Shown: one piece after another, positions 1 to 64,000 of the stretch
Numbering within the stretch: the first letter of the stretch is position 1
How the letters are laid out: the number at the start of each line of letters is the position of its first letter
Origin: an uncultured Caulobacter sp.
GTDB taxonomy: Bacteria; Pseudomonadota; Alphaproteobacteria; Caulobacterales; Caulobacteraceae
NCBI RefSeq assembly: GCF_947036865.1
Contig: NZ_CAMQSF010000012.1
Location: 1 to 64,000, forward strand
Length of the DNA: 64,000 bases
Reading direction: 5' to 3'
The notes under the pieces: generated by a model
Seen by the model: only the letters and a program-made list of their open reading frames with translations
Database searches by the model: none
What the model was told of the DNA's origin: nothing
Program-made: the position numbers and the translations under genes

Positions 1-1342
1 CGCCGCCCAGCGAAACGCCGCCGCCCGGGCCGCCGCCGACCGGCGCGCCGTCGCGCAGCGCCTTCAGCGCCTCCTCCGGTCCCGGCAGGTCGGCGGCGTA
101 GCACAGGCGGATCAGCGCCATCTCGGCCGCGGCCATGGCGTCGGGCGCGCGGCGCACCTCGTCATGGGCCTTCAGCAGCATCTGCCACAGCCGCGACAGC
201 GTGCCGGCCGAGGTGTGGGCGCCGATCGCCGCCAGCCGCGCGGCCTGCTCCTTGGGCAGCGAGAGGGCGTCCGGCCCCAGGGCCTTGGCCACGGCCGAGG
301 CGTGGCAATGATCGAGGATATCGAGCATCACCACCGCCGGATCGGCCCCGAAGCCCCACAGGGCGCGGAAGGCCTCCAGCGCGTCCTTGGTCTTGCCGGC
401 CATCACGTGTTCGAACAGGGCGATGGTCTGGCCGCGATCGGCCAGGCCCAGCATGTCGCGCACCACGGCCGCAGTGACCGTCTGGCCGCGCTCGGTCTGG
501 ACGATGGCCTGGTCCAGCAGCGAAAGGCCGTCGCGCACCGAGCCCTCGGCCGCGCGGGCGATCAGGGCCAGGGCGTCCAGCTCGATCCGCGCGCCTTCCT
601 TGGCGGCGATCTTGTCGAAGTGCTTGACCAGCACGTCCGGCTCGACCCGGCGCAGGTCGAAGCGCTGGCAGCGCGACAGGATCGTCACCGGGACCTTTCG
701 GATCTCGGTGGTGGCGAAGATGAACTTGGCGTGCGGCGGCGGCTCTTCCAGCGTCTTCAGCAGCGCGTTGAACGCCGCCGTCGACAGCATGTGCACTTCG
801 TCGATGATGTAGACCTTGTAGCGCGCCTCGACCGGGGCGTAGCGCACCCCGTCGAGCAGCTCGCGCATCTCGTCGACCTTGGTGCGGCTGGCGGCGTCCA
901 GCTCCAGCACGTCCATGTGCCGGCCCTCGATGATGGCGCGGCAGTGATAGCCCTCGGTGGTCAGGTCGACCGAGGGGCCCTTCACCGTGTCGGTCTCGTA
1001 GTTGAGCGCCCGGGCCAAGAGGCGCGCGGTCGTGGTCTTGCCGACGCCCCGCACGCCGGTGAGCATGAAGGCGTGGGCGATGCGGCCGGTCGAGAACGCA
1101 TTGGCCAAGGTGCGGACCATGGCCTCCTGGCCGATCAGGTCCTCGAAGGTGCGCGGCCGGTACTTGCGGGCCAGGACGGTGTAGGCGTCGCCGGTCTCCG
1201 CCGGGCTCTCGACGACCGGACGCGGCGTCGCGGCGGGGGCCGGCGCGTCGCCGAAGATGTCGGCGGTGTTCTCGTCCCGCTCGGCGGGCGCTTCGTCCCA
1301 CGGCGGCGCGGAATCAGGCGAGAGGTCGTCGTGGTCGGCCAT
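1..1342 (-). CDS. dnaX: DNA polymerase III subunit gamma/tau (partial, C-terminus outside window)
   Basis: Minus-strand frame not in the ORF track (open at the window edge): MADHDDLSPDS...YTVLARKYRPRTFEDLIGQEAMVRTLANAF..HAFMLTGVRGVGKTTTARLLARALNY...YIIDEVHMLSTAAFNALLKTLEEPP..FIFATTE; Walker A/B and clamp-loader motifs. Confidence 0.96.
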   Translation of the reverse strand, partial: MADHDDLSPDSAPPWDEAPAERDENTADIFGDAPAPAATPRPVVESPAETGDAYTVLARKYRPRTFEDLIGQEAMVRTLANAFSTGRIAHAFMLTGVRGVGKTTTARLLARALNYETDTVKGPSVDLTTEGYHCRAIIEGRHMDVLELDAASRTKVDEMRELLDGVRYAPVEARYKVYIIDEVHMLSTAAFNALLKTLEEPPPHAKFIFATTEIRKVPVTILSRCQRFDLRRVEPDVLVKHFDKIAAKEGARIELDALALIARAAEGSVRDGLSLLDQAIVQTERGQTVTAAVVRDMLGLADRGQTIALFEHVMAGKTKDALEAFRALWGFGADPAVVMLDILDHCHASAVAKALGPDALSLPKEQAARLAAIGAHTSAGTLSRLWQMLLKAHDEVRRAPDAMAAAEMALIRLCYAADLPGPEEALKALRDGAPVGGGPGGGVSLGG

Positions 1343-1361
1343 GACTAGTCCGGTAACGCCG

Positions 1362-1458
1362 CCCTCGTCCTTCGACAAGCTCGGGATGAGGGCTACTGAC
1401 AGGAGGGGTGCGGCAGGTCGGTCCAAATCCTCGCCCCGAGCTTGTCGAAGGACGAGGG
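1362..1458. repeat. 24-bp perfect inverted repeat pair, REP-like, between dnaX and nudC
   Basis: CCCTCGTCCTTCGACAAGCTCGGG (1362-1385) and its exact reverse complement (1435-1458), 49-bp spacer. Confidence 0.9.
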
Positions 1459-1682
1459 TTTGGTCCAGCGGCCTTTGCGGCGGCCGTGGGGACAGTCAGC
1501 GATGCGCGAGGAAGGTGGAGACCGGACAGCGACCCAGAGGTGATCTCGTTGTGGCTGCTGCCTCTCGGCCCTGACCAGGTTGGCGAGGCTTCCGTCCGCG
1601 CCGATCTCCGAGGCCTATATCGCGACTTCGGACGAAGGATGCAAGGCTGACGAGTCACCGCGGTCGCGCTACAGAGTCGCGC

Positions 1683-2621
1683 ATGCCTCTGTCGACCATC
1701 ATCAACACCTTCGCCGGCAACCCGCTGGACCGCGCCAGCGAGCGTCGCGGCGACGCCGCCTGGATCGCCGAGAAGCTGGCCGATCCCGACTCCCTGGCCC
1801 TGGCCCTGTGGAACGGCAGGCCGCTGGTCGAGGACATCCTCGGCGAGGACGGCAAGCCCAAGGGGGTGCAGATCGCCTATCTGCGCGCCGACCTCGCCCA
1901 GGACCTGGCCGGCGGCGACGAGAAGCTGCTGTTCATGGGCCTGTGGAAGGAGATCGCCGTGTTCGCCGTCGATCTCGACGCGGCGAGCAACCCGGCCGAG
2001 GGACCGCTGCAGGGCCTCGGGCGGTTCGAGGAGCTGCGCGGCGCGGCGGCGACCATGCCGCCGGCCGACGCGGGGATCCTGGCCACCGCCAAGTCGATGT
2101 TCGAATGGCGTCGCCGCCACCGCTGGTGCAGCAACTGCGGCCAGAAGAGCGAGGTCGCCGACGGCGGCTGGAAGCGCGTCTGCCCGGCCTGCGAGGCCGA
2201 GCACTTCCCGCGCACCGACCCGGTGGTGATCATGCTGGCGACCCATGACGGCAAGTGCCTGCTGGGCCGCCAGGCCGCCTGGCCCAAGGGCATGTTCTCG
2301 GCCCTGGCCGGCTTCCTCGAACCGGGCGAAACCATCGAGGAGGCTTGCGCCCGCGAGCTGAAGGAAGAGGCCGGCCTGACCGCCACCGCCGTCCGCTACC
2401 ATTCCAGCCAGCCCTGGCCGTGGCCCTCGTCGCTGATGATGGGCCTGATGGCCGAGGTCGACAGCGCCGACGCCGCGCCGGACCAGACCGAGCTGGAGGA
2501 GGTGCGCTGGTTCAGCAAGGACGAGGCCGCCCGGCTGATCCGCGGCGAGCTCGAGGGCCTGTTCGCCCCGCCGCCGCTGGCCATCGCGCATCAGCTGATC
2601 AAGAGCTGGGCGGAGGACTGA
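1683..2621 (+). CDS. nudC: NAD+/NADH diphosphatase (Nudix)
   Basis: CSNCGQKSE...CPACEAEHFPRTDPVVIML zinc ribbon plus Nudix box GFLEPGETIEEACARELKEEAGL. Confidence 0.93.
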   Translation: MPLSTIINTFAGNPLDRASERRGDAAWIAEKLADPDSLALALWNGRPLVEDILGEDGKPKGVQIAYLRADLAQDLAGGDEKLLFMGLWKEIAVFAVDLDAASNPAEGPLQGLGRFEELRGAAATMPPADAGILATAKSMFEWRRRHRWCSNCGQKSEVADGGWKRVCPACEAEHFPRTDPVVIMLATHDGKCLLGRQAAWPKGMFSALAGFLEPGETIEEACARELKEEAGLTATAVRYHSSQPWPWPSSLMMGLMAEVDSADAAPDQTELEEVRWFSKDEAARLIRGELEGLFAPPPLAIAHQLIKSWAED

Positions 2622-2628
2622 GCCGCCC

Positions 2629-4083
2629 TCACCTAAACGGCGGCTCGTCGAACGCCCGCAGCTTGCGCGAATGCAGGTTGGGACCCTCGGCGTGCAGCAG
2701 CTTGCAGGTCAGAATCCCGATCTGCAGGTGCTGGCTGATCGCCCGCTCGTAGAAGGCGTTGGCCTGGCCCGGCAGCTTGATCTCGCCGTGCAGCGGCTTG
2801 TCCGACACGCAGAGCAGCGTCCCGTACGGCACCCGGAAGCGGTAGCCCTGGGCCGAGATCGTCGCCGACTCCATGTCGATCGCCACCGCCCGGCTCTGGT
2901 TGAAGCGCAGGGCCGAGAGGCTGTGGCGCAGTTCCCAGTTGCGGTCGTCGGTGGTGACGACGGTGCCGGTGCGCAGGCGCTTCTTCAGCTGGTCGCCGCT
3001 ATCGCCGCTGATCGCCTTGGCCGCGTCGTAGAGGGCGCGCTGGACCTCGGCGATCGAGGGCACCGGCACTTCCGGCGGCAGCACGTCGTCCAGCACGTGG
3101 TCGTCGCGCAGATAGGCGTGGGCCAGCACATAGTCGCCGATCGTCTGGGTGTCGCGAAGCCCGCCGCAGTGGCCGATCATCAGCCAGGCTTGCGGGCGCA
3201 GCACCGCCAGGTGGTCGCAGATCGTCTTGGCGTTGGACGGGCCGACGCCGATATTGACCAGGGTCACGCCCGCGCCGCCCGGCGCCATCAGGTGATAGGC
3301 CGGCATCTGGTGCTTGCGCCAGGTCGACTCGGCCACCGCCAGTTCCGGATTGACCGTGTTGGCGGTGATGGTGAGGCCGCCCGAGCACGACAGGGCCGTG
3401 TAGGGGCTGTCGGGCGCCTTCAGCTGCTCGATGCCCCAGCGGACGAACTCGTCGACATAGCGGTGATAGTTGGTGAACAGGATGAACTGCTGCACGTCCT
3501 CGGCCGGCGCGCCGGTGTAGTGCTTGAGCCGGGCCAGCGAGAAATCGGTGCGCAGGCCGTCGAACAGCGACAGCGGCCGCGTCTCTTCCAGGGCCGGGTT
3601 CCAGACCCCGTCGGCGATCTCGTCGCCGATGAAGGCCAGGTCCGTGGTCGGGAAGAAGCGGGCGATGTCCTCGCTGCGAACGTCCGCCTGGTTCAGGTCG
3701 ATGGAGGCGTCCAGCACGTACGGATAGGGGATCTCCTGGCGCGAGCGCTCGACCTCGATCTCGACGTCGAAGTCGTCCATCAGCAGGCTGAGCTGCTCGA
3801 CCAGGTAGTCCTTGAACTGCGCGGGCTTGGTGACCGTCGTGGCGTAGACGCCGGGCCGGCTGACCCGCGCGTAGGACCGCGCCAGTTTCGGCGGCAGCGC
3901 CTCGGGATCATAGGTCAGGCGCAGCTCGGGATAGGCGAAGGTCCCATCGAACCGCGTTTGCGGGTCCGGGCGGGTTCCATTCTCGAGATAGGCGCGCAGG
4001 GCGGTCCGGAGCGCCTCGACGGCGCGTTCGTATTCGTCATTGAGCCGTTCGACGACGGCGATTGCTTTTTCTTGGTTTGACAT
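2629..4083 (-). CDS. amn: AMP nucleosidase
   Basis: Full-length 484 aa; phosphorylase-like core GVGPSNAKTICDHLAVLRPQAWLMIGHCGGLRDTQTIGDYVLAHAYLRDDHVLDD and AIDMESATISAQGYRFRVPYGTLLCVSDKPLHGEIKLPG. Confidence 0.92.
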   Translation of the reverse strand: MSNQEKAIAVVERLNDEYERAVEALRTALRAYLENGTRPDPQTRFDGTFAYPELRLTYDPEALPPKLARSYARVSRPGVYATTVTKPAQFKDYLVEQLSLLMDDFDVEIEVERSRQEIPYPYVLDASIDLNQADVRSEDIARFFPTTDLAFIGDEIADGVWNPALEETRPLSLFDGLRTDFSLARLKHYTGAPAEDVQQFILFTNYHRYVDEFVRWGIEQLKAPDSPYTALSCSGGLTITANTVNPELAVAESTWRKHQMPAYHLMAPGGAGVTLVNIGVGPSNAKTICDHLAVLRPQAWLMIGHCGGLRDTQTIGDYVLAHAYLRDDHVLDDVLPPEVPVPSIAEVQRALYDAAKAISGDSGDQLKKRLRTGTVVTTDDRNWELRHSLSALRFNQSRAVAIDMESATISAQGYRFRVPYGTLLCVSDKPLHGEIKLPGQANAFYERAISQHLQIGILTCKLLHAEGPNLHSRKLRAFDEPPFR

Positions 4084-4364
4084 GGCGCCTTATAGCGGCG
4101 TTTCGCGACATTGGCGAGACACCGGTCGGCCAATCTGAGAATGATTTATTACTTATTCGCCGACCCCGCCGCGCCGCCACGACGACGCCATTCCGCGCCG
4201 GGGCGAGTCTTGGGCATGGACGAACCGCCGCTCGTCGGCCACAAGGACGGAAATGCTCAAGCCGGGGCGAATGGCGGAGACGGGACGATTATCCGTCGAT
4301 CATTCGGCCGGCCTTGACCCGAGACAAGCCGTCGACGCCGCCTATGCGGGCGCCAGGGGGACCG

Positions 4365-5612
4365 ATGAATAGACGTTTCGCTTTTCTGATCGTTCTGGCG
4401 ATGGTGCTGGGCGTCGCCGTGGGCTGGGGGTGCAACCAGTATCTCGACGCCGCCGGCGCCAAGAAGGCCGCCGAGCTGGCGTCGCTGCTGCCCTACGTCT
4501 TCCTGCGCCTGATCAAGATGATCATCGCGCCCCTGGTCTTCACCACCCTGGTCGCCGGCATCGCCCACATGGAGGACGCCGCCGCCGTCGGTCGCGTGGG
4601 CGTCAAGGCGCTGGGCTGGTTCATCGTCGCCTCGATCCTGTCGCTGCTGATCGGCATCGGCATGTTCCACCTGCTGGATCCCGCCCACGGCGTGGTGCTG
4701 AAGGAAGTGGCCGAGGCCGGGGCCCCGCCGTCGGCGGCGCAAGCCTTCACGATCAAGAGCTTCATCGACCACCTGATCCCGGCCTCGCTGTTCGAGGCCA
4801 TGGCCAAGAACGAGATCCTGCAGATCGTCGTCTTCTCGGTGTTCGTCGGCACGGCCGTCGCCACCCTGGACGACAAGGCGCCGGCCGTGCTGCAGGTGAC
4901 CGAGCAGGCCGCCTCGATCATGCTGAAGGTCACCGGCTTCGTGATGACCCTGGCGCCGCTGGCCATCTTCGGCGCCCTGGTCAACACCGTCGCCAAGGAA
5001 GGCCTGTCGATCCTGGGCGTCTATGCCCGCTTCATCGGGTCCTTCTACGCGGGCCTCGGCGTGCTGTGGCTGCTGCTGTTCCTGGCGGCGCTCGCGTTCC
5101 TGGGCGGCCGGGCGATCAAGCTGTTCGGCTTCATCCGCACCCCGGCCCTGCTGGCCTTCTCGACCGCCAGCTCCGAAGCGGCCTATCCGCGCCTGCTGGA
5201 CGGCCTGCCGACCCTGGGCGTGCGGCGCAAGATCGTCAGCTTCGTGCTGCCGCTGGGCTATTCGTTCAATCTCGACGGCTCGATGATGTACTGCACCTTC
5301 GCCACCCTGTTCATCACGGCGGTGCATGGCGTGCATCTGAGCCTGGAGCAGCAGGTGTCGATGCTGCTGCTGCTGATGGTCACCTCCAAGGGCATGGCCG
5401 GCGTGCCCCGCGCCTCGCTGGTGGTGATCATGGCCACCCTGACCTATTTCGGCCTGCCGGAAGCCTGGATCGCGCTGGTGCTCGGCGTCGATCACCTGTT
5501 GGACATGGGCCGCAGCGCCACCAACGTCGTCGGCAACAGCGTCGCCGCCGCCGTGGTCGCCAAGTGGGAGGGCGAGCTGGACCCCGTCCCGCCCGAGCCT
5601 GTCAAGGCCTAG
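4365..5612 (+). CDS. dicarboxylate/amino acid:cation symporter (DAACS family)
   Basis: MNRRFAFLIVLAMVLGVAVGW...LLPYVFLRLIKMIIAPLVFTTLVAGIAHM...GYSFNLDGSMMYCTFATLF; start trimmed from the longer ORF. Confidence 0.9.
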   Translation: MNRRFAFLIVLAMVLGVAVGWGCNQYLDAAGAKKAAELASLLPYVFLRLIKMIIAPLVFTTLVAGIAHMEDAAAVGRVGVKALGWFIVASILSLLIGIGMFHLLDPAHGVVLKEVAEAGAPPSAAQAFTIKSFIDHLIPASLFEAMAKNEILQIVVFSVFVGTAVATLDDKAPAVLQVTEQAASIMLKVTGFVMTLAPLAIFGALVNTVAKEGLSILGVYARFIGSFYAGLGVLWLLLFLAALAFLGGRAIKLFGFIRTPALLAFSTASSEAAYPRLLDGLPTLGVRRKIVSFVLPLGYSFNLDGSMMYCTFATLFITAVHGVHLSLEQQVSMLLLLMVTSKGMAGVPRASLVVIMATLTYFGLPEAWIALVLGVDHLLDMGRSATNVVGNSVAAAVVAKWEGELDPVPPEPVKA

Positions 5613-5636
5613 CCTCCCCTCCCGAAGCCTCGCGCG

Positions 5637-5675
5637 AACGGCCCGCTCCCCACCCCGGAGGCGGGCCGTTTTCAT
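5637..5675 (+). terminator. Rho-independent-like terminator after symporter gene
   Basis: AACGGCCCGC-14 nt-GCGGGCCGTT followed by TTC ATTTG. Confidence 0.6.
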
Positions 5676-5762
5676 TTGTTAGAAAGCGGTACAGTAAAAA
5701 CTTGACACCCTCGGGGAGAGGACCAATCTCCTTGGGCGAGGGACTTTTAGGACGACCATGCC

Positions 5763-6179
5763 ATGAACAAGATCACGCACGCGGCCCGCGCCGCCCTGCT
5801 CGGTCTCGTCGTGGCGGGACTGGGCGCTTCCGCCGCCTCGGCGCAGGGCCCGGCTCCCGTCAAGCCGAAGCCGCAACGCCAATGCTTCTACCTGTCCGAC
5901 TGGCAGGGCTGGAGCGCGCCGAACAAGGACACGCTGTACATGAAGGTCCGAGGCCGCGACGTCTATCGCGTCGACCTCGCCTACGGCACCAGCCAGCTGA
6001 CCTGGCCGGGCTCGCATCTGGTGTCGATCGTCCGGGGCTCGGACAGCATCTGCCACCCGCTGGATCTGGATTTGCGGGTGTCGGACGACATGGGTTTCGC
6101 CGTGCCGATCCGCGCCAAGACCATCACCAAGCTGACGCCGGAAGAGATCCAGGCGATCCCCAGGAAGTATCGCCCCTAA
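5763..6179 (+). CDS. secreted DUF6491-like protein
   Basis: Signal peptide plus RQCFYLSDWQGWSAPNKDTLYMKVRGRDVYRVDLA. Confidence 0.65.
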   Translation: MNKITHAARAALLGLVVAGLGASAASAQGPAPVKPKPQRQCFYLSDWQGWSAPNKDTLYMKVRGRDVYRVDLAYGTSQLTWPGSHLVSIVRGSDSICHPLDLDLRVSDDMGFAVPIRAKTITKLTPEEIQAIPRKYRP

Positions 6180-6216
6180 GCCCTATCGACCCGAAGGCGA
6201 GGGCGGTTCGCCGCCC

Positions 6217-6690
6217 TCACACGGGCAGGGCCGTGGTGTACTTCACCAGGTTCAGCGCGAAGTGCGACGAGGCGTTGGCCACCGAGGGGTGGCTGAGCAG
6301 CTGGCCCATCAGATAGGTGTTGTAGTCGGCGACGTCGGCGACGACGATCCGAAGCAGATAGTCCCAATCCCCCGACATCGAAAAGCACTCGACGATCTCG
6401 GGCTGGGTGCGGACGAACGTCTCGAAGGCGTCGCGCGCGGCCTTCGAGTGGCTGCCCATCCGCACGTTGCAGAGCACGTTCACGCCGCGGCCGACGCGCA
6501 CCGGATTGACCAGCCGCACGGTCTTTTCCAGCAGGCCCGCGGTCTCCATCGCCTTGACGCGGCGCCAGCACGAGGCGCTCGAGGCGCCGACGCGTTCGGC
6601 GAGGTCGGCGTGGCTGATCGTGGCGTCGTCCTGCAGGAGGGCGAGAATGCGACGCGAGACGGCGTCGAGTTCGAGCTCCTGTTTCATCAT
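6217..6690 (-). CDS. Lrp/AsnC family transcriptional regulator
   Basis: ELDAVSRRILALLQDDATISHADLAERVGASSASCWRRVKAMETAGLL HTH plus RAM domain; divergent from phhA. Confidence 0.92.
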   Translation of the reverse strand: MMKQELELDAVSRRILALLQDDATISHADLAERVGASSASCWRRVKAMETAGLLEKTVRLVNPVRVGRGVNVLCNVRMGSHSKAARDAFETFVRTQPEIVECFSMSGDWDYLLRIVVADVADYNTYLMGQLLSHPSVANASSHFALNLVKYTTALPV

Positions 6691-6782
6691 TTGGCCGTAC
6701 CCTGGGATCGAACTTCACGGATGGACCATTAAGCCCTAGATTTTGAAAAGCCATCGCTGGATAGGCGTGCGAACGTTTCAGC

Positions 6783-7625
6783 ATGAAAAACCCCGCCCTC
6801 ACGCGTCCCGCCGGCACGGCGGCGGATTGGACCGTCCCGCAGAATTGGAGCGCCTACACGCCGGAAGACCACGCGATGTGGGACCGGCTCTTCGCGCGCC
6901 AGGCGGACATGCTGAGGGGCCGAGTCACGCCGAGTTTCCTCGAGGGCCTGGACGTTCTGCGCATGTCGAAGCCGGGGATTCCAGACTTCGAGGAACTCTC
7001 CGAGCGCCTCCACAAGCGCACGGGCTGGCGCGTGGTGGCGGTTCCGGGCCTGGTTCCCGACGACGTCTTCTTCGATCACCTGGCCAATCGACGGTTCGTC
7101 GCCGGCAATTTCATCCGCAAGCCCGACCAGATCGACTACCTGCAGGAGCCGGACATCTTCCATGACGTCTTCGGCCACGTGCCGTTGCTCGCCGATCCGG
7201 TCTTCGCCGACTACATGCAGGCCTATGGCCAAGGCGGCCTGCGGTCGTTGAACTTCGGCGCCCTGCATAAGCTGGCCCGTCTCTACTGGTACACGGTCGA
7301 ATTCGGCCTGATCCGCGAGAACGGCGACCTGCGCCTCTACGGCGCCGGCATCGTGTCGAGCTACGGCGAGTCGACCTTCGCCCTCGAGGATCCCGGCCCG
7401 CATCGCATCGGCTTCGATCTGAAGCGGGTCATGCGCACCCACTATCGGATCGACACCTACCAACAGACCTATTTCGTGATCGACAGCTTCGAGGATCTGC
7501 TGCGCCAGACCCTGGAGACCGACTTCGCGCCGCTCTACGCCGCGCTCGAAGCCGAGCCCGACCTCGCCGCCGACGCCATCCTGCCCGACGACGTGGTCCT
7601 GACGCGCGGAACGGGGCGGCCGTGA
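6783..7625 (+). CDS. phhA: phenylalanine 4-monooxygenase
   Basis: QEPDIFHDVFGHVPLLADPVFADYMQAYG...KLARLYWYTVEFGLIRENGDLRLYGAGIVSSYGES. Confidence 0.96.
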   Translation: MKNPALTRPAGTAADWTVPQNWSAYTPEDHAMWDRLFARQADMLRGRVTPSFLEGLDVLRMSKPGIPDFEELSERLHKRTGWRVVAVPGLVPDDVFFDHLANRRFVAGNFIRKPDQIDYLQEPDIFHDVFGHVPLLADPVFADYMQAYGQGGLRSLNFGALHKLARLYWYTVEFGLIRENGDLRLYGAGIVSSYGESTFALEDPGPHRIGFDLKRVMRTHYRIDTYQQTYFVIDSFEDLLRQTLETDFAPLYAALEAEPDLAADAILPDDVVLTRGTGRP

Positions 7626-7761
7626 GGATCGAGCGCTGCCGCCAAGCGGCGCGGCGTGAAGGGTCAAGCGCCACAGGCCGCCGCTGATCCGAAGCGGCGC
7701 CACGCCATGGCGGGGCGGTGCGTGGACGCCGTTGATAATTCCGCCAGCGCGACAAGCCAGG

Positions 7762-7785
7762 GGCGCCCGGACGGGCGCCTTTTTG
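7762..7785 (+). terminator. Rho-independent terminator
   Basis: GGCGCCC-GGAC-GGGCGCC followed by TTTTT. Confidence 0.75.
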
Positions 7786-8078
7786 ATGAGGACGAGACGG
7801 CCTTTGTTCCGGAGCGGTTCCGCAAGCCCGCGCGCGACCAAGCGCTAAACCAGCGCCGCACCTAATGATTGTTTTCGTTAGAAGAAATGTTGGACGCCGG
7901 AATTAGCTGGACTGGCCCGCGATAGACGCGGGTCTCATCCGTTGCCCATGAGAGCACTCGGCTCTCCCGCCGCAACATTCGGGTCGTCTCGCTCGCGGCG
8001 GCAAATTAGATCCGGGTCCGTTCAGACGGAGCCCTCGGAACGACCACGCCGAGCGGCGGGGAGGGAAATGACGAGGCC

Positions 8079-8231
8079 ATGGCCTTCATTTCCCGCCTGC
8101 ATCCGATGAAGCGGATGGCGACGGCCAACGAGATCGCCGGTGTCGCCGGCTTTCTGTTGTCGGATCGCGCGAGCTTCATTACCGGGACGGCGATGCTGGC
8201 CGATGGCGGTATCTCCGTTCGCTTGACCTAG
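8079..8231 (+). pseudogene. C-terminal remnant of a short-chain dehydrogenase (SDR)
   Basis: MAFISRLHPMKRMATANEIAGVAGFLLSDRASFITGTAMLADGGISVRLT*, a typical SDR C-terminus with no Rossmann N-terminus upstream. Confidence 0.85.
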
Positions 8232-8269
8232 GGGTCTGATGGGAAGCGTTGCGACAGGTCGAGCCGAGT

Positions 8270-8911
8270 TTAACGGCTGAATGTCAGGTGGATCGTGCCG
8301 CTCTCGGCGACCTCCGAGCGCGCGGCATAGCCGGCTTCCAACCCGCGCAGGTCGTCCCACAGACGGACACCGCGACCGAGAAGGATCGGGGCGATGGCGA
8401 CATGCAGGCGGTCCACGAGCCCCGCCTTGAGATAGTCGCGAACCACGGTCGGACCACCGCCAATTCGCACATCCTTGCCGTTCGCCACCGCGGTGGCCTG
8501 GGCAAGCGCGTCGATCGGGGCGGCGCTGATGAAGGAAAAGCGGGTTCCGCCAGCCATGGTCAGCGGCGGCCGCGATTGATGCGTCAGCACAAAGACGGGG
8601 CAGCGGAACGGCGGCTCGTCGCCCCACCAACCCCGCCAGTTCGGATCATTGGGATAGTCATGCAGGCCGAACATGCCCGCCCCCATGATCTCCGCGCCAA
8701 CGCCCTCGAAATAGTCGCGCGCATAGCGATCGTCGACGCCGGTCGTCCCCTCGCCGCTCGTATCGCCGAGCACCCGTTCACGAAAGGTCCGCGTGCCAAC
8801 GTACGCGGCCACCAACCGCGACCAGTCCGAGCCAAACGGATTGTCCGGGGTTCGATCGGTCGTCGTCGCGAACCCATCCAGCGAGATAAGAAGATCAACG
8901 CGCACCGCCAT
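8270..8911 (-). CDS. dihydrofolate reductase family (RibD C-terminal-like) protein
   Basis: VRVDLLISLDGFAT...FRCPVFVLTHQSRPPL...GGGPTVVRDYLKAGLVDRLHVAIAPILLGRGVRLWDDL. Confidence 0.88.
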   Translation of the reverse strand: MAVRVDLLISLDGFATTTDRTPDNPFGSDWSRLVAAYVGTRTFRERVLGDTSGEGTTGVDDRYARDYFEGVGAEIMGAGMFGLHDYPNDPNWRGWWGDEPPFRCPVFVLTHQSRPPLTMAGGTRFSFISAAPIDALAQATAVANGKDVRIGGGPTVVRDYLKAGLVDRLHVAIAPILLGRGVRLWDDLRGLEAGYAARSEVAESGTIHLTFSR

Positions 8912-8927
8912 GGCTGCTCTCCAAAAG

Positions 8928-8980
8928 GTAAGGCAATCACCTTTGTATAGAGCGTCATTAGTAAGGCAAGTGCCTTTGTG
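8928..8980. promoter_or_regulatory. Tandem operator-like repeats between the DHFR-like and ArsR genes
   Basis: GTAAGGCAATCACCTTTGTA (8928-8947) and GTAAGGCAAGTGCCTTTGTG (8961-8980), 33 bp apart. Confidence 0.65.
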
Positions 8981-9018
8981 TGTTGACGGGCCGGCTTTCG
9001 GCCCGCCAGAATGGCGCC

Positions 9019-9357
9019 ATGCCCTCGCACGCGAGTCCGCTCGACCTAGCCTTCCATGCCCTCAGCGACCCCACCCGCCGGGCGGTCGTGTCTCGCCTCG
9101 CCCAGGGCGAGGCCGCCGTCAGCGCTTTGGCCAAACCCTTCGACATGGCGCTGCCGTCGTTCGCGCAGCATCTCAAAGTCCTTGAAGAGTCCGGACTGAT
9201 CACGAGCGAGAAGCGGGGCCGTAGCCGCTGGTGCCGTCTTGAGCGTACGCGCTTCGAAGAGGTGGCCGATTGGATGGAGATGGAACGCCGGGGGTGGACG
9301 GATCGGCTGGATCGTCTCGAAACCTATCTCGCAAAGTCACAGGAGCGGAACGCGTGA
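9019..9357 (+). CDS. ArsR family transcriptional regulator
   Basis: LDLAFHALSDPTRRAVVSRLAQGEAAVSALAKPFDMALPSFAQHLKVLEESGLI; ATG chosen over upstream TTG. Confidence 0.92.
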   Translation: MPSHASPLDLAFHALSDPTRRAVVSRLAQGEAAVSALAKPFDMALPSFAQHLKVLEESGLITSEKRGRSRWCRLERTRFEEVADWMEMERRGWTDRLDRLETYLAKSQERNA

Positions 9358-9833
9358 CCGACGATGTTCGCGATGCGCGGCTGGAACGCGAACTTGTCGT
9401 GGTGAAGGTCTTCGATTTTCCGCGCGACAGAGTGTTCGCGGCCTGGCTGGACCCTCTGGCCCTCGCTGAATGGTATGGACCGGAGGGATTCGCGATCGAG
9501 ACGATCGAGGCGGACATTCGTCCGGGCGGCGCCTGGCGGTTCGACATGGTCGGCCGCTTTGAAGGCGAGGACCGACGCTTCGCCAGCCTGATGCGCTTTA
9601 GGGAGATCATCCCGGAAGAGCGGATCGTGGTGGACTATGGATCGCCGGAGCAGGACGACCCGCATCGCTTCCTGATGACGGTCACCTTCGACGCGCAGGC
9701 TGACGGCAAGACCGTCTTGACCTTGCGGCAACTTCACCCCAGCCGAGAGCGCCGTCAGCAGGTGATGGCGTTCGGAGCCGTCGAATACGGTTTGCAGACC
9801 CTAAACAGTCTGGCCGCTTGGCTAGGCCGCTGA
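9354..9833 (+). CDS. SRPBCC/AHSA1 domain protein
   Basis: ERELVVVKVFDFPRDRVFAAWLDPLALAEWYGPEGF; GTG start overlaps arsR stop. Confidence 0.88.
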   Translation: MTDDVRDARLERELVVVKVFDFPRDRVFAAWLDPLALAEWYGPEGFAIETIEADIRPGGAWRFDMVGRFEGEDRRFASLMRFREIIPEERIVVDYGSPEQDDPHRFLMTVTFDAQADGKTVLTLRQLHPSRERRQQVMAFGAVEYGLQTLNSLAAWLGR

Positions 9834-9905
9834 ATGGATTGGTCGCGAGGAGGCGCGGCTCGGAAACCCTACCGCTCCGAGCCCTCGACAGCGATCATCC
9901 CAAGG

Positions 9906-10547
9906 TCATCGACCGCCAAGAAGGTTGTCCAGAACCCGCAGCACCATCTCGGTATAGAGTTCGACCACGCGATCTCCTTCTGGCGCAGGAACGGAAACCG
10001 CAAGCCTGACGGCGGCCTCGCCGAGCTCCCAGATCGCAAAGCCGTCGATGGCGAGCCGGTTTGGGTCCAGGTCAGGGCGGACACGCAGAGCGGCCTCCGC
10101 CAGTAGCCCCCCCATGGCCCGGTTCTCGGCGACCTGTAGATCGGCGAGCGCGCGATCGGCCTGCATTCCGGCCCAGATGTCGCGAACAACCGGCTCGGCG
10201 CGGGCGAGCGCGTAGTAGGTCTCGAAGAGGTCCTTGAAGGCGCGCCTGAGGCTCTCCAACGTCCGCACGTCCGCGAACGCTTCGGCGATGCAGCGTCGGC
10301 TCTCCAGGTTGAAAGCCTCGGCGAGCGCGTAGATGACGGCGCTCTTCTCGGGAAAGTATTGATAGAGAGAGCCCATCGACACAGCCGCCGCCTGCGCGAG
10401 TTCGTTCATCCGCAGCCTGTCGCTGCCTCGCTCCGAGATGAGCTCCCTCGCGGCGTCCAGAATCTTGGCCCGGCGCTCGCGGCTCCGCTGCTGAACGGGG
10501 CTGCGCGCGCTCCCGCCACTCCCAAACACCGTATCGTTTCCATCCAT
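9906..10547 (-). CDS. TetR/AcrR family transcriptional regulator
   Basis: RRAKILDAARELISERGSDRLRMNELAQAAAVSMGSLYQYFPEKSAVIYALAEAF. Confidence 0.93.
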   Translation of the reverse strand: MDGNDTVFGSGGSARSPVQQRSRERRAKILDAARELISERGSDRLRMNELAQAAAVSMGSLYQYFPEKSAVIYALAEAFNLESRRCIAEAFADVRTLESLRRAFKDLFETYYALARAEPVVRDIWAGMQADRALADLQVAENRAMGGLLAEAALRVRPDLDPNRLAIDGFAIWELGEAAVRLAVSVPAPEGDRVVELYTEMVLRVLDNLLGGR

Positions 10548-10575
10548 GGCCGCTTGACACCCAAAATGTAAGAAA

Positions 10576-10608
10576 CTATCACCTTTTGCTAACGTGATAG
10601 CCTATCAC
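10576..10608. promoter_or_regulatory. Candidate TetR operator
   Basis: CTATCAC-N11-GTGATAG-C-CTATCAC overlapping dyads just upstream of tetR. Confidence 0.65.
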
Positions 10609-10627
10609 ATTTAGCGGGTTCACCAAG

Positions 10628-10663
10628 ATGACTGATCCCACCCCGCGCCGGGCCCTCGTAACC
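10628..10663 (+). pseudogene. Possible 5' remnant of an SDR gene
   Basis: ATG MTDPTPRRALVT matches the start of SDR Rossmann domains (RRALVTGAS) but breaks to PAFASPRC...; directly downstream of the TetR operator. Confidence 0.4.
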
Positions 10664-10683
10664 CCCGCGTTTGCAAGCCCGCG

Positions 10684-11091
10684 ATGTCGCGCCGACCGGC
10701 ACTTGCGGTGGGCCATCCGATGTTAGCCGTACTCGCGACCACATCGGTCCTGGTCGCGATCGCCCAGGGCCCGCTGGCTTACACAGGCGATCCCGAGAAC
10801 GGCCGTCGCCTTTTCGAACGACGCTGCACCTCGTGCCATAGCTTGGAGACCGACGCCTTTGGCCCTCGGCTTGGCGGCGTTTACGGCCGCCCCGCTGGCG
10901 GGGTGCCGACCTTCTCCTACAGCCAGGCGCTTCGGAGCCTAAAATTCCGATGGACCGAGGCTGAACTCGACGTCTGGCTCGCCGGCCCGCGCCGCATGGC
11001 GCCAGGCGCCGCCATGCCGATATCCATAGGCGACGCGCGGCAGCGCGCCGACCTGATCGCGTTCCTCAAGCGGCAGGCGAGCGGACGATGA
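10684..11091 (+). CDS. c-type cytochrome
   Basis: GDPENGRRLFERRCTSCHSLETDAFGPRLGGVYGR (CxxCH) ... WLAGPRRMAPGAAMPI. Confidence 0.9.
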   Translation: MSRRPALAVGHPMLAVLATTSVLVAIAQGPLAYTGDPENGRRLFERRCTSCHSLETDAFGPRLGGVYGRPAGGVPTFSYSQALRSLKFRWTEAELDVWLAGPRRMAPGAAMPISIGDARQRADLIAFLKRQASGR

Positions 11092-11195
11092 CGGCGAAGA
11101 GATCATGGGCGTGATGGGTTACAGTCTCGAAAGCGCGGAGCAGGCGACGAACAAGACGCGCGAACGTCTCGCCGCCTGGCTCGCCGAACCCGCGA

Positions 11196-11693
11196 TCAGC
11201 GCGTAATCGGAACTGTATAGCGAACGACATCGTCCGCGGTCGCAACACGATCGTAGAGCCTGCGCGCCGTCACATTGTCCCGCTGAGTGTGCCAGTAGAC
11301 CGCACGCCATCCGTTTTCGCGGGCCCGGGCGATCAGTTCGTCCAACAGCGCCTTTCCAGCCCCGGCGCCGCGCCGATCGGAAGCGACAAAGAGGTCCTCG
11401 AGATGGCAGGTCGGGCGGACGCTCCAACTACTGCCCTGCAAGGCGCAGTTCGCGAAGCCAACGACAATGCCCTCCACCTCCGTCACCAAGCCGAACATCG
11501 GATCATCGCGACTAAGAAGTCGCTTCCAGGTGCTGTCCGTCGCCTCGTCCGGCGGCTCCGCGCCGTAGAAGAGGAGATAATCGGCCCAGAGCCTTCGCCA
11601 TGCGGCCTCGTCGCTGGCGCGAACCGCGCGCACAAGGGGCGCGGGCTCGGAGCCCGCGGTCGCGGGCGTTCCCGGGAGACGCTTAGCGCTCAT
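11196..11693 (-). CDS. GNAT family N-acetyltransferase
   Basis: LVRAVRASDEAAWRRLWADYLLFYG...LEDLFVASDRRGAGAGKALLDELIARARENGWRAVYWHTQRDNVTARRLYDRV. Confidence 0.92.
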   Translation of the reverse strand: MSAKRLPGTPATAGSEPAPLVRAVRASDEAAWRRLWADYLLFYGAEPPDEATDSTWKRLLSRDDPMFGLVTEVEGIVVGFANCALQGSSWSVRPTCHLEDLFVASDRRGAGAGKALLDELIARARENGWRAVYWHTQRDNVTARRLYDRVATADDVVRYTVPITR

Positions 11694-12292
11694 GTGTCCG
11701 ACGGCAGTTCGCGAACGCGCGTATAGCGCATGATCCAGTTCGTCTCCCACGACTTCCCCTCGTCGGCCGAGAACGCCTGCTCCCATTGCGCCAGGCCAGG
11801 GCGAATGTTCGTGAAAACGCCGCGAACCTTGATCGGGCGACCCTGAAAGACATCGTCGGAAAGAAACGTGCCGATCCCAGCGGCAAATCGGCCGATGCCG
11901 GGCTTATCAATGCTCGATGGCGCACTGGCGCTCAGATACCAATCGGCCCACGTCCCATCGCCGGCATTGAAGGCTCTTATTCCGACGCCACGGCCAACCT
12001 GCCCGGCGTGGCGCGATACGCTATCATTGTAGTTCGCCAGCCCGTTCATGAGCGGGCGGCACGTCGTTTCCCCGGAGAAGGTCTCCCAGTCCCGGCTGCC
12101 GACCATGCGGGCCTTCAGCTTGCGATGCTCGACGGTCCAAACGCCGAAGAAGAAATCGAAGTCCCGGACGCCGGGCGGAGCGGAGCCGGGCGGACTTTCG
12201 CCCAATGACCCGGCGTCCGCCCTTCCGGAGGCGGTTCCAAGCGCCAGGGCGGCGGCGGTCGCGTGCAGCAGGTCGCGGCGGTCCAACATCAT
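11690..12292 (-). CDS. Exported (Tat-like signal) protein, single copy of a repeated ~150-aa domain
   Basis: DRRDLLHATAAALALG signal; DFDFFFGVWTVEHRKLKARMVGSRDWETFSGET...WEQAFSADEGKSWETNWIMRYTR; 4-bp overlap with GNAT gene. Confidence 0.75.
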   Translation of the reverse strand: MMLDRRDLLHATAAALALGTASGRADAGSLGESPPGSAPPGVRDFDFFFGVWTVEHRKLKARMVGSRDWETFSGETTCRPLMNGLANYNDSVSRHAGQVGRGVGIRAFNAGDGTWADWYLSASAPSSIDKPGIGRFAAGIGTFLSDDVFQGRPIKVRGVFTNIRPGLAQWEQAFSADEGKSWETNWIMRYTRVRELPSDT

Positions 12293-12294
12293 GG

Positions 12295-13425
12295 TCAAGC
12301 CTCGCTCCCGGTGGCGTGGTCCCTTTGGAATTCGCTCACCCAGTTCACCTCCCAAGTGGCGCCGCCGTCCGCGGACGCGGACTGCTCCCATCGCGCTGTG
12401 TTCGGCCCGATGCCGGACCACTGGACGCGCGTGAGCACGGTCTTGCCGTCGATCATTTCAGCCGAGTGGAAGGTCCCGACGCCGCCTTCGAACCGGCCGG
12501 TGAGCGGCGGTGCGATGTCGCGCGGTGATCGGCCGTCGAGGAACCAGCTCGACCAGAGCGCACGCGCGGGGTCGTAGGCGCGCAAGCCGACGCTCCTCGC
12601 GGTCCCGGCCGGAAAGTTCATCACGTTGTCGCTGAAGTTCCCCGCGCCGGCCATCAAGGGCCGGTTCACCAATGTGCCGTCGAAGGTCTGCCAATCTTGG
12701 CCGCCGACGAGCCGCTTCGCCAGGCGGCGGTGCCGGACTCGCCAGCGCCCCACCAGAAATTCCCAATCGGCCGGGGCGACGCCGGCGGCCTCTCCCGGCA
12801 GCCGAGGCACTGGGGCTGGCGTGGTTGACGTGCGCGAGAAGAAGTTCTCGAAGTTCATCTCCCAAGACTTGCCGCCGTCGGGTGAGAAGCTCTGCTGCCA
12901 GTGCGGTCTGGGTCCGTGGATGCCCTGCCAATGGAAGCGGACGTCGATGGGATGGCCCCGGAGCGTGTCGGCGCCGAGAAAAACACCTTCGTCTCCCCGA
13001 AAGCGCCCGCGCACCGGAGGATCTATCGCGGTCGGCGCGCGACCATCCAACCACCAGATCGCCCAGGTGCCGGTGGCCGGGTCCCAGGCGCGGATCCCCG
13101 CTGCTCTGTACACCCCGTCCTTCATCACGAAGGCGTTGTCGTCGATCGTACCCAGCCCACCCATCGTCAGCCATAAGGCGCTTTTGCCTGGAAATTCCAG
13201 CCAATCGCTATTCCCCGTGAGACGCTCGCGCAGCTTCCGGTTCTCGACGTTCCAGGCGCCGACAAGCCAAGCCCAGTCGTCGTTTGGCCGCGCGGCCGAG
13301 GCGGCGCGCGCGACATCGGGGAGCGCCAACGCCGCCGTAAGCATGCCCCCTTGCTTCAGGAGCCCTCGCCGCGTCGTATCGAAATCCACTTTGCCCATGC
13401 CATCACTGCCGCTGCTCGCGCACAA
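12295..13425 (-). CDS. Exported protein with two tandem copies of the same domain
   Basis: DWAWLVGAWNVENRKLRERLTGNSDWLEF...HWQQSFSPDGGKSWEMNFENFFSR and DWEFLVGRWRVRHRRLAKRLVGGQDWQTF...RWEQSASADGGATWEVNWVSEFQR. Confidence 0.75.
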   Translation of the reverse strand: MCASSGSDGMGKVDFDTTRRGLLKQGGMLTAALALPDVARAASAARPNDDWAWLVGAWNVENRKLRERLTGNSDWLEFPGKSALWLTMGGLGTIDDNAFVMKDGVYRAAGIRAWDPATGTWAIWWLDGRAPTAIDPPVRGRFRGDEGVFLGADTLRGHPIDVRFHWQGIHGPRPHWQQSFSPDGGKSWEMNFENFFSRTSTTPAPVPRLPGEAAGVAPADWEFLVGRWRVRHRRLAKRLVGGQDWQTFDGTLVNRPLMAGAGNFSDNVMNFPAGTARSVGLRAYDPARALWSSWFLDGRSPRDIAPPLTGRFEGGVGTFHSAEMIDGKTVLTRVQWSGIGPNTARWEQSASADGGATWEVNWVSEFQRDHATGSEA

Positions 13426-13498
13426 ACCTCGGGAATGATGCCGAAAGCGGCGCGGGCTTGAACAGTCGACAGAATTGGTCGAAGGCTAAGGCAGACTT

Positions 13499-14434
13499 AT
13501 GCTGAACCCGCCCGCACTCCCTTCCCTGATCGCGATCCAAGCGTTTGAAGCGGCCGCGCGCGAGGGCAGTTTCGCGGCGGCGGCGCGCGAACTCGGCACC
13601 AGCGCGGCTTCGGTCAGCTATCACATCAAGCGGTTGGAACGGCAGGTCGGTTTCCCGTTGTTCCGCAGGCTCTCGCAGCGCGTGGAACTGACCGAAGCCG
13701 GCCGGATCATCGCCAATGAAGCAAGCGCTGCGTTCATGGCTCTGCGGGGAAGCTTCGCCCGCGCCTCGGCGGTCGAGCAAGGCAGCCTGCGCGTCAGCGC
13801 GCTGCCGACCTTTGCAGCAACCTGGCTCGTTCCGCGCCTTGGCGCGTTCCGCGCGCTTCAACCCGATATCAGGATTAGCGTGGACGTCTCACCCGAAGTA
13901 CGGGACCTGACCATCGGCGATTGCGACGTTGCGATACGGAATGGACATGGCGATTGGCCTGGCTTGCGAGCCGCGCCTCTATTCCCGGCGCTCTTCACGC
14001 CGCTTTGCGCCCCAGCTCTACTGGAGGCGGCGCGCGCGCTCCCTGGCCCCTTATCCGGCAAACTCCGGCTGCTCGGGCGGCGCGACTGGTGGCTGCTCTG
14101 GCTGAGAGCGAGCGGCTCTCCCTGGCGACCTGCGCCAGATGACTTCACCACCGATCTGTCGACCGAGCACCTGGACGCCTCCGCCGCGATGGCGGGTCAG
14201 GGAATTACGATAGGTTCGCCGATCCTTCTCAGCGACGACATCGAGTCTGGTCGCCTGGTCATGCCCCACCCTCTTGTGGCCGGTGACGGGCGATCGTTCT
14301 TCGCGGTCTATCCCGAAGCCCGGAAGGACTGCGCCAAGATCGCCGCCTTCGTCTCCTGGATTTCGGAGGCGGCGCAGGACGCCAAGCGCGCGGCGCGAAC
14401 GCGCGTCACCAACGCCGGGATGTTCACAAGCTAA
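13499..14434 (+). CDS. LysR family transcriptional regulator (GcvA-like)
   Basis: LPSLIAIQAFEAAAREGSFAAAARELGTSAASVSYHIKRLERQVGFPLFRRLSQRVELTEAG. Confidence 0.93.
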   Translation: MLNPPALPSLIAIQAFEAAAREGSFAAAARELGTSAASVSYHIKRLERQVGFPLFRRLSQRVELTEAGRIIANEASAAFMALRGSFARASAVEQGSLRVSALPTFAATWLVPRLGAFRALQPDIRISVDVSPEVRDLTIGDCDVAIRNGHGDWPGLRAAPLFPALFTPLCAPALLEAARALPGPLSGKLRLLGRRDWWLLWLRASGSPWRPAPDDFTTDLSTEHLDASAAMAGQGITIGSPILLSDDIESGRLVMPHPLVAGDGRSFFAVYPEARKDCAKIAAFVSWISEAAQDAKRAARTRVTNAGMFTS

Positions 14435-14550
14435 GCCTCGGCTTCGGTCGATCCCGTCCGCCGTCCGGGGCTCATTCGGCGCCACACCCTCCGGGATGTC
14501 CTGTTCCACGGACGGCGGAAGACCGGCCAGCCGCCTGTTGACGCGCCAGA

Positions 14551-14592
14551 CATGAGAAGTTATCACCTTTAGAAATGTGATAACTTCTCATG
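14551..14592. promoter_or_regulatory. 16-bp perfect inverted repeat operator
   Basis: CATGAGAAGTTATCAC-CTTTAGAAAT-GTGATAACTTCTCATG. Confidence 0.85.
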
Positions 14593-14605
14593 TTAGGAGG
14601 CGGAA

Positions 14606-15436
14606 GTGGGCGAAGCTGTTGGCTGCGCATTGGTGACCGGCGCGACCGGTAAGTCCGGAAGGCGCGTCGTGGAGCGGCTGGCGAAGCGTGGCTTCAGCGT
14701 GCGGCCAGGGTCTCGAGCGGGCGATCCGGCCTTCGATTGGGAGCGTCCAGAGACCTGGTCCCCGGCCCTGCGAGGGATGGAAGTCGCCTATGTCGCGTTC
14801 CAGCCGGATGTGGCGATGCCAGGCGCGCCTCAGCGGATCGGCGAATTCGCGGCGCTCGCGACGCAACTCGGGGTTCGCCGGCTTGTTCTTCTGTCTGGTC
14901 GCGGCGAACCGGAAGCCGAGGCCTGCGAAGACGCCCTACGTGTCGCGGCCCGGGAATGGACGATCCTGCGTTGCTCGTGGTTCGCGCAGAATTTCAGTGA
15001 AGGATTTCTGGCGGGGGCCATCGCGGCGGGCGAAGTGCGGCTGCCCGTCGGCGCCGTTCCGGAGCCGTTCGTGGACCTCGATGACGTCGCGGACGTGGCC
15101 GTCGAGGCGCTTGTCACCGACGCGCACGTGGGGCGGTGTTATGAACTGACCGGTCCCCGGCTTCTTACCTTCTCGGAAGCGGTAAGCGACATCGCCCAGG
15201 TGCTTGGACGGCCCCTTCGATTCACCGCCATTTCCGTGGAAGCGTTCCGGGCCGAGCTTGGGGCCATCCCCCTCGACGACGAGGTCGTGAACCTCCTCAC
15301 CTACCTCTTCACCAGCGTCCTCGATGGGCGCAACGCCGCCGTCCACGACGACATCGCGGCGGTTCTCGGAAGGCCAGCGCGTGATTTTCGCGCGTTCGCC
15401 ACGGCGGCCTTCGGTTCGCGGGAGGGCGCGCGATGA
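14606..15436 (+). CDS. NAD(P)H-binding (NmrA-like) protein
   Basis: GCALVTGATGKSGRRVVERLAKRGFSVRPGSR...VDLDDVADVAVEALV. Confidence 0.85.
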   Translation: MGEAVGCALVTGATGKSGRRVVERLAKRGFSVRPGSRAGDPAFDWERPETWSPALRGMEVAYVAFQPDVAMPGAPQRIGEFAALATQLGVRRLVLLSGRGEPEAEACEDALRVAAREWTILRCSWFAQNFSEGFLAGAIAAGEVRLPVGAVPEPFVDLDDVADVAVEALVTDAHVGRCYELTGPRLLTFSEAVSDIAQVLGRPLRFTAISVEAFRAELGAIPLDDEVVNLLTYLFTSVLDGRNAAVHDDIAAVLGRPARDFRAFATAAFGSREGAR

Positions 15437-15921
15437 GTTCGGCCATCGTCAGAGGTCTGCTCTGGACGGCCGCCGCATCGTCAGGCCTCCTCGGAGGCGT
15501 CTACTTCGCCTTCTCCAGCTTCGTGATGGCGTCATTGGCGAGGGCGCCGGGCACAGCGGGTGTAGAAGCCATGCAATCCATGAACGTCGTCATTCTGCGG
15601 ACGCCGTTCATGACGGTTTTCTTCGCCTCAACGGCTCTGGCGGCACTTCTCCTCGTCCTGGCGATCTTAGGCCAAGGCGGGTCGCGGATATGGGCGGTGT
15701 CCGCGTGCCTGCTCTACCTGATCGGCATGTTCGGTGTCACCGCTTTCGGGAACGTCCCCATGAACGACACGCTCACCGGCATGTCGCCATCGGTCGCGGT
15801 GTCTGGCGGCTACTGGCGAACCTTCCTCTCGGACTGGACGCTCCTCAACCACCTTCGCATGGTGGCGTCTCTCGCGGCTTCAGGTCTCTTCGCGATCGCC
15901 GCTCATACGCTGCGGCGCTGA
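15433..15921 (+). CDS. DUF1772/anthrone oxygenase-like membrane protein
   Basis: Four hydrophobic segments, MNVVILRTPFMTVFFASTALAALLLVL...FGNVPMNDTL; 4-bp overlap with upstream gene. Confidence 0.78.
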   Translation: MSSAIVRGLLWTAAASSGLLGGVYFAFSSFVMASLARAPGTAGVEAMQSMNVVILRTPFMTVFFASTALAALLLVLAILGQGGSRIWAVSACLLYLIGMFGVTAFGNVPMNDTLTGMSPSVAVSGGYWRTFLSDWTLLNHLRMVASLAASGLFAIAAHTLRR

Positions 15922-16130
15922 CGATGTGGTGACCCGTGTTGGCTTTCGATTAGCACGCGCCAACGCGGACGTCGCGAGATGCCGAGCTGAGTTCGCCGCT
16001 CATAGGCCAGGCTTGGTGTTGGACGCGGGAATTACCCGGCATGAAAATCTAGAAAATCAACTACTTACCTGAGCCACGTCAGAGGTCTCTGGACTGGCTG
16101 TTCAGAATTCGCTGGACTGCGCCGGCGATA

Positions 16131-16262
16131 GGCCGGAATTAGCTGGACCGGATCGCGCCACTGGCGCTCTGTGAAGCGCCGGTACAGCAGGCTTTTCGGC
16201 CCTTTGGGATGGGCGGGGTCACCTGCCGGTCCAGATATTTCTGGAAGAGTCCAGCTAATTGC
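16131..16262. repeat. MITE-like stretch bounded by inverted AATTAGCTGGAC
   Basis: GGAATTAGCTGGACC near 16135-16149 and inverted AGTCCAGCTAATTGC near 16248-16262; related copies at 7898-7912 and ~16104-16118. Confidence 0.5.
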
Positions 16263-16279
16263 GACCGCCAGAAAGTAAA

Positions 16280-16324
16280 TGGCGCGCCCGGAACGATTCG
16301 AACGTCCGACCCTCAGATTCGTAG
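16280..16324 (-). tRNA. 3' fragment of tRNA-Arg(ACG), attachment-site remnant
   Basis: Reverse complement CTACGAATCTGAGGGTCGGACGTTCGAATCGTTCCGGGCGCGCCA: anticodon loop CTACGAA, pairable T-arm GGACG/CGTTC, acceptor 3' strand and CCA; no D-arm or 5' half follows. Confidence 0.8.
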
Positions 16325-16342
16325 ACGTGAATCTGAGGGTCG
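16307..16342. other. Probable integrase core (att) site
   Basis: CGACCCTCAGATTC-GTAGACGT-GAATCTGAGGGTCG, perfect 14-bp arms, 8-bp spacer, centred on the tRNA anticodon loop. Confidence 0.75.
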
Positions 16343-16521
16343 AAAGCAACACGCCAACTTACTCCAGAATACGACAAGCTCTTGCCGGATTTGAATTTTC
16401 CGGAAATTGATCGCGATCTGGCGTTGACCTTACAAGCGCGGGAATTAGACTGTTTGTACTGGGATCCCCTTACAAAACCCTTGCAAAGGCGACCCTTCGT
16501 ACTCTAGCGCGAGATAGGGCA

Positions 16522-18057
16522 ATGGCCGTACAGAGGCTCGTTCTGAACGAAAAGAGCGTCTTTCAGCTGCCTCTGGCGACCAAGGGCCGATACATCGTCC
16601 GGGACGCCGACCTTCGCGGCTTTTGCCTTTTCGTCGGCCAGCGCCGGAAGTCGTTCACGGTGCAGGCGGAACATTGGGACTGCGGCCGGAGAACCTCAAA
16701 GACCATTGTCCTGGGCCACGCCGGCGATCTCTCCGCGCGCGACGCGAGGATTCAGGCCAAGATTCTGCTGGCGAAAATCGCCAACGGCGAACTCGACGTC
16801 GAAACCTCCACTGAGCCGCCACCGCCGGCCGGCGTCACATTGCGACAGGCCTGGCAGCGCTACCTGACCGCCCACCTGCAACGCAAGGAGCGCAGCCCCG
16901 CGACGATCAAGGGATATGTCGATCACATCGAGCGCGCCTTGGTCGATTGGATAGACCTGCCGCTTCAGGTCCTCGGCGAGAACCCCGTCATGGTCGCCGA
17001 GCGTCACGACATCATGTCGCGTGAAAATGGCCCGTCCGCAGCGAACGGCGCCATGCGCACTCTGCGGGCGATCTACAATCATGCCCGCAAGAGCCACCGC
17101 GAATTGCCCCCGGAGAACCCGACCCTCGCCGTGGACTGGAATCGCGAGAAGCGCCGCGACACGGCAATGGGCGTCGAGGATTTCCCGGCGTGGTTCGCGC
17201 AGGCTCGGTTGCTGCGCCATCCCGTTCGCCGGGAATTCCACCTGATGACCCTGCTCTCCGGCAGTCGCCCGGGGGCTTTGCTCCAGGCCCGCATTGAGCA
17301 CATCAATTTCCGGGACCGGATCCTGCACATTCCGCGACCGAAGGGAGGCGCGGACCGCGCATTCGATATCCCGTTGTCGCGACCGATGGTCCGAAGCCTG
17401 ATCAGGGCTATTCGAGCAAGCCGCATCCTCTTCCCGGAGCAGGCCAAAGAGTGGGTCTTCGCAGCGGCTAGCGCGGAAGGACACATGGCCGAGCACAAGG
17501 AGTCGAGAAAGGTCTTGTCCAAATGGGGCAATGACCTGCGCCAGACCTACCGAACCATGGGCCAGGTCGCCGGGCTCTCTGAGGTCGATATGCACCTGCT
17601 CATGAACCACAGCCTGCCGGGCGTGAACGCCGGCTACATCACTCGCGCCAAGCTGTTGAGCGGCCATCTGCGCGCGGCGCAGGAAAAGCTTTCCGGAACA
17701 ATGATCGACGCCGCCGAAATCCAGGGCCGCGCCTGGCCGTTTCTTCCGGCGCGAAAGCTCGGCGACCCGGTTCTTGATCCGCCTCTGCCGGACCCCCGAT
17801 CCAACCGTGCCCGGGAGGAGCGCTTCTGGGCGATCGATGCGCCACGTCTCTTGAGGGCCGCAGCGGCAAGAACCGCCTCCGGCTCGGATCGGCCGCGGTT
17901 GATCACGGCTTCAGAACATCAGCCGCGGAGCCAGCCAGCCCTCGGCTCGGCCATGCCAGCTCCCGCGCCGCCCGGGCCCCCGGCCCCACGACCCGAGGCG
18001 CCGCGACCATCATCGCCCGCCATGCACGACCCTGTCCGATCCCTTCTCAATATGTAG
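16522..18057 (+). CDS. tyrosine-type site-specific integrase
   Basis: SPATIKGYVDHIE core-binding domain; LLSGSRPGALLQARIEHI (Arg I), GNDLRQTYRTMG (Arg II), LLMNHSLPGVNAGYITR (His/Tyr). Confidence 0.92.
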   Translation: MAVQRLVLNEKSVFQLPLATKGRYIVRDADLRGFCLFVGQRRKSFTVQAEHWDCGRRTSKTIVLGHAGDLSARDARIQAKILLAKIANGELDVETSTEPPPPAGVTLRQAWQRYLTAHLQRKERSPATIKGYVDHIERALVDWIDLPLQVLGENPVMVAERHDIMSRENGPSAANGAMRTLRAIYNHARKSHRELPPENPTLAVDWNREKRRDTAMGVEDFPAWFAQARLLRHPVRREFHLMTLLSGSRPGALLQARIEHINFRDRILHIPRPKGGADRAFDIPLSRPMVRSLIRAIRASRILFPEQAKEWVFAAASAEGHMAEHKESRKVLSKWGNDLRQTYRTMGQVAGLSEVDMHLLMNHSLPGVNAGYITRAKLLSGHLRAAQEKLSGTMIDAAEIQGRAWPFLPARKLGDPVLDPPLPDPRSNRAREERFWAIDAPRLLRAAAARTASGSDRPRLITASEHQPRSQPALGSAMPAPAPPGPPAPRPEAPRPSSPAMHDPVRSLLNM

Positions 18058-18129
18058 ACCGAGGCCCGGGCGCGAACCGCAACGCGTTTCGAGCGTTTCG
18101 TTTGTTGCGTTTATTTCGATTATGGCCTA

Positions 18130-18618
18130 ATGTCCGGTCTCAATCGGGAGCATAAGATGACACTGCCTGCATTCGCCCACGAGCTTGGCGATAGGCTTCC
18201 GTCTGCCAACGAGCGCGCCGCCGCCAACCAACTTCGCAAGATATTGGCCGCCCAGGCCAGCGGAGATGCCGATGGCATGCTGCGCGTTCTTCAGGAAGAC
18301 AAGTCAACCTCGGAGGTCGTGCTGACGCCGGCGCTTTCGCGCCTTTTGATGGAACTGCTTCGCCACGTCGGTCGTGGCGATGCTGTGACGCTCGTCCCTG
18401 TCAGCCAGATGCTGACGACGCAGCAGGCGGCCGACATTCTCAACGTGTCGCGTCCCTATCTTGTCGGCCTGCTCGACAAGGGCGAGATCGCTCATGAGCT
18501 GGTCGGTCGCCATCGCCGGATCAAGGCCGAGCACCTGTTCGACTACAAGCGCAAGCGTGACGAAAAACGCGCGGGCGCCCTGGCCGGTCTGGCGGCGCTG
18601 GACGCGGAGCTCCTCTAG
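18130..18618 (+). CDS. excisionase-type HTH antitoxin
   Basis: VSQMLTTQQAADILNVSRPYLVGLLDKGEIAHELVGRHRRIKAEHLFDYKRKR; immediately upstream of PIN gene. Confidence 0.85.
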   Translation: MSGLNREHKMTLPAFAHELGDRLPSANERAAANQLRKILAAQASGDADGMLRVLQEDKSTSEVVLTPALSRLLMELLRHVGRGDAVTLVPVSQMLTTQQAADILNVSRPYLVGLLDKGEIAHELVGRHRRIKAEHLFDYKRKRDEKRAGALAGLAALDAELL

Positions 18619-18621
18619 TCC

Positions 18622-19212
18622 GTGTTCGCCAACCGCTTCACCGCCTTGATCGACGCCTGCTGCCTTGCGGGGACGCTCAAGCGCAACCTGCTGCTGACCC
18701 TGGCGGAGGCGGAATTCTTCCGGCTCCGCTGGTCCAGGACGATCCTCGACGAAACCGAGGCCGCGATCCGGCGCATCCTGGAGGACAGGGGCGCCGACGA
18801 CGCGGCCGAACGCGCGAGCCGGGCTCGCAAGTTCATGGAAGAGGCCTTCGAGGAAGCAGACGTGGGCGACTACGAAAGCATGCTGTGCGCCTGCGACGCC
18901 CTGCCCGACCCAAACGACGCCCATGTGCTGGCCGCGGCCCTGAAGACGCAAGCGGCGATCATCGTGACGGACAATCTGAAAGATTTCCCGCCCGCGATCC
19001 TCGGTCCGCTCAATCTTGAGGCTCGCTCGGCTGACGACTTCATCGCCGACACGGTGGCGCTTGATCCTGGACGCGCGGTGGCTGCGGTGCGCGCGATGCG
19101 CGAACGCTTCAAGCGGCCGGAAAAGACGGCCGAAGCCCTGCTCCTGGACATGGAGGCCGAAGGGCTGACCGAGACGGTGGATGTGCTCCGTCCCCACGTC
19201 GCGTCGCTCTGA
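18622..19212 (+). CDS. PIN domain toxin
   Basis: TALIDACCLAG...LPDPNDAHVLAAALKTQAAIIVTDNLKDFP, conserved acidic residues of PIN RNases. Confidence 0.87.
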   Translation: MFANRFTALIDACCLAGTLKRNLLLTLAEAEFFRLRWSRTILDETEAAIRRILEDRGADDAAERASRARKFMEEAFEEADVGDYESMLCACDALPDPNDAHVLAAALKTQAAIIVTDNLKDFPPAILGPLNLEARSADDFIADTVALDPGRAVAAVRAMRERFKRPEKTAEALLLDMEAEGLTETVDVLRPHVASL

Positions 19213-19227
19213 TAGATCGCGTTCGCC

Positions 19228-20136
19228 CTACACCGGCTCGACTGGGGCGCCGGCGGCAGGCCTGTCGAGCGACGTGGCGGCGATGATCGCCTGAAACTCG
19301 TCCAGGATTTCCGGATGGCGACCGCGCAGATAGCCGAGGATCTCGGGATTGGCGACGAGCCGCGACAGGTAGCCAGATGCGATGACCAGGTGCAGAACAT
19401 CGTCGCCATACGACGCCTCCAGGGCTTTGAAGTCCTGGGTCAGGGACTCCATCTCCCGCTCCATTCGCGCCATCTGCTCCGACGTCATACCGCCGACCTT
19501 CTTGGGCTTGTTGGCATGGATGAGATCGTGCTGGCGAGTGGCCGCCAGTAGCGCCTGGGCATAGGCGGAAGTGAAATTGCCCACCGAGACCATGAGTTCG
19601 GCGACTTCCACCTGGCGCATCGGCTTCATTTTCCGAAGGACGTCGAACGCCACCGGGTTGACCGCGCGGTCCTTCAGCAGTTCGACGACCTCGGGGGTGA
19701 CGCCGTCGAGGAGATTTCGTCGGCGCTTGATCCCCTTCACGTCGACCTTCAAGGCGCGGGCAAGCTTTTCCTCGGGGACCCCGCGCTCGAGCGCGCGCAC
19801 GATCATGTAGTGCTCCTGGATCGTCGCCAGCCGATTGACCCGCTTGTTGTAGGTGAAGGCCTCATCGTCGTCGGCGATCAGGCAGCGCGTTTCCCGGACG
19901 CCGAGGTCCTTGAGAATGGCGAGGCGCACGTGACCGTCGAGCAGCATCAGCGGTCCTTCGCCGGGCGACCGAACCACGACCAGGGGCTCGATCACGCCGA
20001 CCTCGGCCACCGACTGGGCGATACGGCCAAACTTCACCGAACCTCGCACCTTGTCGGAGAGCTTGCGCATCGGGAGGATATCGTCGACCCGCACCACCAG
20101 AAGTTCGCTCTCGAACGCGGCTTTGACGTCGGCCAT
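19228..20136 (-). CDS. ParB/RepB-like protein (RepB C-terminal type)
   Basis: VVRSPGEGPLMLLDGHVRLAILKDLGVRETRCLIADDDEAFTYNKRVNRLATIQEHYMI; ParB/sulfiredoxin-like fold. Confidence 0.85.
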   Translation of the reverse strand: MADVKAAFESELLVVRVDDILPMRKLSDKVRGSVKFGRIAQSVAEVGVIEPLVVVRSPGEGPLMLLDGHVRLAILKDLGVRETRCLIADDDEAFTYNKRVNRLATIQEHYMIVRALERGVPEEKLARALKVDVKGIKRRRNLLDGVTPEVVELLKDRAVNPVAFDVLRKMKPMRQVEVAELMVSVGNFTSAYAQALLAATRQHDLIHANKPKKVGGMTSEQMARMEREMESLTQDFKALEASYGDDVLHLVIASGYLSRLVANPEILGYLRGRHPEILDEFQAIIAATSLDRPAAGAPVEPV

Positions 20137-20137
20137 G

Positions 20138-21028
20138 TCAGGCCTCCGCCAGCCCGAGCCGCTCGGCGAGAGGCTTGGGAAGCGTGTGCATGGCCTCTGC
20201 GCGCAGCAGGGTCACGAAGTGCGGATCGTCGAGAAGGCGGCGCAGACCATTGACGACGAAGAGCAGGCGTCCCTGGGTGAGGGTGGCCTTCTTGATCATC
20301 AGTTTCTGCCGGTCGGTCTCCTTGCGGTAGGCCCGCACCAGGGAGTCGGCGGTGACGCGCGGTCGCGCGCTCGGGCCGCGCGAGCCACTGTTGCCGGCCT
20401 TTCCGCTGACGCGGCGCTGCTCGATGATCCGGCGGATGGCGATGAGCTGGTTCCCGGGCAGCGCCTTCTGCTCGTAAGCCTCGGCCAGGGCGCCCTGAAG
20501 ATCGGCGTCGCCCGCCTTGGCGATTTCCATCGCGATACTGTGGGGGATGGCGCCGCGCTCCACGGCGCGGATGAGCCGTTCCTCGCCGTGCTCCAGCAGG
20601 AAGCAGATCGCCCAGATGTACTCGGGACTGAAGTCGGTCTTTCGGGCGATGTCCGCCAGCGAATAGCCGCGCTCCTTGAGCGCTCCGATCTCCGAAACGA
20701 GCTCCAGCGAAGTGTGCTGACGGCGAGCCAGGTTCTCGACCAGACTCATTACGAAACAGTCCTCGACGGTGGCGTCCATGAGGATCGCCGGGATCTCCAT
20801 CTGGCCGAGCGCCTGGAAGGCTTCAAGACGCCCCTGGCCGCAGATGAGGTCGTATCCGCCATCGTCGCGAGGCCGCACGGTGATCGGCTTCTTCAAGCCG
20901 AGATTGGCGATCGACGTCACCAGCTCCTGGAAGATGCGTTTGTTGCGCGAGCGAGGATTGAGGATGGTGATCTTCGCGATCGGTACGCGCCGGATCACCG
21001 GCGCCTCTGGGATGGCGTCCGTCGTCAC
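20138..21028 (-). CDS. ParB/RepB/Spo0J-like nuclease-fold protein
   Basis: LVTSIANLGLKKPITVRPRDDGGYDLICGQGRLEAFQALGQMEIPAILMDATVEDCFVMSLVENLAR. Confidence 0.9.
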   Translation of the reverse strand: MTTDAIPEAPVIRRVPIAKITILNPRSRNKRIFQELVTSIANLGLKKPITVRPRDDGGYDLICGQGRLEAFQALGQMEIPAILMDATVEDCFVMSLVENLARRQHTSLELVSEIGALKERGYSLADIARKTDFSPEYIWAICFLLEHGEERLIRAVERGAIPHSIAMEIAKAGDADLQGALAEAYEQKALPGNQLIAIRRIIEQRRVSGKAGNSGSRGPSARPRVTADSLVRAYRKETDRQKLMIKKATLTQGRLLFVVNGLRRLLDDPHFVTLLRAEAMHTLPKPLAERLGLAEA

Positions 21029-22593
21029 GCGGCAAGCCTCAGGCTGGCGCGGCGCGTGAGGTCCAGGAACGGGTCGAGGTCATCAAATCGATAGGCGTCG
21101 AGGAAGACGCCGTTGTCTTCGCCAAGTCGCAGGCGAACCGCCTCGCCCATGTCGATCCACGGCAGCAGATAGTAGTCGCGGATCTCCTGGTTGCCGGCCT
21201 CCATTCTCGCGACGATGGTGATGTCCGGCCGAAGACCGGTGTCGAGGCGGATCTTCCAGCGTTGACCACGCTCGCTTTCGGCGCAGCGGGCGATCGAGAG
21301 CGATGCGGTGAACTCGTCATTGATGGTCAGGAGATCGGTGGCCGGATCGATGGCGACGCTGGCGCCTAAAGCTCGGATGCCTACGACCGTCCGCTCGACG
21401 ACCTTCGGATGAAGGGCGCGCAGGACGCGGTTGGTTTCCAGGTATCGGTAGTCGCGGTCCGTCGCATAGCCGACCAGCTGATAGGCCCTGACCAGGCTGC
21501 CGAACCGGCTGCGGTAGGTGGCGCTGGACGGCATGTCCTCCACCTCGTCGATGATGAGGCCCGACAGGCACCCGCGCTGACCGAGCAAGGCGGTCAGCCG
21601 TTCCAGCAGTTCGGCGTCCGTGAAACGCCGGCTCCGCTCTTCGATGATGCGACGCGCGGCGATGAAGAAGTCCGGATCGACGATCCCCTCGAACGCCTCC
21701 TCGGCCCGAACCCATTGATCGGGATCGTTGACCACCCGCTTCTTCTTCAGCTTGAAGGACACGCGGTTGTAGACGTTGTTGCCGACGTACTTTTCGTTGG
21801 TCAGGACCTGGTGAACGGTGCCGCGCGTCCACGGCCGTTCAAGGTCTGTGAGTACGCCTTCGCCGTTCAGCATCACGGCGATCTCGCGCTCGGAGCGTCG
21901 GTGCAACACGAACATCCGGTAGATGCGGTTGACGACCTCGATCTCCTCTGCGGGTCCGGGGGTCAGAACCACCCGGTCGGTCTGCAGGCTCTTGTGCTCG
22001 CCGCGTCCCAGGAGCGCCTTGGGCTGACGGTGCTCATCGACGAGAAGACGCCGCAAGCCAAATCCGGCGGGGCCGCCCTGGCGGAAGCCGAGGTTGATGA
22101 GGCGGCATTGGCCGGTGAACACCTTGGCCGAGAGCTCGCGGCTGTATTCCCCCGCCATGGCCCGCTTCATGCTCTTGATGATGGTGGCGCTGAGGCTGCC
22201 GTCATTCTCGAACTGCTCGGCGCAGTAGTGGACGACGATGCCAGCTTCGCGGCACTGGAACTCGTAGTAGGCGCTCTCATCGGCGTCCTGGAAACGCCCC
22301 CACCGGCTGACGTCATAGACGAGGATGGCCTCGAAATCGGCCAGGCCCGCCCGCACGTCGGCGATCAGTTTCTTGAGGGCGTCACGCCCATCGAGCCGCA
22401 GGCCGCTTTTGCCCTCATCGGCATAGGTTCGGACGATCTCGAAGCCGCGCCGGGCGGCGTACTGGTCGATGATCTCCGCCTGGTTTTCGGTGGAGTACTT
22501 CTGGTGTTCGGTGCTCATACGCACATAGCGGGCGGCGCGAACGGGCGCCCCGCGAATTTCCGCGTTCGTCTCGATAGTCATCAGGGAAAACAC
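21025..22593 (-). CDS. large serine recombinase
   Basis: AARYVRMSTEHQKYSTENQAEIIDQYAARRGFEIVRTYADEGKSGLRLDGRDALKKLIADVRAGLADFEAILVYDVSRWGR resolvase domain; recombinase domain GEGVLTDLERPWTRGTVHQVLTNEKYVGNNVYNR. Confidence 0.95.
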   Translation of the reverse strand: MFSLMTIETNAEIRGAPVRAARYVRMSTEHQKYSTENQAEIIDQYAARRGFEIVRTYADEGKSGLRLDGRDALKKLIADVRAGLADFEAILVYDVSRWGRFQDADESAYYEFQCREAGIVVHYCAEQFENDGSLSATIIKSMKRAMAGEYSRELSAKVFTGQCRLINLGFRQGGPAGFGLRRLLVDEHRQPKALLGRGEHKSLQTDRVVLTPGPAEEIEVVNRIYRMFVLHRRSEREIAVMLNGEGVLTDLERPWTRGTVHQVLTNEKYVGNNVYNRVSFKLKKKRVVNDPDQWVRAEEAFEGIVDPDFFIAARRIIEERSRRFTDAELLERLTALLGQRGCLSGLIIDEVEDMPSSATYRSRFGSLVRAYQLVGYATDRDYRYLETNRVLRALHPKVVERTVVGIRALGASVAIDPATDLLTINDEFTASLSIARCAESERGQRWKIRLDTGLRPDITIVARMEAGNQEIRDYYLLPWIDMGEAVRLRLGEDNGVFLDAYRFDDLDPFLDLTRRASLRLAA

Positions 22594-22658
22594 CCGCCTC
22601 GCACGTCAGAGCCCAGGGAGCGCCACGGCTCCTCTCCTGAAACCCTAGGTCGGATCGT

Positions 22659-23048
22659 GTGGGTATGTCGCGTTCGCAGAAGGACCGAAAACTTCGGTCA
22701 AATCCGGAAAAGCTCTTCCCGGAACGCCCCGCAGAGGGCTTCGATTTCACCGAAGCGATCGCACAGGCTCTGCGGCGGGAATTCGGTTCCAGCCCGGCCG
22801 CTGTGAAGACCGTCGTGCGCCTGACCCGCACCAATCCGCGCGCCGTCCGCAACTGGTTCGCCGCCAACAACGGGCCCAATGGTGAGAACCTCGTCGTGCT
22901 CGCCCGCCACTCCGAGGAGGTCCTGGAGACGGTGCTGCAACTGGCCGGACGGCAGGATCTGGTCACGGCTCGCAAGCTCGCCGGCGCGCGCGAGAAATTG
23001 CGAGAGATGCTGGAAATGATTGACGACCTGCAATCGGGCCAGGGTTAG
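22659..23048 (+). CDS. small HTH-like protein
   Basis: AIAQALRREFGSSPAAVKTVVRLTRTNPRAVRNWFAANNGPNGENLVVLARHSEEVLETVL. Confidence 0.7.
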   Translation: MGMSRSQKDRKLRSNPEKLFPERPAEGFDFTEAIAQALRREFGSSPAAVKTVVRLTRTNPRAVRNWFAANNGPNGENLVVLARHSEEVLETVLQLAGRQDLVTARKLAGAREKLREMLEMIDDLQSGQG

Positions 23049-23133
23049 GCCATCGAGACACGAGCCATTCACCCTTGCCTTGTCGACACCCGTCTTTCAT
23101 CTGGACGGTTGTCCCTCTCACCGAGTTCTCCCC

Positions 23134-23997
23134 ATGCTACGCTTCGCCTTTCGGGCCAGCCTGATCGCCCTCGTCGCCATGCCAGCCTCGGCTATGGCTT
23201 GGGGCCGCACCGGCCACGCCGTGGTTGCCGAAATCGCGCGCGGTTACCTTACGCCGAAGGCCGCGGCGGCCGTCGACGCCCTGCTCGCCAGCGATCCGGA
23301 CGTCCTGACGGAAAGTGACCTGGGATCGCGAGCGGCCTGGGCGGACGCCTATCGGCGAGACCACCGGGAAACGTCGGAGTGGCACTTTGCTGATGTGGAG
23401 CTCGACCATCCTGACCTCGCCGAGGCCTGCTTCGGCTTCCCGGCCAGCGGGACGCCCGCGAGCGCGGGTCCGGCGAAGGATTGCGTGGTGGGTCGGCTGG
23501 AGGCGTTCGAGCGCGAGCTGGCCGACCCACGGACCGATGCCGCCGAGCGTCTTCTGGCCTTCAAGTTCGTGCTGCACTTCGTCGGCGACCTGCATCAGCC
23601 ACTCCATGCCGCGGACAATCAGGACAAGGGTGGAAACTGCGTCCCTCTGGCGCTCGGCGGTCCGCGCACCGTCAACCTCCACAGCTATTGGGACGGGGTC
23701 GTCGTCGATGCGCTCGGTCCCGATGCAAAGACGATCGCCGCTTCGCTGAGCGCCAGGATCACGCCCGCGCAACGCAAGGCCTGGGAAAAGGGGGACGCGA
23801 AGAGCTGGGCGATGGAGAGTTTCGCCGTCGCTAAATCGACGGCTTATACAGTTGGCTCCGCGCCCGGCTGCTCAAACGACAAGACGCCGATCGCCCTGCC
23901 GGAAGGCTATGCGGAACGGGCAAGCGCCGCCGCCGCCCTGCAACTGCAGAAAGCGGGCGTGCGTCTCGCTCTGGAGCTCAATCGCGCCTTCGACTAG
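23134..23997 (+). CDS. S1/P1 family nuclease
   Basis: Signal peptide ...SAMAWGRTGHAVVAEIARGYL; WHFADVEL; LKFVLHFVGDLHQPLHAADNQDKGGN zinc-ligand motifs; HSYWD. Confidence 0.93.
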   Translation: MLRFAFRASLIALVAMPASAMAWGRTGHAVVAEIARGYLTPKAAAAVDALLASDPDVLTESDLGSRAAWADAYRRDHRETSEWHFADVELDHPDLAEACFGFPASGTPASAGPAKDCVVGRLEAFERELADPRTDAAERLLAFKFVLHFVGDLHQPLHAADNQDKGGNCVPLALGGPRTVNLHSYWDGVVVDALGPDAKTIAASLSARITPAQRKAWEKGDAKSWAMESFAVAKSTAYTVGSAPGCSNDKTPIALPEGYAERASAAAALQLQKAGVRLALELNRAFD

Positions 23998-24115
23998 GCG
24001 GGCTGGCTAAATCTGCGAAGAGCCACCTCTTTACGGGAAGTCGCGTGGTCATTGCGCCGGTTGGCGATTGGATCTGTTATGGGCGGCGTCGTGACGTCGG
24101 GTCTGCAGGAGTACC

Positions 24116-24664
24116 ATGACAGCGAAGTCGCCCCCGGTCCCAGCTAACCACAAAGCGCAATTTCGCGAAGAAGCCCGCCGCATCATCCGCGCCGATCGCG
24201 CGGCTCGGATGTCGGGAGCCTCTCAGAATACAATCGGCGCCGTCGCGGCCGCACTCGAGCGAGCCTTCAAGCTTGGCCGCGATGGAGGAGGCGCTCCGGC
24301 ATCGCCGGCCCTAAGCTGGGAAAGCATCCCGCCTCGATCGCGCGAGGCCTTAGAGTATCTTGGGATCAAGTCGCGACCGATCCACGGCCTGCGCGAGGAA
24401 GGGCTGGTGCTCGTCCCGGATGATGTCAATGGCCGGACACGATGGCGAGTGGAGGGCGCCGCTGAAAGCGAGCGGACGTACCCAACCGTCGCGATCAATC
24501 CGCTGGTCAAGCTTGGGCTGCTCGAAGCGCCGCAGGGCCGCGAAGACGCACTGCAACTGTCCCCCTCTGGCGCCGCCGCCTTCGATGGCTATTGGGCCCG
24601 TCGCCTCAAACGCGATCCGTCCTTGCCGATCGAAGGCATGCGGCCGACCAAACGCGGCTGGTGA
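24116..24664 (+). CDS. hypothetical protein
   Basis: 182-aa ORF with plausible composition. Confidence 0.6.
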   Translation: MTAKSPPVPANHKAQFREEARRIIRADRAARMSGASQNTIGAVAAALERAFKLGRDGGGAPASPALSWESIPPRSREALEYLGIKSRPIHGLREEGLVLVPDDVNGRTRWRVEGAAESERTYPTVAINPLVKLGLLEAPQGREDALQLSPSGAAAFDGYWARRLKRDPSLPIEGMRPTKRGW

Positions 24665-24915
24665 GGCCGACCACATCGTAGGACTTCGAGGGAGTCTGGG
24701 CGGGGCGGTGGAAAGGTCTGCGAGGACCCCCAGGGTTTTAGCGCGAGCGCCTGGACATGCCGTCGGGCGCCCCGCCCAGACAGCCACTACCTTAGGGCGG
24801 CCGCCACCGACAATCAAAGCGCGGCCCTACGCCGCCGCCTGTCTTTGCACGCTGCTGCGCGAACGCGCCTGACAGAGACTGGCGTTCGCCTCGTCCGAGC
24901 CCCTTGATCCTGAAC

Positions 24916-26877
24916 ATGCAGGGTTCCAAGGTCCTCTGGCTGACGATCATCCTCGTCTTGGGCGTGGCGCTCGCGGCTGTGTGGTCCGCGACGCAATGGA
25001 CCGCGGCGTCGCTGGCTCACCAACCGGCCCTTGGGGCTCCGTGGTTCTTTCTCGCGGGCCGCCCCGTCTATCCGCCGCCCGCCTTCTTCTGGTGGTGGTT
25101 CGCCTATGACGCCTATGCGCCGGGCACCTTCCTGCGCGGCGGCGCGATCGCGGCCAGCGGCGGCGTTCTGGCCGCCGCCCTGGCGATCATGATGGCGATC
25201 TGGCGCAGCCGTGAGCGTGACGGGGCGTCGACCTTCGGAACCGCACGCTGGGCCAGCGATAGTGAGGTTCGCGGCGCGGGCCTTCTCGGCGACGACGGGG
25301 TGTTTCTCGGTCGATACAGCGATCACTATCTGCGCCACGCCGGACCAGAACATGTGCTCGGGTTCGCACCGACCCGTATGGGCAAAGGCGTCGGCTGGGT
25401 GGTGCCGAGCCTTCTGACCTGGCCCGCCTCGACGATCGTTCACGATATCAAAGGCGAGAACTGGACCCTCACGGCGGGATTTCGCGCGAAGCTCGGACCC
25501 GTCCTGCTGTTTGATCCAACCAATGCGACATCCTCGGCCTACAATCCCTTGCTCGAGGTTCGGGCCGGCGAGACCGAAGTTCGCGATGTGCAGAACATCG
25601 CCGACATTCTCGTTGATCCGGAAGGTAGCCTCGACAAGCGCAGCCACTGGGAGAAGACCTCCCACGCCCTTCTCGTCGGCGCGATCCTGCACGTCCTCTA
25701 CGCCGAGCCCGACAAGACCCTGGCCGGTGTCGCCGCCTTCCTGTCGGATCCGAGCCGCACGATAGAGCAGACGCTCGCGGCCATGATGACCACGCGGCAT
25801 CTTGGTGAAGCCGGCGTCCATCCCGTGGTGGCCAGCGCCGCCCGGGAACTGATGAACAAGAGCGAGAACGAGCGCTCGGGCGTTCTGTCGACGGCTATGA
25901 CCTTTCTGGGTCTCTACAGAGATCCGGTCGTCGCCACGGTGACCGCCCGCTGCGATTGGCGGATCGCCGACCTGGTCGCGGCGCCGTGCAGTCTCTATCT
26001 CGTCATCCCGCCTTCCGATGTGAGCCGAACGCGTCCGCTGATCCGGCTGATCCTCAATCAGATTATCCGCCGTCTGACGGAGAGCCTGGAGGACGTGAAC
26101 GGGCGCCAGGATCTCCTGCTCATGCTCGATGAACTCCCGGTGCTGGGACGGCTGGATTTCCTCGAGGGCTCGTTGCCGTTCATGGCGGGTTACCGCATCA
26201 GGGCCTTTCTGATCACCCAGTCGCTCAATCAGATCGAGCGGGCCTACGGCCCCAACAACGCCATCCTGGACAACTGCCACGTCCGCATCTGCTTTGCGAC
26301 CAACGATGAGCGGACCGCCAAGCGGATTTCCGAGGCCCTCGGCACGGCCACCGAAGAGCGGGCGATGCGAAATTATGCGGGGCACCGTCTCTCCCCCTGG
26401 CTTGGCCATCTTATGGTCTCGAAAGCCGAGTCGCCGCGGCCTCTGATGACGCCCGGCGAAATCATGCAGCTCCCGGCGGACGATGAGATCGTTCTGATCG
26501 CCGGCGCGCCGCCGATCCGCGCGCAGAAAGCACGCTACTTTCAAGACCGCCGTCTGGCGGCCCGAATTCTACCGCCCCCCGTCCCGAGCCGACTGTCGAC
26601 CGCGCCGCACGGCTGGAGGATTCAGCCACGGGTCAGGGAGGCAGCGCCCGCGATGACCAGCCCCGGCGCGATGGCGGACGGCGAAGGGCCCAGCCCGCGC
26701 GAGTACTCGCTTGCGCTGCCCGAGCTCGCATTGCCCCCAGGCTCCCGAGACGAATTTGCGTTCGACGACTCTCTCGCGGAGGACATGGCCGCGGCCAAGG
26801 CGCGCCAGTTCGAACGCAGTCAGACGAGCATCGCGCGACAAGCCTCGATGGACCCAGACGACGGGATGGAGCTCTAG
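24916..26877 (+). CDS. traG: type IV coupling protein, conjugal transfer TraG/VirD4
   Basis: TM segments then GFAPTRMGKGVGWVVPSLLTWPASTIVHDIKGENW ... LLLMLDELPVLGRLDFLEGSLPFMAGYRIRAFLITQS. Confidence 0.95.
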   Translation: MQGSKVLWLTIILVLGVALAAVWSATQWTAASLAHQPALGAPWFFLAGRPVYPPPAFFWWWFAYDAYAPGTFLRGGAIAASGGVLAAALAIMMAIWRSRERDGASTFGTARWASDSEVRGAGLLGDDGVFLGRYSDHYLRHAGPEHVLGFAPTRMGKGVGWVVPSLLTWPASTIVHDIKGENWTLTAGFRAKLGPVLLFDPTNATSSAYNPLLEVRAGETEVRDVQNIADILVDPEGSLDKRSHWEKTSHALLVGAILHVLYAEPDKTLAGVAAFLSDPSRTIEQTLAAMMTTRHLGEAGVHPVVASAARELMNKSENERSGVLSTAMTFLGLYRDPVVATVTARCDWRIADLVAAPCSLYLVIPPSDVSRTRPLIRLILNQIIRRLTESLEDVNGRQDLLLMLDELPVLGRLDFLEGSLPFMAGYRIRAFLITQSLNQIERAYGPNNAILDNCHVRICFATNDERTAKRISEALGTATEERAMRNYAGHRLSPWLGHLMVSKAESPRPLMTPGEIMQLPADDEIVLIAGAPPIRAQKARYFQDRRLAARILPPPVPSRLSTAPHGWRIQPRVREAAPAMTSPGAMADGEGPSPREYSLALPELALPPGSRDEFAFDDSLAEDMAAAKARQFERSQTSIARQASMDPDDGMEL

Positions 26878-26879
26878 TC

Positions 26880-27302
26880 ATGCGGGTCAAACACACCTTT
26901 CGGCTTCCACCCGGCCTCGGCAAACGGCTGGCCGAATACGCGCTAAGGCGCCGTATCTCACAGGCGCTGGTGGTCGAGGCGGCCTTGGAGAGCTTCCTGT
27001 CGCCAGATGGCGCCGAACAACTGGAGGCGGCGCTGAGCCGCAGGCTAGACCGCCTGTCGCGCCAGGCTGACCGCATAGAGCAGGTCGTCGGCATCATCCT
27101 CGAGGCGCTTGGCCTCTTCGTTCGCTTCTGGCTGGCCAACACCCTGGCCTTGCCCGAAGCATCCCTGGCCGCTCAGCAAGCCAAGGGTCGCGAACGCTAC
27201 CAGAATTTCCTGACCAGCCTCGGGCGTCGCATCGCCAAGGGCGCAAACCTGTCGCGCGACATCGAGGCCAGCGCACGCGAAGCGGACGCCCCCGAGATCT
27301 AA
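26880..27302 (+). CDS. CopG/ribbon-helix-helix protein of trb locus
   Basis: MRVKHTFRLPPGLGKRLAEYALRRRISQALVVEAALESFLS between traG and trbB. Confidence 0.8.
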   Translation: MRVKHTFRLPPGLGKRLAEYALRRRISQALVVEAALESFLSPDGAEQLEAALSRRLDRLSRQADRIEQVVGIILEALGLFVRFWLANTLALPEASLAAQQAKGRERYQNFLTSLGRRIAKGANLSRDIEASAREADAPEI

Positions 27303-27553
27303 GCGTCAGGATCGTCAAAGGCGCCGAAAGACTTCAGTCGAGCCTGCTGCTCGAGCGCCGAGCGGTTGATCGCGCCCTCGAGGAGGGCGCACGCCTGGTC
27401 CAGGGCGCGCAGGTCGTCGCGATGGTTGACCACGAGCGCGGCGGCCAACATCTCGACGAGGGCGTCGGCGATCGCCCCAATCTTCTCCGGATCGCGATTG
27501 GCCAAGGCCAACTGAGAGAGCACCAAGGCCCGCAGGTTGTCGACGAAGTCCAT
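27299..27553 (-). CDS. small hypothetical protein
   Basis: MDFVDNLRALVLSQLALANRDPEKIGAIADALVEMLAAALVVNHRDDLRALDQACALLEGAINRSALEQQARLKSFGAFDDPDA. Confidence 0.55.
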   Translation of the reverse strand: MDFVDNLRALVLSQLALANRDPEKIGAIADALVEMLAAALVVNHRDDLRALDQACALLEGAINRSALEQQARLKSFGAFDDPDA

Positions 27554-27754
27554 GCTTCCTCCGGCGGGTAGCATCGGCCTTGCAGCGTCGTCCGCGCAAT
27601 GCCTCTCACTCCGATCGGAGCGCAATTTTCGCCAGCGCCTGTCTTTGCACGCCAGGCCTCGCCGAGCGCTAAACCCTTGTTGCGCCGCCGGCGCTTTGGT
27701 CCTGTCTAGAGAGCCTCCCGCCCGGTGCGCCGGGCCTTGTCGAGGCCTTCGATC

Positions 27755-28720
27755 GTGTCGGCGATCCCGCTTCCAGACGACAGTCAAACGCGCGCCAGCC
27801 GTATGCTGCGGACAGCGCTCGGCGCGGACGTCCGGGCGTGGTTGGCTCAGGACGATGTCGTTGAGGTGATGCTCAATCCGGACGGTCGTCTCTGGATCGA
27901 TCGTCTCGGGACGGGCCTATCCGACACAGGCGTAAGGCTGGAGGCGGCGGAAGGCGAGCGGATCATTCGTCTGGTCGCCCACCATGTCGACGGCGAAGCC
28001 CATGCACGAAGCCCCCGCATATCCGCCGAATTGCCTGCGACCGGCGAGCGGTTCGAGGGTCTCTTGCCGCCTATCGTCTCTGCGCCGACCTTCGCCATTC
28101 GCAAGCCTGCCGTCCGGGCGGTGACGCTAAGCGACTATGTCGACCAGGGCGTGATGGACCGCGCGCAAGCCGACACCCTGGCCGCCGCCGTCGCCTGGCC
28201 ACGCAACATCCTCGTCGCCGGCGCCACGGCCAGCGGCAAGACCACCCTCGCGAACGCCCTCCTTGCCGAGTTGGCCGGAACCCGGCAGCGGGTCATCATC
28301 CTCGAGGACACCGTCGAACTTCGCTGCCCCGCGCCCAACACCGTGGCGCTACGCAGCAAGGACGGGGTCGCCTCGCTGACCGACCTGCTGCGGTCAACGC
28401 TGCGCCTGCGTCCCGACCGGATCGTGGTGGGCGAAGTACGCGGCCCCGAGGCGCTCGATCTCATCAAGGCCTGGGGCACGGGCCATCCGGGCGGGATCGC
28501 CACGGTTCACGCCGGCACGGCCCTCGGCGCCCTGCGTCGCCTCGAACAGCTCATCGCCGAGGCGGCGGTGACCGTCCCGCGCGACCTGATCGCAGAGACG
28601 GTCGATGCGGTCGCCGTGCTGAGCGGCCGGGGTGCTGCGCGGCGCCTCACCGAACTCGTCGCGGTCCAGGGCCTCGACGCCGGCGGCTACAGCTTCATCC
28701 CCCTCGGAGACGCATCATGA
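27755..28720 (+). CDS. trbB: conjugal transfer ATPase TrbB
   Basis: [77 protein letters not shown]. Confidence 0.96.
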
Positions 28721-29103
28721 CGAGACCGAGCCCCTGCCGCCGCCATGGGCGGCCGCCCCGTCACCTGCGCGACCTGCTCTGCGGCATGTCGGCAACCGCC
28801 TGGCTTGTGCTCTACGGGCTGCCCGCCCGAGCGGCCGGCTCCTCAATGCCCTGGGAAGCGCCACTGCAATCGATCCTGGAGTCGATCGAGGGTCCGGTGG
28901 CCAAGATCGTGGCGGTGATCGTGATCATCGTCACGGGGTTATCGCTGGCCTTCGGCGAGACCTCGGGCGGCTTTCGCCGTCTGATACAGATCGTCTTCGG
29001 ACTGTCGATCGCTTTCGCGGCCTCCAGCTTTTTCCTGTCGTTCTTCTCGTTCGGCGGCGGCGCGCTGATTGACCTGCCGGCCGGAGGGAGCGTTTCGGCA
29101 TGA
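28717..29103 (+). CDS. trbC: TrbC/VirB2 pilin
   Basis: Signal plus two TM helices; MPWEAPLQSILESIEGPVAKIVAVIVIIVTGLSLAFG. Confidence 0.92.
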   Translation: MTRPSPCRRHGRPPRHLRDLLCGMSATAWLVLYGLPARAAGSSMPWEAPLQSILESIEGPVAKIVAVIVIIVTGLSLAFGETSGGFRRLIQIVFGLSIAFAASSFFLSFFSFGGGALIDLPAGGSVSA

Positions 29104-29369
29104 GCGCCGAGGCGTTGCCAGCAGGCTATTTCGCGGTCGTGCACCGGGCGCTGGTCGAACCGATGCTGCTGGGCGGCGCACCGCGGACGGTCGCCATCGC
29201 CAACGGCACGCTGGCGGCGGCGGTCGGCCTTGGCCTCCGCCTCTGGTTCGTGGGCCTGCTGCTCTGGCTTGTCGGCCATGCGCTCGCGGTCTGGGCCGCG
29301 CGTCATGACCCGCAGTTCGTCGAGGTTGGTCGCCGCCACCTGCGCTATCCACCCTATCTTCGGACCTGA
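29100..29369 (+). CDS. trbD: TrbD/VirB3
   Basis: GYFAVVHRALVEPMLLGGAPRTVAIANGTLAAAVGLGLRLW. Confidence 0.92.
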   Translation: MSAEALPAGYFAVVHRALVEPMLLGGAPRTVAIANGTLAAAVGLGLRLWFVGLLLWLVGHALAVWAARHDPQFVEVGRRHLRYPPYLRT

Positions 29370-29374
29370 CCGCG

Positions 29375-31783
29375 ATGATGGCGCTCCAGCCCTATGGCGA
29401 TCCGACCCCGCGCCTGGCCGACTTCCTGCCTTGGGCCGCGCTCGTCGCGCCCGGCGTCGTCCTCAACAAGGACGGTTGCCTGCAGAGGACCGCGCGGTTC
29501 CGCGGCCCCGACCTCGACAGCGCTACGCCGGCCGAGCTCGTCGCCATCACGGGTCGCCTCAATAACGCGTTGCGGCGTCTGGGTTCGGGCTGGGCCCTGT
29601 TCGTCGAGGCCCGCCGCGACCCGTCTGCGGGCTATCCAGAGGATCGCTTTCCCGACGTGGCCTCCGCCCTCGTCGACCTCGAACGAAAGGCGCAGTTCGC
29701 CGAGGCCGGGGCCCACTTCGAAAGCCGCTATTTCCTGACGTTCGTCCGGCGTCCGCCGGCCGAGGACGCCGCGCGCGTCAGCGGTCTGATGATCGAAGGC
29801 CGCGCCAGGCGCGGACGCGACGCCTGGGAACATGCGCAAAGCTTCATCGAGCGAACGGACCGCGTCCTGCAGTTGATAGAGGGCTTCATGCCCGAAGCTG
29901 TTTGGCTAGACGATGCGCAGACCTTGAGCTTCCTGCACGGGGCGGTGACCACCACTCGCCAGGGCGTGCGTGTCCCTGAAGTCCCGATGCACCTGGACGC
30001 CTTGCTCGCGACCGAGCCGTTCGGCGGAGGGCTCGAACCACGGCTTGGCGACAAGCACCTCCGGGTTCTGACCGTCATTGGCTTTCCATCCGCGACCTTT
30101 CCCGGAATCCTCGACGATCTCAATCGCCTGTCGTTTCCCTACCGGTGGTCGACGCGCGCGCTGATGCTCGACAAGACCGACGCTGTCAGGCTGCTCACGA
30201 AGATTCGTCGTCAGTGGTTCGCAAAGCGCAAGTCGATCGGAGCCATTCTCAAGGAGGTGATGACCAACGAGGCCGCCAGCCTCGTGGATGCTGACGCCGC
30301 CAACAAGGCCGCCGACGCTGATGCCGCTCTTCAGGATCTCGGCGCCGATGATGTCGCCCAGGCCTTCGTGACGGCCAATGTCGTGGTGTGGGACGACGAT
30401 GCACGGGCGGCGGCCGACAAGCTCCGCCTCGTCGAGAAGACCATCCAGGGCCGAGACTTCACCGTCATCACCGAGACCCTGAACGCCGTCGAGGCCTGGC
30501 TCGGATCTCTGCCAGGGCATGTCTATGCCAATGTGCGCCAGCCGCCGGTCTCGACGGTGAACCTCGCCCACATGATGCCGCTCTCGGCCGTCTGGGCGGG
30601 ACCAGCCCGCGATGATCATCTTGAGGCCGCGCCGCTCTTCCAGGCTCGCACGGCGGGCTCTACGCCCTTTCGGTTCTCGCTGCATGTCGGCGATGTCGGC
30701 CACACCCTGATCGTCGGGCCGACCGGTGCGGGCAAATCGGTGTTGCTGGCGCTCCTTGCCCTGTCGTTTCGGCGCTACCGAAACGCCCAGATTTTCGCCT
30801 TCGACTTCGGCGGCTCGATCCGCGCGGCCACCCTGGCGATGGGTGGGCGCTACCACGACCTTGGCGGCGCGGCGCCGCCGTCGCTGCAGCCGCTCGCCCG
30901 GATCGACGACGTCACTGAACGCACCTGGGCCGTCGAATGGCTGGTCGCCCTTCTGGCGCGAGAGGGCGTGAGCCTGACGCCGGACAATCGCGATCGTCTG
31001 TGGTCGGCGCTCGCCGCCCTGGCGGCGGCGCCCGCCGACCAGCGCACCATCAGCGGCCTTATCGCCCTGTTGCAGGATGGCGCGCTGAAGCTCGCCCTAC
31101 GTCCCTATGCGATCGGCGGGGCCGCGGGTCGGCTGCTCGACGCCGAACACGAAACGCTCTCTTCGTCGTCCGTCGAGACCTTCGAGACCGAGGGCCTCGT
31201 CGGCTCTCATGGTGCGGCGGCGGTGCTGGGCTACCTCTTCCACCGCATCGAAGGCCGACTGGATGGCCGCCCGACCCTGGTGGTGATCGATGAGGGATGG
31301 CTGGCGCTCGATGACCCTCAGTTCGCCGGTCAACTGCGCGAATGGCTCAAGACCCTGCGCAAGAAGAACGCGTCGGTCGTTTTCGCCACTCAATCGCTGG
31401 CCGACATCAAGGACAGCCCCATCGCACCGGCCATTATCGAGAGCTGCCCGACGCGGCTCTTCCTGCCCAACGCCAGGGCCCTGGAGCCTCAGATCGCCGA
31501 GATCTACGCTGGGTTCGGACTCAACGCGCGCCAGACCGAGATCATCGCGCGCGCGACGCCCAAGCGCGACTACTACGTCCAGTCACCGGTCGGTGACCGA
31601 TTGTTCGACCTGAGCCTGGGCGAAGTCGCCCTGGCCTTCACCGCGACGTCATCGAAGGCCGACCAGGCGCTGATCGACGCGACGCTTGCAGACGCGCCTG
31701 AGGACTTCGCCAGCGCTTGGTTGCACGCGCGGGGTCTGAGCTGGGCGGCCGAGCTCATCCCCACGCTCGAACTGGAGACCTGA
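29375..31783 (+). CDS. trbE: TrbE/VirB4 ATPase
   Basis: HTLIVGPTGAGKSVLLALLALSFRRY...PTLVVIDEGWLALDDPQFAGQLREWLKTLRKKNASVVFATQSL. Confidence 0.95.
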   Translation: MMALQPYGDPTPRLADFLPWAALVAPGVVLNKDGCLQRTARFRGPDLDSATPAELVAITGRLNNALRRLGSGWALFVEARRDPSAGYPEDRFPDVASALVDLERKAQFAEAGAHFESRYFLTFVRRPPAEDAARVSGLMIEGRARRGRDAWEHAQSFIERTDRVLQLIEGFMPEAVWLDDAQTLSFLHGAVTTTRQGVRVPEVPMHLDALLATEPFGGGLEPRLGDKHLRVLTVIGFPSATFPGILDDLNRLSFPYRWSTRALMLDKTDAVRLLTKIRRQWFAKRKSIGAILKEVMTNEAASLVDADAANKAADADAALQDLGADDVAQAFVTANVVVWDDDARAAADKLRLVEKTIQGRDFTVITETLNAVEAWLGSLPGHVYANVRQPPVSTVNLAHMMPLSAVWAGPARDDHLEAAPLFQARTAGSTPFRFSLHVGDVGHTLIVGPTGAGKSVLLALLALSFRRYRNAQIFAFDFGGSIRAATLAMGGRYHDLGGAAPPSLQPLARIDDVTERTWAVEWLVALLAREGVSLTPDNRDRLWSALAALAAAPADQRTISGLIALLQDGALKLALRPYAIGGAAGRLLDAEHETLSSSSVETFETEGLVGSHGAAAVLGYLFHRIEGRLDGRPTLVVIDEGWLALDDPQFAGQLREWLKTLRKKNASVVFATQSLADIKDSPIAPAIIESCPTRLFLPNARALEPQIAEIYAGFGLNARQTEIIARATPKRDYYVQSPVGDRLFDLSLGEVALAFTATSSKADQALIDATLADAPEDFASAWLHARGLSWAAELIPTLELET

Positions 31784-31784
31784 T

Positions 31785-32534
31785 ATGGCCCCATGCCTCT
31801 CGCGGCGGTCCCTCATGGCGATCGCGCCGATCGCGGCCGGAGCCGTTCTGCTCCCCGCCAGCGCGTTCGCGCAGTGGACCGTCTTCGACCCGACCAACTA
31901 CGCCCAGAACCTGCTGACGGCGAGCCGTTCGCTCGAACAGATCAACCATCAGATCACCGCCCTGCAGAACCAGGCCCAGTCGCTCGTCAACGAGGCGAGA
32001 AATCTCCAGACGCTCCCCTTCTCGTCCCTGCAGACCCTGCAGTCGCAACTGGCTCAAACCCGGGCGCTGATCGACCAGGCCAAGGGCGTCGCGCTGCGTG
32101 TGGCCGACGTTGAGGCGGCGTTCCAAGGCGCCTACCGCCCTGCCGACCTCTCCGCCAGCAACCAGGGCCTGCTCAGCGACGCGAAGAGCCGTTGGAGCAA
32201 CAGCGTCGCGGCCTTCCAGGACGCATTGAAGGTCCAGGCTGGCGTGGTCGGCAACCTCGAAGGCTCGCGGACCGAGCTTGGCCAGCTCGTTACCGCCAGC
32301 CAGTCGGCGAGCGGCGCGCTTCAAGCGGCCCAGGCGGGTAATCAGCTTCTGGCTTTGCAATCGCAACAGCTCTCCGACCTTCTCCTCCTCCTCGCCGCCC
32401 AAGGCCGCGCCCAGACGCTGGAAGCCGCCCAGCGCGCGGCCGCTCAGGACCAGGCGCGGGAACAACTGCGGCGCTTTCTAACGCCCGGCGCGGGGTACCA
32501 GCCGGGCTCGGCCAAAATGTTCAATCGCCCATGA
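31785..32534 (+). CDS. trbJ: TrbJ/VirB5
   Basis: VFDPTNYAQNLLTASRSLEQINHQITALQNQAQSLVNEARNL. Confidence 0.92.
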   Translation: MAPCLSRRSLMAIAPIAAGAVLLPASAFAQWTVFDPTNYAQNLLTASRSLEQINHQITALQNQAQSLVNEARNLQTLPFSSLQTLQSQLAQTRALIDQAKGVALRVADVEAAFQGAYRPADLSASNQGLLSDAKSRWSNSVAAFQDALKVQAGVVGNLEGSRTELGQLVTASQSASGALQAAQAGNQLLALQSQQLSDLLLLLAAQGRAQTLEAAQRAAAQDQAREQLRRFLTPGAGYQPGSAKMFNRP

Positions 32535-32791
32535 GCTCGCGTCTGTCCTTTCGACTCGCGGCGGCCGCCTTCGCGGTCCTGGCGATCCTCGTCGCGGCCC
32601 TTCAATCCCGCCACCCGCCCATGACCTCGACGCCGGCTGCGGCGACGAAGGACCACGTCATCACCCCGCACGCCGCGCGCATGGCGCATTGCCAGTCGCT
32701 CGGCGCGGCAGGCGCTCAGGATCCAGATTGCCTGAAGGCCTGGGACGATGCGCGAACCCGGTTCCTGGGCGCGAAGAAGGCGGAGCGCTGA
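32531..32791 (+). CDS. TrbK-like entry-exclusion protein
   Basis: N-terminal TM and ...HAARMAHCQSLGAAGAQDPDCLKAWDDARTRFLG between trbJ and trbL. Confidence 0.75.
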   Translation: MSSRLSFRLAAAAFAVLAILVAALQSRHPPMTSTPAAATKDHVITPHAARMAHCQSLGAAGAQDPDCLKAWDDARTRFLGAKKAER

Positions 32792-32793
32792 GC

Positions 32794-34047
32794 ATGGAGG
32801 GTCCTGGCGTCGTTGATCGCTTCCTCGGTGTTTTCACCGCCTATATCGACTCGGGCTTTGGCCTTCTGGGCGGCGAGGTGGCGTTCATCGCCACGACCCT
32901 GATCGTCATCGACGTCACCCTGGCCGCGCTCTTCTGGAGCCTCGGCGAGGGGGAGGATGTTGTCGCCCGGCTGATCCGCAAAACGCTCTTTATCGGGGCC
33001 TTCGCCTACCTGATCGGCAACTGGGCGGCGCTGTCGCGGATCATCTTCGAAAGCTTCGCGGGCCTGGGCCTCAAGGCGTCAGGCACGGGCTTCACGGTTG
33101 ACGACTTGCTGCGCCCCGGGCGCGTCGGTCAGGCGGGCATCGACGCTGGCCGGCCGCTCCTGGAGAGCATCTCCGGGCTGATGGGCTATGTCGCCTTTTT
33201 CGAGAACTTCATCCAGATCGCGGTCTTGCTGATCGCCTGGCTGATTGTGGTTCTGAGCTTCTTCGTTCTGGCGGTTCAGCTCTTCGTCACGCTGATCGAG
33301 TTCAAGCTGACGACGCTCTGCGGCTTCGTGCTGATGCCCTGGGGCCTGTTCGGCAAGACCGCCTTCCTGGCCGAACGCGTGCTCGGCTCCGTGGTGGCCT
33401 CGGGCGTCAAGGTCATGGTGCTGGCTGTGGTCGTCGGCATCGGCTCAACGCTTTTCTCGCAATTCGCGGCCGGCTTTGCCGGTTCGGATCCAACCATCGA
33501 GGAAGCCCTGAGCGTGGTGCTGGCTTCGCTATGCCTGCTGGGCCTTGGCCTGTTCGCGCCTGGCATCGCCAGCGGCCTGGTATCTGGAGGGCCGCAGCTT
33601 TCGGCCGGTGCGGCCGTCGGCAGCGTCGCCGCGGCCGGCGGCGCCTTAGCGGCCGGCGGCGCGCTCGCGAGCCTGGCCGCCGGGGGAGCTGCGGGTTTTG
33701 CCGCCGGTGCGGCGCGGGGCGCGGCGAGCCTGGCGGGCGCCACGGTGGGCGCAGCCCAGAGCGGTGGGGCCATGGGGGTGGCGAAAGCCGCTACTGAAGC
33801 GGCCACAAGCCCCTTGCGGCGCATGGCCCAATCCCTGGGTCAGCGGTTCGACTCCGCACGTCAGAGCCAAACCACCCAGAGCAGCCCCGCGCCGGACGCC
33901 TCGTCCTCGCCCAACACCCCTCCGGCCTGGGCGCGGCGGATGAACCAGCGCCAGACCATCGCCCATGGCGCGGCCGCCGCCAGCCATGCGGCCAGTTCCA
34001 GCCCGTCCGGCGGCGGCGCATCCGTCGACCTTTCCGAGGAGCCGTAA
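32794..34047 (+). CDS. trbL: TrbL/VirB6
   Basis: Polytopic; GVVDRFLGVFTAYIDSGFGLLGGEVAFIATTLIVIDVTLAALFW. Confidence 0.93.
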   Translation: MEGPGVVDRFLGVFTAYIDSGFGLLGGEVAFIATTLIVIDVTLAALFWSLGEGEDVVARLIRKTLFIGAFAYLIGNWAALSRIIFESFAGLGLKASGTGFTVDDLLRPGRVGQAGIDAGRPLLESISGLMGYVAFFENFIQIAVLLIAWLIVVLSFFVLAVQLFVTLIEFKLTTLCGFVLMPWGLFGKTAFLAERVLGSVVASGVKVMVLAVVVGIGSTLFSQFAAGFAGSDPTIEEALSVVLASLCLLGLGLFAPGIASGLVSGGPQLSAGAAVGSVAAAGGALAAGGALASLAAGGAAGFAAGAARGAASLAGATVGAAQSGGAMGVAKAATEAATSPLRRMAQSLGQRFDSARQSQTTQSSPAPDASSSPNTPPAWARRMNQRQTIAHGAAAASHAASSSPSGGGASVDLSEEP

Positions 34048-34050
34048 CCG

Positions 34051-34734
34051 ATGTTTCGCCGGTCCGAGATCCGCTATGGCGCCACGCCCGAACCCGACAC
34101 GCCCTACCGCCGCGCCAAGCAGGTCTGGGATGAGCGCGAGGGGCGGCTAGCCGTCACAGGTCGCCGCGCCTGGGCGGTGGCCCTGGTCCAGGGCGGCGCG
34201 ATCGCGGTGCTGACCGGGGCGCTCGTCTGGCAGAGCGCCCGAGGGCATATCGTGCCCTGGGTCGTCGAGGTCGACCGGTACGGCGAAGCCCGCACCGTCG
34301 GCCCCGCCACCGCCGACTTCAAGCCGAGCGACTTCCTGATCGCCGCGCGTCTGGAGCGCTTCATCGAAGAGGTGCGATCGGTCTCATCCGATCCGGTGGT
34401 GGTCACCCGTAACTGGCTTTCGGCCTATCAGTTCACCACCGAGCGCGGCGCGGCGGCCCTGACCGCCTACGGCAAGATCAACGATCCGCGTCAACGGGTG
34501 GGCAAGGAGCAGGTGTCGGTAGACGTCACCAGCGTGCTGCGCGCCTCGCCGACCAGTTTCCGCCTCTCCTGGATCGAACGCCACTACCAGGACGGGGCCC
34601 TGACCGGGACCGAGCGCTGGTCGGCGATCCTCACTCTCGTCGACCGGCCGACCAACCAGGTCGAGCGGCTGAAGGCCAACCCGCTCCACCTTTATGTCGA
34701 CGCGATCGACTGGTCCAAGGAGATGACCCCGTGA
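34051..34734 (+). CDS. trbF: TrbF/VirB8
   Basis: ATPEPDTPYRRAKQVWDEREG...VPWVVEVDRYGEARTVGPA. Confidence 0.93.
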   Translation: MFRRSEIRYGATPEPDTPYRRAKQVWDEREGRLAVTGRRAWAVALVQGGAIAVLTGALVWQSARGHIVPWVVEVDRYGEARTVGPATADFKPSDFLIAARLERFIEEVRSVSSDPVVVTRNWLSAYQFTTERGAAALTAYGKINDPRQRVGKEQVSVDVTSVLRASPTSFRLSWIERHYQDGALTGTERWSAILTLVDRPTNQVERLKANPLHLYVDAIDWSKEMTP

Positions 34735-35579
34735 CCCCATTTGTCCGATCGGCCATCCTCGTCGCCGCCCTGGCCGCCACCGCCCAAACCACCAACGCTC
34801 AGACACGCACGCCCACGCCACGCAGCGTCGCGGCGGCCAACACCGCCGCCCGGGTCCAGCCGCAGCTCGAGGCTTTCCAGGGCGCCATGCAGCGGTTCGC
34901 CTGGAGCGAGGGCGGCCTCTATCAGGTCTACACCGCGCCGGGCCGGATCACCGATCTGGTGCTCGAGGCCGGCGAGCGCCTGGCGGGACCGGGTCCGATC
35001 GCGGCGGGCGACACCGCCCGATGGGTGATCGGCGACACCGAAAGCGGCGATGGCGAGACCCGCCGCGTCCACGTTCTGATCAAGCCCACCCTGCCAGGCC
35101 TCGCGACCAACCTCGTCATCAACACCGATCGCCGAACCTACTATGTCGAGCTGCGGGCTAGCGCGACGACCTACATGGCCTCGGTCGCCTGGACCTATCC
35201 GAAAGATTCGCTGATCGCGGTGTCCAAGCCCAAGCTCGCGGTCGCGCCAACAAGCCCCGCGCCCGCTCAAGTGCCCGTAGGCCTCAACCTTGCGCGCTTG
35301 AACTTCGACTACCGGATCTCTGGCGACAAGGTCGCCTGGCGCCCGCAACAGGTGTTCGACGATGGCGCCAAGGTGCATGTCGTCTTTCCGGCCGGCGTCG
35401 CCTCTGGCGATCTTCCGCCGCTCTTCCTGATCGACGCCGCAGGCAAGGCCGGCCTGATTAACTATCGGCTCGACGGACGCCAGATCATCGTCGATCGTTT
35501 GTTCGAAAAGGCCGAACTCCGGCTCGGCGACCGACGCTCGGCCCGCAAGGTGCGGATCGAACGGGTCCAGCACCCGTGA
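34731..35579 (+). CDS. trbG: TrbG/VirB9
   Basis: YQVYTAPGRITDLVLEAGERL...LNFDYRISGDKVAWRPQQVFDDGAKVHVVFP. Confidence 0.93.
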   Translation: MTPFVRSAILVAALAATAQTTNAQTRTPTPRSVAAANTAARVQPQLEAFQGAMQRFAWSEGGLYQVYTAPGRITDLVLEAGERLAGPGPIAAGDTARWVIGDTESGDGETRRVHVLIKPTLPGLATNLVINTDRRTYYVELRASATTYMASVAWTYPKDSLIAVSKPKLAVAPTSPAPAQVPVGLNLARLNFDYRISGDKVAWRPQQVFDDGAKVHVVFPAGVASGDLPPLFLIDAAGKAGLINYRLDGRQIIVDRLFEKAELRLGDRRSARKVRIERVQHP

Positions 35580-36712
35580 GCCCGCCCGATCCAGGCCAAG
35601 CCGCCCGCGACGCCGTCCGGCTACGCGCGCCGCCGCCCAAGGTCGCGCGGCTCTCGCGGGTCGCGGTCACGTGCCTGGCGGGCTTGGCCGCAGCGAGCGT
35701 CGGCGCCGCCATCACCCTGGCGCTGCAGCCCCAAAAGCCCAAGCCCACGGTGCTCAAAGCCGAGACTGGCGATGGCCGCCCCCCGCAGGTGACGGGCCCG
35801 AGGACCTACGCCGAGGTTCCCAGGCTTGGACCGCCGCTCCCGGGCGACCTCGGACGCCCGATCGTCGCGGCCCAGGCTCGTGGCCAGGACGTCCCCACGC
35901 CGCCGGTCGGCCAATCAGGCCAAGATCCAAGAGAGCAGGCCCGAGCTCAGGCCGTTGAGACCGCACGCACAAGCCCCGTGTTCAATCGCACCAACAACGC
36001 AGCGACGGCGCCTTCTATCGCTATGCCACTCCCGGCGCAGACGGGACCGACGACACTCCCCGAGGCCCGTTCGGGGACTTCGATCACCGACAGCCGTCGC
36101 GGGTTCCTCGATCAAGACAGCCCGCCCTCCACCAGCGCCTTTCGCCCGACGTCGCCGGCAGGTCGGTACGTGCTGCTCGCGCAGACCGTCATTCCCGCCG
36201 CCCTGATCAGCGCCGTCAGCTCCGACCTGCCCGGCCCCGTCTCGGCCCAGGTGACCCGCAATATCCATGACAGCCTGACCGGCCGGACAATTCTCATCCC
36301 GCAAGGCTCGAGGCTGATCGGCCGCTACGATAGCCAGGTCGCCTTCGGCCAAAGACGTGTGTTGCTGGCCTGGGACAGGGTGATCTTTCCCGATGGCCGC
36401 TCCCTGCAGCTCGACCGTCTGGTCGCGGGCGACAGCCAGGGCCGTTCGGGGCTCGTGGACGAGATCAACGCCCACTGGGGCGACATGGCCAAGGCCGCCC
36501 TGCTCTCCAGCACTCTCGGTGCTGGCGCCGCCATTGGGGCTGACGACGAGAGCGACATCGCTCGCGCCCTGCGCCAGGGCGTGCAGGACACGGTCAACCA
36601 GACGGGCCAGCAGGTTGTGAGAAAGCAGCTGGACGTGCAGCCGACCCTGACGCTGCGCCCGGGCCTTCCCCTCACAGTCATCGTAACCCGCGACATTGTC
36701 TTCGACGACTAG
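35576..36712 (+). CDS. trbI: TrbI/VirB10
   Basis: VLLAQTVIPAALISAVSSDLPGPVSAQVTRNIHDSLTGRTILIPQGSRLIGRYDS. Confidence 0.95.
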   Translation: MSPPDPGQAARDAVRLRAPPPKVARLSRVAVTCLAGLAAASVGAAITLALQPQKPKPTVLKAETGDGRPPQVTGPRTYAEVPRLGPPLPGDLGRPIVAAQARGQDVPTPPVGQSGQDPREQARAQAVETARTSPVFNRTNNAATAPSIAMPLPAQTGPTTLPEARSGTSITDSRRGFLDQDSPPSTSAFRPTSPAGRYVLLAQTVIPAALISAVSSDLPGPVSAQVTRNIHDSLTGRTILIPQGSRLIGRYDSQVAFGQRRVLLAWDRVIFPDGRSLQLDRLVAGDSQGRSGLVDEINAHWGDMAKAALLSSTLGAGAAIGADDESDIARALRQGVQDTVNQTGQQVVRKQLDVQPTLTLRPGLPLTVIVTRDIVFDD

Positions 36713-37626
36713 CCGACGCCCTGAAGCGAAGACAGAAAACAGTCGACGATGGCCTTGCGTGGGCGCCGCCCAAGAACGGCGTCGAAGGCCAGGAAGCTTC
36801 GAGCCAAGGGCCGATAGGCGACACCAGTGACGCGAGCCGCATCGCTCTCGTTGACGATCCCCAGGCCCTGACCAAGCGCGACGCGTCTGGCGACACTGGC
36901 AGGCGTCGCCGCCACGGCGATCGTCTTCGCCGCGTCGCGGCCAAGTCGCCTTGCCGCGAGAGAGGCCACCTCTTCGAGGACCGCAGAGGCCGTCAGGAGA
37001 CGGCGCCCCTCGAGAGCCAACCAGGTGACCGAGGTCTCGGCGCCCAGAGGCGCGTTCGCAGGGACGGCCAGCAGCAGGCGCTCGCGCCAAGCCGAAACCC
37101 TGGCCAGATTGCCCCCCGCTGCTGGCAGAAAAGCGAGATCCAGTCGCCCCCGCTCCAACGAAAGGCTGAGGCCATTCAGGCAATCCTCGGCGAGTTCAAT
37201 CAGCACGCCGGGCTCCCTGTCCAGCAGCGAGCGCATCAGTTCCTGTGGCTTTCCGCCGCCGAGGCCCGACAGCAGGCCAATCCGCAAAACACGGTGATCG
37301 GCGCGCGCCGCATCGGCCGCGCGCTCAACCACCTGGTCGAGACCGACGACCGCAATCCGGGCGCTGAGAACAAAGTCTTCGCCCACCGAGGTGAGGCGCA
37401 CGCCATTCGGCCCGCGCTCAAAGATCGGGGCGCCCAGACGCGCCTCGAGATCCTGGATCCGTCGCGACACCGCCGATTGCTGGACGCCGAGACGCCGCGC
37501 GGCTCGACGGAAGCCACCGGCCTCCGCCGCCGCCAGAACATAGCGCAGGTGGTGCAGGCCCAGCCCCGCGCGCGCGCTCGCCCGCCCCATCTCGCCCTTG
37601 GCCATGTCTGAAACGGTTGCTAGCAC
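36709..37626 (-). CDS. LysR family transcriptional regulator
   Basis: LHHLRYVLAAAEAGGFRRAARRLGVQQSAVSRRIQDLEARLGAPIFERGPNGVRLT; convergent with trbI, 4-bp overlap. Confidence 0.93.
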   Translation of the reverse strand: MLATVSDMAKGEMGRASARAGLGLHHLRYVLAAAEAGGFRRAARRLGVQQSAVSRRIQDLEARLGAPIFERGPNGVRLTSVGEDFVLSARIAVVGLDQVVERAADAARADHRVLRIGLLSGLGGGKPQELMRSLLDREPGVLIELAEDCLNGLSLSLERGRLDLAFLPAAGGNLARVSAWRERLLLAVPANAPLGAETSVTWLALEGRRLLTASAVLEEVASLAARRLGRDAAKTIAVAATPASVARRVALGQGLGIVNESDAARVTGVAYRPLARSFLAFDAVLGRRPRKAIVDCFLSSLQGVG

Positions 37627-37807
37627 GAGTCGAGCCGCCCCAGCGATCGCAGCGACCGCGCCGTCAATCGACCGCGCCAGGACGCGCGCGGCTACTCTAT
37701 AGAGCGACTATAGACGGAATATTCTCTGTCCAAGCGCAACGAACGGTGGCGCCAACCACGCCTGTCGCCCTAGACTCCCCGCGAGACAGCCATTCACCGA
37801 AGGAACC

Positions 37808-38722
37808 ATGAAGACGTCGCTCGACCACCTTCCGGCCGCCAAGCGCAAGGAGCTCGACCTTGTGGTCGGTATCCTGCGGGAGGGTTTCGCCGAGGCCCTG
37901 AGCCGACGGACCATGCCGCGCTTTCGCAATGGCAAGATTCTGAAGATCATTCTGTTCGGCAGCTACGCTCGGGGTGATTGGGTCGAGGATCCCAAAGGCC
38001 GCTACTTCTCGGACTTCGACATCCTCGTCGTCGTAAATCACGACGACCTGGCCGACCTCGAAGAGTTCTGGTCCGGTCCGGACGAAACCCTCCTCAAGGA
38101 ACTGGCCTCAGGCGAACGCCTGCGCACTCAGCCGAACTTCATCGTCCACAGCCTCGACGACGTGAACGAGAAGCTTCGTCTGGGCCGCTACTTCTTTACG
38201 GATATCCTGAGAGACGGGATCACGCTTTTCGAAGAAGCCGGCTTTCCATTCGCCAATCCCGAGGCGCTTTCACCCCAAGACGCCTACAGCGAGACCAGAG
38301 CCTATTTCGATGAGTGGCACGCAAGCGCCGTAGGCTTCCTCGATACTGCTCTTTACGTCCGTCGACAGGGGCGACCTAAGGAGGCTGCCTTTCAGCTTCA
38401 CCAAGCAGCGGAACGCGCTTACCACGGGCTAATCCTGGCCCTCACGCTATATAGCGCCAAGACCCATCGACTGAATCTACTTCGCGATCGCGCAGAGGCC
38501 CTCGACAGTCGACTTGTTGGCGTCTGGCCGCGCACTAACAAGTTCGAGCGCCAGGGCTTCGATCTGATCCGCCGCGCTTATGTTGAGGCGCGCTACTCAG
38601 CGCACTACGAGATCTCCGATGAACATCTGGCTTGGCTGGAAGAACGGGTGGCCGCACTGCAGGAAGTGGTCGAGCGGATCGCACTTGATCGTATCGAGGC
38701 ATTGAGGGCCGCGGCCGCCTAG
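37808..38722 (+). CDS. fused MNT nucleotidyltransferase-HEPN protein
   Basis: IILFGSYARGDWVED...FSDFDILVVV (GSx10DxD) and C-terminal HEPN with RYSAHY (Rx4-6H). Confidence 0.85.
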   Translation: MKTSLDHLPAAKRKELDLVVGILREGFAEALSRRTMPRFRNGKILKIILFGSYARGDWVEDPKGRYFSDFDILVVVNHDDLADLEEFWSGPDETLLKELASGERLRTQPNFIVHSLDDVNEKLRLGRYFFTDILRDGITLFEEAGFPFANPEALSPQDAYSETRAYFDEWHASAVGFLDTALYVRRQGRPKEAAFQLHQAAERAYHGLILALTLYSAKTHRLNLLRDRAEALDSRLVGVWPRTNKFERQGFDLIRRAYVEARYSAHYEISDEHLAWLEERVAALQEVVERIALDRIEALRAAAA

Positions 38723-38906
38723 CGCCGGTTGCTGCCGTTGGCCACCCTCCAGTAGGGCGACGCTCAGATAATTGACGCTCAGCTCGCACTGGGCCTATCG
38801 CTCATTACTGCGCATGAGCCGTTCCCTCAATTTCGGATAATTTCTGCTTCGCATTCGCTATCTTCGGCGCGGAAACGCGTCGGATCCCACTGCCTGAGGC
38901 CACGTC

Positions 38907-39731
38907 ATGACACTGCTGATGGTTTGGAGGGAAAGCGAGGCAGACCGTATATGGATCGTCAGCGACAGCCGCTTGTCAAGAGACGGCCCGACGGGCGGCA
39001 TTGACCGGATGACGGACCGCGCCGCGAAGATACTTGAAGCGGACCTCCACTTATTGGGGCGCGATCCTGGCCATCCCCCGCTAAAGTCTCGTACTGTTGG
39101 GTTTGCTTACACCGGAAGCACCCTTGTAGCGCTGGAGGCCTACGCTGCGGTGTTGCCGCTCTGGTCGCGGCTCATGTCTTCCGGCGAACAAAAGCTTCCA
39201 AGCATGGGAGATTGCGCCAGGCACTTAGGCGTATTCCTGAAAGCGTATGCGTTCGACCTTGCGAACAGCGGCGCCGTCGGCACGGAATGCATTCTTCTCG
39301 GCCGGGACGACGAGGCTGGCGTTGTGGAAGCGTGGCAGGTGAAGGTCCATAAGGTCGCTACCGGGATAGATCTTACCGTGGACCAGCTGAGGCTTGGGAA
39401 CGGCGAGCTCCAGTTATTCGGAAGCGGCAAACACGATGCGATCGCACGGCTGCGCGACCTGAACCCGGAGGCGAAACCCTGGCGACGTGAGCCGCTCGAC
39501 ATGCTGCGCGAGCAGTTGAGTCAGGACGAACTAGGCACCGTCGGCGGCGGTGTCCAAGTGGCCTTCGCTGCACCCGACCGCTTCCACCTCAGCGCGGATG
39601 CGACAGCTGCTGGTTGGGGTAGAGCTTCCTGGGGCGACCCTTGGGTTGCTATTCGCTTTCGCGGCTTTGACTTGTCTGAAGTTAGTCAGGTCGGACACAC
39701 TTTCGCGTCGCTGGCCGGCGTCAGCGGCTAG
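38907..39731 (+). CDS. hypothetical protein, possible Ntn-hydrolase fold
   Basis: MTLLMVWRESEADRIWIVSDSRLS...MTDRAAKIL resembles proteasome-like N-termini (Thr2). Confidence 0.5.
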   Translation: MTLLMVWRESEADRIWIVSDSRLSRDGPTGGIDRMTDRAAKILEADLHLLGRDPGHPPLKSRTVGFAYTGSTLVALEAYAAVLPLWSRLMSSGEQKLPSMGDCARHLGVFLKAYAFDLANSGAVGTECILLGRDDEAGVVEAWQVKVHKVATGIDLTVDQLRLGNGELQLFGSGKHDAIARLRDLNPEAKPWRREPLDMLREQLSQDELGTVGGGVQVAFAAPDRFHLSADATAAGWGRASWGDPWVAIRFRGFDLSEVSQVGHTFASLAGVSG

Positions 39732-40188
39732 GCGCAGAGACGCGACGATGCCGGTTGGGGCAGGATACACTTTGAAAGTGAGCCAGAAGAGGCTCCTTGA
39801 ATCGATCTTTCTTTACGTCACACTCCCAAACCTCCAGAACCCGCCAGCCCATCTCTTCTGCCTTCCTACGGTTAACGGCATCTCGAGCAACGTTCCGCTC
39901 AAACTTTTCAAGCCAAAGCGCCGTTCTAGTCTTAGGAATACTGGCATAGCGACAATCGGCATGACGGTGCCAAAAACAACCATGCACGAAAATCACTGTC
40001 TTCCATCTGGGAAGTACGATGTCCGGGCGACCGGGCATATTCGCTTCATGCAGCCGAAATCTGAGCCCCGCCCGGTGCAGCGCCCTACGCACGGCCATTT
40101 CCGGTGAGGTATTGCGACTGGAAACACGGCTCATAATCCGCCGCGTCAAGTCGCTGACCGGCACGTCTTCATCGAACTTTGACTGCAT
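39721..40188 (-). CDS. vsr: very short patch repair endonuclease (first copy)
   Basis: MSRVSSRNTSPEMAVRRALHRAGLRFRLHEANMPGRPDIVLPRWKTVIFVHGCFWHRH. Confidence 0.95.
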   Translation of the reverse strand: MQSKFDEDVPVSDLTRRIMSRVSSRNTSPEMAVRRALHRAGLRFRLHEANMPGRPDIVLPRWKTVIFVHGCFWHRHADCRYASIPKTRTALWLEKFERNVARDAVNRRKAEEMGWRVLEVWECDVKKDRFKEPLLAHFQSVSCPNRHRRVSAPSR

Positions 40189-40206
40189 AGGCGCCGCTCG
40201 CGGACT

Positions 40207-41370
40207 TTACTCTGCGGCTATTTGCAACCGCCCATGGTCTGTACGCGCGGCGAGTAGCGAGAATATGGCCTTAGACATGATTGGTGAGACGCTGTTCCCG
40301 ATCATGCGGAACGAATGCCAGACGGTCGGATGAAAGCGGAAGTCGTCTGGAAAACCCTGAAGGCGTGCGGCTTCGCGAACCGTGATCACGCGCGGCTCGG
40401 TGGGATGGATGGGTCGCACAGATTGGAATGAGCCGCGATCACTGCCTGTCCCCGCCCTCAAGGTTGGGCACTGCCCATCCCAAGCTAGACGAGGATGGCG
40501 CCCAATGATGTCAACTCCACCTTGGGCAACGTTGCGGAACCGCTCAATGACTGCAGCGGTGTGCGCTGTCTGGCGATGCCCAGTGAACTTGGCGTCAGGC
40601 GCAAGAAGTTGATCGCGATAAGAATTCCCCTCCGCTGAAGGTGGCAACTGCCAGACGTCGAAGCCTAAATCAGGCTCGCACTCGACTGCTGAGGAAAGGT
40701 CGCCGATGGCATCGGCCACGGTCGCGGCCGGCATTTTCGCACCCTCGAGGTCCGCGAGCGTGATTGGATCGCACCGACGGGGGTCCACCCCGATCACAAA
40801 GAGTCGTCGGCGCTTTGTAGCCGCCCCAAAGTCGGCGGCGTCGAGCAGCACGGGGCCGAGCAGATCGTACTTTCCCGCCACCCTTGCCATTGCTGCGTCC
40901 AGCACGGGCTTGGCGTCCGCATATCCCAGGCCTTTGACGTTCTCCATAACGAAGAACGCTGGAGAAATCTCAGCGACCAATCTGAAAAAGTGATCGAGAA
41001 GATCGCGTCTCGGGTCATCGACTTTTCGCTGGCCAATGTCGCTAAAGGCTTGGCATGGCGGCCCGCCGAAAACTCCCAACACATGGCCACCGGCGAGGTT
41101 TAGAATGTCGCTGCCGGTTGCGGTCGAAAGATCGCCAGGGATAAAGGTTGAATCTGGAAAGTTCGTAGAGAATGACGACGTCAGGATCGGGTCAACGTCG
41201 AACGCCAATTCAGCACCGAATCCGGCCGCGCGGGCACCCAAGGCGAACCCACCACAACCGGAGAACAAATCGACCATCCGAGGTTGCACTTGCACCGAGA
41301 GCCCCTTCAGCCGACTATGCCTCGGGGCGTTGATAACCTGTTTCGGTAGACTGGTCGACTTTCCCGACAT
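40207..41370 (-). CDS. DNA (cytosine-5) methyltransferase (first copy)
   Basis: MVDLFSGCGGFALGARAAGF...GGPPCQAFSDIGQ...FFVMENVKGL; start uncertain (41277, 41295 or 41370). Confidence 0.92.
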   Translation of the reverse strand: MSGKSTSLPKQVINAPRHSRLKGLSVQVQPRMVDLFSGCGGFALGARAAGFGAELAFDVDPILTSSFSTNFPDSTFIPGDLSTATGSDILNLAGGHVLGVFGGPPCQAFSDIGQRKVDDPRRDLLDHFFRLVAEISPAFFVMENVKGLGYADAKPVLDAAMARVAGKYDLLGPVLLDAADFGAATKRRRLFVIGVDPRRCDPITLADLEGAKMPAATVADAIGDLSSAVECEPDLGFDVWQLPPSAEGNSYRDQLLAPDAKFTGHRQTAHTAAVIERFRNVAQGGVDIIGRHPRLAWDGQCPTLRAGTGSDRGSFQSVRPIHPTEPRVITVREAARLQGFPDDFRFHPTVWHSFRMIGNSVSPIMSKAIFSLLAARTDHGRLQIAAE

Positions 41371-41395
41371 TTCGGACGGGCGAAGGTTTGGGCAC

Positions 41396-42826
41396 GTGAC
41401 GGAAAAAGATAAGACAATAGGAACGGCCTTCGCATCGCCGACCAAACAGTTCTTTGTAAGCATGTTAACTAGAGACATCGAGCTTCGCGACGCGATTCTC
41501 GACCTTCTAGATAACTGTGTTGACGGGATATTGAGATCGTCAAAGCCGGATTTAACTTCGCCCACTCCCTATGCAGGGTTCGAAGCCAAGATAATCATGG
41601 CGACTGACCATTTCCAGATAGTCGACAATTGCGGCGGCATTCCAATCGACACGGCAAAGAAATACGCCTTCGCCATGGGGAAGCCAGAAGGTGCCAGCGC
41701 AGATCGACCTCCCGCGACGGTTGGGATGTACGGCATCGGGATGAAGCGCGCGATCTTCAAACTCGGCACCGAGGCGCTAGTCGAATCTCTGAACGACACC
41801 GGCTTCTCCGTAGAGTTCACCGCCGAATGGATGAGCACTGAGGGCTGGAATGACCTGCCCATCCGTGAGCTGCCTGATGGCAAGCTCTCGACAAGCGGCA
41901 CCTCGATCACCGTCATGGAGCTCAACGAAGAGGTAAAGGCGGCATTCTCGTCGAATGGCTGGATTGACGAATTCAAAAAAATCGTCGCTCAGCATTATTC
42001 AATCATACTCAGTAAGGGCTTCTCCGTTTTTGTCGGCAAGACTCTTGAGGAGGCGCAGCCGATCACGCCCGAACCTTTCCTTTTGCTTCAGACAAGCGAA
42101 GTGAGCGGGGGCCGTATTGCACCCTATATCTACAAGGGGCAGATCGAGGGCGTGGATGTCGAAATCTACGCTGGCCTATACCGCGAACTGCTGACGGCAG
42201 AGGAGGCCGACCGAGAGGAGGAAACCCGTGGCACCACCGACGACGCAGGCTGGACGGTCGCCTGCAATGACCGAGTCGTCATCTGGAAGGATAAAACCCG
42301 ATTGACTGGCTGGGGCGAGGCGAATGTGCCGAACTATCATGGCCAGTTCATCGCCATTACGGGCATCGTTCTATTGAGAAGTGACGACCCAAGTAAACTT
42401 CCCCTTACAACAACCAAGCGGGGAATTGACGCCGCGTCTAACGTCTACTCGGAATCGAAGGACTTGATGCGTGAGGCGACGAAGAGCTTAACCTCATTTA
42501 CAAACAAGTGGAAGAAATTCCCTGAGAAGCTCGAGACTATATACAAAGCCAGTGAATATGTTGACCTACCAAAGCTTCGCGCAATCGCTGCTGAAACCCC
42601 ACTCACTGCGATGCGGAAACAGCCATCCGTTAGTAAATACGAACCGCAATACCCGATCCCTACTGAGGAGAAGACCCACGTCGTGGTCCGCTTTGAGGCA
42701 CCAAAAGCGGATGTCGCATTCCTCGGCGAGACCTACTTCGGAGAGGGGGAGAGCGTGAAGCCGGGAGACGTCGGGCGGGAAGCCTTCGACCGCGCGATCA
42801 AGGACGCGCGGAGTTCGAAAAAGTGA
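41396..42826 (+). CDS. GHKL (MORC/MutL-like) ATPase
   Basis: MLTRDIELRDAILDLLDNCVDGI...FQIVDNCGGIP...ATVGMYGIGMKRAIFKLG Bergerat-fold motifs; GTG start. Confidence 0.85.
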   Translation: MTEKDKTIGTAFASPTKQFFVSMLTRDIELRDAILDLLDNCVDGILRSSKPDLTSPTPYAGFEAKIIMATDHFQIVDNCGGIPIDTAKKYAFAMGKPEGASADRPPATVGMYGIGMKRAIFKLGTEALVESLNDTGFSVEFTAEWMSTEGWNDLPIRELPDGKLSTSGTSITVMELNEEVKAAFSSNGWIDEFKKIVAQHYSIILSKGFSVFVGKTLEEAQPITPEPFLLLQTSEVSGGRIAPYIYKGQIEGVDVEIYAGLYRELLTAEEADREEETRGTTDDAGWTVACNDRVVIWKDKTRLTGWGEANVPNYHGQFIAITGIVLLRSDDPSKLPLTTTKRGIDAASNVYSESKDLMREATKSLTSFTNKWKKFPEKLETIYKASEYVDLPKLRAIAAETPLTAMRKQPSVSKYEPQYPIPTEEKTHVVVRFEAPKADVAFLGETYFGEGESVKPGDVGREAFDRAIKDARSSKK

Positions 42827-43836
42827 GCGGCGCTTCTCTACCCTACCATCTCCGACCGCATAAAGCCGTCGATAGGCGCATCTTCATCGACCTTCTGAGC
42901 CGTATCGAACGCTGGCGCCCGCTGACCGACTACGTCTATCTCAGCATGGGGGCCTACCCGCTCGAGGATCACAAGCTCATCCACCGCGTGTTGGGGATCA
43001 AGCGGCTAATCGCCTTCGACATGGAGGGTGCCGTGGTCGCCCGCCAAAAGTTCAACAGGCCAGTGATCAGTTGCCAATGTATCGAGAAGACGTCAGGAGA
43101 AGTTGTTTCTGAAATTGACAAAATTCTGGAGAACTGCGGGTTCACTGGCCCGGACGGCGTAATCGTATGGCTGGACTACACCGATCCGAAAAAACTCGGC
43201 GAGCAAATACGAGAATTTGAATCTCTTCTTGATCGCTTGAGTACGGGCGATGTCGTGCGCGTCACCGTCAATGCTCACCCGCGCGAACTAATCGACTCGC
43301 CGTCAGAGAAACTCAAAACCGCCGAGGAGAAGCGCGATAAACAGTTTCAGGGCCTCCAAAATCGCATCAAAGAGTTTATGCCGTCTTGGGCAACCGCCGA
43401 TGACATGACTGCCGATAACCTCCCTAGAGTGATATCGGAATCGTTTGCGGCGGCAGCGCTCAAGGCATTTCCGGTCACCAGCAAGCGTACCTTTCGACCC
43501 TTGTCGATCGTCCGCTATGCCGACGCCAGCCAGATGCTTTCGATCACCGGCGTCATCGCAGACCGCACCGACGAAGGTCAGATGCTTTCACAGCTCGGGA
43601 TGGAGAAGTGGCCATTCTCATCCGACACTTGGTCGATAATACACAAGCTGGTAGTCCCCGACTTGACACTACGCGAGCGGCTATTCCTTGAGCGAGAGGT
43701 CGTCGCCGCAGCTCCAGAGGCCATCATCGAAGGACTGGGCTTCGATGATGCCGGCGGAATTTCGGTCGCCGATTTCATCGATAACTATCGCAACTACTAT
43801 CGATTTTACCCAAGCCTGTTGACGGCGGAACTCTAG
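42823..43836 (+). CDS. uncharacterised partner, Rossmann/methyltransferase-like
   Basis: YVYLSMGAYPLEDHKLIHRVLGIKRLIAFDMEGAVVARQKFNRP...GVIVWLDYTDPKKL; 4-bp overlap with ATPase gene. Confidence 0.65.
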   Translation: MSGASLPYHLRPHKAVDRRIFIDLLSRIERWRPLTDYVYLSMGAYPLEDHKLIHRVLGIKRLIAFDMEGAVVARQKFNRPVISCQCIEKTSGEVVSEIDKILENCGFTGPDGVIVWLDYTDPKKLGEQIREFESLLDRLSTGDVVRVTVNAHPRELIDSPSEKLKTAEEKRDKQFQGLQNRIKEFMPSWATADDMTADNLPRVISESFAAAALKAFPVTSKRTFRPLSIVRYADASQMLSITGVIADRTDEGQMLSQLGMEKWPFSSDTWSIIHKLVVPDLTLRERLFLEREVVAAAPEAIIEGLGFDDAGGISVADFIDNYRNYYRFYPSLLTAEL

Positions 43837-43963
43837 CTCCGGCTATTCGGCCGTCATTCGGAAATGCGTGTGCGGGTGCTCACCGGAACGGTGCTCGTTG
43901 AACCCGGGGCAACAGATGAAGTCGGTAGACACGACGACGCGACGAATTAACGGGCGACCGACT

Positions 43964-44656
43964 ATGCTGGCCTTGGTCGCCATCGCCGCGCGAAATCGTA
44001 TTGGCGAAATAGCCTTCACCGGCATCATAACGGCGTTGATCGCGGTCGCTGCTTGGGCCGCCTACGTGAACATCGAGAAGTACGGATGGAGCGGAGATTC
44101 CGCCGCCTGGGCGCAAGCTGCCGGGTCAATCATCGCCATCGCGGGGGCAAGTTGGATAGCGCGTGGCGAAGCCCGCCAAGCTCGCCGTTTGCGTCGCAGA
44201 CAGGGCGAAGAAGCCGCATGGGCAGTGCGCTTTACCCTCGCTCAAGCGTAGTACGACACCCAAATCGTCGCCGCCGAACTTATGTCCGAGGATATTTCGT
44301 TCGATTCAATCAAGTATTGGAAGCAGCGAGCCGAGAACGTGTCGCTAGGACTCCATACGATGTTGGCGCGGACTGATTACGTTCACCCGGCCGTCGCGTT
44401 GATGGCCGGCAACGGCAAGGTGCTCGTTGATCACCTGATCTCGGACCTGACCCAGCTTGAGGGACTGGTAAACCGCGACGAACTTCCTGACCTCAAGCTC
44501 ATCAGCGACATTATTGGCGCTCACACCGGTTGTCAGGAGTTGCTCGAACTGTTTGACGACCGCATGCGCAGCATCAGCTTGGCGCTGGACCGAGGTGGCG
44601 ACATGCTGCCTCTGCAGGAACTAACTCCCTGGTCGGTCGGTCGCCGTGGTTCCTAG
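43964..44656 (+). pseudogene. membrane protein gene interrupted by one in-frame TAG
   Basis: ...EEAAWAVRFTLAQA*YDTQIVAAELMSEDISFDSIKYWKQR..., both halves in the same frame across TAG 44249-44251. Confidence 0.75.
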
Positions 44657-44826
44657 AGGCACCTGCTCGGGCTTCCGCTGCGTATGCGCTCTCGACAAAA
44701 AGCTCCGCCAGCCGCCGTCGGCGAAATGATACGATACGACAACGCGAGTCACAGCTACGCCTGCCGCAGCTAGAAGAAATTCGTCGCACGCTGCCAAGCC
44801 CTTAAAGGCACAGGTCAGCATCAGCC

Positions 44827-45288
44827 TTACCACCGTCCGCCGATCTGCGCGCTCGGTTCGCCCCCGGCAAGCCACACGCGGATAGCAGCGGCAACATTAT
44901 CCTGCTTGCGCTTTGCCCGCCCCCGGAGTGCGCACTCCCACACCGTAAGCACTCGCCACCCAGCGCTAAGCAAAGTCGCTTGGTCCCGGACATCACGTGC
45001 CTGATTTCGCTCGATCTTCTCCCGCCAGAAATCTTGGCGGGTGGCAGGCAGCTTGAACATCGGACAGTCATGCCCGTGCCAGAAACAACCGTGCACGAAG
45101 ATCACTGCACGCCGGCCGGGAAACACCAAGTCAGGCTTACCTGGCAGATTGCCATGGAGGCGGTATCGCAGGCCGGCGGCGTGTAGCGCGCGGCGGACGA
45201 TCATCTCCGGCTTGGTGTCCTTCCCACGTATAGCCGACATGTTCCGTCGCCGTTGTTCGGCGGTCAGCGGGTCGACGCCGCTGGTCAC
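44827..45288 (-). CDS. vsr: very short patch repair endonuclease (second copy)
   Basis: RRRNMSAIRGKDTKPEMIVRRALHAAGLRYRLHGNLPGKPDLVFPGRRAVIFVHGCFWHGHDCPMFKLP. Confidence 0.95.
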   Translation of the reverse strand: MTSGVDPLTAEQRRRNMSAIRGKDTKPEMIVRRALHAAGLRYRLHGNLPGKPDLVFPGRRAVIFVHGCFWHGHDCPMFKLPATRQDFWREKIERNQARDVRDQATLLSAGWRVLTVWECALRGRAKRKQDNVAAAIRVWLAGGEPSAQIGGRW

Positions 45289-45305
45289 TGGCGGCCTGCG
45301 CGCGG

Positions 45306-46955
45306 TCAGGGCGCCGCTCCGACATCCGCATCCTTGAGGATCGTCTCAAGCGCCATTTCGATCTGGCCGGCATTCATCCCGGGCGCCAGCGTCACGGCGC
45401 CGAACCGGAACTTCCCCCGATAGTCAGGATGAAACAGCCGCCCCGGCATCGCCGCGGTTTCCCAGTTGCCCCCGAAAGTCGGCGAAGCCGGGCTGAGGAG
45501 GTATGCGCCGCTCACCAGCTGGCGCACCTCGCCCGCGCCATCAGCAACGACGAGAGCATCCCGGTACATGTGGGCCGACGCCAGCGCATCGTTCAGCCCG
45601 GCGCCAATACGATACTTTGCGTCGAGGACGATCAGGCGGCCTGCCCCATCAAGGGCCTCAATGGCGACGTCGGGACGCATTTCACGGCTGAAGCTGCCGC
45701 GACCATCCCTTTCGCGCCAGTACTCGCGGTACGTCCTTTGAAAACAGAGTGCGATCCCCGCCGAGGGGAGGCGAACGACCGCCTGGCCGGCGGCCAGTGT
45801 GATGCCCTGTCCTGCTTCAAAAAGCCCGGAGAAATCGACCTCATCGGCGCCGTACTTCACCACGGCCGCGCGGGCGAGCCGCAAGTACGACCACAGCTCA
45901 TAGAGGTCAAATGTCCGCGCCAGTGGCATTTGCAGGAAGTCGCCAAAGACGTCGGCAATGCCCCTGGAAAAATCACGATGGAGCGCCGCGAACCGCCTGT
46001 ACTGAGGCTCGCCGCGCCAGATTGGCGTGGCGTCAGGCCGCGGAGGCCCTGCTCCGATATCCTGCAGGAATGGTAGCGCCAGGAGGTCCCTAAGCTCCCT
46101 GGACATTCGTCGTGTACGACGCGCCCAAAGCCTGACCAGACGCCCGTCCTCAGGATCTTCCGGTGTGCGCTTTCCGAAATCACTGGCCACGCCATCGAGC
46201 CAGCGCGCCCACACCTCCAGCGAGGCCTTGATCTGCCGGTGCGCGGGGATGTCGAGACTGGACCTGCGGATACTCCGTCGGATCGTAGCGGGCAGATGCC
46301 CTCGCATCGCGGAGGGAAGTCGCGAGCCCCCAGTTTCCGCGATCAGGCGCCCTGAGCGGAAGGACTTCAGCACTTCGGGCGGCGTTGCGCGGCCAGCCCG
46401 CCAGAATGGCGTCAGCTCGTCCTCTGCTTTGAGAACGCGCCTTGGCCTTGCATCGATGGCGCGGACCGTCTGGACCAGTATGCCCATACGGCTCCGCAGA
46501 AACTCAAGACGGGCAACGGGCGGCGGTTTGCGTCCGGCGCCGCGGGCCACAGCCTTCCGGAACGAACTGAGGGCGAAGAGCGCGAAGGTGTCCTCGAGCA
46601 CCTCGCTCACCATTACGTCGAAGGCCTCACGGCTGAGCTTGCGCACTTCCGGGTCTGTCGTGATCTCGAAAGCGAAACTCTGCCCCTGGAGCTTCAGGCA
46701 GCAATCCACGACGCCGGCATGAAAGCCCGGCTCCCATCTCCAGCGCGCAGCGTCCGGCTCCGGGGCGCGCAGCGCTTCGAGCGGCAGCTCATCAATGAGC
46801 AGATCCGCCTGCGCCGCGCCCTGGGCGCCTGTCAGAACGAAGAGGTGCTCACGCGCCTCTTCGATCAGACCTGATGGCATCGCTTCGGGGTCCGGCCAGA
46901 CCCGGACCGCCCGCGTAGGATCGCGGCTTGGCCAGATGTGGAGTGTGGCGCTCAC
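45306..46955 (-). CDS. DUF2357/PD-(D/E)XK nuclease, McrC/LlaJI-type subunit
   Basis: RPDVAIEALDGAGRLIVLDAKYRIG nuclease signature; 4-bp overlap with McrB-like gene. Confidence 0.85.
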   Translation of the reverse strand: MSATLHIWPSRDPTRAVRVWPDPEAMPSGLIEEAREHLFVLTGAQGAAQADLLIDELPLEALRAPEPDAARWRWEPGFHAGVVDCCLKLQGQSFAFEITTDPEVRKLSREAFDVMVSEVLEDTFALFALSSFRKAVARGAGRKPPPVARLEFLRSRMGILVQTVRAIDARPRRVLKAEDELTPFWRAGRATPPEVLKSFRSGRLIAETGGSRLPSAMRGHLPATIRRSIRRSSLDIPAHRQIKASLEVWARWLDGVASDFGKRTPEDPEDGRLVRLWARRTRRMSRELRDLLALPFLQDIGAGPPRPDATPIWRGEPQYRRFAALHRDFSRGIADVFGDFLQMPLARTFDLYELWSYLRLARAAVVKYGADEVDFSGLFEAGQGITLAAGQAVVRLPSAGIALCFQRTYREYWRERDGRGSFSREMRPDVAIEALDGAGRLIVLDAKYRIGAGLNDALASAHMYRDALVVADGAGEVRQLVSGAYLLSPASPTFGGNWETAAMPGRLFHPDYRGKFRFGAVTLAPGMNAGQIEMALETILKDADVGAAP

Positions 46956-49456
46956 CGGCTGGTCTGGAACGCCCCAAGCTCGTCAAGATCGCGTTGCAGC
47001 CGATCTATCAGAGCTCGCGAGCGGGGCCGGCCGGCATTGGTCTCGGCAAGCTTCCGGAGAAGGTCGCGCTGAGCCTCCGAGCCGCGCAGTCGCGCCAGGG
47101 CTTTCTGGACAAGCTGGTCATCGATCACCTCCTCCGACGACCGGCCGAGATGATCGGTGGCGAAGGCGTGGTAACGGACGAACTCTTCGGCCAGTCGATA
47201 GCCAAAGCCAAGTCCGTGCGGCCCCAGCAAAGCGCTCAGATCCTGGAGAACCGGCCGACAGGCGCCGATAGAGGCGTTCAGCGCATCCTCTCGAGCTCCA
47301 AGCGTGTCGAAGAAGGATCCAAGATCGACATCAGACATGTCGATGACAACGGCCCGGTCCATCACCTTGTCGCTAAGCGTGCTGGTCGTCTCGTCGACGT
47401 TGATCGTGCCGACCAGGAAGAGGTTGTGCGGCACGCGAAGGCTTGCCGGAACTTCACCGCCCGTACTGCCGACCATCGGCACGCCGCTGGAGTGGAGGGA
47501 GATTTCGTTGCGGCTCTCGATCGCGCTCAGGATGTCGGAGAAATAATACTCGACCCTGGCGAGGTTCATCTCGTCGAGAATGACGAACACCGGTGAGGCT
47601 GGGTGGGCGGTCGCCACCAGCAGCGCCTCCAGGAACTTTGGCACGACGTACTGGCCTGACAACCGATCCTCATAGCCGGTCAGGCCGCTCGGGTCGGTCC
47701 ACTCAGGACGCACCGGACAGACAAACAGCAGCGGATCCGCGGCCTCCATGCTCTCAAGGCCATGGATCGTGCGCGCGTATTGCAGGGCCAGCTGCGTCTT
47801 ACCCGTCCCCGAAAGCCCGGACAGAATGACGAAATGTTTGTGCTGCAGGTGGTTGAGGCCGGCGTGGAAACGGTCGATCAGGGCGTCAGGGTAGACCCCG
47901 CCCAGCGCCGCAACACCACGGCGGATCGCCTGCGGCGAGACGTCTGCCGGCATCCGCTGCATAAGCGGGCCAACGCCGCTCTCCGACGACCACACCTTCA
48001 GCTCATGCACCTTCTCGCGGCCCACGAGGCGCCCCAGGTAGCCGACAAACTCCCGAGCCAGCAGACTGCGCCTTGCCGAAACGGTCGGCGGCCAGATCGC
48101 GAATTCAATCGATTCTACAGCCGCCGAACGGCTTCTGAGTGTCGGCTCGGCTGAGATCGATTCGAAGAAGTCATTGCTGAAACCAATCCTGCCTTCTTCG
48201 TTGAGGTAGAATTTGACGTTGTTGTTGATCCGCGACGGTCGATCACCCTCAGCCTTCCCCCCGTTACGCGCCTCGACATCCCGGTAGAGTTCGACCAGGC
48301 CGGCATCGAGGCTCTCACGGTCTTCGCTGACGGTGATCGCGAAGTAGACCTCGTCATATGGCGGAAACGTCAGGACAGAGGCGAAAACGTAAGCCGATGC
48401 CCCGCCGGCGCCCGTGATCACGTTCTTTGACGCGCCCTCCATGTTTGCCGTGCAGGCAAACAGTCCGCCCTCGAGGAGACGCGCGCTGTTCGAGAAGCCA
48501 AAATTGGTCGCGACCTTCGCATTAGGGCCGGCTTTTTCCGTGACGAAAGCGGTGAACTGCTTCTGCCGATCAGTGGAGGACTGCGCCGGCTGGGGCAGAT
48601 CGCCCAGCGGCAGGGTATTTTGCTTACTCACCACAGACTTACTCTCGCTCCCCTCATCGGAGCGCCACTTTGAGGCGAACTCAGCCTCATAGAAATCGAA
48701 ATCTGCACTCCCGCGCGCCTGCGCGATCGAATTCCGGATTTCGAAGAGCCGACGATCCCTGGCCGCCCGGTCTAACTGTTTTACCGCCGCCGGGTCATCG
48801 CCACCCAGGCCAACAATCACCCGGCGCTTGTCGGCGCCGCTCGAAATTCGCTCGAACACGTCGGGGAAGAGGAGGTGCTCGACGATATGCGAGAACTGGC
48901 GCGTGCCGTCGGAATGGACGCTGGCCAGAAACCCTGAAAAGGCCCAGGCGTCGCCCAGGACTTGAACCCTCTCTGGCGGGGGAAGGTCCTTCAGCCGGGC
49001 GACCAGGTCGAGAAGATAGGCAAACTCCCGAGGTCGGTGGGTATTGAAGGCCGTACCGGCCGAGCCAAGCCCCCCGAGAACATCGTCGCTCAGCCACTTT
49101 TCATCAGGAGCCGAATGCTTCGAGCGCCAGGACAGTACCTCATGCACAGTTTCCCGCTTCTTGTCCGCTCCGATATTCGAAGGAAACAGAAGCAGGATCC
49201 AGAGTAACTCGGCTGCGAGCTCATGGATGGCGTCAGCCTGACCAGTGAGCTGCCTTCTGAGCTTGGTGAGAAAGCTGTCCTGCCCATCCTCTGCGCCGTC
49301 CCGGAAGGCATTTCGCACCTGGGCGATGTTGGCGCCGGTCCAGAGACCGCGCCCCGCGAAAAGGGCCGATCCATCTGTCAGGAGACAGCTATGGCGCCAG
49401 TGCGCGGCGGCTGCGAATACCGCGTCCGCGGGATGATGAGGGTTGAATCTCGACAT
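46952..49456 (-). CDS. McrB-like AAA+ GTPase with MrcB/DUF3578-type N-terminus
   Basis: FVILSGLSGTGKTQLALQYARTIHG...FVILDEMNLARVEYYFSDILSAIESR...LFLVGTINVDETT. Confidence 0.92.
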   Translation of the reverse strand: MSRFNPHHPADAVFAAAAHWRHSCLLTDGSALFAGRGLWTGANIAQVRNAFRDGAEDGQDSFLTKLRRQLTGQADAIHELAAELLWILLLFPSNIGADKKRETVHEVLSWRSKHSAPDEKWLSDDVLGGLGSAGTAFNTHRPREFAYLLDLVARLKDLPPPERVQVLGDAWAFSGFLASVHSDGTRQFSHIVEHLLFPDVFERISSGADKRRVIVGLGGDDPAAVKQLDRAARDRRLFEIRNSIAQARGSADFDFYEAEFASKWRSDEGSESKSVVSKQNTLPLGDLPQPAQSSTDRQKQFTAFVTEKAGPNAKVATNFGFSNSARLLEGGLFACTANMEGASKNVITGAGGASAYVFASVLTFPPYDEVYFAITVSEDRESLDAGLVELYRDVEARNGGKAEGDRPSRINNNVKFYLNEEGRIGFSNDFFESISAEPTLRSRSAAVESIEFAIWPPTVSARRSLLAREFVGYLGRLVGREKVHELKVWSSESGVGPLMQRMPADVSPQAIRRGVAALGGVYPDALIDRFHAGLNHLQHKHFVILSGLSGTGKTQLALQYARTIHGLESMEAADPLLFVCPVRPEWTDPSGLTGYEDRLSGQYVVPKFLEALLVATAHPASPVFVILDEMNLARVEYYFSDILSAIESRNEISLHSSGVPMVGSTGGEVPASLRVPHNLFLVGTINVDETTSTLSDKVMDRAVVIDMSDVDLGSFFDTLGAREDALNASIGACRPVLQDLSALLGPHGLGFGYRLAEEFVRYHAFATDHLGRSSEEVIDDQLVQKALARLRGSEAQRDLLRKLAETNAGRPRSRALIDRLQRDLDELGAFQTSR

Positions 49457-49463
49457 CCCTGCT

Positions 49464-50969
49464 TCAGCCCGCTTCGGCCGAGGGGCGGACCAGATCTGAA
49501 CCGCGCGCCAGAGCCGACCGCAGCGTTGCGAGCATCTCGGTCGCGACAGCCTTGGACAGCAGCGGAGGCACGGCGTTGCCGATCTGCTTGAACGCCGGAT
49601 TCATCGTCCCGGAAAATACAAATCCATCCGGAAAGGACTGAAGCCGCGCGGCCTCGCGAACCGATATGGTCCGAGCCTGAGCGCTGTCGTAGTGAATGTG
49701 GCTGTAGCTGTCCTTACCCAGGTGCGCCATAAGCGTGCGCGCCGGCAGGTCAGGCTCCATCTTGCGCCACTTGTTGGGGAATTTTCCAACGTCGTAGGGC
49801 GGGACGATGGAGTCGCGCAGGTTCTGCCATGCGGCAGATCCCTTCCTCGGCGCGGAGCCGGTCTCGCGACGCAGGGCCTCCAGCGCTTCCTCAAACATGC
49901 GCAGCGCATGGGCGTGCGCCTGAGGATACTGATCTCCGGGATTGAGGCGAGCGAACAGCTTCCAGTCGCGGGGCAGATAACGGATGACGTGATCGCGCAC
50001 GCCATCGCTGTTCTCCCGACCGCTCCAGCCCCGCATAAGGGCGCCGTAGCTCCCGGCACGCGCCTTGCCGCCGTAGGGGATCAGTTCATCGAACCTGCGC
50101 GCCCCCTTGGTAAGCTTTCCCTCGAGATGCAGCGTGATCGGCGGCAGGTCCTCAAGCGCCGCCTTGGCGGTGATCGCTGGCGGCAGAGACGGATCAGCTT
50201 CAGGCGGATCCATGTAGCTGACCGGCTCTCCGCTCGTTGACCGGCGGTTCAGGAGTTTCAGCGCCACCTGCCGGCTGCCCGCGTAGCCGGGGGGCAGCTT
50301 CATGTAGTGGGTGGGCTGCGGGAAGCTGATTTCGGCGCCGAGTTCCTTGCGATAGGCGATCAGGATCATCCGCTCGCGCATCTGGGGAACGCCGAAGTAC
50401 GAGGCATTGAGCAGCGTATAGCCCGCGACGTACCCCTTATCGCGCAGGACCTCGCACGTCTCCTCAGCGATATTCTGGCCGCCATGATTGAGCATGTCCG
50501 GCACATTTTCCATCAGAAGCGCCAGAGGCTGGAACGCTTCCACATAGTGCAGGTACTCCAGATAGAGGCGGGCCCGAGGATCGTGCTTGAACGCCTCGGG
50601 ATGCTCATCGATCTCCCGCAGCTTTGAGCGCCCGACGCGCGCGAACGCCTGACACGGCGGCCCGCCCACAATGACGTCGATCGCGGAAGAGACGCCGCCC
50701 AGCTCCAGATCCTCCGCGAGCTGTTCAGGCGAGAGTCTGGTGATATCGCGAGGCTGAGCGTGTCGCGGGTCGCCCGGGTGAAAGTTGGCGCCATGCGACG
50801 CGGCCGCATCGCGATCAAACTCAACCGCCGCGGCGATTTCAAACCCAGCCGCCTGGAATCCGAGGGAGATGCCACCGCAGCCGGCGAAGAGATCGAGCAC
50901 CCTTGGGGCCCCGCCGGCCTGCAGGCGAGCGATTTTTGACAGTATGGTCTGGCGCGTATCGACAGTCAT
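49464..50969 (-). CDS. DNA (cytosine-5) methyltransferase (second copy)
   Basis: RVLDLFAGCGGISLGFQAAGFEIAAAVEFD...GGPPCQAFARVGRSK...LLMENVPDML. Confidence 0.95.
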   Translation of the reverse strand: MTVDTRQTILSKIARLQAGGAPRVLDLFAGCGGISLGFQAAGFEIAAAVEFDRDAAASHGANFHPGDPRHAQPRDITRLSPEQLAEDLELGGVSSAIDVIVGGPPCQAFARVGRSKLREIDEHPEAFKHDPRARLYLEYLHYVEAFQPLALLMENVPDMLNHGGQNIAEETCEVLRDKGYVAGYTLLNASYFGVPQMRERMILIAYRKELGAEISFPQPTHYMKLPPGYAGSRQVALKLLNRRSTSGEPVSYMDPPEADPSLPPAITAKAALEDLPPITLHLEGKLTKGARRFDELIPYGGKARAGSYGALMRGWSGRENSDGVRDHVIRYLPRDWKLFARLNPGDQYPQAHAHALRMFEEALEALRRETGSAPRKGSAAWQNLRDSIVPPYDVGKFPNKWRKMEPDLPARTLMAHLGKDSYSHIHYDSAQARTISVREAARLQSFPDGFVFSGTMNPAFKQIGNAVPPLLSKAVATEMLATLRSALARGSDLVRPSAEAG

Positions 50970-51148
50970 CCCACTGCCCTCCGGACAACCTGCAACGGCT
51001 GGATTTCGAACTGCTCACGGTCCAGGTGCTCCCGGATGAGGCGGGCGATCAGTGTCGACTTCTTATGGCCGGTCTGGCTGCAGTAGCGTTCAAATCTCTC
51101 TGCTTCCGCCGGCTGCAGAAGAACCTGCACGCGCGCCACGTCGCTCAT
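50966..51148 (-). CDS. ribbon-helix-helix protein, first gene of McrB/Dcm operon
   Basis: MSDVARVQVLLQPAEAERFERYCSQTGHKKSTLIARLIREHLDRE; 4-bp overlap with dcm. Confidence 0.8.
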   Translation of the reverse strand: MSDVARVQVLLQPAEAERFERYCSQTGHKKSTLIARLIREHLDREQFEIQPLQVVRRAVG

Positions 51149-51209
51149 TTCGAATCACCTTTTGTTCCTCCTCAGGAGTGAGGGAGCGGCGATCCGGGGT
51201 CAACAGAAC

Positions 51210-51228
51210 TGCACAAAAATGCACAACA
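51210..51228. promoter_or_regulatory. Candidate RHH operator
   Basis: TGCACAAAAATGCACAACA, direct TGCACAA repeats with 10-bp period, upstream of the RHH gene. Confidence 0.4.
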
Positions 51229-51257
51229 CTCATCTCGCGCTGAGTAGCGCCCTGAGG

Positions 51258-51530
51258 TCATGCTCTGCCAGCGCCTGAGCCCGCCGGCGCCAGGATGTTC
51301 ATGCGCTCCTGCCCACTGGGCCAGAAGACGACGAATGTTGCGTCAGGATACGCCTCGGAACTGCAGGTCAGCTCCACAGGCTGATCCCGTACAATCTCAA
51401 TCCCGGATGCTTTCGCCGACGCGATGAGCAACGCCTCGAGTTCACGCGGAGCTTCCATCATCGCCAGTTCCCTCAAGGGGAGCCTGACGTCGGCGAAGGG
51501 GTATTCTCCGTCTGGAAGCTGGGTCGTCAC
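51258..51530 (-). CDS. small hypothetical protein
   Basis: VTTQLPDGEYPFADVRLPLRELAMMEAPRELEALLIASAKASGIEIVRDQPVELTC. Confidence 0.5.
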   Translation of the reverse strand: MTTQLPDGEYPFADVRLPLRELAMMEAPRELEALLIASAKASGIEIVRDQPVELTCSSEAYPDATFVVFWPSGQERMNILAPAGSGAGRA

Positions 51531-51983
51531 GCGCGGGCTCTCACAGGCTGCGCGCCGAGGATAGAGAGTCGGGGACACATGGCAACGGCTTGCGGATGAT
51601 CTCAAGGCGCCTACTGTCACATGGCGGGCGCCGCCCTATAGGCGCCGATCTGGAGCCGGGGGTCATCGGCGGCGGTCGGCGCTGAAGTCGGCGGGCCTTC
51701 GTCATCGCGAGGTTTCCAACGCCCGCCCCCATTTTCGCCTAACGACGATCCCTGGCTTGCGCGCCAGTCCTCTTTGATTCAGGATTTCGACGCTCGCGCC
51801 TTGCGCGCGGGTGGGGCGTGGAAACCCCGTGCGATGCCTAAGTGCCATAGCGACGCGCCGATCAAAGCGGCGCGCCGACAGCGCCCGCGCCCCCGGGCGC
51901 GCCCTCGCGTCCGTGTCTTGCGGCCGCGCGCCCTTGCCCGCCATCGAGTTTCCAGGCGCCCCGTCCAACCGACGGAGTAGGCG

Positions 51984-52526
51984 ATGGACCCCAAGCTTCC
52001 GCGCGTTGCGACCCAGCCCGAGGGCGGCTGGGACGACCGCGATGATCTGGACAGGCTTTACAGGCGCTATGCGCCCTGGCTTGGCGCGATGCTGCGCCGG
52101 CGCTTTGGACGCGGCATCGACGCGGACGCCGACGACGTCGTGCAGGAAACCTATGCTCGCCTGGCCCCACGCAACACGAATGAGATCCGCAGCCCCCAGG
52201 CCTTGCTCATGCGGGTGGCCTCCAATCTGGCCAAGGATCTGCTCCGTCGGCGCGCCGTCCGCGCCCGCCATGCCGAGGCGGTTCAGTCCGGTCCCGGCGA
52301 GCCGGGGGCTACCGCCACGCCCATGGAAGATCTTCTCGTCAGGGAGCTGATCCTGTCGATCCCCGAGCGGTATCGGGACGTCTTCGTCTTGAGCCGTTTC
52401 GAGGGTTTGACTTATGAAGAGATCGCTACACGCTGTGGTTTATCGGTGAAAGCGGTGGAGTGGCGGCTGAACAAGGCCCTCGAACACTGTATCGTGCGCT
52501 TGCAGGACGAAGCGGAAGACGCCTGA
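51984..52526 (+). CDS. ECF sigma factor (FecI-like)
   Basis: DDLDRLYRRYAPWLGAMLRRRFG..ADDVVQETYARLA...IPERYRDVFVLSRFEGLTYEEIATRCGLSVKAVEWRLNKALEH. Confidence 0.93.
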   Translation: MDPKLPRVATQPEGGWDDRDDLDRLYRRYAPWLGAMLRRRFGRGIDADADDVVQETYARLAPRNTNEIRSPQALLMRVASNLAKDLLRRRAVRARHAEAVQSGPGEPGATATPMEDLLVRELILSIPERYRDVFVLSRFEGLTYEEIATRCGLSVKAVEWRLNKALEHCIVRLQDEAEDA

Positions 52527-52527
52527 C

Positions 52528-53523
52528 ATGAGCCCTTCGACCGTCCCTTCGAACCAGGCCAGGAGCGAGGCGAGCGCGTGGTTCGCCCGTCTGAACAAGC
52601 GCGCCGTGCCCGCCGCCGACATGGAAGCCTTTCAGGCGTGGCGTCGCCTGCCCGGCAACAGGGCAGCCTATGACGAGGTCGACGCCTTCTGGCGTCGCAG
52701 TCAGGCTGTTCACGGGGATTCCGACATCCAGGCTGCTATTTCGTCGGCGCACGCGCGCGCCAGGAGCAAGCCTCGCAGACCCGCGGGCCTGGTCGCTGGC
52801 CTCGGCGCGGCCTTCGCCCTGGCGCTGGTGGTCGTGGGCGGCGTGGCCGGCTATCGGCTCTATGGACCGGCCACTTACGAGACCCGCGTGGGCGAGCAGC
52901 GGCTGGTGCGTCTGAGCGACGACTCCACGGTGATGCTCGACACCGACAGCAAGGTGCTCGTGCGCTACGACCGGGGTCACCGCAATCTTGAGCTTCTCGA
53001 AGGACGCGCGATGTTCGAGGTCGCCCACGACGCGGCCCGGCCATTCGTCGTGCGAGCTGGAAACACCTCGGTGACGGCGCTGGGCACAAGGTTCGACGTT
53101 CGCCGCGCCGACGGCGGCGCCGAGGTCACCCTGGTCAGGGGCTCGGTTGAGGTGCGCGAGGCCAAGGGCGCCGCGCCGGTCGTCTGGCGGCTTTCGCCCG
53201 GCCAGGGTCTGTCGACGGCGGCCCCCACGCCTCGGCCGGTCTCTGTCGATCTCCCGACCGAGACGAGCTGGACGACGGGACGCCTGGTGTTCAACCGCGT
53301 GCCGCTCAAGGCGGCTGTGGCCGAGGTCAACCGCTACGACCGGCGCAAGATCGTTCTCGACGTCGGCCCGCTCGACGCAGCCCTGATCAGCGGAACCTTC
53401 GACGTCGGCGACACCGACACCTTCGTGAGCTCGGTGGCGGAGATGAACGATTTCGTGGTCCAGCGCTCGGGCGACGGGCCCATCCGGCTGGCGCGCGGCC
53501 CCGCGCCGCCGGCTACCCCCTGA
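52528..53523 (+). CDS. FecR family anti-sigma factor
   Basis: DUF4880 N-terminus, TM, GEQRLVRLSDDSTVMLDTDSKVLVRYDRGHRNLELLEGRAMFEVAHD. Confidence 0.93.
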   Translation: MSPSTVPSNQARSEASAWFARLNKRAVPAADMEAFQAWRRLPGNRAAYDEVDAFWRRSQAVHGDSDIQAAISSAHARARSKPRRPAGLVAGLGAAFALALVVVGGVAGYRLYGPATYETRVGEQRLVRLSDDSTVMLDTDSKVLVRYDRGHRNLELLEGRAMFEVAHDAARPFVVRAGNTSVTALGTRFDVRRADGGAEVTLVRGSVEVREAKGAAPVVWRLSPGQGLSTAAPTPRPVSVDLPTETSWTTGRLVFNRVPLKAAVAEVNRYDRRKIVLDVGPLDAALISGTFDVGDTDTFVSSVAEMNDFVVQRSGDGPIRLARGPAPPATP

Positions 53524-53645
53524 AATTCTTTTTCGCGGCGACAGGAATGAGCCGGAGATGGCGCGTCTGAGCCACGATGCCATGCGCCGTGCACAGAAGA
53601 TCCGTCACACGACGGACGCCGGGCCGGTGTCGGAGGGGACCGATC

Positions 53646-56600
53646 TTGCCTAGCACCACCTTGAAACACCGCCTGCTCGCGAGCCTGGCCGCCACGCTGC
53701 TGGGGACGGCATGCGCGGCTCAGGCCATGGCCGCGCCGACCGAGCAGAACCAGGTCGTCGCGTTCAACATCCCGCCCGGGCCTCTTGAGCCGGCGCTACA
53801 GGCCTTCGCCGCTCAGAGCGGCCGCCAGATCCTGTTCGCGCCGGAGCTGGTCGCGGGCCTGACGACCGCGGGCGTTCGCGGAAGCCTGACACCCGAGGCG
53901 GCCATCGCACAACTGGTGGCCGGAGCGCCCCTCGAGATCCGGCGCGGCGGCAAGAGTGGGTTTGTCCTGAAGGCGCGCGCCGTCGCGGCGGGAGGCGACA
54001 CAACCGCCCCTTTTGAAGCGACCGGGGAAGGCCCCGCCAACGAGGTCGCCGAACTGCTGGTCACGGGATCGCTGATCCGCGGGGCGAGGGACGGCGCCTC
54101 GCCCGTCGTCGCCTTCGACCGCGAGGCGATCGACCGCGCCGGCCACGGCAACCTCGCCGAAGCCCTCGCGGCCCTGCCGCAGAACTTTGGCGGCGGTGCG
54201 AGCCCGGCCAGTCAGTTGCTCGGCTCGGACCGAACCTTCGTCAACGACACGGCGGCCTCGGGCGTCAACCTGCGAGGCCTGGGCAACTCCGCGACCCTGG
54301 TGCTGCTCAACGGCCGGCGCATGGCCGGGACCGGCCTGAAGGGCAATTTCGCGGATGTCTCGGCGATCCCCACCGGGGCCATTGACCGCGTCGAAGTGCT
54401 GCTGGACGGCGCCTCGGCGCTCTACGGCGCGGATGCGGTGGGCGGTGTCGTCAACGTCATCCTGCGCCAGACGTTCGAGGGGGCCGAGACCCGTCTGCGA
54501 TCGAGCCTTGCCCAGAGGGGCGACGCGGCCGAGCTGCAGTTCGGCCAGACCTTCGGCGCGCGCTGGAGCGGAGGCCGCGCCGTGGTTTCGGCGGAGTATT
54601 ATCAACGCGACGCCCTGGCCGCCTCGGCACGCGCCCAGACCGCAAGCAGCGACCTGCGTCCGCTGGGCGGGACCGACCACCGGGTCCAGTTCGCCAATCC
54701 CGGGAACATCGTCGCCTACAGCGCAGCGGCCGGGGCCTATGTGCCGGTCTACGCCATCCCGTCCAGGGGCGTCGGGCTCAAACCCTCCGATTTCGTGGCG
54801 GGGGCGATGAACTTCGGCGAGCCCCGCGCGGGATCTGACACGCTGCCCGATCAGGAGCGCGTCAGCCTCTATGCGACGCTCGGCCAGACCCTGGGCGCGG
54901 TCGAACTGTCCGCCGACGCGCTTTACACCCACCGCAAGTTCAGCTTCGCCCAGGGCGGTTCCTCCTCGATCATCACCGTCACCAGCGCCAACCCCTATTT
55001 CGTGCCGATCGCGGGGGAGGCCTCACAGTTGATCGCCTATGACTTCGTCGGCGTGCTCGGCTCAAACCGGCTCGAGGGCACGGCCGAGAACCTTGGCCTG
55101 TCGCTCGGCGCGGCCCGCGATTTCGGGCGCACCTGGCGCGGCGAAGTCTACGCGGCGTTCTCGACGGACAAGGGTGAGCGCAACCAGGACCAGGCGCTCA
55201 ATTCCGGCTTCCTGCGCGAGGCTCTGGGCTCGGTCGCCGATGATCCTTCGACAACCTATTCGGCCGCGCGCGACGGCTACTTCAATCCCTATGGCGACGG
55301 CGCGGCGAACAGTGATGTGGTCAAGGCCTTCATCCGCAGCGGCTACCAGCACCACTGGCGACGCAACCGCGTTTCCTCGGTCAACCTGAAGCTCGACGGT
55401 ACGCTGGCGGAACTTCCAGGCGGCGCGCTGAAGCTCGCGGCCGGGGGGCAGTTGCGCAAGGAGGACTTTCTTGTTCGCAACGCCTACCTGACCTCGGGCG
55501 CCAGGGTGACGACGACGGACGGCACGCTGTTCGAACGTGACGTCCGCTCAGCCTTCGCCGAACTGCGCGTGCCGATCTTCGGCCCTCACCAGGACATCCC
55601 TGGCCTGCGCCGCCTGGAGCTTTCGCTCGCCGGCCGCATCGAGCGCTACAGCGACTTCGGGGTGAGCCGAAATCCCAAGGTCGGCGTGGTCTGGGAGCCG
55701 GTCGAGGGCGTCAGGTTCCGAACCAGCTACGGCACCTCGTTCCGCGCGCCCACCCTGGCCGACATCAACGAGCCCTATGTGATCAGCGCCGCCTTCGTGC
55801 CCGACGTGACGGGCAACACGTTGAGCCTGATCCAGACGGGCGGGAACCTTGGCCTGCGGCCCGAGACCGCGCGGTCGTGGACGACCGGCGTCGACCTGAC
55901 GCCAGCCTCCCGTCCCGGGGTCCGACTGGGCGTCACCTACTTCGACACGCGGTTTTCCAACCAGGTCGGACATCCGGTCTACGAGGACATCCTCAACGCC
56001 CTGAAGAACCCGATCTACAAGGACTTCGTTCGACGGCTCAGCGCCAGCAACGCCGGCGATGTCGCCGCTGCTCAGGCGCTCATCGACGCGGCGACGAGTT
56101 CGACGCCAAAACTGTTCCCCGCCAACGCCTATGGCACGATCATCGATGCGCGGAACCTCAACGCCGGTGAGCTGGACGTGCGCGGCCTCGACATCAGCGG
56201 CGCCTGGCCCGCCAGGCTCGGCGGTGAGACGCTCAGCCTGACCGCGAGCGTGTCATACCTGTTCGAGTACAGCCGGCGCATCAGCCCCTCGGCGCCCTCG
56301 ACATCCTTCGTCGACACTGCTGGTTTCCCCGTCGACCTGCGCGCCGTGGCCGGGGCCAGTTGGACCCACGGGCCACTCCTGGCCAACCTCTCCGTCCGCT
56401 ATGTCGACGATTACCGATCGACGACGGGCCAGAGGATCGGCTCGTGGACCACGACTGATGTGCTGATGCGCTGGACCGCGCCAGCGTCAGCGGGTCCGCT
56501 CCGCGGCGTTACGGCCAGCCTGTCGGTCCAGAACCTGCTGGGGACAAAGGCGCCGTTCTACGACTCGTTCGACGGGGTGGGCTACGACCCGACCAACGCC

Positions 56601-56648
56601 GACGTGTTGGGCCGCGTGGTCGCCCTACAGCTGAACAAGCGCTGGTAG
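53646..56648 (+). CDS. TonB-dependent receptor with STN domain
   Basis: NIPPGPLEPALQAFAAQSGRQILFAPELV (STN), plug and barrel; TTG start inferred from signal peptide. Confidence 0.93.
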   Translation: MPSTTLKHRLLASLAATLLGTACAAQAMAAPTEQNQVVAFNIPPGPLEPALQAFAAQSGRQILFAPELVAGLTTAGVRGSLTPEAAIAQLVAGAPLEIRRGGKSGFVLKARAVAAGGDTTAPFEATGEGPANEVAELLVTGSLIRGARDGASPVVAFDREAIDRAGHGNLAEALAALPQNFGGGASPASQLLGSDRTFVNDTAASGVNLRGLGNSATLVLLNGRRMAGTGLKGNFADVSAIPTGAIDRVEVLLDGASALYGADAVGGVVNVILRQTFEGAETRLRSSLAQRGDAAELQFGQTFGARWSGGRAVVSAEYYQRDALAASARAQTASSDLRPLGGTDHRVQFANPGNIVAYSAAAGAYVPVYAIPSRGVGLKPSDFVAGAMNFGEPRAGSDTLPDQERVSLYATLGQTLGAVELSADALYTHRKFSFAQGGSSSIITVTSANPYFVPIAGEASQLIAYDFVGVLGSNRLEGTAENLGLSLGAARDFGRTWRGEVYAAFSTDKGERNQDQALNSGFLREALGSVADDPSTTYSAARDGYFNPYGDGAANSDVVKAFIRSGYQHHWRRNRVSSVNLKLDGTLAELPGGALKLAAGGQLRKEDFLVRNAYLTSGARVTTTDGTLFERDVRSAFAELRVPIFGPHQDIPGLRRLELSLAGRIERYSDFGVSRNPKVGVVWEPVEGVRFRTSYGTSFRAPTLADINEPYVISAAFVPDVTGNTLSLIQTGGNLGLRPETARSWTTGVDLTPASRPGVRLGVTYFDTRFSNQVGHPVYEDILNALKNPIYKDFVRRLSASNAGDVAAAQALIDAATSSTPKLFPANAYGTIIDARNLNAGELDVRGLDISGAWPARLGGETLSLTASVSYLFEYSRRISPSAPSTSFVDTAGFPVDLRAVAGASWTHGPLLANLSVRYVDDYRSTTGQRIGSWTTTDVLMRWTAPASAGPLRGVTASLSVQNLLGTKAPFYDSFDGVGYDPTNADVLGRVVALQLNKRW

Positions 56649-56705
56649 CGCCGGGCGGGGGCGCCCGGCGCGTCCCCGCCTTCCTCCATAGAGAAGGTCA
56701 ACTCC

Positions 56706-59147
56706 ATGCGACTGCTTCTGCAGTGCGCAGCCCTTTGCTGCGCCCTCTTCGCCACGGCCGCGCAGGCCCGACCCTTCACCGTCGACGACCTGATGAAGAT
56801 CGATCGTCGCTCGGCGGTCGGCGCCTCGCCCGATGGCCGCTGGCTGGTCATCACGATCGATCGTGGCCTCGACCATGCGCCGCGCTTCGACTACGGCGCC
56901 GCGCCCCAGTTCATCACCCGACGGCTTTACCGCGTCGACCTCGCCCATCCTGGTCCGGCCACACCGCTCCTCGCGCAGGACGCGGACGCCGGATACACGG
57001 CCGGTCCGTTCTCTCCCGATGGTCGCCGGCTGCTGGTCACGCGCATGCGCGGGCACAGCTCCGAGAGCGGCGTCGTCGAGCTCGCCACGGGCGCTGTCCG
57101 CTGGTTTGGCGTCGGGCTCGACTTTTCGCTCATGGGACGCACCGCTCAGTGGCGCGGTGACCACGAGGTCGTCGCCATCGTCACACCGCCCGATCGCCCG
57201 CACTTCGTCTTCCGGCGTGGCTGGGAGAGCATGGCCTACCGCTCGGCGGCCGCCCGGATCACCGCGGAGACCGGAGGGCCCAGCGTGCTGGCGATCGGCA
57301 GCGGCAAATACCTCGACCGCGGCGCGCCAGGCATGCAGCGGGCGCTTGTCCGCATTGATGTCGACACCGGTCGCTTCAGACCGCTGGCGACCGGCGAGTT
57401 CCTGGATCTCGAGCTATCGTCGAGCGGCCGCTACGTGGCCACCTACGCCTATGGCGCCGACATCCAGCCGAGGGCCTCGGACCGGATCCTCGGCGGGACC
57501 TCGCCGCGACGCCGCGACCTCTCGGTCTTCGACCTGGAGACCGACAGGCGGCTGCCCGGCTGTGAGGACTGCGACCTGTCATCCTTCCTGCTGGCCTGGG
57601 CGCCGCGGTCGGACCGGTTGCTGGTCTATGCCCGCCGGCCCGGCCAGCCACCGGAGGCCGGCGGCCTCATGATGCTCACGCCGCAGACCGGCCGCCTCAC
57701 CGCTCGCCGGCTCGACCAGGTCAGACCGCGCCTCGACTACACCTACGAGGGGTTCGAGATTCCGCGCGCCGGCTGGGTCGGCGAGACGGCGGTCGTGCTC
57801 GGTCGGCCAGCGGCCGGTCCAGACTCGCCGCCCGACCGGTGGCTGAAGGTGGTGGGCGAAGGGACCGCGCCGCTCCTGCCGGAGGCGGCCCCCACGCGCC
57901 CCGACCGGATTGTCAGCGACGCGGCAGGCCGGATGGTGGTGGTCGGCGCCGGGCGGGTCTTGCGGATCGCGCGTGGCCGCATGACCAGCCTGGACGGCGC
58001 AACCGCCGCGCCGGCCCCGGTGCTGGGTGAGCAGGGCCGCCCGGCCATGGCCAGCCTGGTCGCGGGCGACGGGCTGCTCGTCCGCCGCAACGGTCGGCTG
58101 GTCAGGCTGACAGCGGAACGCGAGCAGGACCTTGGCGAAATCTCCGACACGGCCCTGGTCGTTACGGGAAGCGGCTGGTCGGTCATCGCCGACCGCGACG
58201 GCCATGGGGTCGAGACCATAAGGGCCCGACACGGCGGCGAGACGGTCGAGCTGATGACGCTCAACCCGCAACTGGCGGGCATCGAGTTCGGAGAGGTCCG
58301 GGCCATCGCCCACAAGGGCCCGAGCGGCGAGCCGCTCACCAGCTGGATCGTGCTTCCGCCAGGCTGGCGCGCGGACCGTCCGCCGCCGCTGGTGGTGATC
58401 CCCTATCCCGGCCGCGGGGTCTTCGGCGCGGCGGCCCCACCAGCCGACGCCCGGCCCGGCGCCGCCCATTCCACCGTTTCGCCGCTGGTGCTGGCTGGCC
58501 ACGGCTATGCCGTGCTCTATCCGAGCCTGCCGCACAACCGCTTCCCCAACGAACCGGCTCAGGGCCTGGCCGAGGAGATCCTCGCCGTGCTCGACACGCC
58601 GGAAGTCGCCCGCCTTGCCGATAGCGGGCGGGTGGCGATCTGGGGCCATAGCTTCGGCGGTCAGGCGGCGCTGTCAGCGGCGACCCAGTCCGATCGTTTC
58701 AAAGCCATCATCTGCACGGCCGGGATCAGTGACATGATCACGCGCTGGGGAAGCAACTTCCTGCAATCGACGCCAGAGGAGGGCCTGCCGTTCATGGGCA
58801 CCTTCGGCTATTTCGAAACCGGACAGATGGCGGTCGGCGGGCCGCCCTGGGCCGTACCGGAACGATACGTCCGAAACAGCGCGCTCTTCCACGCCGACAA
58901 GATCACCGCGCCGGTGCTGCTCGCCTATGGCGATCTCGACGAATATGGCTATGGGCAGGGCGCGGAGATGTTCGCCGCGCTCTATCGCCAGGGCAAGGAT
59001 GCGCGCCTGCTGACGTTCTGGGGCGAAGGCCATGTGGTGAACGGGCCCGGCAATGTCCGGCGGCTTTATCGCGAGGCCCTAGACTTCCTCGACGAGGCGT
59101 TCGGGGCTCGGCCGAGGTCCGAGCCCGGCGAGCCGGCGCGTCCATGA
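56706..59147 (+). CDS. prolyl-oligopeptidase-like lasso peptide isopeptidase (AtxE-like)
   Basis: GRVAIWGHSFGGQAAL serine-hydrolase motif, YGDLDEYG, EGHVV; between TBDT and cyclase genes. Confidence 0.9.
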   Translation: MRLLLQCAALCCALFATAAQARPFTVDDLMKIDRRSAVGASPDGRWLVITIDRGLDHAPRFDYGAAPQFITRRLYRVDLAHPGPATPLLAQDADAGYTAGPFSPDGRRLLVTRMRGHSSESGVVELATGAVRWFGVGLDFSLMGRTAQWRGDHEVVAIVTPPDRPHFVFRRGWESMAYRSAAARITAETGGPSVLAIGSGKYLDRGAPGMQRALVRIDVDTGRFRPLATGEFLDLELSSSGRYVATYAYGADIQPRASDRILGGTSPRRRDLSVFDLETDRRLPGCEDCDLSSFLLAWAPRSDRLLVYARRPGQPPEAGGLMMLTPQTGRLTARRLDQVRPRLDYTYEGFEIPRAGWVGETAVVLGRPAAGPDSPPDRWLKVVGEGTAPLLPEAAPTRPDRIVSDAAGRMVVVGAGRVLRIARGRMTSLDGATAAPAPVLGEQGRPAMASLVAGDGLLVRRNGRLVRLTAEREQDLGEISDTALVVTGSGWSVIADRDGHGVETIRARHGGETVELMTLNPQLAGIEFGEVRAIAHKGPSGEPLTSWIVLPPGWRADRPPPLVVIPYPGRGVFGAAAPPADARPGAAHSTVSPLVLAGHGYAVLYPSLPHNRFPNEPAQGLAEEILAVLDTPEVARLADSGRVAIWGHSFGGQAALSAATQSDRFKAIICTAGISDMITRWGSNFLQSTPEEGLPFMGTFGYFETGQMAVGGPPWAVPERYVRNSALFHADKITAPVLLAYGDLDEYGYGQGAEMFAALYRQGKDARLLTFWGEGHVVNGPGNVRRLYREALDFLDEAFGARPRSEPGEPARP

Positions 59148-60857
59148 GCGCGCCCACTGCTCGAGAACGACCGCCTCGATGATCTCGCGGTATGGCCCCT
59201 TCCAGATCAGGGTTTCAACCGTGAGCAGCTCGTCGAGAGCGGTCGGGTCGAGCAGCCCGGCCTCGACCAGGCAGCCGTCGAGCAGCAACTCGCGAAGCGC
59301 TGTGAGGTCCTCGGCGATCGCGCGGCCATAGTGGCGTCCAAGGTCGCCCTTCGACCGCCGCGCGCGGACCTCCGGCGCCAGGCGCTCCCGGAAGGCCTCG
59401 CGCGCCATGGCTCGGTCGTCGCCTCCGTGGGTCAGGGCCGTGACCGAAAGCGCGAGGCAGGTCTCCATGACCGGCTGGGCGAGCAGCGGATGAACAAGGT
59501 CGAGGACTTGTCCCCGCAGCGTGCGCCCCGACACCAGCACCTGCAGGGCCAGGTGGCGCACCTGCCGGCGCTTGGCCGGCGCCACGCCGTCGAGGTCGAG
59601 GAGCCAGCCATGAAGGGCGGGCGCTCTCTGCCGCGAGGCCAGATGGCGCGGCGGAGACGGCTCGGACCGCACCGCCCATCCGAACCGCGCGGCCTGCGCC
59701 TGTCGCCAGATTGACCAGACCGATCCATGGACGCGGCGCGCCACCGACAGCGACGGCGCGAGCCCCGCCGACCAGAACGGCCGCCGCCAGTAGGCGTCGG
59801 CGGCGACCAGCGCCCCGCCCCCGGACATGAAGACCGTATCGCCCGCCAGGCCGGTGAACAGTTGCGCCGCCCCGAGCGTTCGGGCGCGTTCGGCGATGTC
59901 GCGATCATAGTGGGCGTCGGCATTGGCGCCGCTGGGCCGGATCGCCTTGGCGGTCCGCGACAGGGTCGCAAGGTCGAGGCCGGCTCCGGATTTCGGCGCC
60001 TCGGTGAGCGCGAGGCCCAGCTGGCGGGCCGTGGCGCGGGCATAGCGCCGCTCGTCGGCGGCGGGATCCTCGACGAAGTAGTGCAGCCACTGGGCGACAT
60101 GGATTTCCGGCCGGGCGGCCAGGGCGCTGGCCACGATCGAGGAGTCGAGGCCGCCGGACACCTCGGCCATGAGCGGCGGGCCGCGGCGCGCCAGACTGGC
60201 GACCGCTCTGTCGACCGCTTCGACCAGTCCCCGGCGGGCCTCAGGACTGTCGGGTCGGGCTTCTCGCGCGAAGGCGCCGGGGCTCCAGGCCATGACCTCG
60301 CCAGAGCCGTCGAGCCAGCGCAAGGCGCCTGGTGTGGCGGCGTCGACGCCGCGCAGGGGGCAGCGTCCGGCGAGCGCCAGGCGATCGGCCAGCGCCGCGC
60401 CCAGCAGGGACCAGTCGACGGCGAGGTCGTGCGGCGGGGCGGCCTCCAGCAGGGCGTCGAGGTCCGATGCGACGACGGTTAGCGCGCCGCATCGCCAGGC
60501 CAGCGCCTCCAGGCCGCCGGACGGGTCGCGAAAGAACGCCCTGGCCGGGCCAGCCTGGTCGCGGAAGACGGCGACATAACGCCCCCAGGTTTCGCGCCCG
60601 AGCGCGCGCGCGCAATCGAGCGGATCGGCCCGCCAGGCCTCTTGGATTGATCCAAACACCTGGCCGACGACCACACCGCCCTCGTCGGGCGAGAGCCACA
60701 GAGATGGCGGCCCCAGGCTCGAGCGCCAGGCTTCGAAACCAGGCCGGACGGCGGCAAGCTCAAGGCCGAGCCGCCTCAGAGCCGCCTGGGCGCACTGGAG
60801 CGGAGCGCGGGCGGCCTGGTCGTCCGGTCGCCAGGTGAGAATCGCGTAGTCGCCCAT
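59079..60857 (-). CDS. lasso peptide macrocyclase (asparagine synthase-like, C protein)
   Basis: LMAEVSGGLDSSIVASALAARPEIHVAQWLHYF (SGGxDS), TGLAGDTVFMSGGG; start trimmed to MGDYAILTW. Confidence 0.93.
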   Translation of the reverse strand: MGDYAILTWRPDDQAARAPLQCAQAALRRLGLELAAVRPGFEAWRSSLGPPSLWLSPDEGGVVVGQVFGSIQEAWRADPLDCARALGRETWGRYVAVFRDQAGPARAFFRDPSGGLEALAWRCGALTVVASDLDALLEAAPPHDLAVDWSLLGAALADRLALAGRCPLRGVDAATPGALRWLDGSGEVMAWSPGAFAREARPDSPEARRGLVEAVDRAVASLARRGPPLMAEVSGGLDSSIVASALAARPEIHVAQWLHYFVEDPAADERRYARATARQLGLALTEAPKSGAGLDLATLSRTAKAIRPSGANADAHYDRDIAERARTLGAAQLFTGLAGDTVFMSGGGALVAADAYWRRPFWSAGLAPSLSVARRVHGSVWSIWRQAQAARFGWAVRSEPSPPRHLASRQRAPALHGWLLDLDGVAPAKRRQVRHLALQVLVSGRTLRGQVLDLVHPLLAQPVMETCLALSVTALTHGGDDRAMAREAFRERLAPEVRARRSKGDLGRHYGRAIAEDLTALRELLLDGCLVEAGLLDPTALDELLTVETLIWKGPYREIIEAVVLEQWARSWTRRLAGLGPRPSPERLVEEV

Positions 60858-60858
60858 G

Positions 60859-61509
60859 TCAGACGGCCAGAATCGGCGTGAACGGCAGGACATGGTCGAG
60901 CCGGTCATCGAGCACGGTCTCTCCCGCCTGCAGCCAGCAATGGGCCTCGAAGGGCCAGGTCTGAACCCCGAACACCCACGTGGCGTCCAGCCCGCGCCGG
61001 CGCAGGAAGGTCAGCAGAAAGAACGAGCGATAGAGGCAGACCCCCTGACACGGAGCCCAGGGCAGGAGATGTCGGAAGATGGCGACCTCGTCGGCGAGTC
61101 GCGCTGGCGCCGGCGCCTCCACATGACGGCGCGTTTGGGCGGCATGGGCGATCAGACGCCCGAACGAGCGGCCATGATAGCGGACCAGCATGGTTGTCCA
61201 GGCGCCGGCGCCCGCCATCCAGTCGGCGCCGCGGATCGATGACGCCGGATGGTCGATCAGATCGGCGCGTGGCGACGGCGGAAGGGGCGCGGCGACCGAC
61301 CGTCCCGCGCCAGCCAGACCCAGCGCGGCGGCCTCCCTGGCGACGGCGTCGTCGAGCACTTCGACTGGGCCTGTAGCCGGTTGGAAGAACAGCTCCGCGG
61401 CGTCAGGCAGGCAGAGATACTCTCCAAGGCCAGCGTCGAGCAGAACGACATCGCGGCCCAGCCGCGCGAGATGGACGTCGGGGCGCAGTCGCATGGGGTC
61501 TCCGGACAT
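60859..61509 (-). CDS. lasso peptide B protein (RRE + transglutaminase-like leader protease)
   Basis: PqqD-like N-terminus DVVLLDAGLGEYLCLPDAA; CQGVCLYRSFFLLTFLRRRGLDATWVFGVQTWPFEAHCWLQAGETVLDD (Cys/His/Asp). Confidence 0.93.
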   Translation of the reverse strand: MSGDPMRLRPDVHLARLGRDVVLLDAGLGEYLCLPDAAELFFQPATGPVEVLDDAVAREAAALGLAGAGRSVAAPLPPSPRADLIDHPASSIRGADWMAGAGAWTTMLVRYHGRSFGRLIAHAAQTRRHVEAPAPARLADEVAIFRHLLPWAPCQGVCLYRSFFLLTFLRRRGLDATWVFGVQTWPFEAHCWLQAGETVLDDRLDHVLPFTPILAV

Positions 61510-61590
61510 GAGCGCGATGGGGTCGGACGCGCCTGAGCGGGTGAAGGTCTGGCGGGGCCAGGCGACGGCGTGACCGCCGCCCGGCGAATG

Positions 61591-61707
61591 TCAGCCTTGC
61601 GGGACCATCGGCTGCAGCTGGAAGTCCAGCCCGATGTCGCCGCCGCCGCGGGTCAGGCGCTTGGCCTTGCCCAGTCTGACGATGCGGGGAGTCTGGATCG
61701 CCTTCAT
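61591..61707 (-). CDS. lasso peptide precursor 1
   Basis: Not in ORF track: MKAIQTPRIVRLGKAKRLTR|GGGDIGLDFQLQPMVPQG, Thr at -2, Gly1, Asp8. Confidence 0.93.
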   Translation of the reverse strand: MKAIQTPRIVRLGKAKRLTRGGGDIGLDFQLQPMVPQG

Positions 61708-61920
61708 GGCGTCCTCCTACGATGGCCGATCGGGGACCGGCGGTTGGTGGTGCGCGCGGCGTGATCTCGAAAGGCCATCTTCGCGACGCGACTGATGTCG
61801 ATCGCGGGCGCTCATCCGCGCCGCCTTGCGGCCAGGGCGTCGCCGGGCCTCAGGAAGCGGATGGCGCTCGCGGGCGACGAAGCCTCGTCTGGCGCTTCGC
61901 GGACACGTCACACGGCGCTG

Positions 61921-61946
61921 GCGGGCCGTCCGGGCCGACGGCCCGC
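61921..61946 (-). terminator. Stem-loop just after precursor 2
   Basis: GCGGGCCGTC-CGGGCC-GACGGCCCGC, 10-bp perfect stem, 6-nt loop, 6 nt past the stop codon. Confidence 0.7.
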
Positions 61947-61952
61947 GAAGCT

Positions 61953-62069
61953 TCAGCCGGCGTCGCGGCCGGGCTTCAGGTTGATCTCGAAGCCGACGGT
62001 GCCTTCGCCCTGCGTCAGGCGCTTGGCGTCGCCCAGGCGGACGAGGCGGAACTTGCGGGTCTTGGTCAT
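61953..62069 (-). CDS. lasso peptide precursor 2
   Basis: Not in ORF track: MTKTRKFRLVRLGDAKRLTQ|GEGTVGFEINLKPGRDAG, Thr at -2, Gly1, Glu8. Confidence 0.93.
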   Translation of the reverse strand: MTKTRKFRLVRLGDAKRLTQGEGTVGFEINLKPGRDAG

Positions 62070-62155
62070 GACGAACTCCTTGGGGTTGGGATGGCCGCAC
62101 CATCGCGGCCCTTCATCAAGGGCGCCGCCCGATCTGCATTGGCAGTATATTGCAG

Positions 62156-62776
62156 CTATAACGACGCTATATTTGCGTGGGCGCGCATGGCGCGCACCAG
62201 GTCTGCGGCCCGCAACCGGCGCGCCTCGTGGAGGTCGCCAAGGGTCGTGGCCAGTCGCGTTCGATCACCCAGGCTTTCTTCCACGGCGTCGAGTTCATCC
62301 TCGACGGAGAAGACCTTGCCCTCGATCCTCACGGAGGGCGCAAGGCGTTCGCCGACCTGGCGATAGGCGTCGAACAGGGCGCGGTTGCCAGCGCGGGCGA
62401 CGATCCAGTCGAGCACCTGGCCGAGCCGGGCGGCCGGAGGCGTCGGCTCGTCGGGTTCTGGCGGCGGCTCGGCGCCGTCTGCAATCAGCGCCTCGGCGAG
62501 ATAGAGTCGGCGAAGGCCATAGAGCTCGACGAGGTCCGAGACATCGAAGCGCGGGGCGAAGTAGCCGCGTCCGCGTCTGTCCTCGATCAGCCGTTCTCCG
62601 GCCAGCCGCGACAGCGCCTCACGCACAGGCGTGGCGCTGAGGCCAAGGTCGTGGGCCAGTTCGGTGATGGTCAGGGGCTCGCCGGAAACCAGGCGGCCGC
62701 TTCTCAGCTGGCTGCGAAGCGCTTCGACGGCCACACTGAACGGGTCTCTTGGCTTGCCGGGGGCGTCGATCCTCAC
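62156..62776 (-). CDS. GntR family (FCD-type) transcriptional regulator
   Basis: LVSGEPLTITELAHDLGLSATPVREALSRLAGERLIEDRRGRGYFAPRFDVSDLVELYGLRRLYLAEALI. Confidence 0.93.
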   Translation of the reverse strand: MRIDAPGKPRDPFSVAVEALRSQLRSGRLVSGEPLTITELAHDLGLSATPVREALSRLAGERLIEDRRGRGYFAPRFDVSDLVELYGLRRLYLAEALIADGAEPPPEPDEPTPPAARLGQVLDWIVARAGNRALFDAYRQVGERLAPSVRIEGKVFSVEDELDAVEESLGDRTRLATTLGDLHEARRLRAADLVRAMRAHANIASL

Positions 62777-63094
62777 GCAGACCTCCAGACCAGGAGACCG
62801 AACGCCAGGTTACGCCACGACTCTCCAACGATACGCAAAATAGTTTTTACGCTCTATCTTTGCAACCACAAGTATTTAAGACGGCCTATTCATTTTGATG
62901 CCAATATATTGCGTGAACGCGCAGATATTCTGCGCTTGATCTTTTCCACAACCTTAACTACGTGACGAACATCCGTCGCCCCGACCCCCGCCGCCATGAC
63001 GCCGCGGTTCTGTGGAGACGGCCCGCCGGTTACGGCTTCCGCTACAGCATCAGCCCCTGTTACACCTAGGGTAGTTCCGGCATGCGTGGTTTGG

Positions 63095-63673
63095 ATGAGG
63101 GCTAAGGACTCCGAGGACAAGAAGCGCTCGAAGCTCCTCTCGCGCGCCCTGCGGGCGGTGCGCGCGATCCGCAAGGTGAAGCCGCACGACCTTGCCAAGG
63201 CCCTGGGCCTGTCGCTGCGCGGCTACCAGAACTTCGAGGCCGGCGGCGGTCAGCTCAACATCGAGCACGTGATGGCGTTCTCGCGCGCCATGGACTGCGA
63301 CCCGATCGGCGTCCTGGCGGCGGTGCAGATCGGCAAGCCCGAGTTCGCCGCCTGGGTCGCCCAGAACAAGGCGATGATCGCGTTCATGATCACCCTTCAG
63401 GAGTTCGCCGAGGAGACGGGCGGAGCGATGGCGCGCCTTGAGACCACCACCTGGGTCTCGGCCTACCGGGAGATGTTCAGGGACCTCTCCGAAAAGGCGC
63501 TCGCGGCGCAGGCGCGCGACGAGGCCTGGCTCAGCGAAAACGCCGCCCGGCTCGGCCTCGGCGCGGCGCCGACGGCGAGCCCGACGGCGACGGGCGCTCC
63601 CCGCGCGGACGTCGAGGCGAGCGACGCGCCTGGAGACGCCCACAAGCCGGGCGGCGAGGCCGACGGCTCATAG
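63095..63673 (+). CDS. XRE-like HTH protein
   Basis: RALRAVRAIRKVKPHDLAKALGLSLRGYQNFEAGGGQLNIEHVMAFSRAMDCDPIGVL. Confidence 0.85.
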   Translation: MRAKDSEDKKRSKLLSRALRAVRAIRKVKPHDLAKALGLSLRGYQNFEAGGGQLNIEHVMAFSRAMDCDPIGVLAAVQIGKPEFAAWVAQNKAMIAFMITLQEFAEETGGAMARLETTTWVSAYREMFRDLSEKALAAQARDEAWLSENAARLGLGAAPTASPTATGAPRADVEASDAPGDAHKPGGEADGS

Positions 63674-64000
63674 CGCCCGTCCTCTGGCGCGCCCAAGCGA
63701 CCAGGCCATCCCCCCCGGCTGGAGCACCCCGCTAACCGACCGGCCGCGATGGGCCTCAAGCGCTGGTCGCCAGGGCGCCAGCCGAAAGCCAAGGCCGTCG
63801 TCGAGGACCGCGAACCGGCCGGACGCAAGGTCAAGGCGGCTCTGGTAGACGCCCGAGACAGCCTCGCCGACGCCGAGCGCTCGCGCCGGACGACCGGTCT
63901 GGGCGGCCAGCCGCGCGGCCGCGGCCTGAAGGTCGCGCGCCTGCAGCGTCGCCAGAAGTCCGGGCGCGGCGACGAGCCGCCCATCACGCACCGAGGCCAG
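63668..64000 (-). CDS. C-terminus of a DUF3363/RlxS-type relaxase (partial, runs off window)
   Basis: ALGVGEAVSGVYQSRLDLASGRFAVLDDGLGFRLAPWRPALEAHRGRSVSGVLQPGGMAWSLGRARGRAL, similar to the VSGV..G..WS.GR.RG ending I recall for this family. Confidence 0.7.
   Translation of the reverse strand: MASVRDGRLVAAPGLLATLQARDLQAAAARLAAQTGRPARALGVGEAVSGVYQSRLDLASGRFAVLDDGLGFRLAPWRPALEAHRGRSVSGVLQPGGMAWSLGRARGRAL

What the first reader, a model, noticed from the sequence alone, without database searches (positions are those of the whole stretch)
19228..22593. Large serine recombinase coupled to two ParB-like proteins
Recombinase (stop) overlaps ParB-like 1 (start) by 4 bp, and ParB-like 2 follows after 1 bp. 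No ParA is present. The two ParB-like proteins differ (one with a RepB-type C-terminus). The tight coupling suggests they act with the recombinase, for example in synapsis, target choice or directionality, rather than in partition. I recall similar trios in alphaproteobacteria but know of no assigned function.
Basis: partly seen in the sequence, partly recalled or inferred. Interest (0 to 1): 0.72.

Follow-up and report, generated by a model that had tools for sequence, protein, structure and literature searches.

The report
Serine recombinase with two ParB partners
This is a widespread, tightly linked set of three genes, a DNA-cutting-and-joining enzyme and two proteins that resemble plasmid-segregation proteins, that travels as a unit on plasmids, phages and integrated elements, which suggests an unstudied kind of DNA-integration machine with two dedicated helper proteins.

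Summary
Recombinase 22593-21025 (-), ParB1 21028-20138 (4-bp overlap) and ParB2 20136-19228 (1-bp gap) are intact; no ParA is adjacent. The trio is a real conserved unit: 153 of 156 related loci with enough sequence carry recombinase-ParB1-ParB2 in that order, across proteobacterial contigs, plasmids and prophage-like contigs. Overlaps are conserved and the distance matrices agree (r 0.80-0.88). A divergent small HTH gene (window 22659-23048) often precedes it. Near-identical copies sit between unrelated flanks, so the block itself moves (3.9 kb on two Agrobacterium plasmids, 8.7 kb in three unrelated contigs). Several copies lie at tRNA 3' ends, above all tRNA-Met in Rhodobacterales phages. 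The recombinase has serine-integrase catalytic and recombinase domains but no zinc ribbon. In about 50 alpha loci a covarying structured RNA, unknown to Rfam, follows ParB2. Best reading: a three-protein site-specific recombination module in which the ParB-like proteins serve the recombinase. That they act in synapsis or directionality is inference; some copies, the window's included, sit beside another integrase, so the module's integrase role is not proven.

The parts
21025..22593 (-). Large serine recombinase, 522 aa: resolvase catalytic domain 21-157 (catalytic Ser27 in YVRMST), recombinase domain 216-320, C-terminus without zinc ribbon
20138..21028 (-). ParB1: ParB N-terminal domain (25-100) + RepB-type C-terminus (101-271); keeps CGxGR and ENxAR motifs
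19228..20136 (-). ParB2: divergent ParB/Srx-like N-domain (DGHxR) + RepB-type C-terminus (100-281)
22659..23048 (+). Divergent small HTH-like gene (129 aa), present upstream of the trio in 79 of 169 loci by profile; phrog_23106 (unknown function)
19264..23042 (.). Module as a DNA block: homology to four other Caulobacter-group loci starts and ends here (near ParB2 stop, at HTH stop)
18130..18618 (+). Neighbour: excisionase-type HTH protein, likely antitoxin of the next gene
18622..19212 (+). Neighbour: PIN-domain protein (RSP_2648-like, below cut-off), likely toxin; ends 16 bp from ParB2 stop
16522..18057 (+). Neighbour: tyrosine integrase-like gene (PF13356; PF00589 below cut-off), probable integrase of the surrounding conjugative element
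24904..28720 (+). Conjugation genes (T4SS coupling ATPase 24904-26877; TrbB 27725-28720): the module lies inside an integrative conjugative element

Best explanation
The trio is a self-contained site-specific recombination module of mobile elements. The serine recombinase cuts and rejoins DNA (shown by domain and catalytic residue only). It has lost the zinc ribbon and coiled coil by which ordinary large serine integrases synapse their sites and choose direction, and carries a homing-endonuclease-type repeat instead. Two obligate, co-translated ParB/RepB-type proteins probably bind the element's ends, load on DNA as NTP-controlled clamps, and supply synapsis and direction (inferred). The module moves itself and small toxin or defence cargo (Fic, AbiE, here a PIN pair) between plasmids, conjugative elements and phages, at least sometimes at tRNA 3' ends.
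For: 153/156 loci keep recombinase-ParB1-ParB2; overlaps conserved; distances correlate r 0.795-0.877, permutation maximum 0.11. Block mobility: 3904 bp shared at 96.9% by pAtC58 and pAt1D1460 with unrelated flanks and a tRNA T-arm-like repeat at both ends; 8.7-kb element at 93-97% in three unrelated contigs with matching ends. tRNA sites: T-arm motif 26 times within 2.5 kb of the trio versus 4-12 for control patterns; intact tRNA-Met or its 3' half in 10 loci; 31 of 49 trio viral contigs lack a tyrosine integrase. Catalytic fold matches serine integrases in PDB; no zinc ribbon in 32 rows; PF18780 in a relative. ParB2 model matches Noc, ParB, KorB.
Against: The window copy and the gamma copies sit next to a tyrosine integrase. 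Six of the twenty trio phage contigs scanned also carry a conventional serine recombinase, in five of them at the opposite contig end. The Tabrizicola contig with the tRNA-Met 3' half also has a tyrosine integrase. No complete attL/attR/empty-site set was recovered for any copy; chromosomal copies show no clear flanking repeats. No experiment links ParB1 or ParB2 to recombination.
Confidence: 0.6

Rival explanations
1. ParB1 and ParB2 are a partition or stability system for the excised or plasmid form, merely co-transcribed with the recombinase.
For: Both have RepB-type C-termini; many copies are on plasmids; the element in the window has a ParA-type ATPase about 45 kb away.
Against: No ParA adjacent and none among conserved neighbour families as read from the cluster list; the pair follows the recombinase in phages and chromosomes too; ParB1 scores 32.9 against the RepB equivalog cut-off 201.5.
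Confidence: 0.12
2. The ParB-like proteins are KorB/VirB/Noc-type regulators that time transcription of the recombinase and cargo, without a direct part in recombination.
For: ParB2 model is close to KorB and Noc; KorB is a CTP clamp repressor (PMC11790492) and VirB a CTP-switch regulator (PMC10770331), both from abstracts listed.
Against: A separate HTH gene already stands at the divergent promoter in many copies; two regulators tied to one recombinase in 153/156 loci fits partners better than regulators.
Confidence: 0.15
3. The trio is a passenger resolvase or inverter (multimer resolution, local rearrangement) on elements that are integrated by other integrases.
For: Tyrosine integrase next door in the window and a tyrosine-integrase-like neighbour family in 19 loci; a second serine recombinase at the far end of five trio phage contigs.
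Against: Phage contigs of 14-36 kb with the trio beside tRNA-Met and no other recombinase (L171, L177, L178, L189, L190), though they may be fragments; stand-alone 3.9-kb and 8.7-kb mobile blocks with the trio as only recombinase found.
Confidence: 0.13

Closest known systems
Large serine integrases (phiC31, Bxb1, Listeria LI/A118 family; PF00239 + PF07508 + zinc ribbon/coiled coil)
   Same: Catalytic domain and recombinase domain; best PDB fold matches are serine integrases; phrog_95 integrase
   Different: No zinc ribbon or coiled coil (the motif that controls synapsis and direction, PMC3783163); homing-endonuclease repeat instead; two obligate ParB-type partners; tRNA-type sites in part of the copies
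SCC cassette recombinases CcrB/CcrC
   Same: Nearest NCBIfam recombinase models; self-mobile cassettes with direct-repeat ends
   Different: Score 53.9 and 35.7 against a cut-off of 900; no ParB partners in Ccr systems (own knowledge)
ParB / RepB / Noc / KorB CTP clamps
   Same: ParB N-domain and RepB-type C-domain; ParB2 model matches Noc, ParB, KorB; ParB1 keeps an EN motif
   Different: No ParA partner; strictly behind a recombinase; ParB2 has DGHxR/DDE..TYN in place of GERR/EN. A 2025 survey of the fold (PMC12704722) contains neither 'recombinase' nor 'integrase' in its main text
Elements with a recombinase and a structured RNA (IS110 bridge RNA, IS605 omega RNA)
   Same: A structured non-coding RNA at the 3' edge of the recombination genes in about 50 copies
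   Different: Unrelated recombinase; RNA absent from the window copy and from the Agrobacterium copies; no guide function tested (the comparison rests on own knowledge)

Membership tests
Large serine integrase | Resolvase-type catalytic domain with catalytic serine | tested here: met
   PF00239 E 9e-22; Ser27 invariant in 24 and 32 rows
Large serine integrase | Recombinase domain PF07508 | tested here: met
   E 1.5e-22
Large serine integrase | Zinc ribbon with inserted coiled coil | tested here: not met
   No zinc-ribbon family hit; 0 of 32 rows with the cysteine pattern
Large serine integrase | Integration with definable attL/attR | tested here: inconclusive
   Direct repeats at both ends on two Agrobacterium plasmids; tRNA-Met attL and a 3' half in Tabrizicola, but another integrase on that contig
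ParABS / RepABC partition | ParB/RepB domains | tested here: met
   PF02195, PF07506
ParABS / RepABC partition | ParA/RepA in the operon | tested here: not met
   nearest ParA-type ATPase about 45 kb away
ParABS / RepABC partition | parS sites | not tested
   -
RepB of repABC (TIGR03454) | Score above the equivalog cut-off | tested here: not met
   32.9 versus 201.5 bits
SCC Ccr recombinases | Score above the equivalog cut-off | tested here: not met
   53.9 versus 900 bits
ParB/Srx free serine kinase SerK | Score above the equivalog cut-off | tested here: not met
   ParB2 24.9 versus 380 bits
Known defence systems (PADLOC) | Trio proteins match a defence model | tested here: not met
   Only a weak methyltransferase hit for the ParB2 N-domain
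RNA-guided recombinase | Structured RNA encoded beside the recombinase | tested here: inconclusive
   Present 3' of ParB2 in 52 loci, absent from the window
RNA-guided recombinase | RNA loops match donor and target DNA | not tested
   -

The most novel reading that the evidence does not exclude
A serine recombinase whose site choice or synapsis depends on two ParB-type NTP clamps and, in one large branch, on a dedicated structured RNA made from the 3' end of the module: a ribonucleoprotein-assisted serine integration system.
Probability: 0.07. Interest if true: 0.9.

Novelty: new variant of a known kind. Interest (0 to 1): 0.62.

Why it matters
Serine integrases are thought to need no partner beyond a directionality factor, and the coiled coil is held to decide synapsis and direction. 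A branch that lacks the zinc ribbon and coiled coil, is common across Proteobacteria and their phages, and is nearly always followed by two ParB-type proteins offers a direct test of how that control can be replaced. It would also give a recombination role to the ParB fold and name a vehicle for small toxin-antitoxin and defence cargo.

Tried and rejected
Flanking direct repeats around chromosomal copies: none convincing in 13 regions. Structured RNA in the window: none, so it cannot be universal. The ParB2 remnant 3.6 kb downstream in L116 looked like an att duplication but is explained by a transposase insertion. A simple 'tRNA integrase' claim was weakened: some tRNA-near copies have a tyrosine integrase next door, and several trio phages have a second serine recombinase. 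Tree of recombinases with and without ParB partners: one origin compatible but support 55/34, with long and misplaced rows, so not used. Partition reading: rejected as first choice for lack of ParA. SerK-like kinase reading of ParB2: far below cut-off. Sinorhizobium ParB2 copies without recombinase: decayed remnants. Literature searches found no paper that assigns a function to the trio; subscription papers and preprints were not searchable.

Full report
Observation. The recombinase has the resolvase and recombinase domains and an invariant YVRMST motif with the catalytic serine. ParB1 has a ParB N-domain and a RepB C-domain. ParB2 has the RepB C-domain and an N-domain too divergent for the Pfam ParB cut-off, but its model matches Noc, ParB and KorB. 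So both, not one, have the RepB-type C-terminus, and they are the only two such proteins in the genome. No ParA is adjacent; the nearest ParA-type ATPase is about 45 kb away on the same contig. The surroundings are an integrative conjugative element (coupling ATPase, TrbB) with a tyrosine integrase-like gene 1.2 kb from ParB2 and a PIN-domain pair that ends 16 bp from the ParB2 stop.

Conservation. Starting from the recombinase I collected related loci from whole genomes, plasmids, GTDB contigs and IMG/VR. Of 156 loci with at least 2.3 kb downstream, 153 have ParB1 and ParB2 in order behind the recombinase. The set covers alpha-, beta- and gammaproteobacteria, a few MAG contigs labelled Planctomycetes, Acidobacteria or Actinomycetota (binning not checked), plasmids and phage contigs. 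Identity to the window recombinase runs from 44 to 89%. More distant recombinases (about 38-49%) had no ParB genes in the flanks held. In 130 non-redundant loci the recombinase and ParB1 overlap in 118 (4 bp in 76), and ParB1 and ParB2 overlap by 4 bp in 75. Distances between loci correlate at 0.795 (recombinase-ParB1), 0.822 (recombinase-ParB2) and 0.877 (ParB1-ParB2), against at most 0.113 after permutation; shared descent of neighbouring genes explains this as well as contact does. A small divergent HTH gene is found upstream in 79 of 169 loci.

The block moves. pAtC58 and pAt1D1460 share 3904 bp at 96.9%, exactly HTH gene plus trio, between unrelated flanks. At both ends of the block stands a repeat of the form CGCCTTGANNGGAATCGAACCG, the complement of a tRNA T-arm and acceptor end; the same repeat ends the left flank in three related plasmids that hold other DNA there. 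Such repeats occur 8 times in pAtC58, all on one strand, and also bound a VapC-type cassette of 889 bp in pAtCFBP5877a. In Thauera, a Lysobacterales MAG and a viral contig an 8.7-kb element at 93-97% identity has the same left and right end, with the trio as the only recombinase genes I could read in it, plus AbiE-type and other small genes. In the window's own group, homology to four loci covers 19264-23042 only, so here too the HTH gene plus trio is the unit.

tRNA sites. Across 130 loci the tRNA T-arm pattern occurs 17 times within 2.5 kb left of the recombinase and 9 times within 2.5 kb right of ParB2, then almost stops; four control patterns gave 4 to 12 in the same space. Ten loci, mostly Rhodobacterales phages, carry tRNA-Met about 1.9 kb left of the recombinase, with a Fic gene between in those read. 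Four have the whole tRNA (L133, L142, L177, L190), four have foreign DNA joined at the anticodon loop to the 3' half (L171, L176, L178, L189), as expected for attL and for attP or attR. Tabrizicola TH137 has the whole tRNA at the trio end and a 3' half followed by a host-like terminator at the end of a second contig that continues the same phage type. Contigs of L171, L177, L178, L189 and L190 have neither a tyrosine integrase nor a second serine recombinase.

Limits of that argument. The second Tabrizicola contig carries a tyrosine integrase. Five phage contigs have a conventional serine recombinase at the end opposite to the trio, and L174's contig has one at 48 kb. The gamma copies have a tyrosine integrase between an ssrA-like end and the trio (position read from coordinates). 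The window copy lies next to a tyrosine integrase-like gene. No copy gave a full set of attL, attR and empty site.

What the proteins suggest. The recombinase lacks the zinc ribbon and coiled coil: no family hit and no cysteine pattern in 32 rows. A relative's C-terminus contains the homing-endonuclease-associated repeat above the Pfam cut-off (PF18780), probably its DNA-binding substitute. In known serine integrases the coiled coil governs which sites synapse (PMC3783163). ParB1 keeps CGxGR and ENxAR, close to the nucleotide-binding motifs of CTP-dependent ParB (own knowledge of those motifs); ParB2 has DGHxR and DDE..TYN. The simplest inference is that the two ParB-type proteins replace the lost synapsis and direction control, perhaps as NTP-gated clamps. 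This step is not shown.

A structured RNA. Directly after the ParB2 stop, 52 alpha loci have a conserved element of about 130 nt. In 44 sequences 98.4% of cells pair, 12 of 26 pairs show changes on both sides, and no shuffle of 500 reaches the observed values. No Rfam family matches. In 299 genomes of the order the model hits nine places; eight are directly 3' of ParB2 or a ParB2 remnant (five of them by coordinates beside trios). Six betaproteobacterial-type copies have a comparable folded region (weak). The window and the Agrobacterium copies lack it. It may be a regulator or terminator, a structured end of the element, or a working part of the recombination complex.

Verdict. The trio is real, conserved and mobile. 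Its most likely role is a three-protein site-specific recombination module. I found no published function for it in the open literature searched.

Noticed in passing
L174:5349-5513, L044:5193-5357 (-), L123:4727-4891 and about 50 other loci, just 3' of ParB2: Covarying structured RNA element unknown to Rfam; an orphan partial copy in G285 (L320) without any trio gene nearby.
   Followed up: partly
L030 6045 and 9927; L038 5002 and 8884; L039 12046; L040 12051 and 12940; eight sites in pAtC58: tRNA T-arm-like 20-25 bp repeats, mostly in one orientation per plasmid, bound small cassettes (AbiE, Fic, VapC-type, trio) on Agrobacterium pAt plasmids, like an integron-style cassette system.
   Followed up: partly
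G304, G331, G333, G358, G359 (viral contigs of L168, L215, L218, L170, L175): A conventional serine recombinase lies near one contig end and the trio near the other.
   Followed up: partly
L082:11448-13529: A second, related serine recombinase without ParB partners stands directly downstream of a trio in Caulobacter sp. D5.
   Followed up: no
L045:5691-5785 (-): A match to the Rfam CC0734 sRNA family at the outer end of the HTH gene; L044 has similar sequence there.
   Followed up: no
NZ_CP110863.1 (13.5 kb, labelled Lactiplantibacillus plantarum): Trio at 67.6% identity in a record named as a Gram-positive plasmid; probably a contaminating alphaproteobacterial contig.
   Followed up: no
L292, L293 (Sinorhizobium meliloti pSymA): Decayed ParB2 remnants without the recombinase, so the module is also lost by decay.
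   Followed up: partly
L116:15243-17500: After a trio split by a transposase come a WYL-type regulator and what reads like a DISARM-type gene; not tested with a profile.
   Followed up: no
window 23020-23997: S1/P1-type nuclease gene between the module and the conjugation genes.
   Followed up: no

Follow-up and report, generated by a model that had tools for sequence, protein, structure and literature searches.

Eukaryotic MORC ATPases silence genes and transposons and close a dimeric clamp on DNA; an origin in bacterial restriction systems has been proposed for them. The closest described bacterial relatives are the prokaryotic MORC/paraMORC restriction-modification neighbourhoods, in which a GHKL ATPase with an S5 domain and the MORC motif is linked to Dcm and Vsr; according to the available text of that study, a minority of the MORC operons have methylases or nucleases but no helicase, and MORC was predicted to form DNA loops that link the site of recognition to the site of cleavage (Iyer, Abhiman and Aravind, 2008; PMC2292703). 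A comparable arrangement is found in the HEF_HK units, where a GHKL-derived ATPase and a partner, the receiver-like domain Response_reg_2 (PF19192), lie beside a C5 methylase and Vsr (PMC8011034). In the wider group, Shedu I-D/paraMORC3 (VcSduA), a fusion of a GHKL ATPase with a nuclease, has been proven to protect against phages and requires its ATPase to do so (PMC12137116).

The locus described here lies in a 64,000-nt stretch of an uncultured Caulobacter sp. genome (contig NZ_CAMQSF010000012.1), which we refer to as the window. Two genes on the minus strand encode a Vsr mismatch endonuclease (39721..40188; TIGR00632, 126 bits; Pfam Vsr, E 1.2e-25) and a C5-cytosine DNA methyltransferase, Dcm (40207..41295; PF00145 DNA_methylase, E 6.4e-50; TIGR00675 above cut-off). 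Divergent from them, on the plus strand, are the genes for a 476-aa MORC-family GHKL ATPase (41396..42826) and a 337-aa partner (42823..43836), separated from dcm by an intergenic stretch (41296..41395) that presumably holds the promoters. The dcm reading frame is open back to 41565 and has start codon candidates at ATG 41277 and GTG 41295; the true start probably lies between these positions. The ATPase gene runs from GTG 41396 to a stop at 42826, the ORF listed from 41036 being over-extended, and the partner starts at GTG 42823, with GTGA common to the ATPase stop and the partner start. Family matches and coordinates agree with the divergent layout and the 4-bp overlap given in a preliminary description of this DNA.

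G+C content is 54-59% across the four genes versus 66-70% in the flanks, which fits recent acquisition of the set in the cargo region of a conjugative element; TrbI and TrbL lie upstream. The host genome has three Dcm genes in 4.25 Mb, so the chance of finding one within a few kb is below about 1%, and the four-gene set is found again in relatives far beyond chance. One related locus (L008) repeats the divergent layout of the window, and in seven others dcm, vsr and the pair all run in one direction.

A type II restriction-modification system would share the DNA methyltransferase, Dcm, but an adjoining cognate restriction endonuclease was not found in the neighbouring genes of the window. No endonuclease family except Vsr was matched there, and one unmatched ORF remains a candidate. 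It encodes a 274-aa protein (38907-39731, plus strand), convergent with vsr and overlapping it at the 3' ends, that matched no family in three libraries and is absent from related units. A PD-(D/E)xK gene at 45306 is part of a separate Dcm plus McrB-like operon (44827-50969, minus strand), which encodes Vsr, a DUF2357/PD-(D/E)xK nuclease, a McrB-like AAA ATPase and another Dcm; this second cytosine-methylation restriction operon resembles Dcm+McrBC-type systems such as LlaJI. In one further protein of the window (37808-38722, plus strand), a HEPN domain comes after a nucleotidyltransferase domain, so that the two halves of an MNT-HEPN toxin-antitoxin type share a single chain. At about 53577-61509, an asparagine-synthase-like cyclase, a Transglut_core3 protease, a TonB receptor and an S9 peptidase fit a lasso-peptide cluster.

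Profile scans with PADLOC and NCBIfam matched only Dcm and Vsr, with no match for the ATPase or its partner, in keeping with the preliminary view that the pair is not an assigned system. BREX is a methylation-based system of self/non-self discrimination that restricts without known cleavage. The module proposed below would likewise tell self from non-self by methylation, and no BREX family was matched in the window genes scanned.

The ATPase has Bergerat-fold GHKL motifs with an intact ATP site. HATPase_c_3 matches the window protein at E 6.6e-5, just under the cut-off, and matches all 31 aligned relatives. The S5-domain motif GhXhhpXXRhl, which in the available text of PMC2292703 unites MORCs and excludes other GHKL proteins, occurs at residue 285 in 31/31 relatives versus 0.13% of shuffled sequences, and on this basis we assign the enzyme to the MORC family, as had been proposed from the window alone. 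D36, N40, D77-G81, G110, G113, G115, K117 and K122 are invariant in the 31 ATPases, and the N-box (D36/N40, its acid being D, not E), DNCGG, GxYGxG and TTTK are invariant or nearly so. The AlphaFold2 model (pLDDT 87) agrees with this fold and matches Hsp90, SMCHD1, MORC2 and MORC3 in Foldseek; two alignments for structure prediction were built without plasmid and phage-record proteins. Domain scans of the ATPase returned HATPase domains only, with no nuclease domain and no DUF4263. A GHKL ATPase is common to this protein and VcSduA; the fused DUF4263 nuclease is found only in the latter (PMC12137116).

The partner had been described as a Rossmann methyltransferase-like protein of no recognisable family. 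The fold has held up, and the lack of a family has not: the protein matches Pfam PF20553 (Methyltransf_35, 'Putative O-methyltransferase') over its full length at E 7e-74. PF20553 is the sole family in the Pfam scan, with no Response_reg_2, which distinguishes this partner from that of the HEF_HK units. Structure prediction of 42823-43836, a check put forward in the preliminary description, gave a confident class I SAM-methyltransferase fold (pLDDT 91.3, pTM 0.90). The best Foldseek match is Trm1 (3axs; E 9.6e-6, TM-score 0.44), and the other matches listed are SAM-dependent enzymes of the class I fold. Given these low global TM-scores, the partner is not close to any solved family; a sequence search of solved structures found nothing significant. 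All 47 PF20553 relatives keep G43, an acid (D/E) at 66, W116 and D118, which makes SAM binding by the partner likely. They also keep Y8, R11, K14 and R18 in a conserved N-terminal motif, Y-x-x-R-x-x-K-x-x-x-R.

Relatives were drawn from 84,980 species genomes, viral contigs, plasmids, phages and a further genome set, and 121 loci were counted after removal of known duplicates. PF20553 is rare, occurring in 4/61, 5/385, 6/299 and 5/399 genomes in four samples. A MORC gene lies directly upstream of it in 118 of the 121 loci; of the other three, one lies at a contig end, one has its pair interrupted by an insertion (L067) and one is at the rearranged end of a contig (L011). Dcm is present within 3.5 kb of the pair in 95 loci and anywhere in the available locus DNA in 108. 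This neighbourhood survey, also suggested earlier as a check, thus upholds the claimed link to 5mC methylation, and it also places the pair repeatedly in mobile and defence settings. The 13 Dcm-less loci are mostly DISARM loci with the dcm end beyond the available DNA, or contig ends; the real exceptions are L013, L063 and probably L012, of which L012 and L013 are cyanobacterial. At L063 (9480-16045), genes for a SNF2-type helicase and a NOV_C-domain protein run divergently from the pair, and the available DNA contains no Dcm.

Vsr, an optional member, lies near the pair in 27 of the 121 loci, the window included. The preliminary description had taken the four genes as the unit, with no obvious nuclease besides Vsr, and the survey corrects the place given to Vsr and the size of the unit: most units have no Vsr, and the core is three genes (MORC-PF20553-Dcm). 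We accordingly rejected Vsr as effector nuclease. A common flanking nuclease was rejected as well, since none is shared among units and many have none at all. Recognised endonucleases and helicases are missing from most units, but some chromosomal ones have an added restriction enzyme: HNH_2, MvaI/BcnI or an unnamed PD-(D/E)xK-like ORF (the motif was read by eye in L014, L055 and L067).

Viral contigs were searched with the ATPase alone as query. PF20553 adjoins the ATPase in 69 of 80 cases; the remaining 11 ATPases are larger (about 570-630 aa where complete), and 10 of them are beside Dcm. Many viral contigs are near-copies, and clustering at 88% identity leaves 80 of the 118 ATPase-PF20553 pairs. 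These larger GHKL ATPases without PF20553 (L173, L176-L179, L181-L186) represent a related but different arrangement.

In the commonest order, seen in 47 loci, ATPase and partner are followed by a Dcm gene that points towards them. Dcm occurs in all four arrangements relative to the pair (codirectional upstream, codirectional downstream, facing, divergent), which indicates that its partnership with the pair has been re-formed or kept through rearrangement. Pairwise identities correlate at 0.96 between ATPase and partner, 0.73 between ATPase and Dcm, and 0.78 between ATPase and the Dcm recognition region, which was delimited by motif in 85 of 93 cases. In most pairs the recognition region of the accompanying Dcm is related, consistent with a shared site. 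In L040, however, a close pair accompanies a very different Dcm (20-21% identity to the Dcm of its relatives), which makes it less likely that the Dcm site is read strictly. In a tree built from the concatenated pair, the DISARM label changes 3 times, viral versus cellular origin 17 times, and the Dcm+Vsr state undergoes at least 12 gains or losses. The window pair groups with alphaproteobacterial and actinobacterial Dcm-Vsr units and one viral one.

The minimal unit is MORC-PF20553-Dcm, with no recognisable nuclease, helicase or Vsr. In the E. coli locus L187, these are the only three genes between the portal and replication-endonuclease genes of a P2-like prophage, and in L189, in a lambdoid-like prophage, the triple likewise stands alone among phage genes; neither unit leaves space for a linked nuclease. 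In the Pf phage PfAC20 the triple is joined by one further 105-aa ORF. In total, the unit is present in 218 of the 5,426 complete E. coli genomes searched (45 + 173, about 4%), and nearly all copies are complete among the matches listed. In six other P2-like prophages the portal/replication-endonuclease gap has different content or is empty; where filled, it contains Lamassu LmuABC, a PDC-S28 helicase, an NsnB/AriA-like ATPase or unmatched genes. This P2-like gap, shared with Lamassu and candidate defence genes, is the strongest context evidence for defence. In one E. coli genome (L188), dcm is split in two, possibly through a sequencing error, and the pair is intact; this disfavours a strongly toxic effector, which would not tolerate such a state.

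The pair also occurs inside some class 1 DISARM operons. A Microvirga plasmid (L006) encodes Dcm, Vsr, DrmD, an MmeI-like methylase, the ATPase, PF20553, DrmA, DrmB and DrmC; NCBIfam models confirm DrmD, DrmA, DrmB and DrmC. The arrangement (Dcm-Vsr-DrmD-DrmMI-pair-DrmA-DrmB-DrmC) recurs in about 20 further loci. An L006-type operon at 66-91% identity lacks the pair (L098), and this comparison identifies the pair as an optional cassette and not a core DISARM part. Two other class 1 DISARM loci, L102 and L103, have a different three-gene insert between the DrmMI-like gene and DrmA (in L102 one of the three genes encodes an HTH plus IrrE-like peptidase), so the DrmMI/DrmA junction may be a general cassette site. 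In contrast to the DISARM loci, the ten cargo genes scanned in the window include no DISARM-specific family, DrmA and DrmB among those sought; DrmM models match there as generic cytosine methylases. The host genome has no DrmD above cut-off. The DrmD family search is noisy, with other helicases giving matches in 390/399 genomes and six genomes above cut-off, and none of these six had PF20553 in the same 399-genome sample.

With a probability of roughly 55%, we read the unit as a mobile 5mC-based restriction-modification-like defence module, in which MORC and its partner would act against DNA without the Dcm mark. Our best guess from the sequence is that the pair is the effector of an undescribed restriction-type defence. 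This reading is supported by the obligate pair, the Dcm linkage, the minimal prophage units, the P2-like defence gap, the DISARM cassette and the Shedu I-D precedent. It is weakened by the Dcm-less loci L012, L013 and L063, the split dcm of L188 and the Dcm replacement in L040, and also by the many phage-borne units, because methylases in phages can also protect phage DNA.

Judging from its family, Dcm would methylate the carrier's own DNA. The MORC ATPase and the PF20553 protein, co-translated, would form an ATP-driven complex on incoming DNA without this mark, where the SAM-methyltransferase-fold partner may read or load onto the site. By analogy with eukaryotic MORCs, the ATPase may then close a dimeric clamp on the unmethylated DNA, and the clamp could block or compact that DNA or pass it to host nucleases. 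Clamping appears the likeliest action because the minimal three-gene form has no recognisable nuclease. Vsr, where present, would repair T:G mismatches from 5mC deamination; some units add a dedicated restriction enzyme, and in others the pair sits within class 1 DISARM. In its most specific form, which we offer tentatively, this would be a three-gene nuclease-free restriction-modification system, with Dcm marking self, MORC and a methyltransferase-fold reader restraining unmethylated foreign DNA by clamping or compaction, and the pair lent as a cassette to DISARM and to units with a restriction enzyme.

The SAM-site residues intact in 47/47 relatives and the ordinary class I fold of the partner would also suit a second modification enzyme, that is, an active PF20553 methyltransferase driven or targeted by the MORC ATPase and adding an extra mark alongside Dcm. 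Such a mark could complete self-protection in DISARM or restriction-modification systems, and in DISARM the pair does adjoin the adenine methylase DrmMI; or it could shield phage DNA from host restriction, in line with the many phage-borne units. To our knowledge, however, methyltransferases rarely need a GHKL clamp ATPase. The position shared with Lamassu in P2-like prophages is one of defence cargo, and the L098 DISARM, with Dcm, Vsr and DrmMI, manages without the pair, so we consider a second modification enzyme fairly unlikely.

It is unlikely, too, that the pair acts as an accessory helper or regulator of nearby restriction systems and is unable to restrict alone. DNA looping of the kind predicted for MORC in restriction-modification operons (Iyer et al., 2008; PMC2292703, in its available text) would be one such role, and the units with HNH_2, MvaI/BcnI or PD-(D/E)xK-like endonucleases, as well as DISARM, would provide something to assist. 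Most units, however, offer no recognised endonuclease or helicase, and the P2-like prophages hold only the three genes between phage genes. MutL assists Vsr in E. coli, and the kinship of GHKL ATPases with MutL could mean that the pair serves Vsr as its own MutL-like partner when deaminated 5mC is corrected by very-short-patch repair; Vsr is beside Dcm in the window, and 26 other loci have it close to the pair. Vsr is nevertheless absent from most units while Dcm stays, and the Dcm+Vsr state is as changeable on the tree as noted above. The Vsr-less units largely refute this role, which we consider very improbable.

Returning to the defence-module reading, its general kind, a MORC with a methylase in restriction-modification neighbourhoods, was predicted in 2008 (PMC2292703). 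The available text of that study names no methyltransferase-fold partner of such a kind, whereas the partner here is obligate, and a nuclease-free phage-borne three-gene form and a DISARM cassette form occur as well. Searches of the open literature, with subscription papers and preprints outside their scope, did not find PF20553, a DISARM with GHKL and Vsr, or a P2-like hotspot with GHKL. We found no earlier description there of the obligate PF20553 partner, the nuclease-free phage form or the DISARM cassette, and one may exist.

The survey also points to the ATPase-PF20553 pair as an optional part of class 1 DISARM that has so far gone unlisted. The role of bacterial MORCs is poorly tested, and a small nuclease-free unit with clear catalytic residues, present in about 4% of complete E. 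coli genomes, provides a direct test case. If our reading is true, a nuclease-free clamp system would be a direct bacterial counterpart of eukaryotic MORC silencing.
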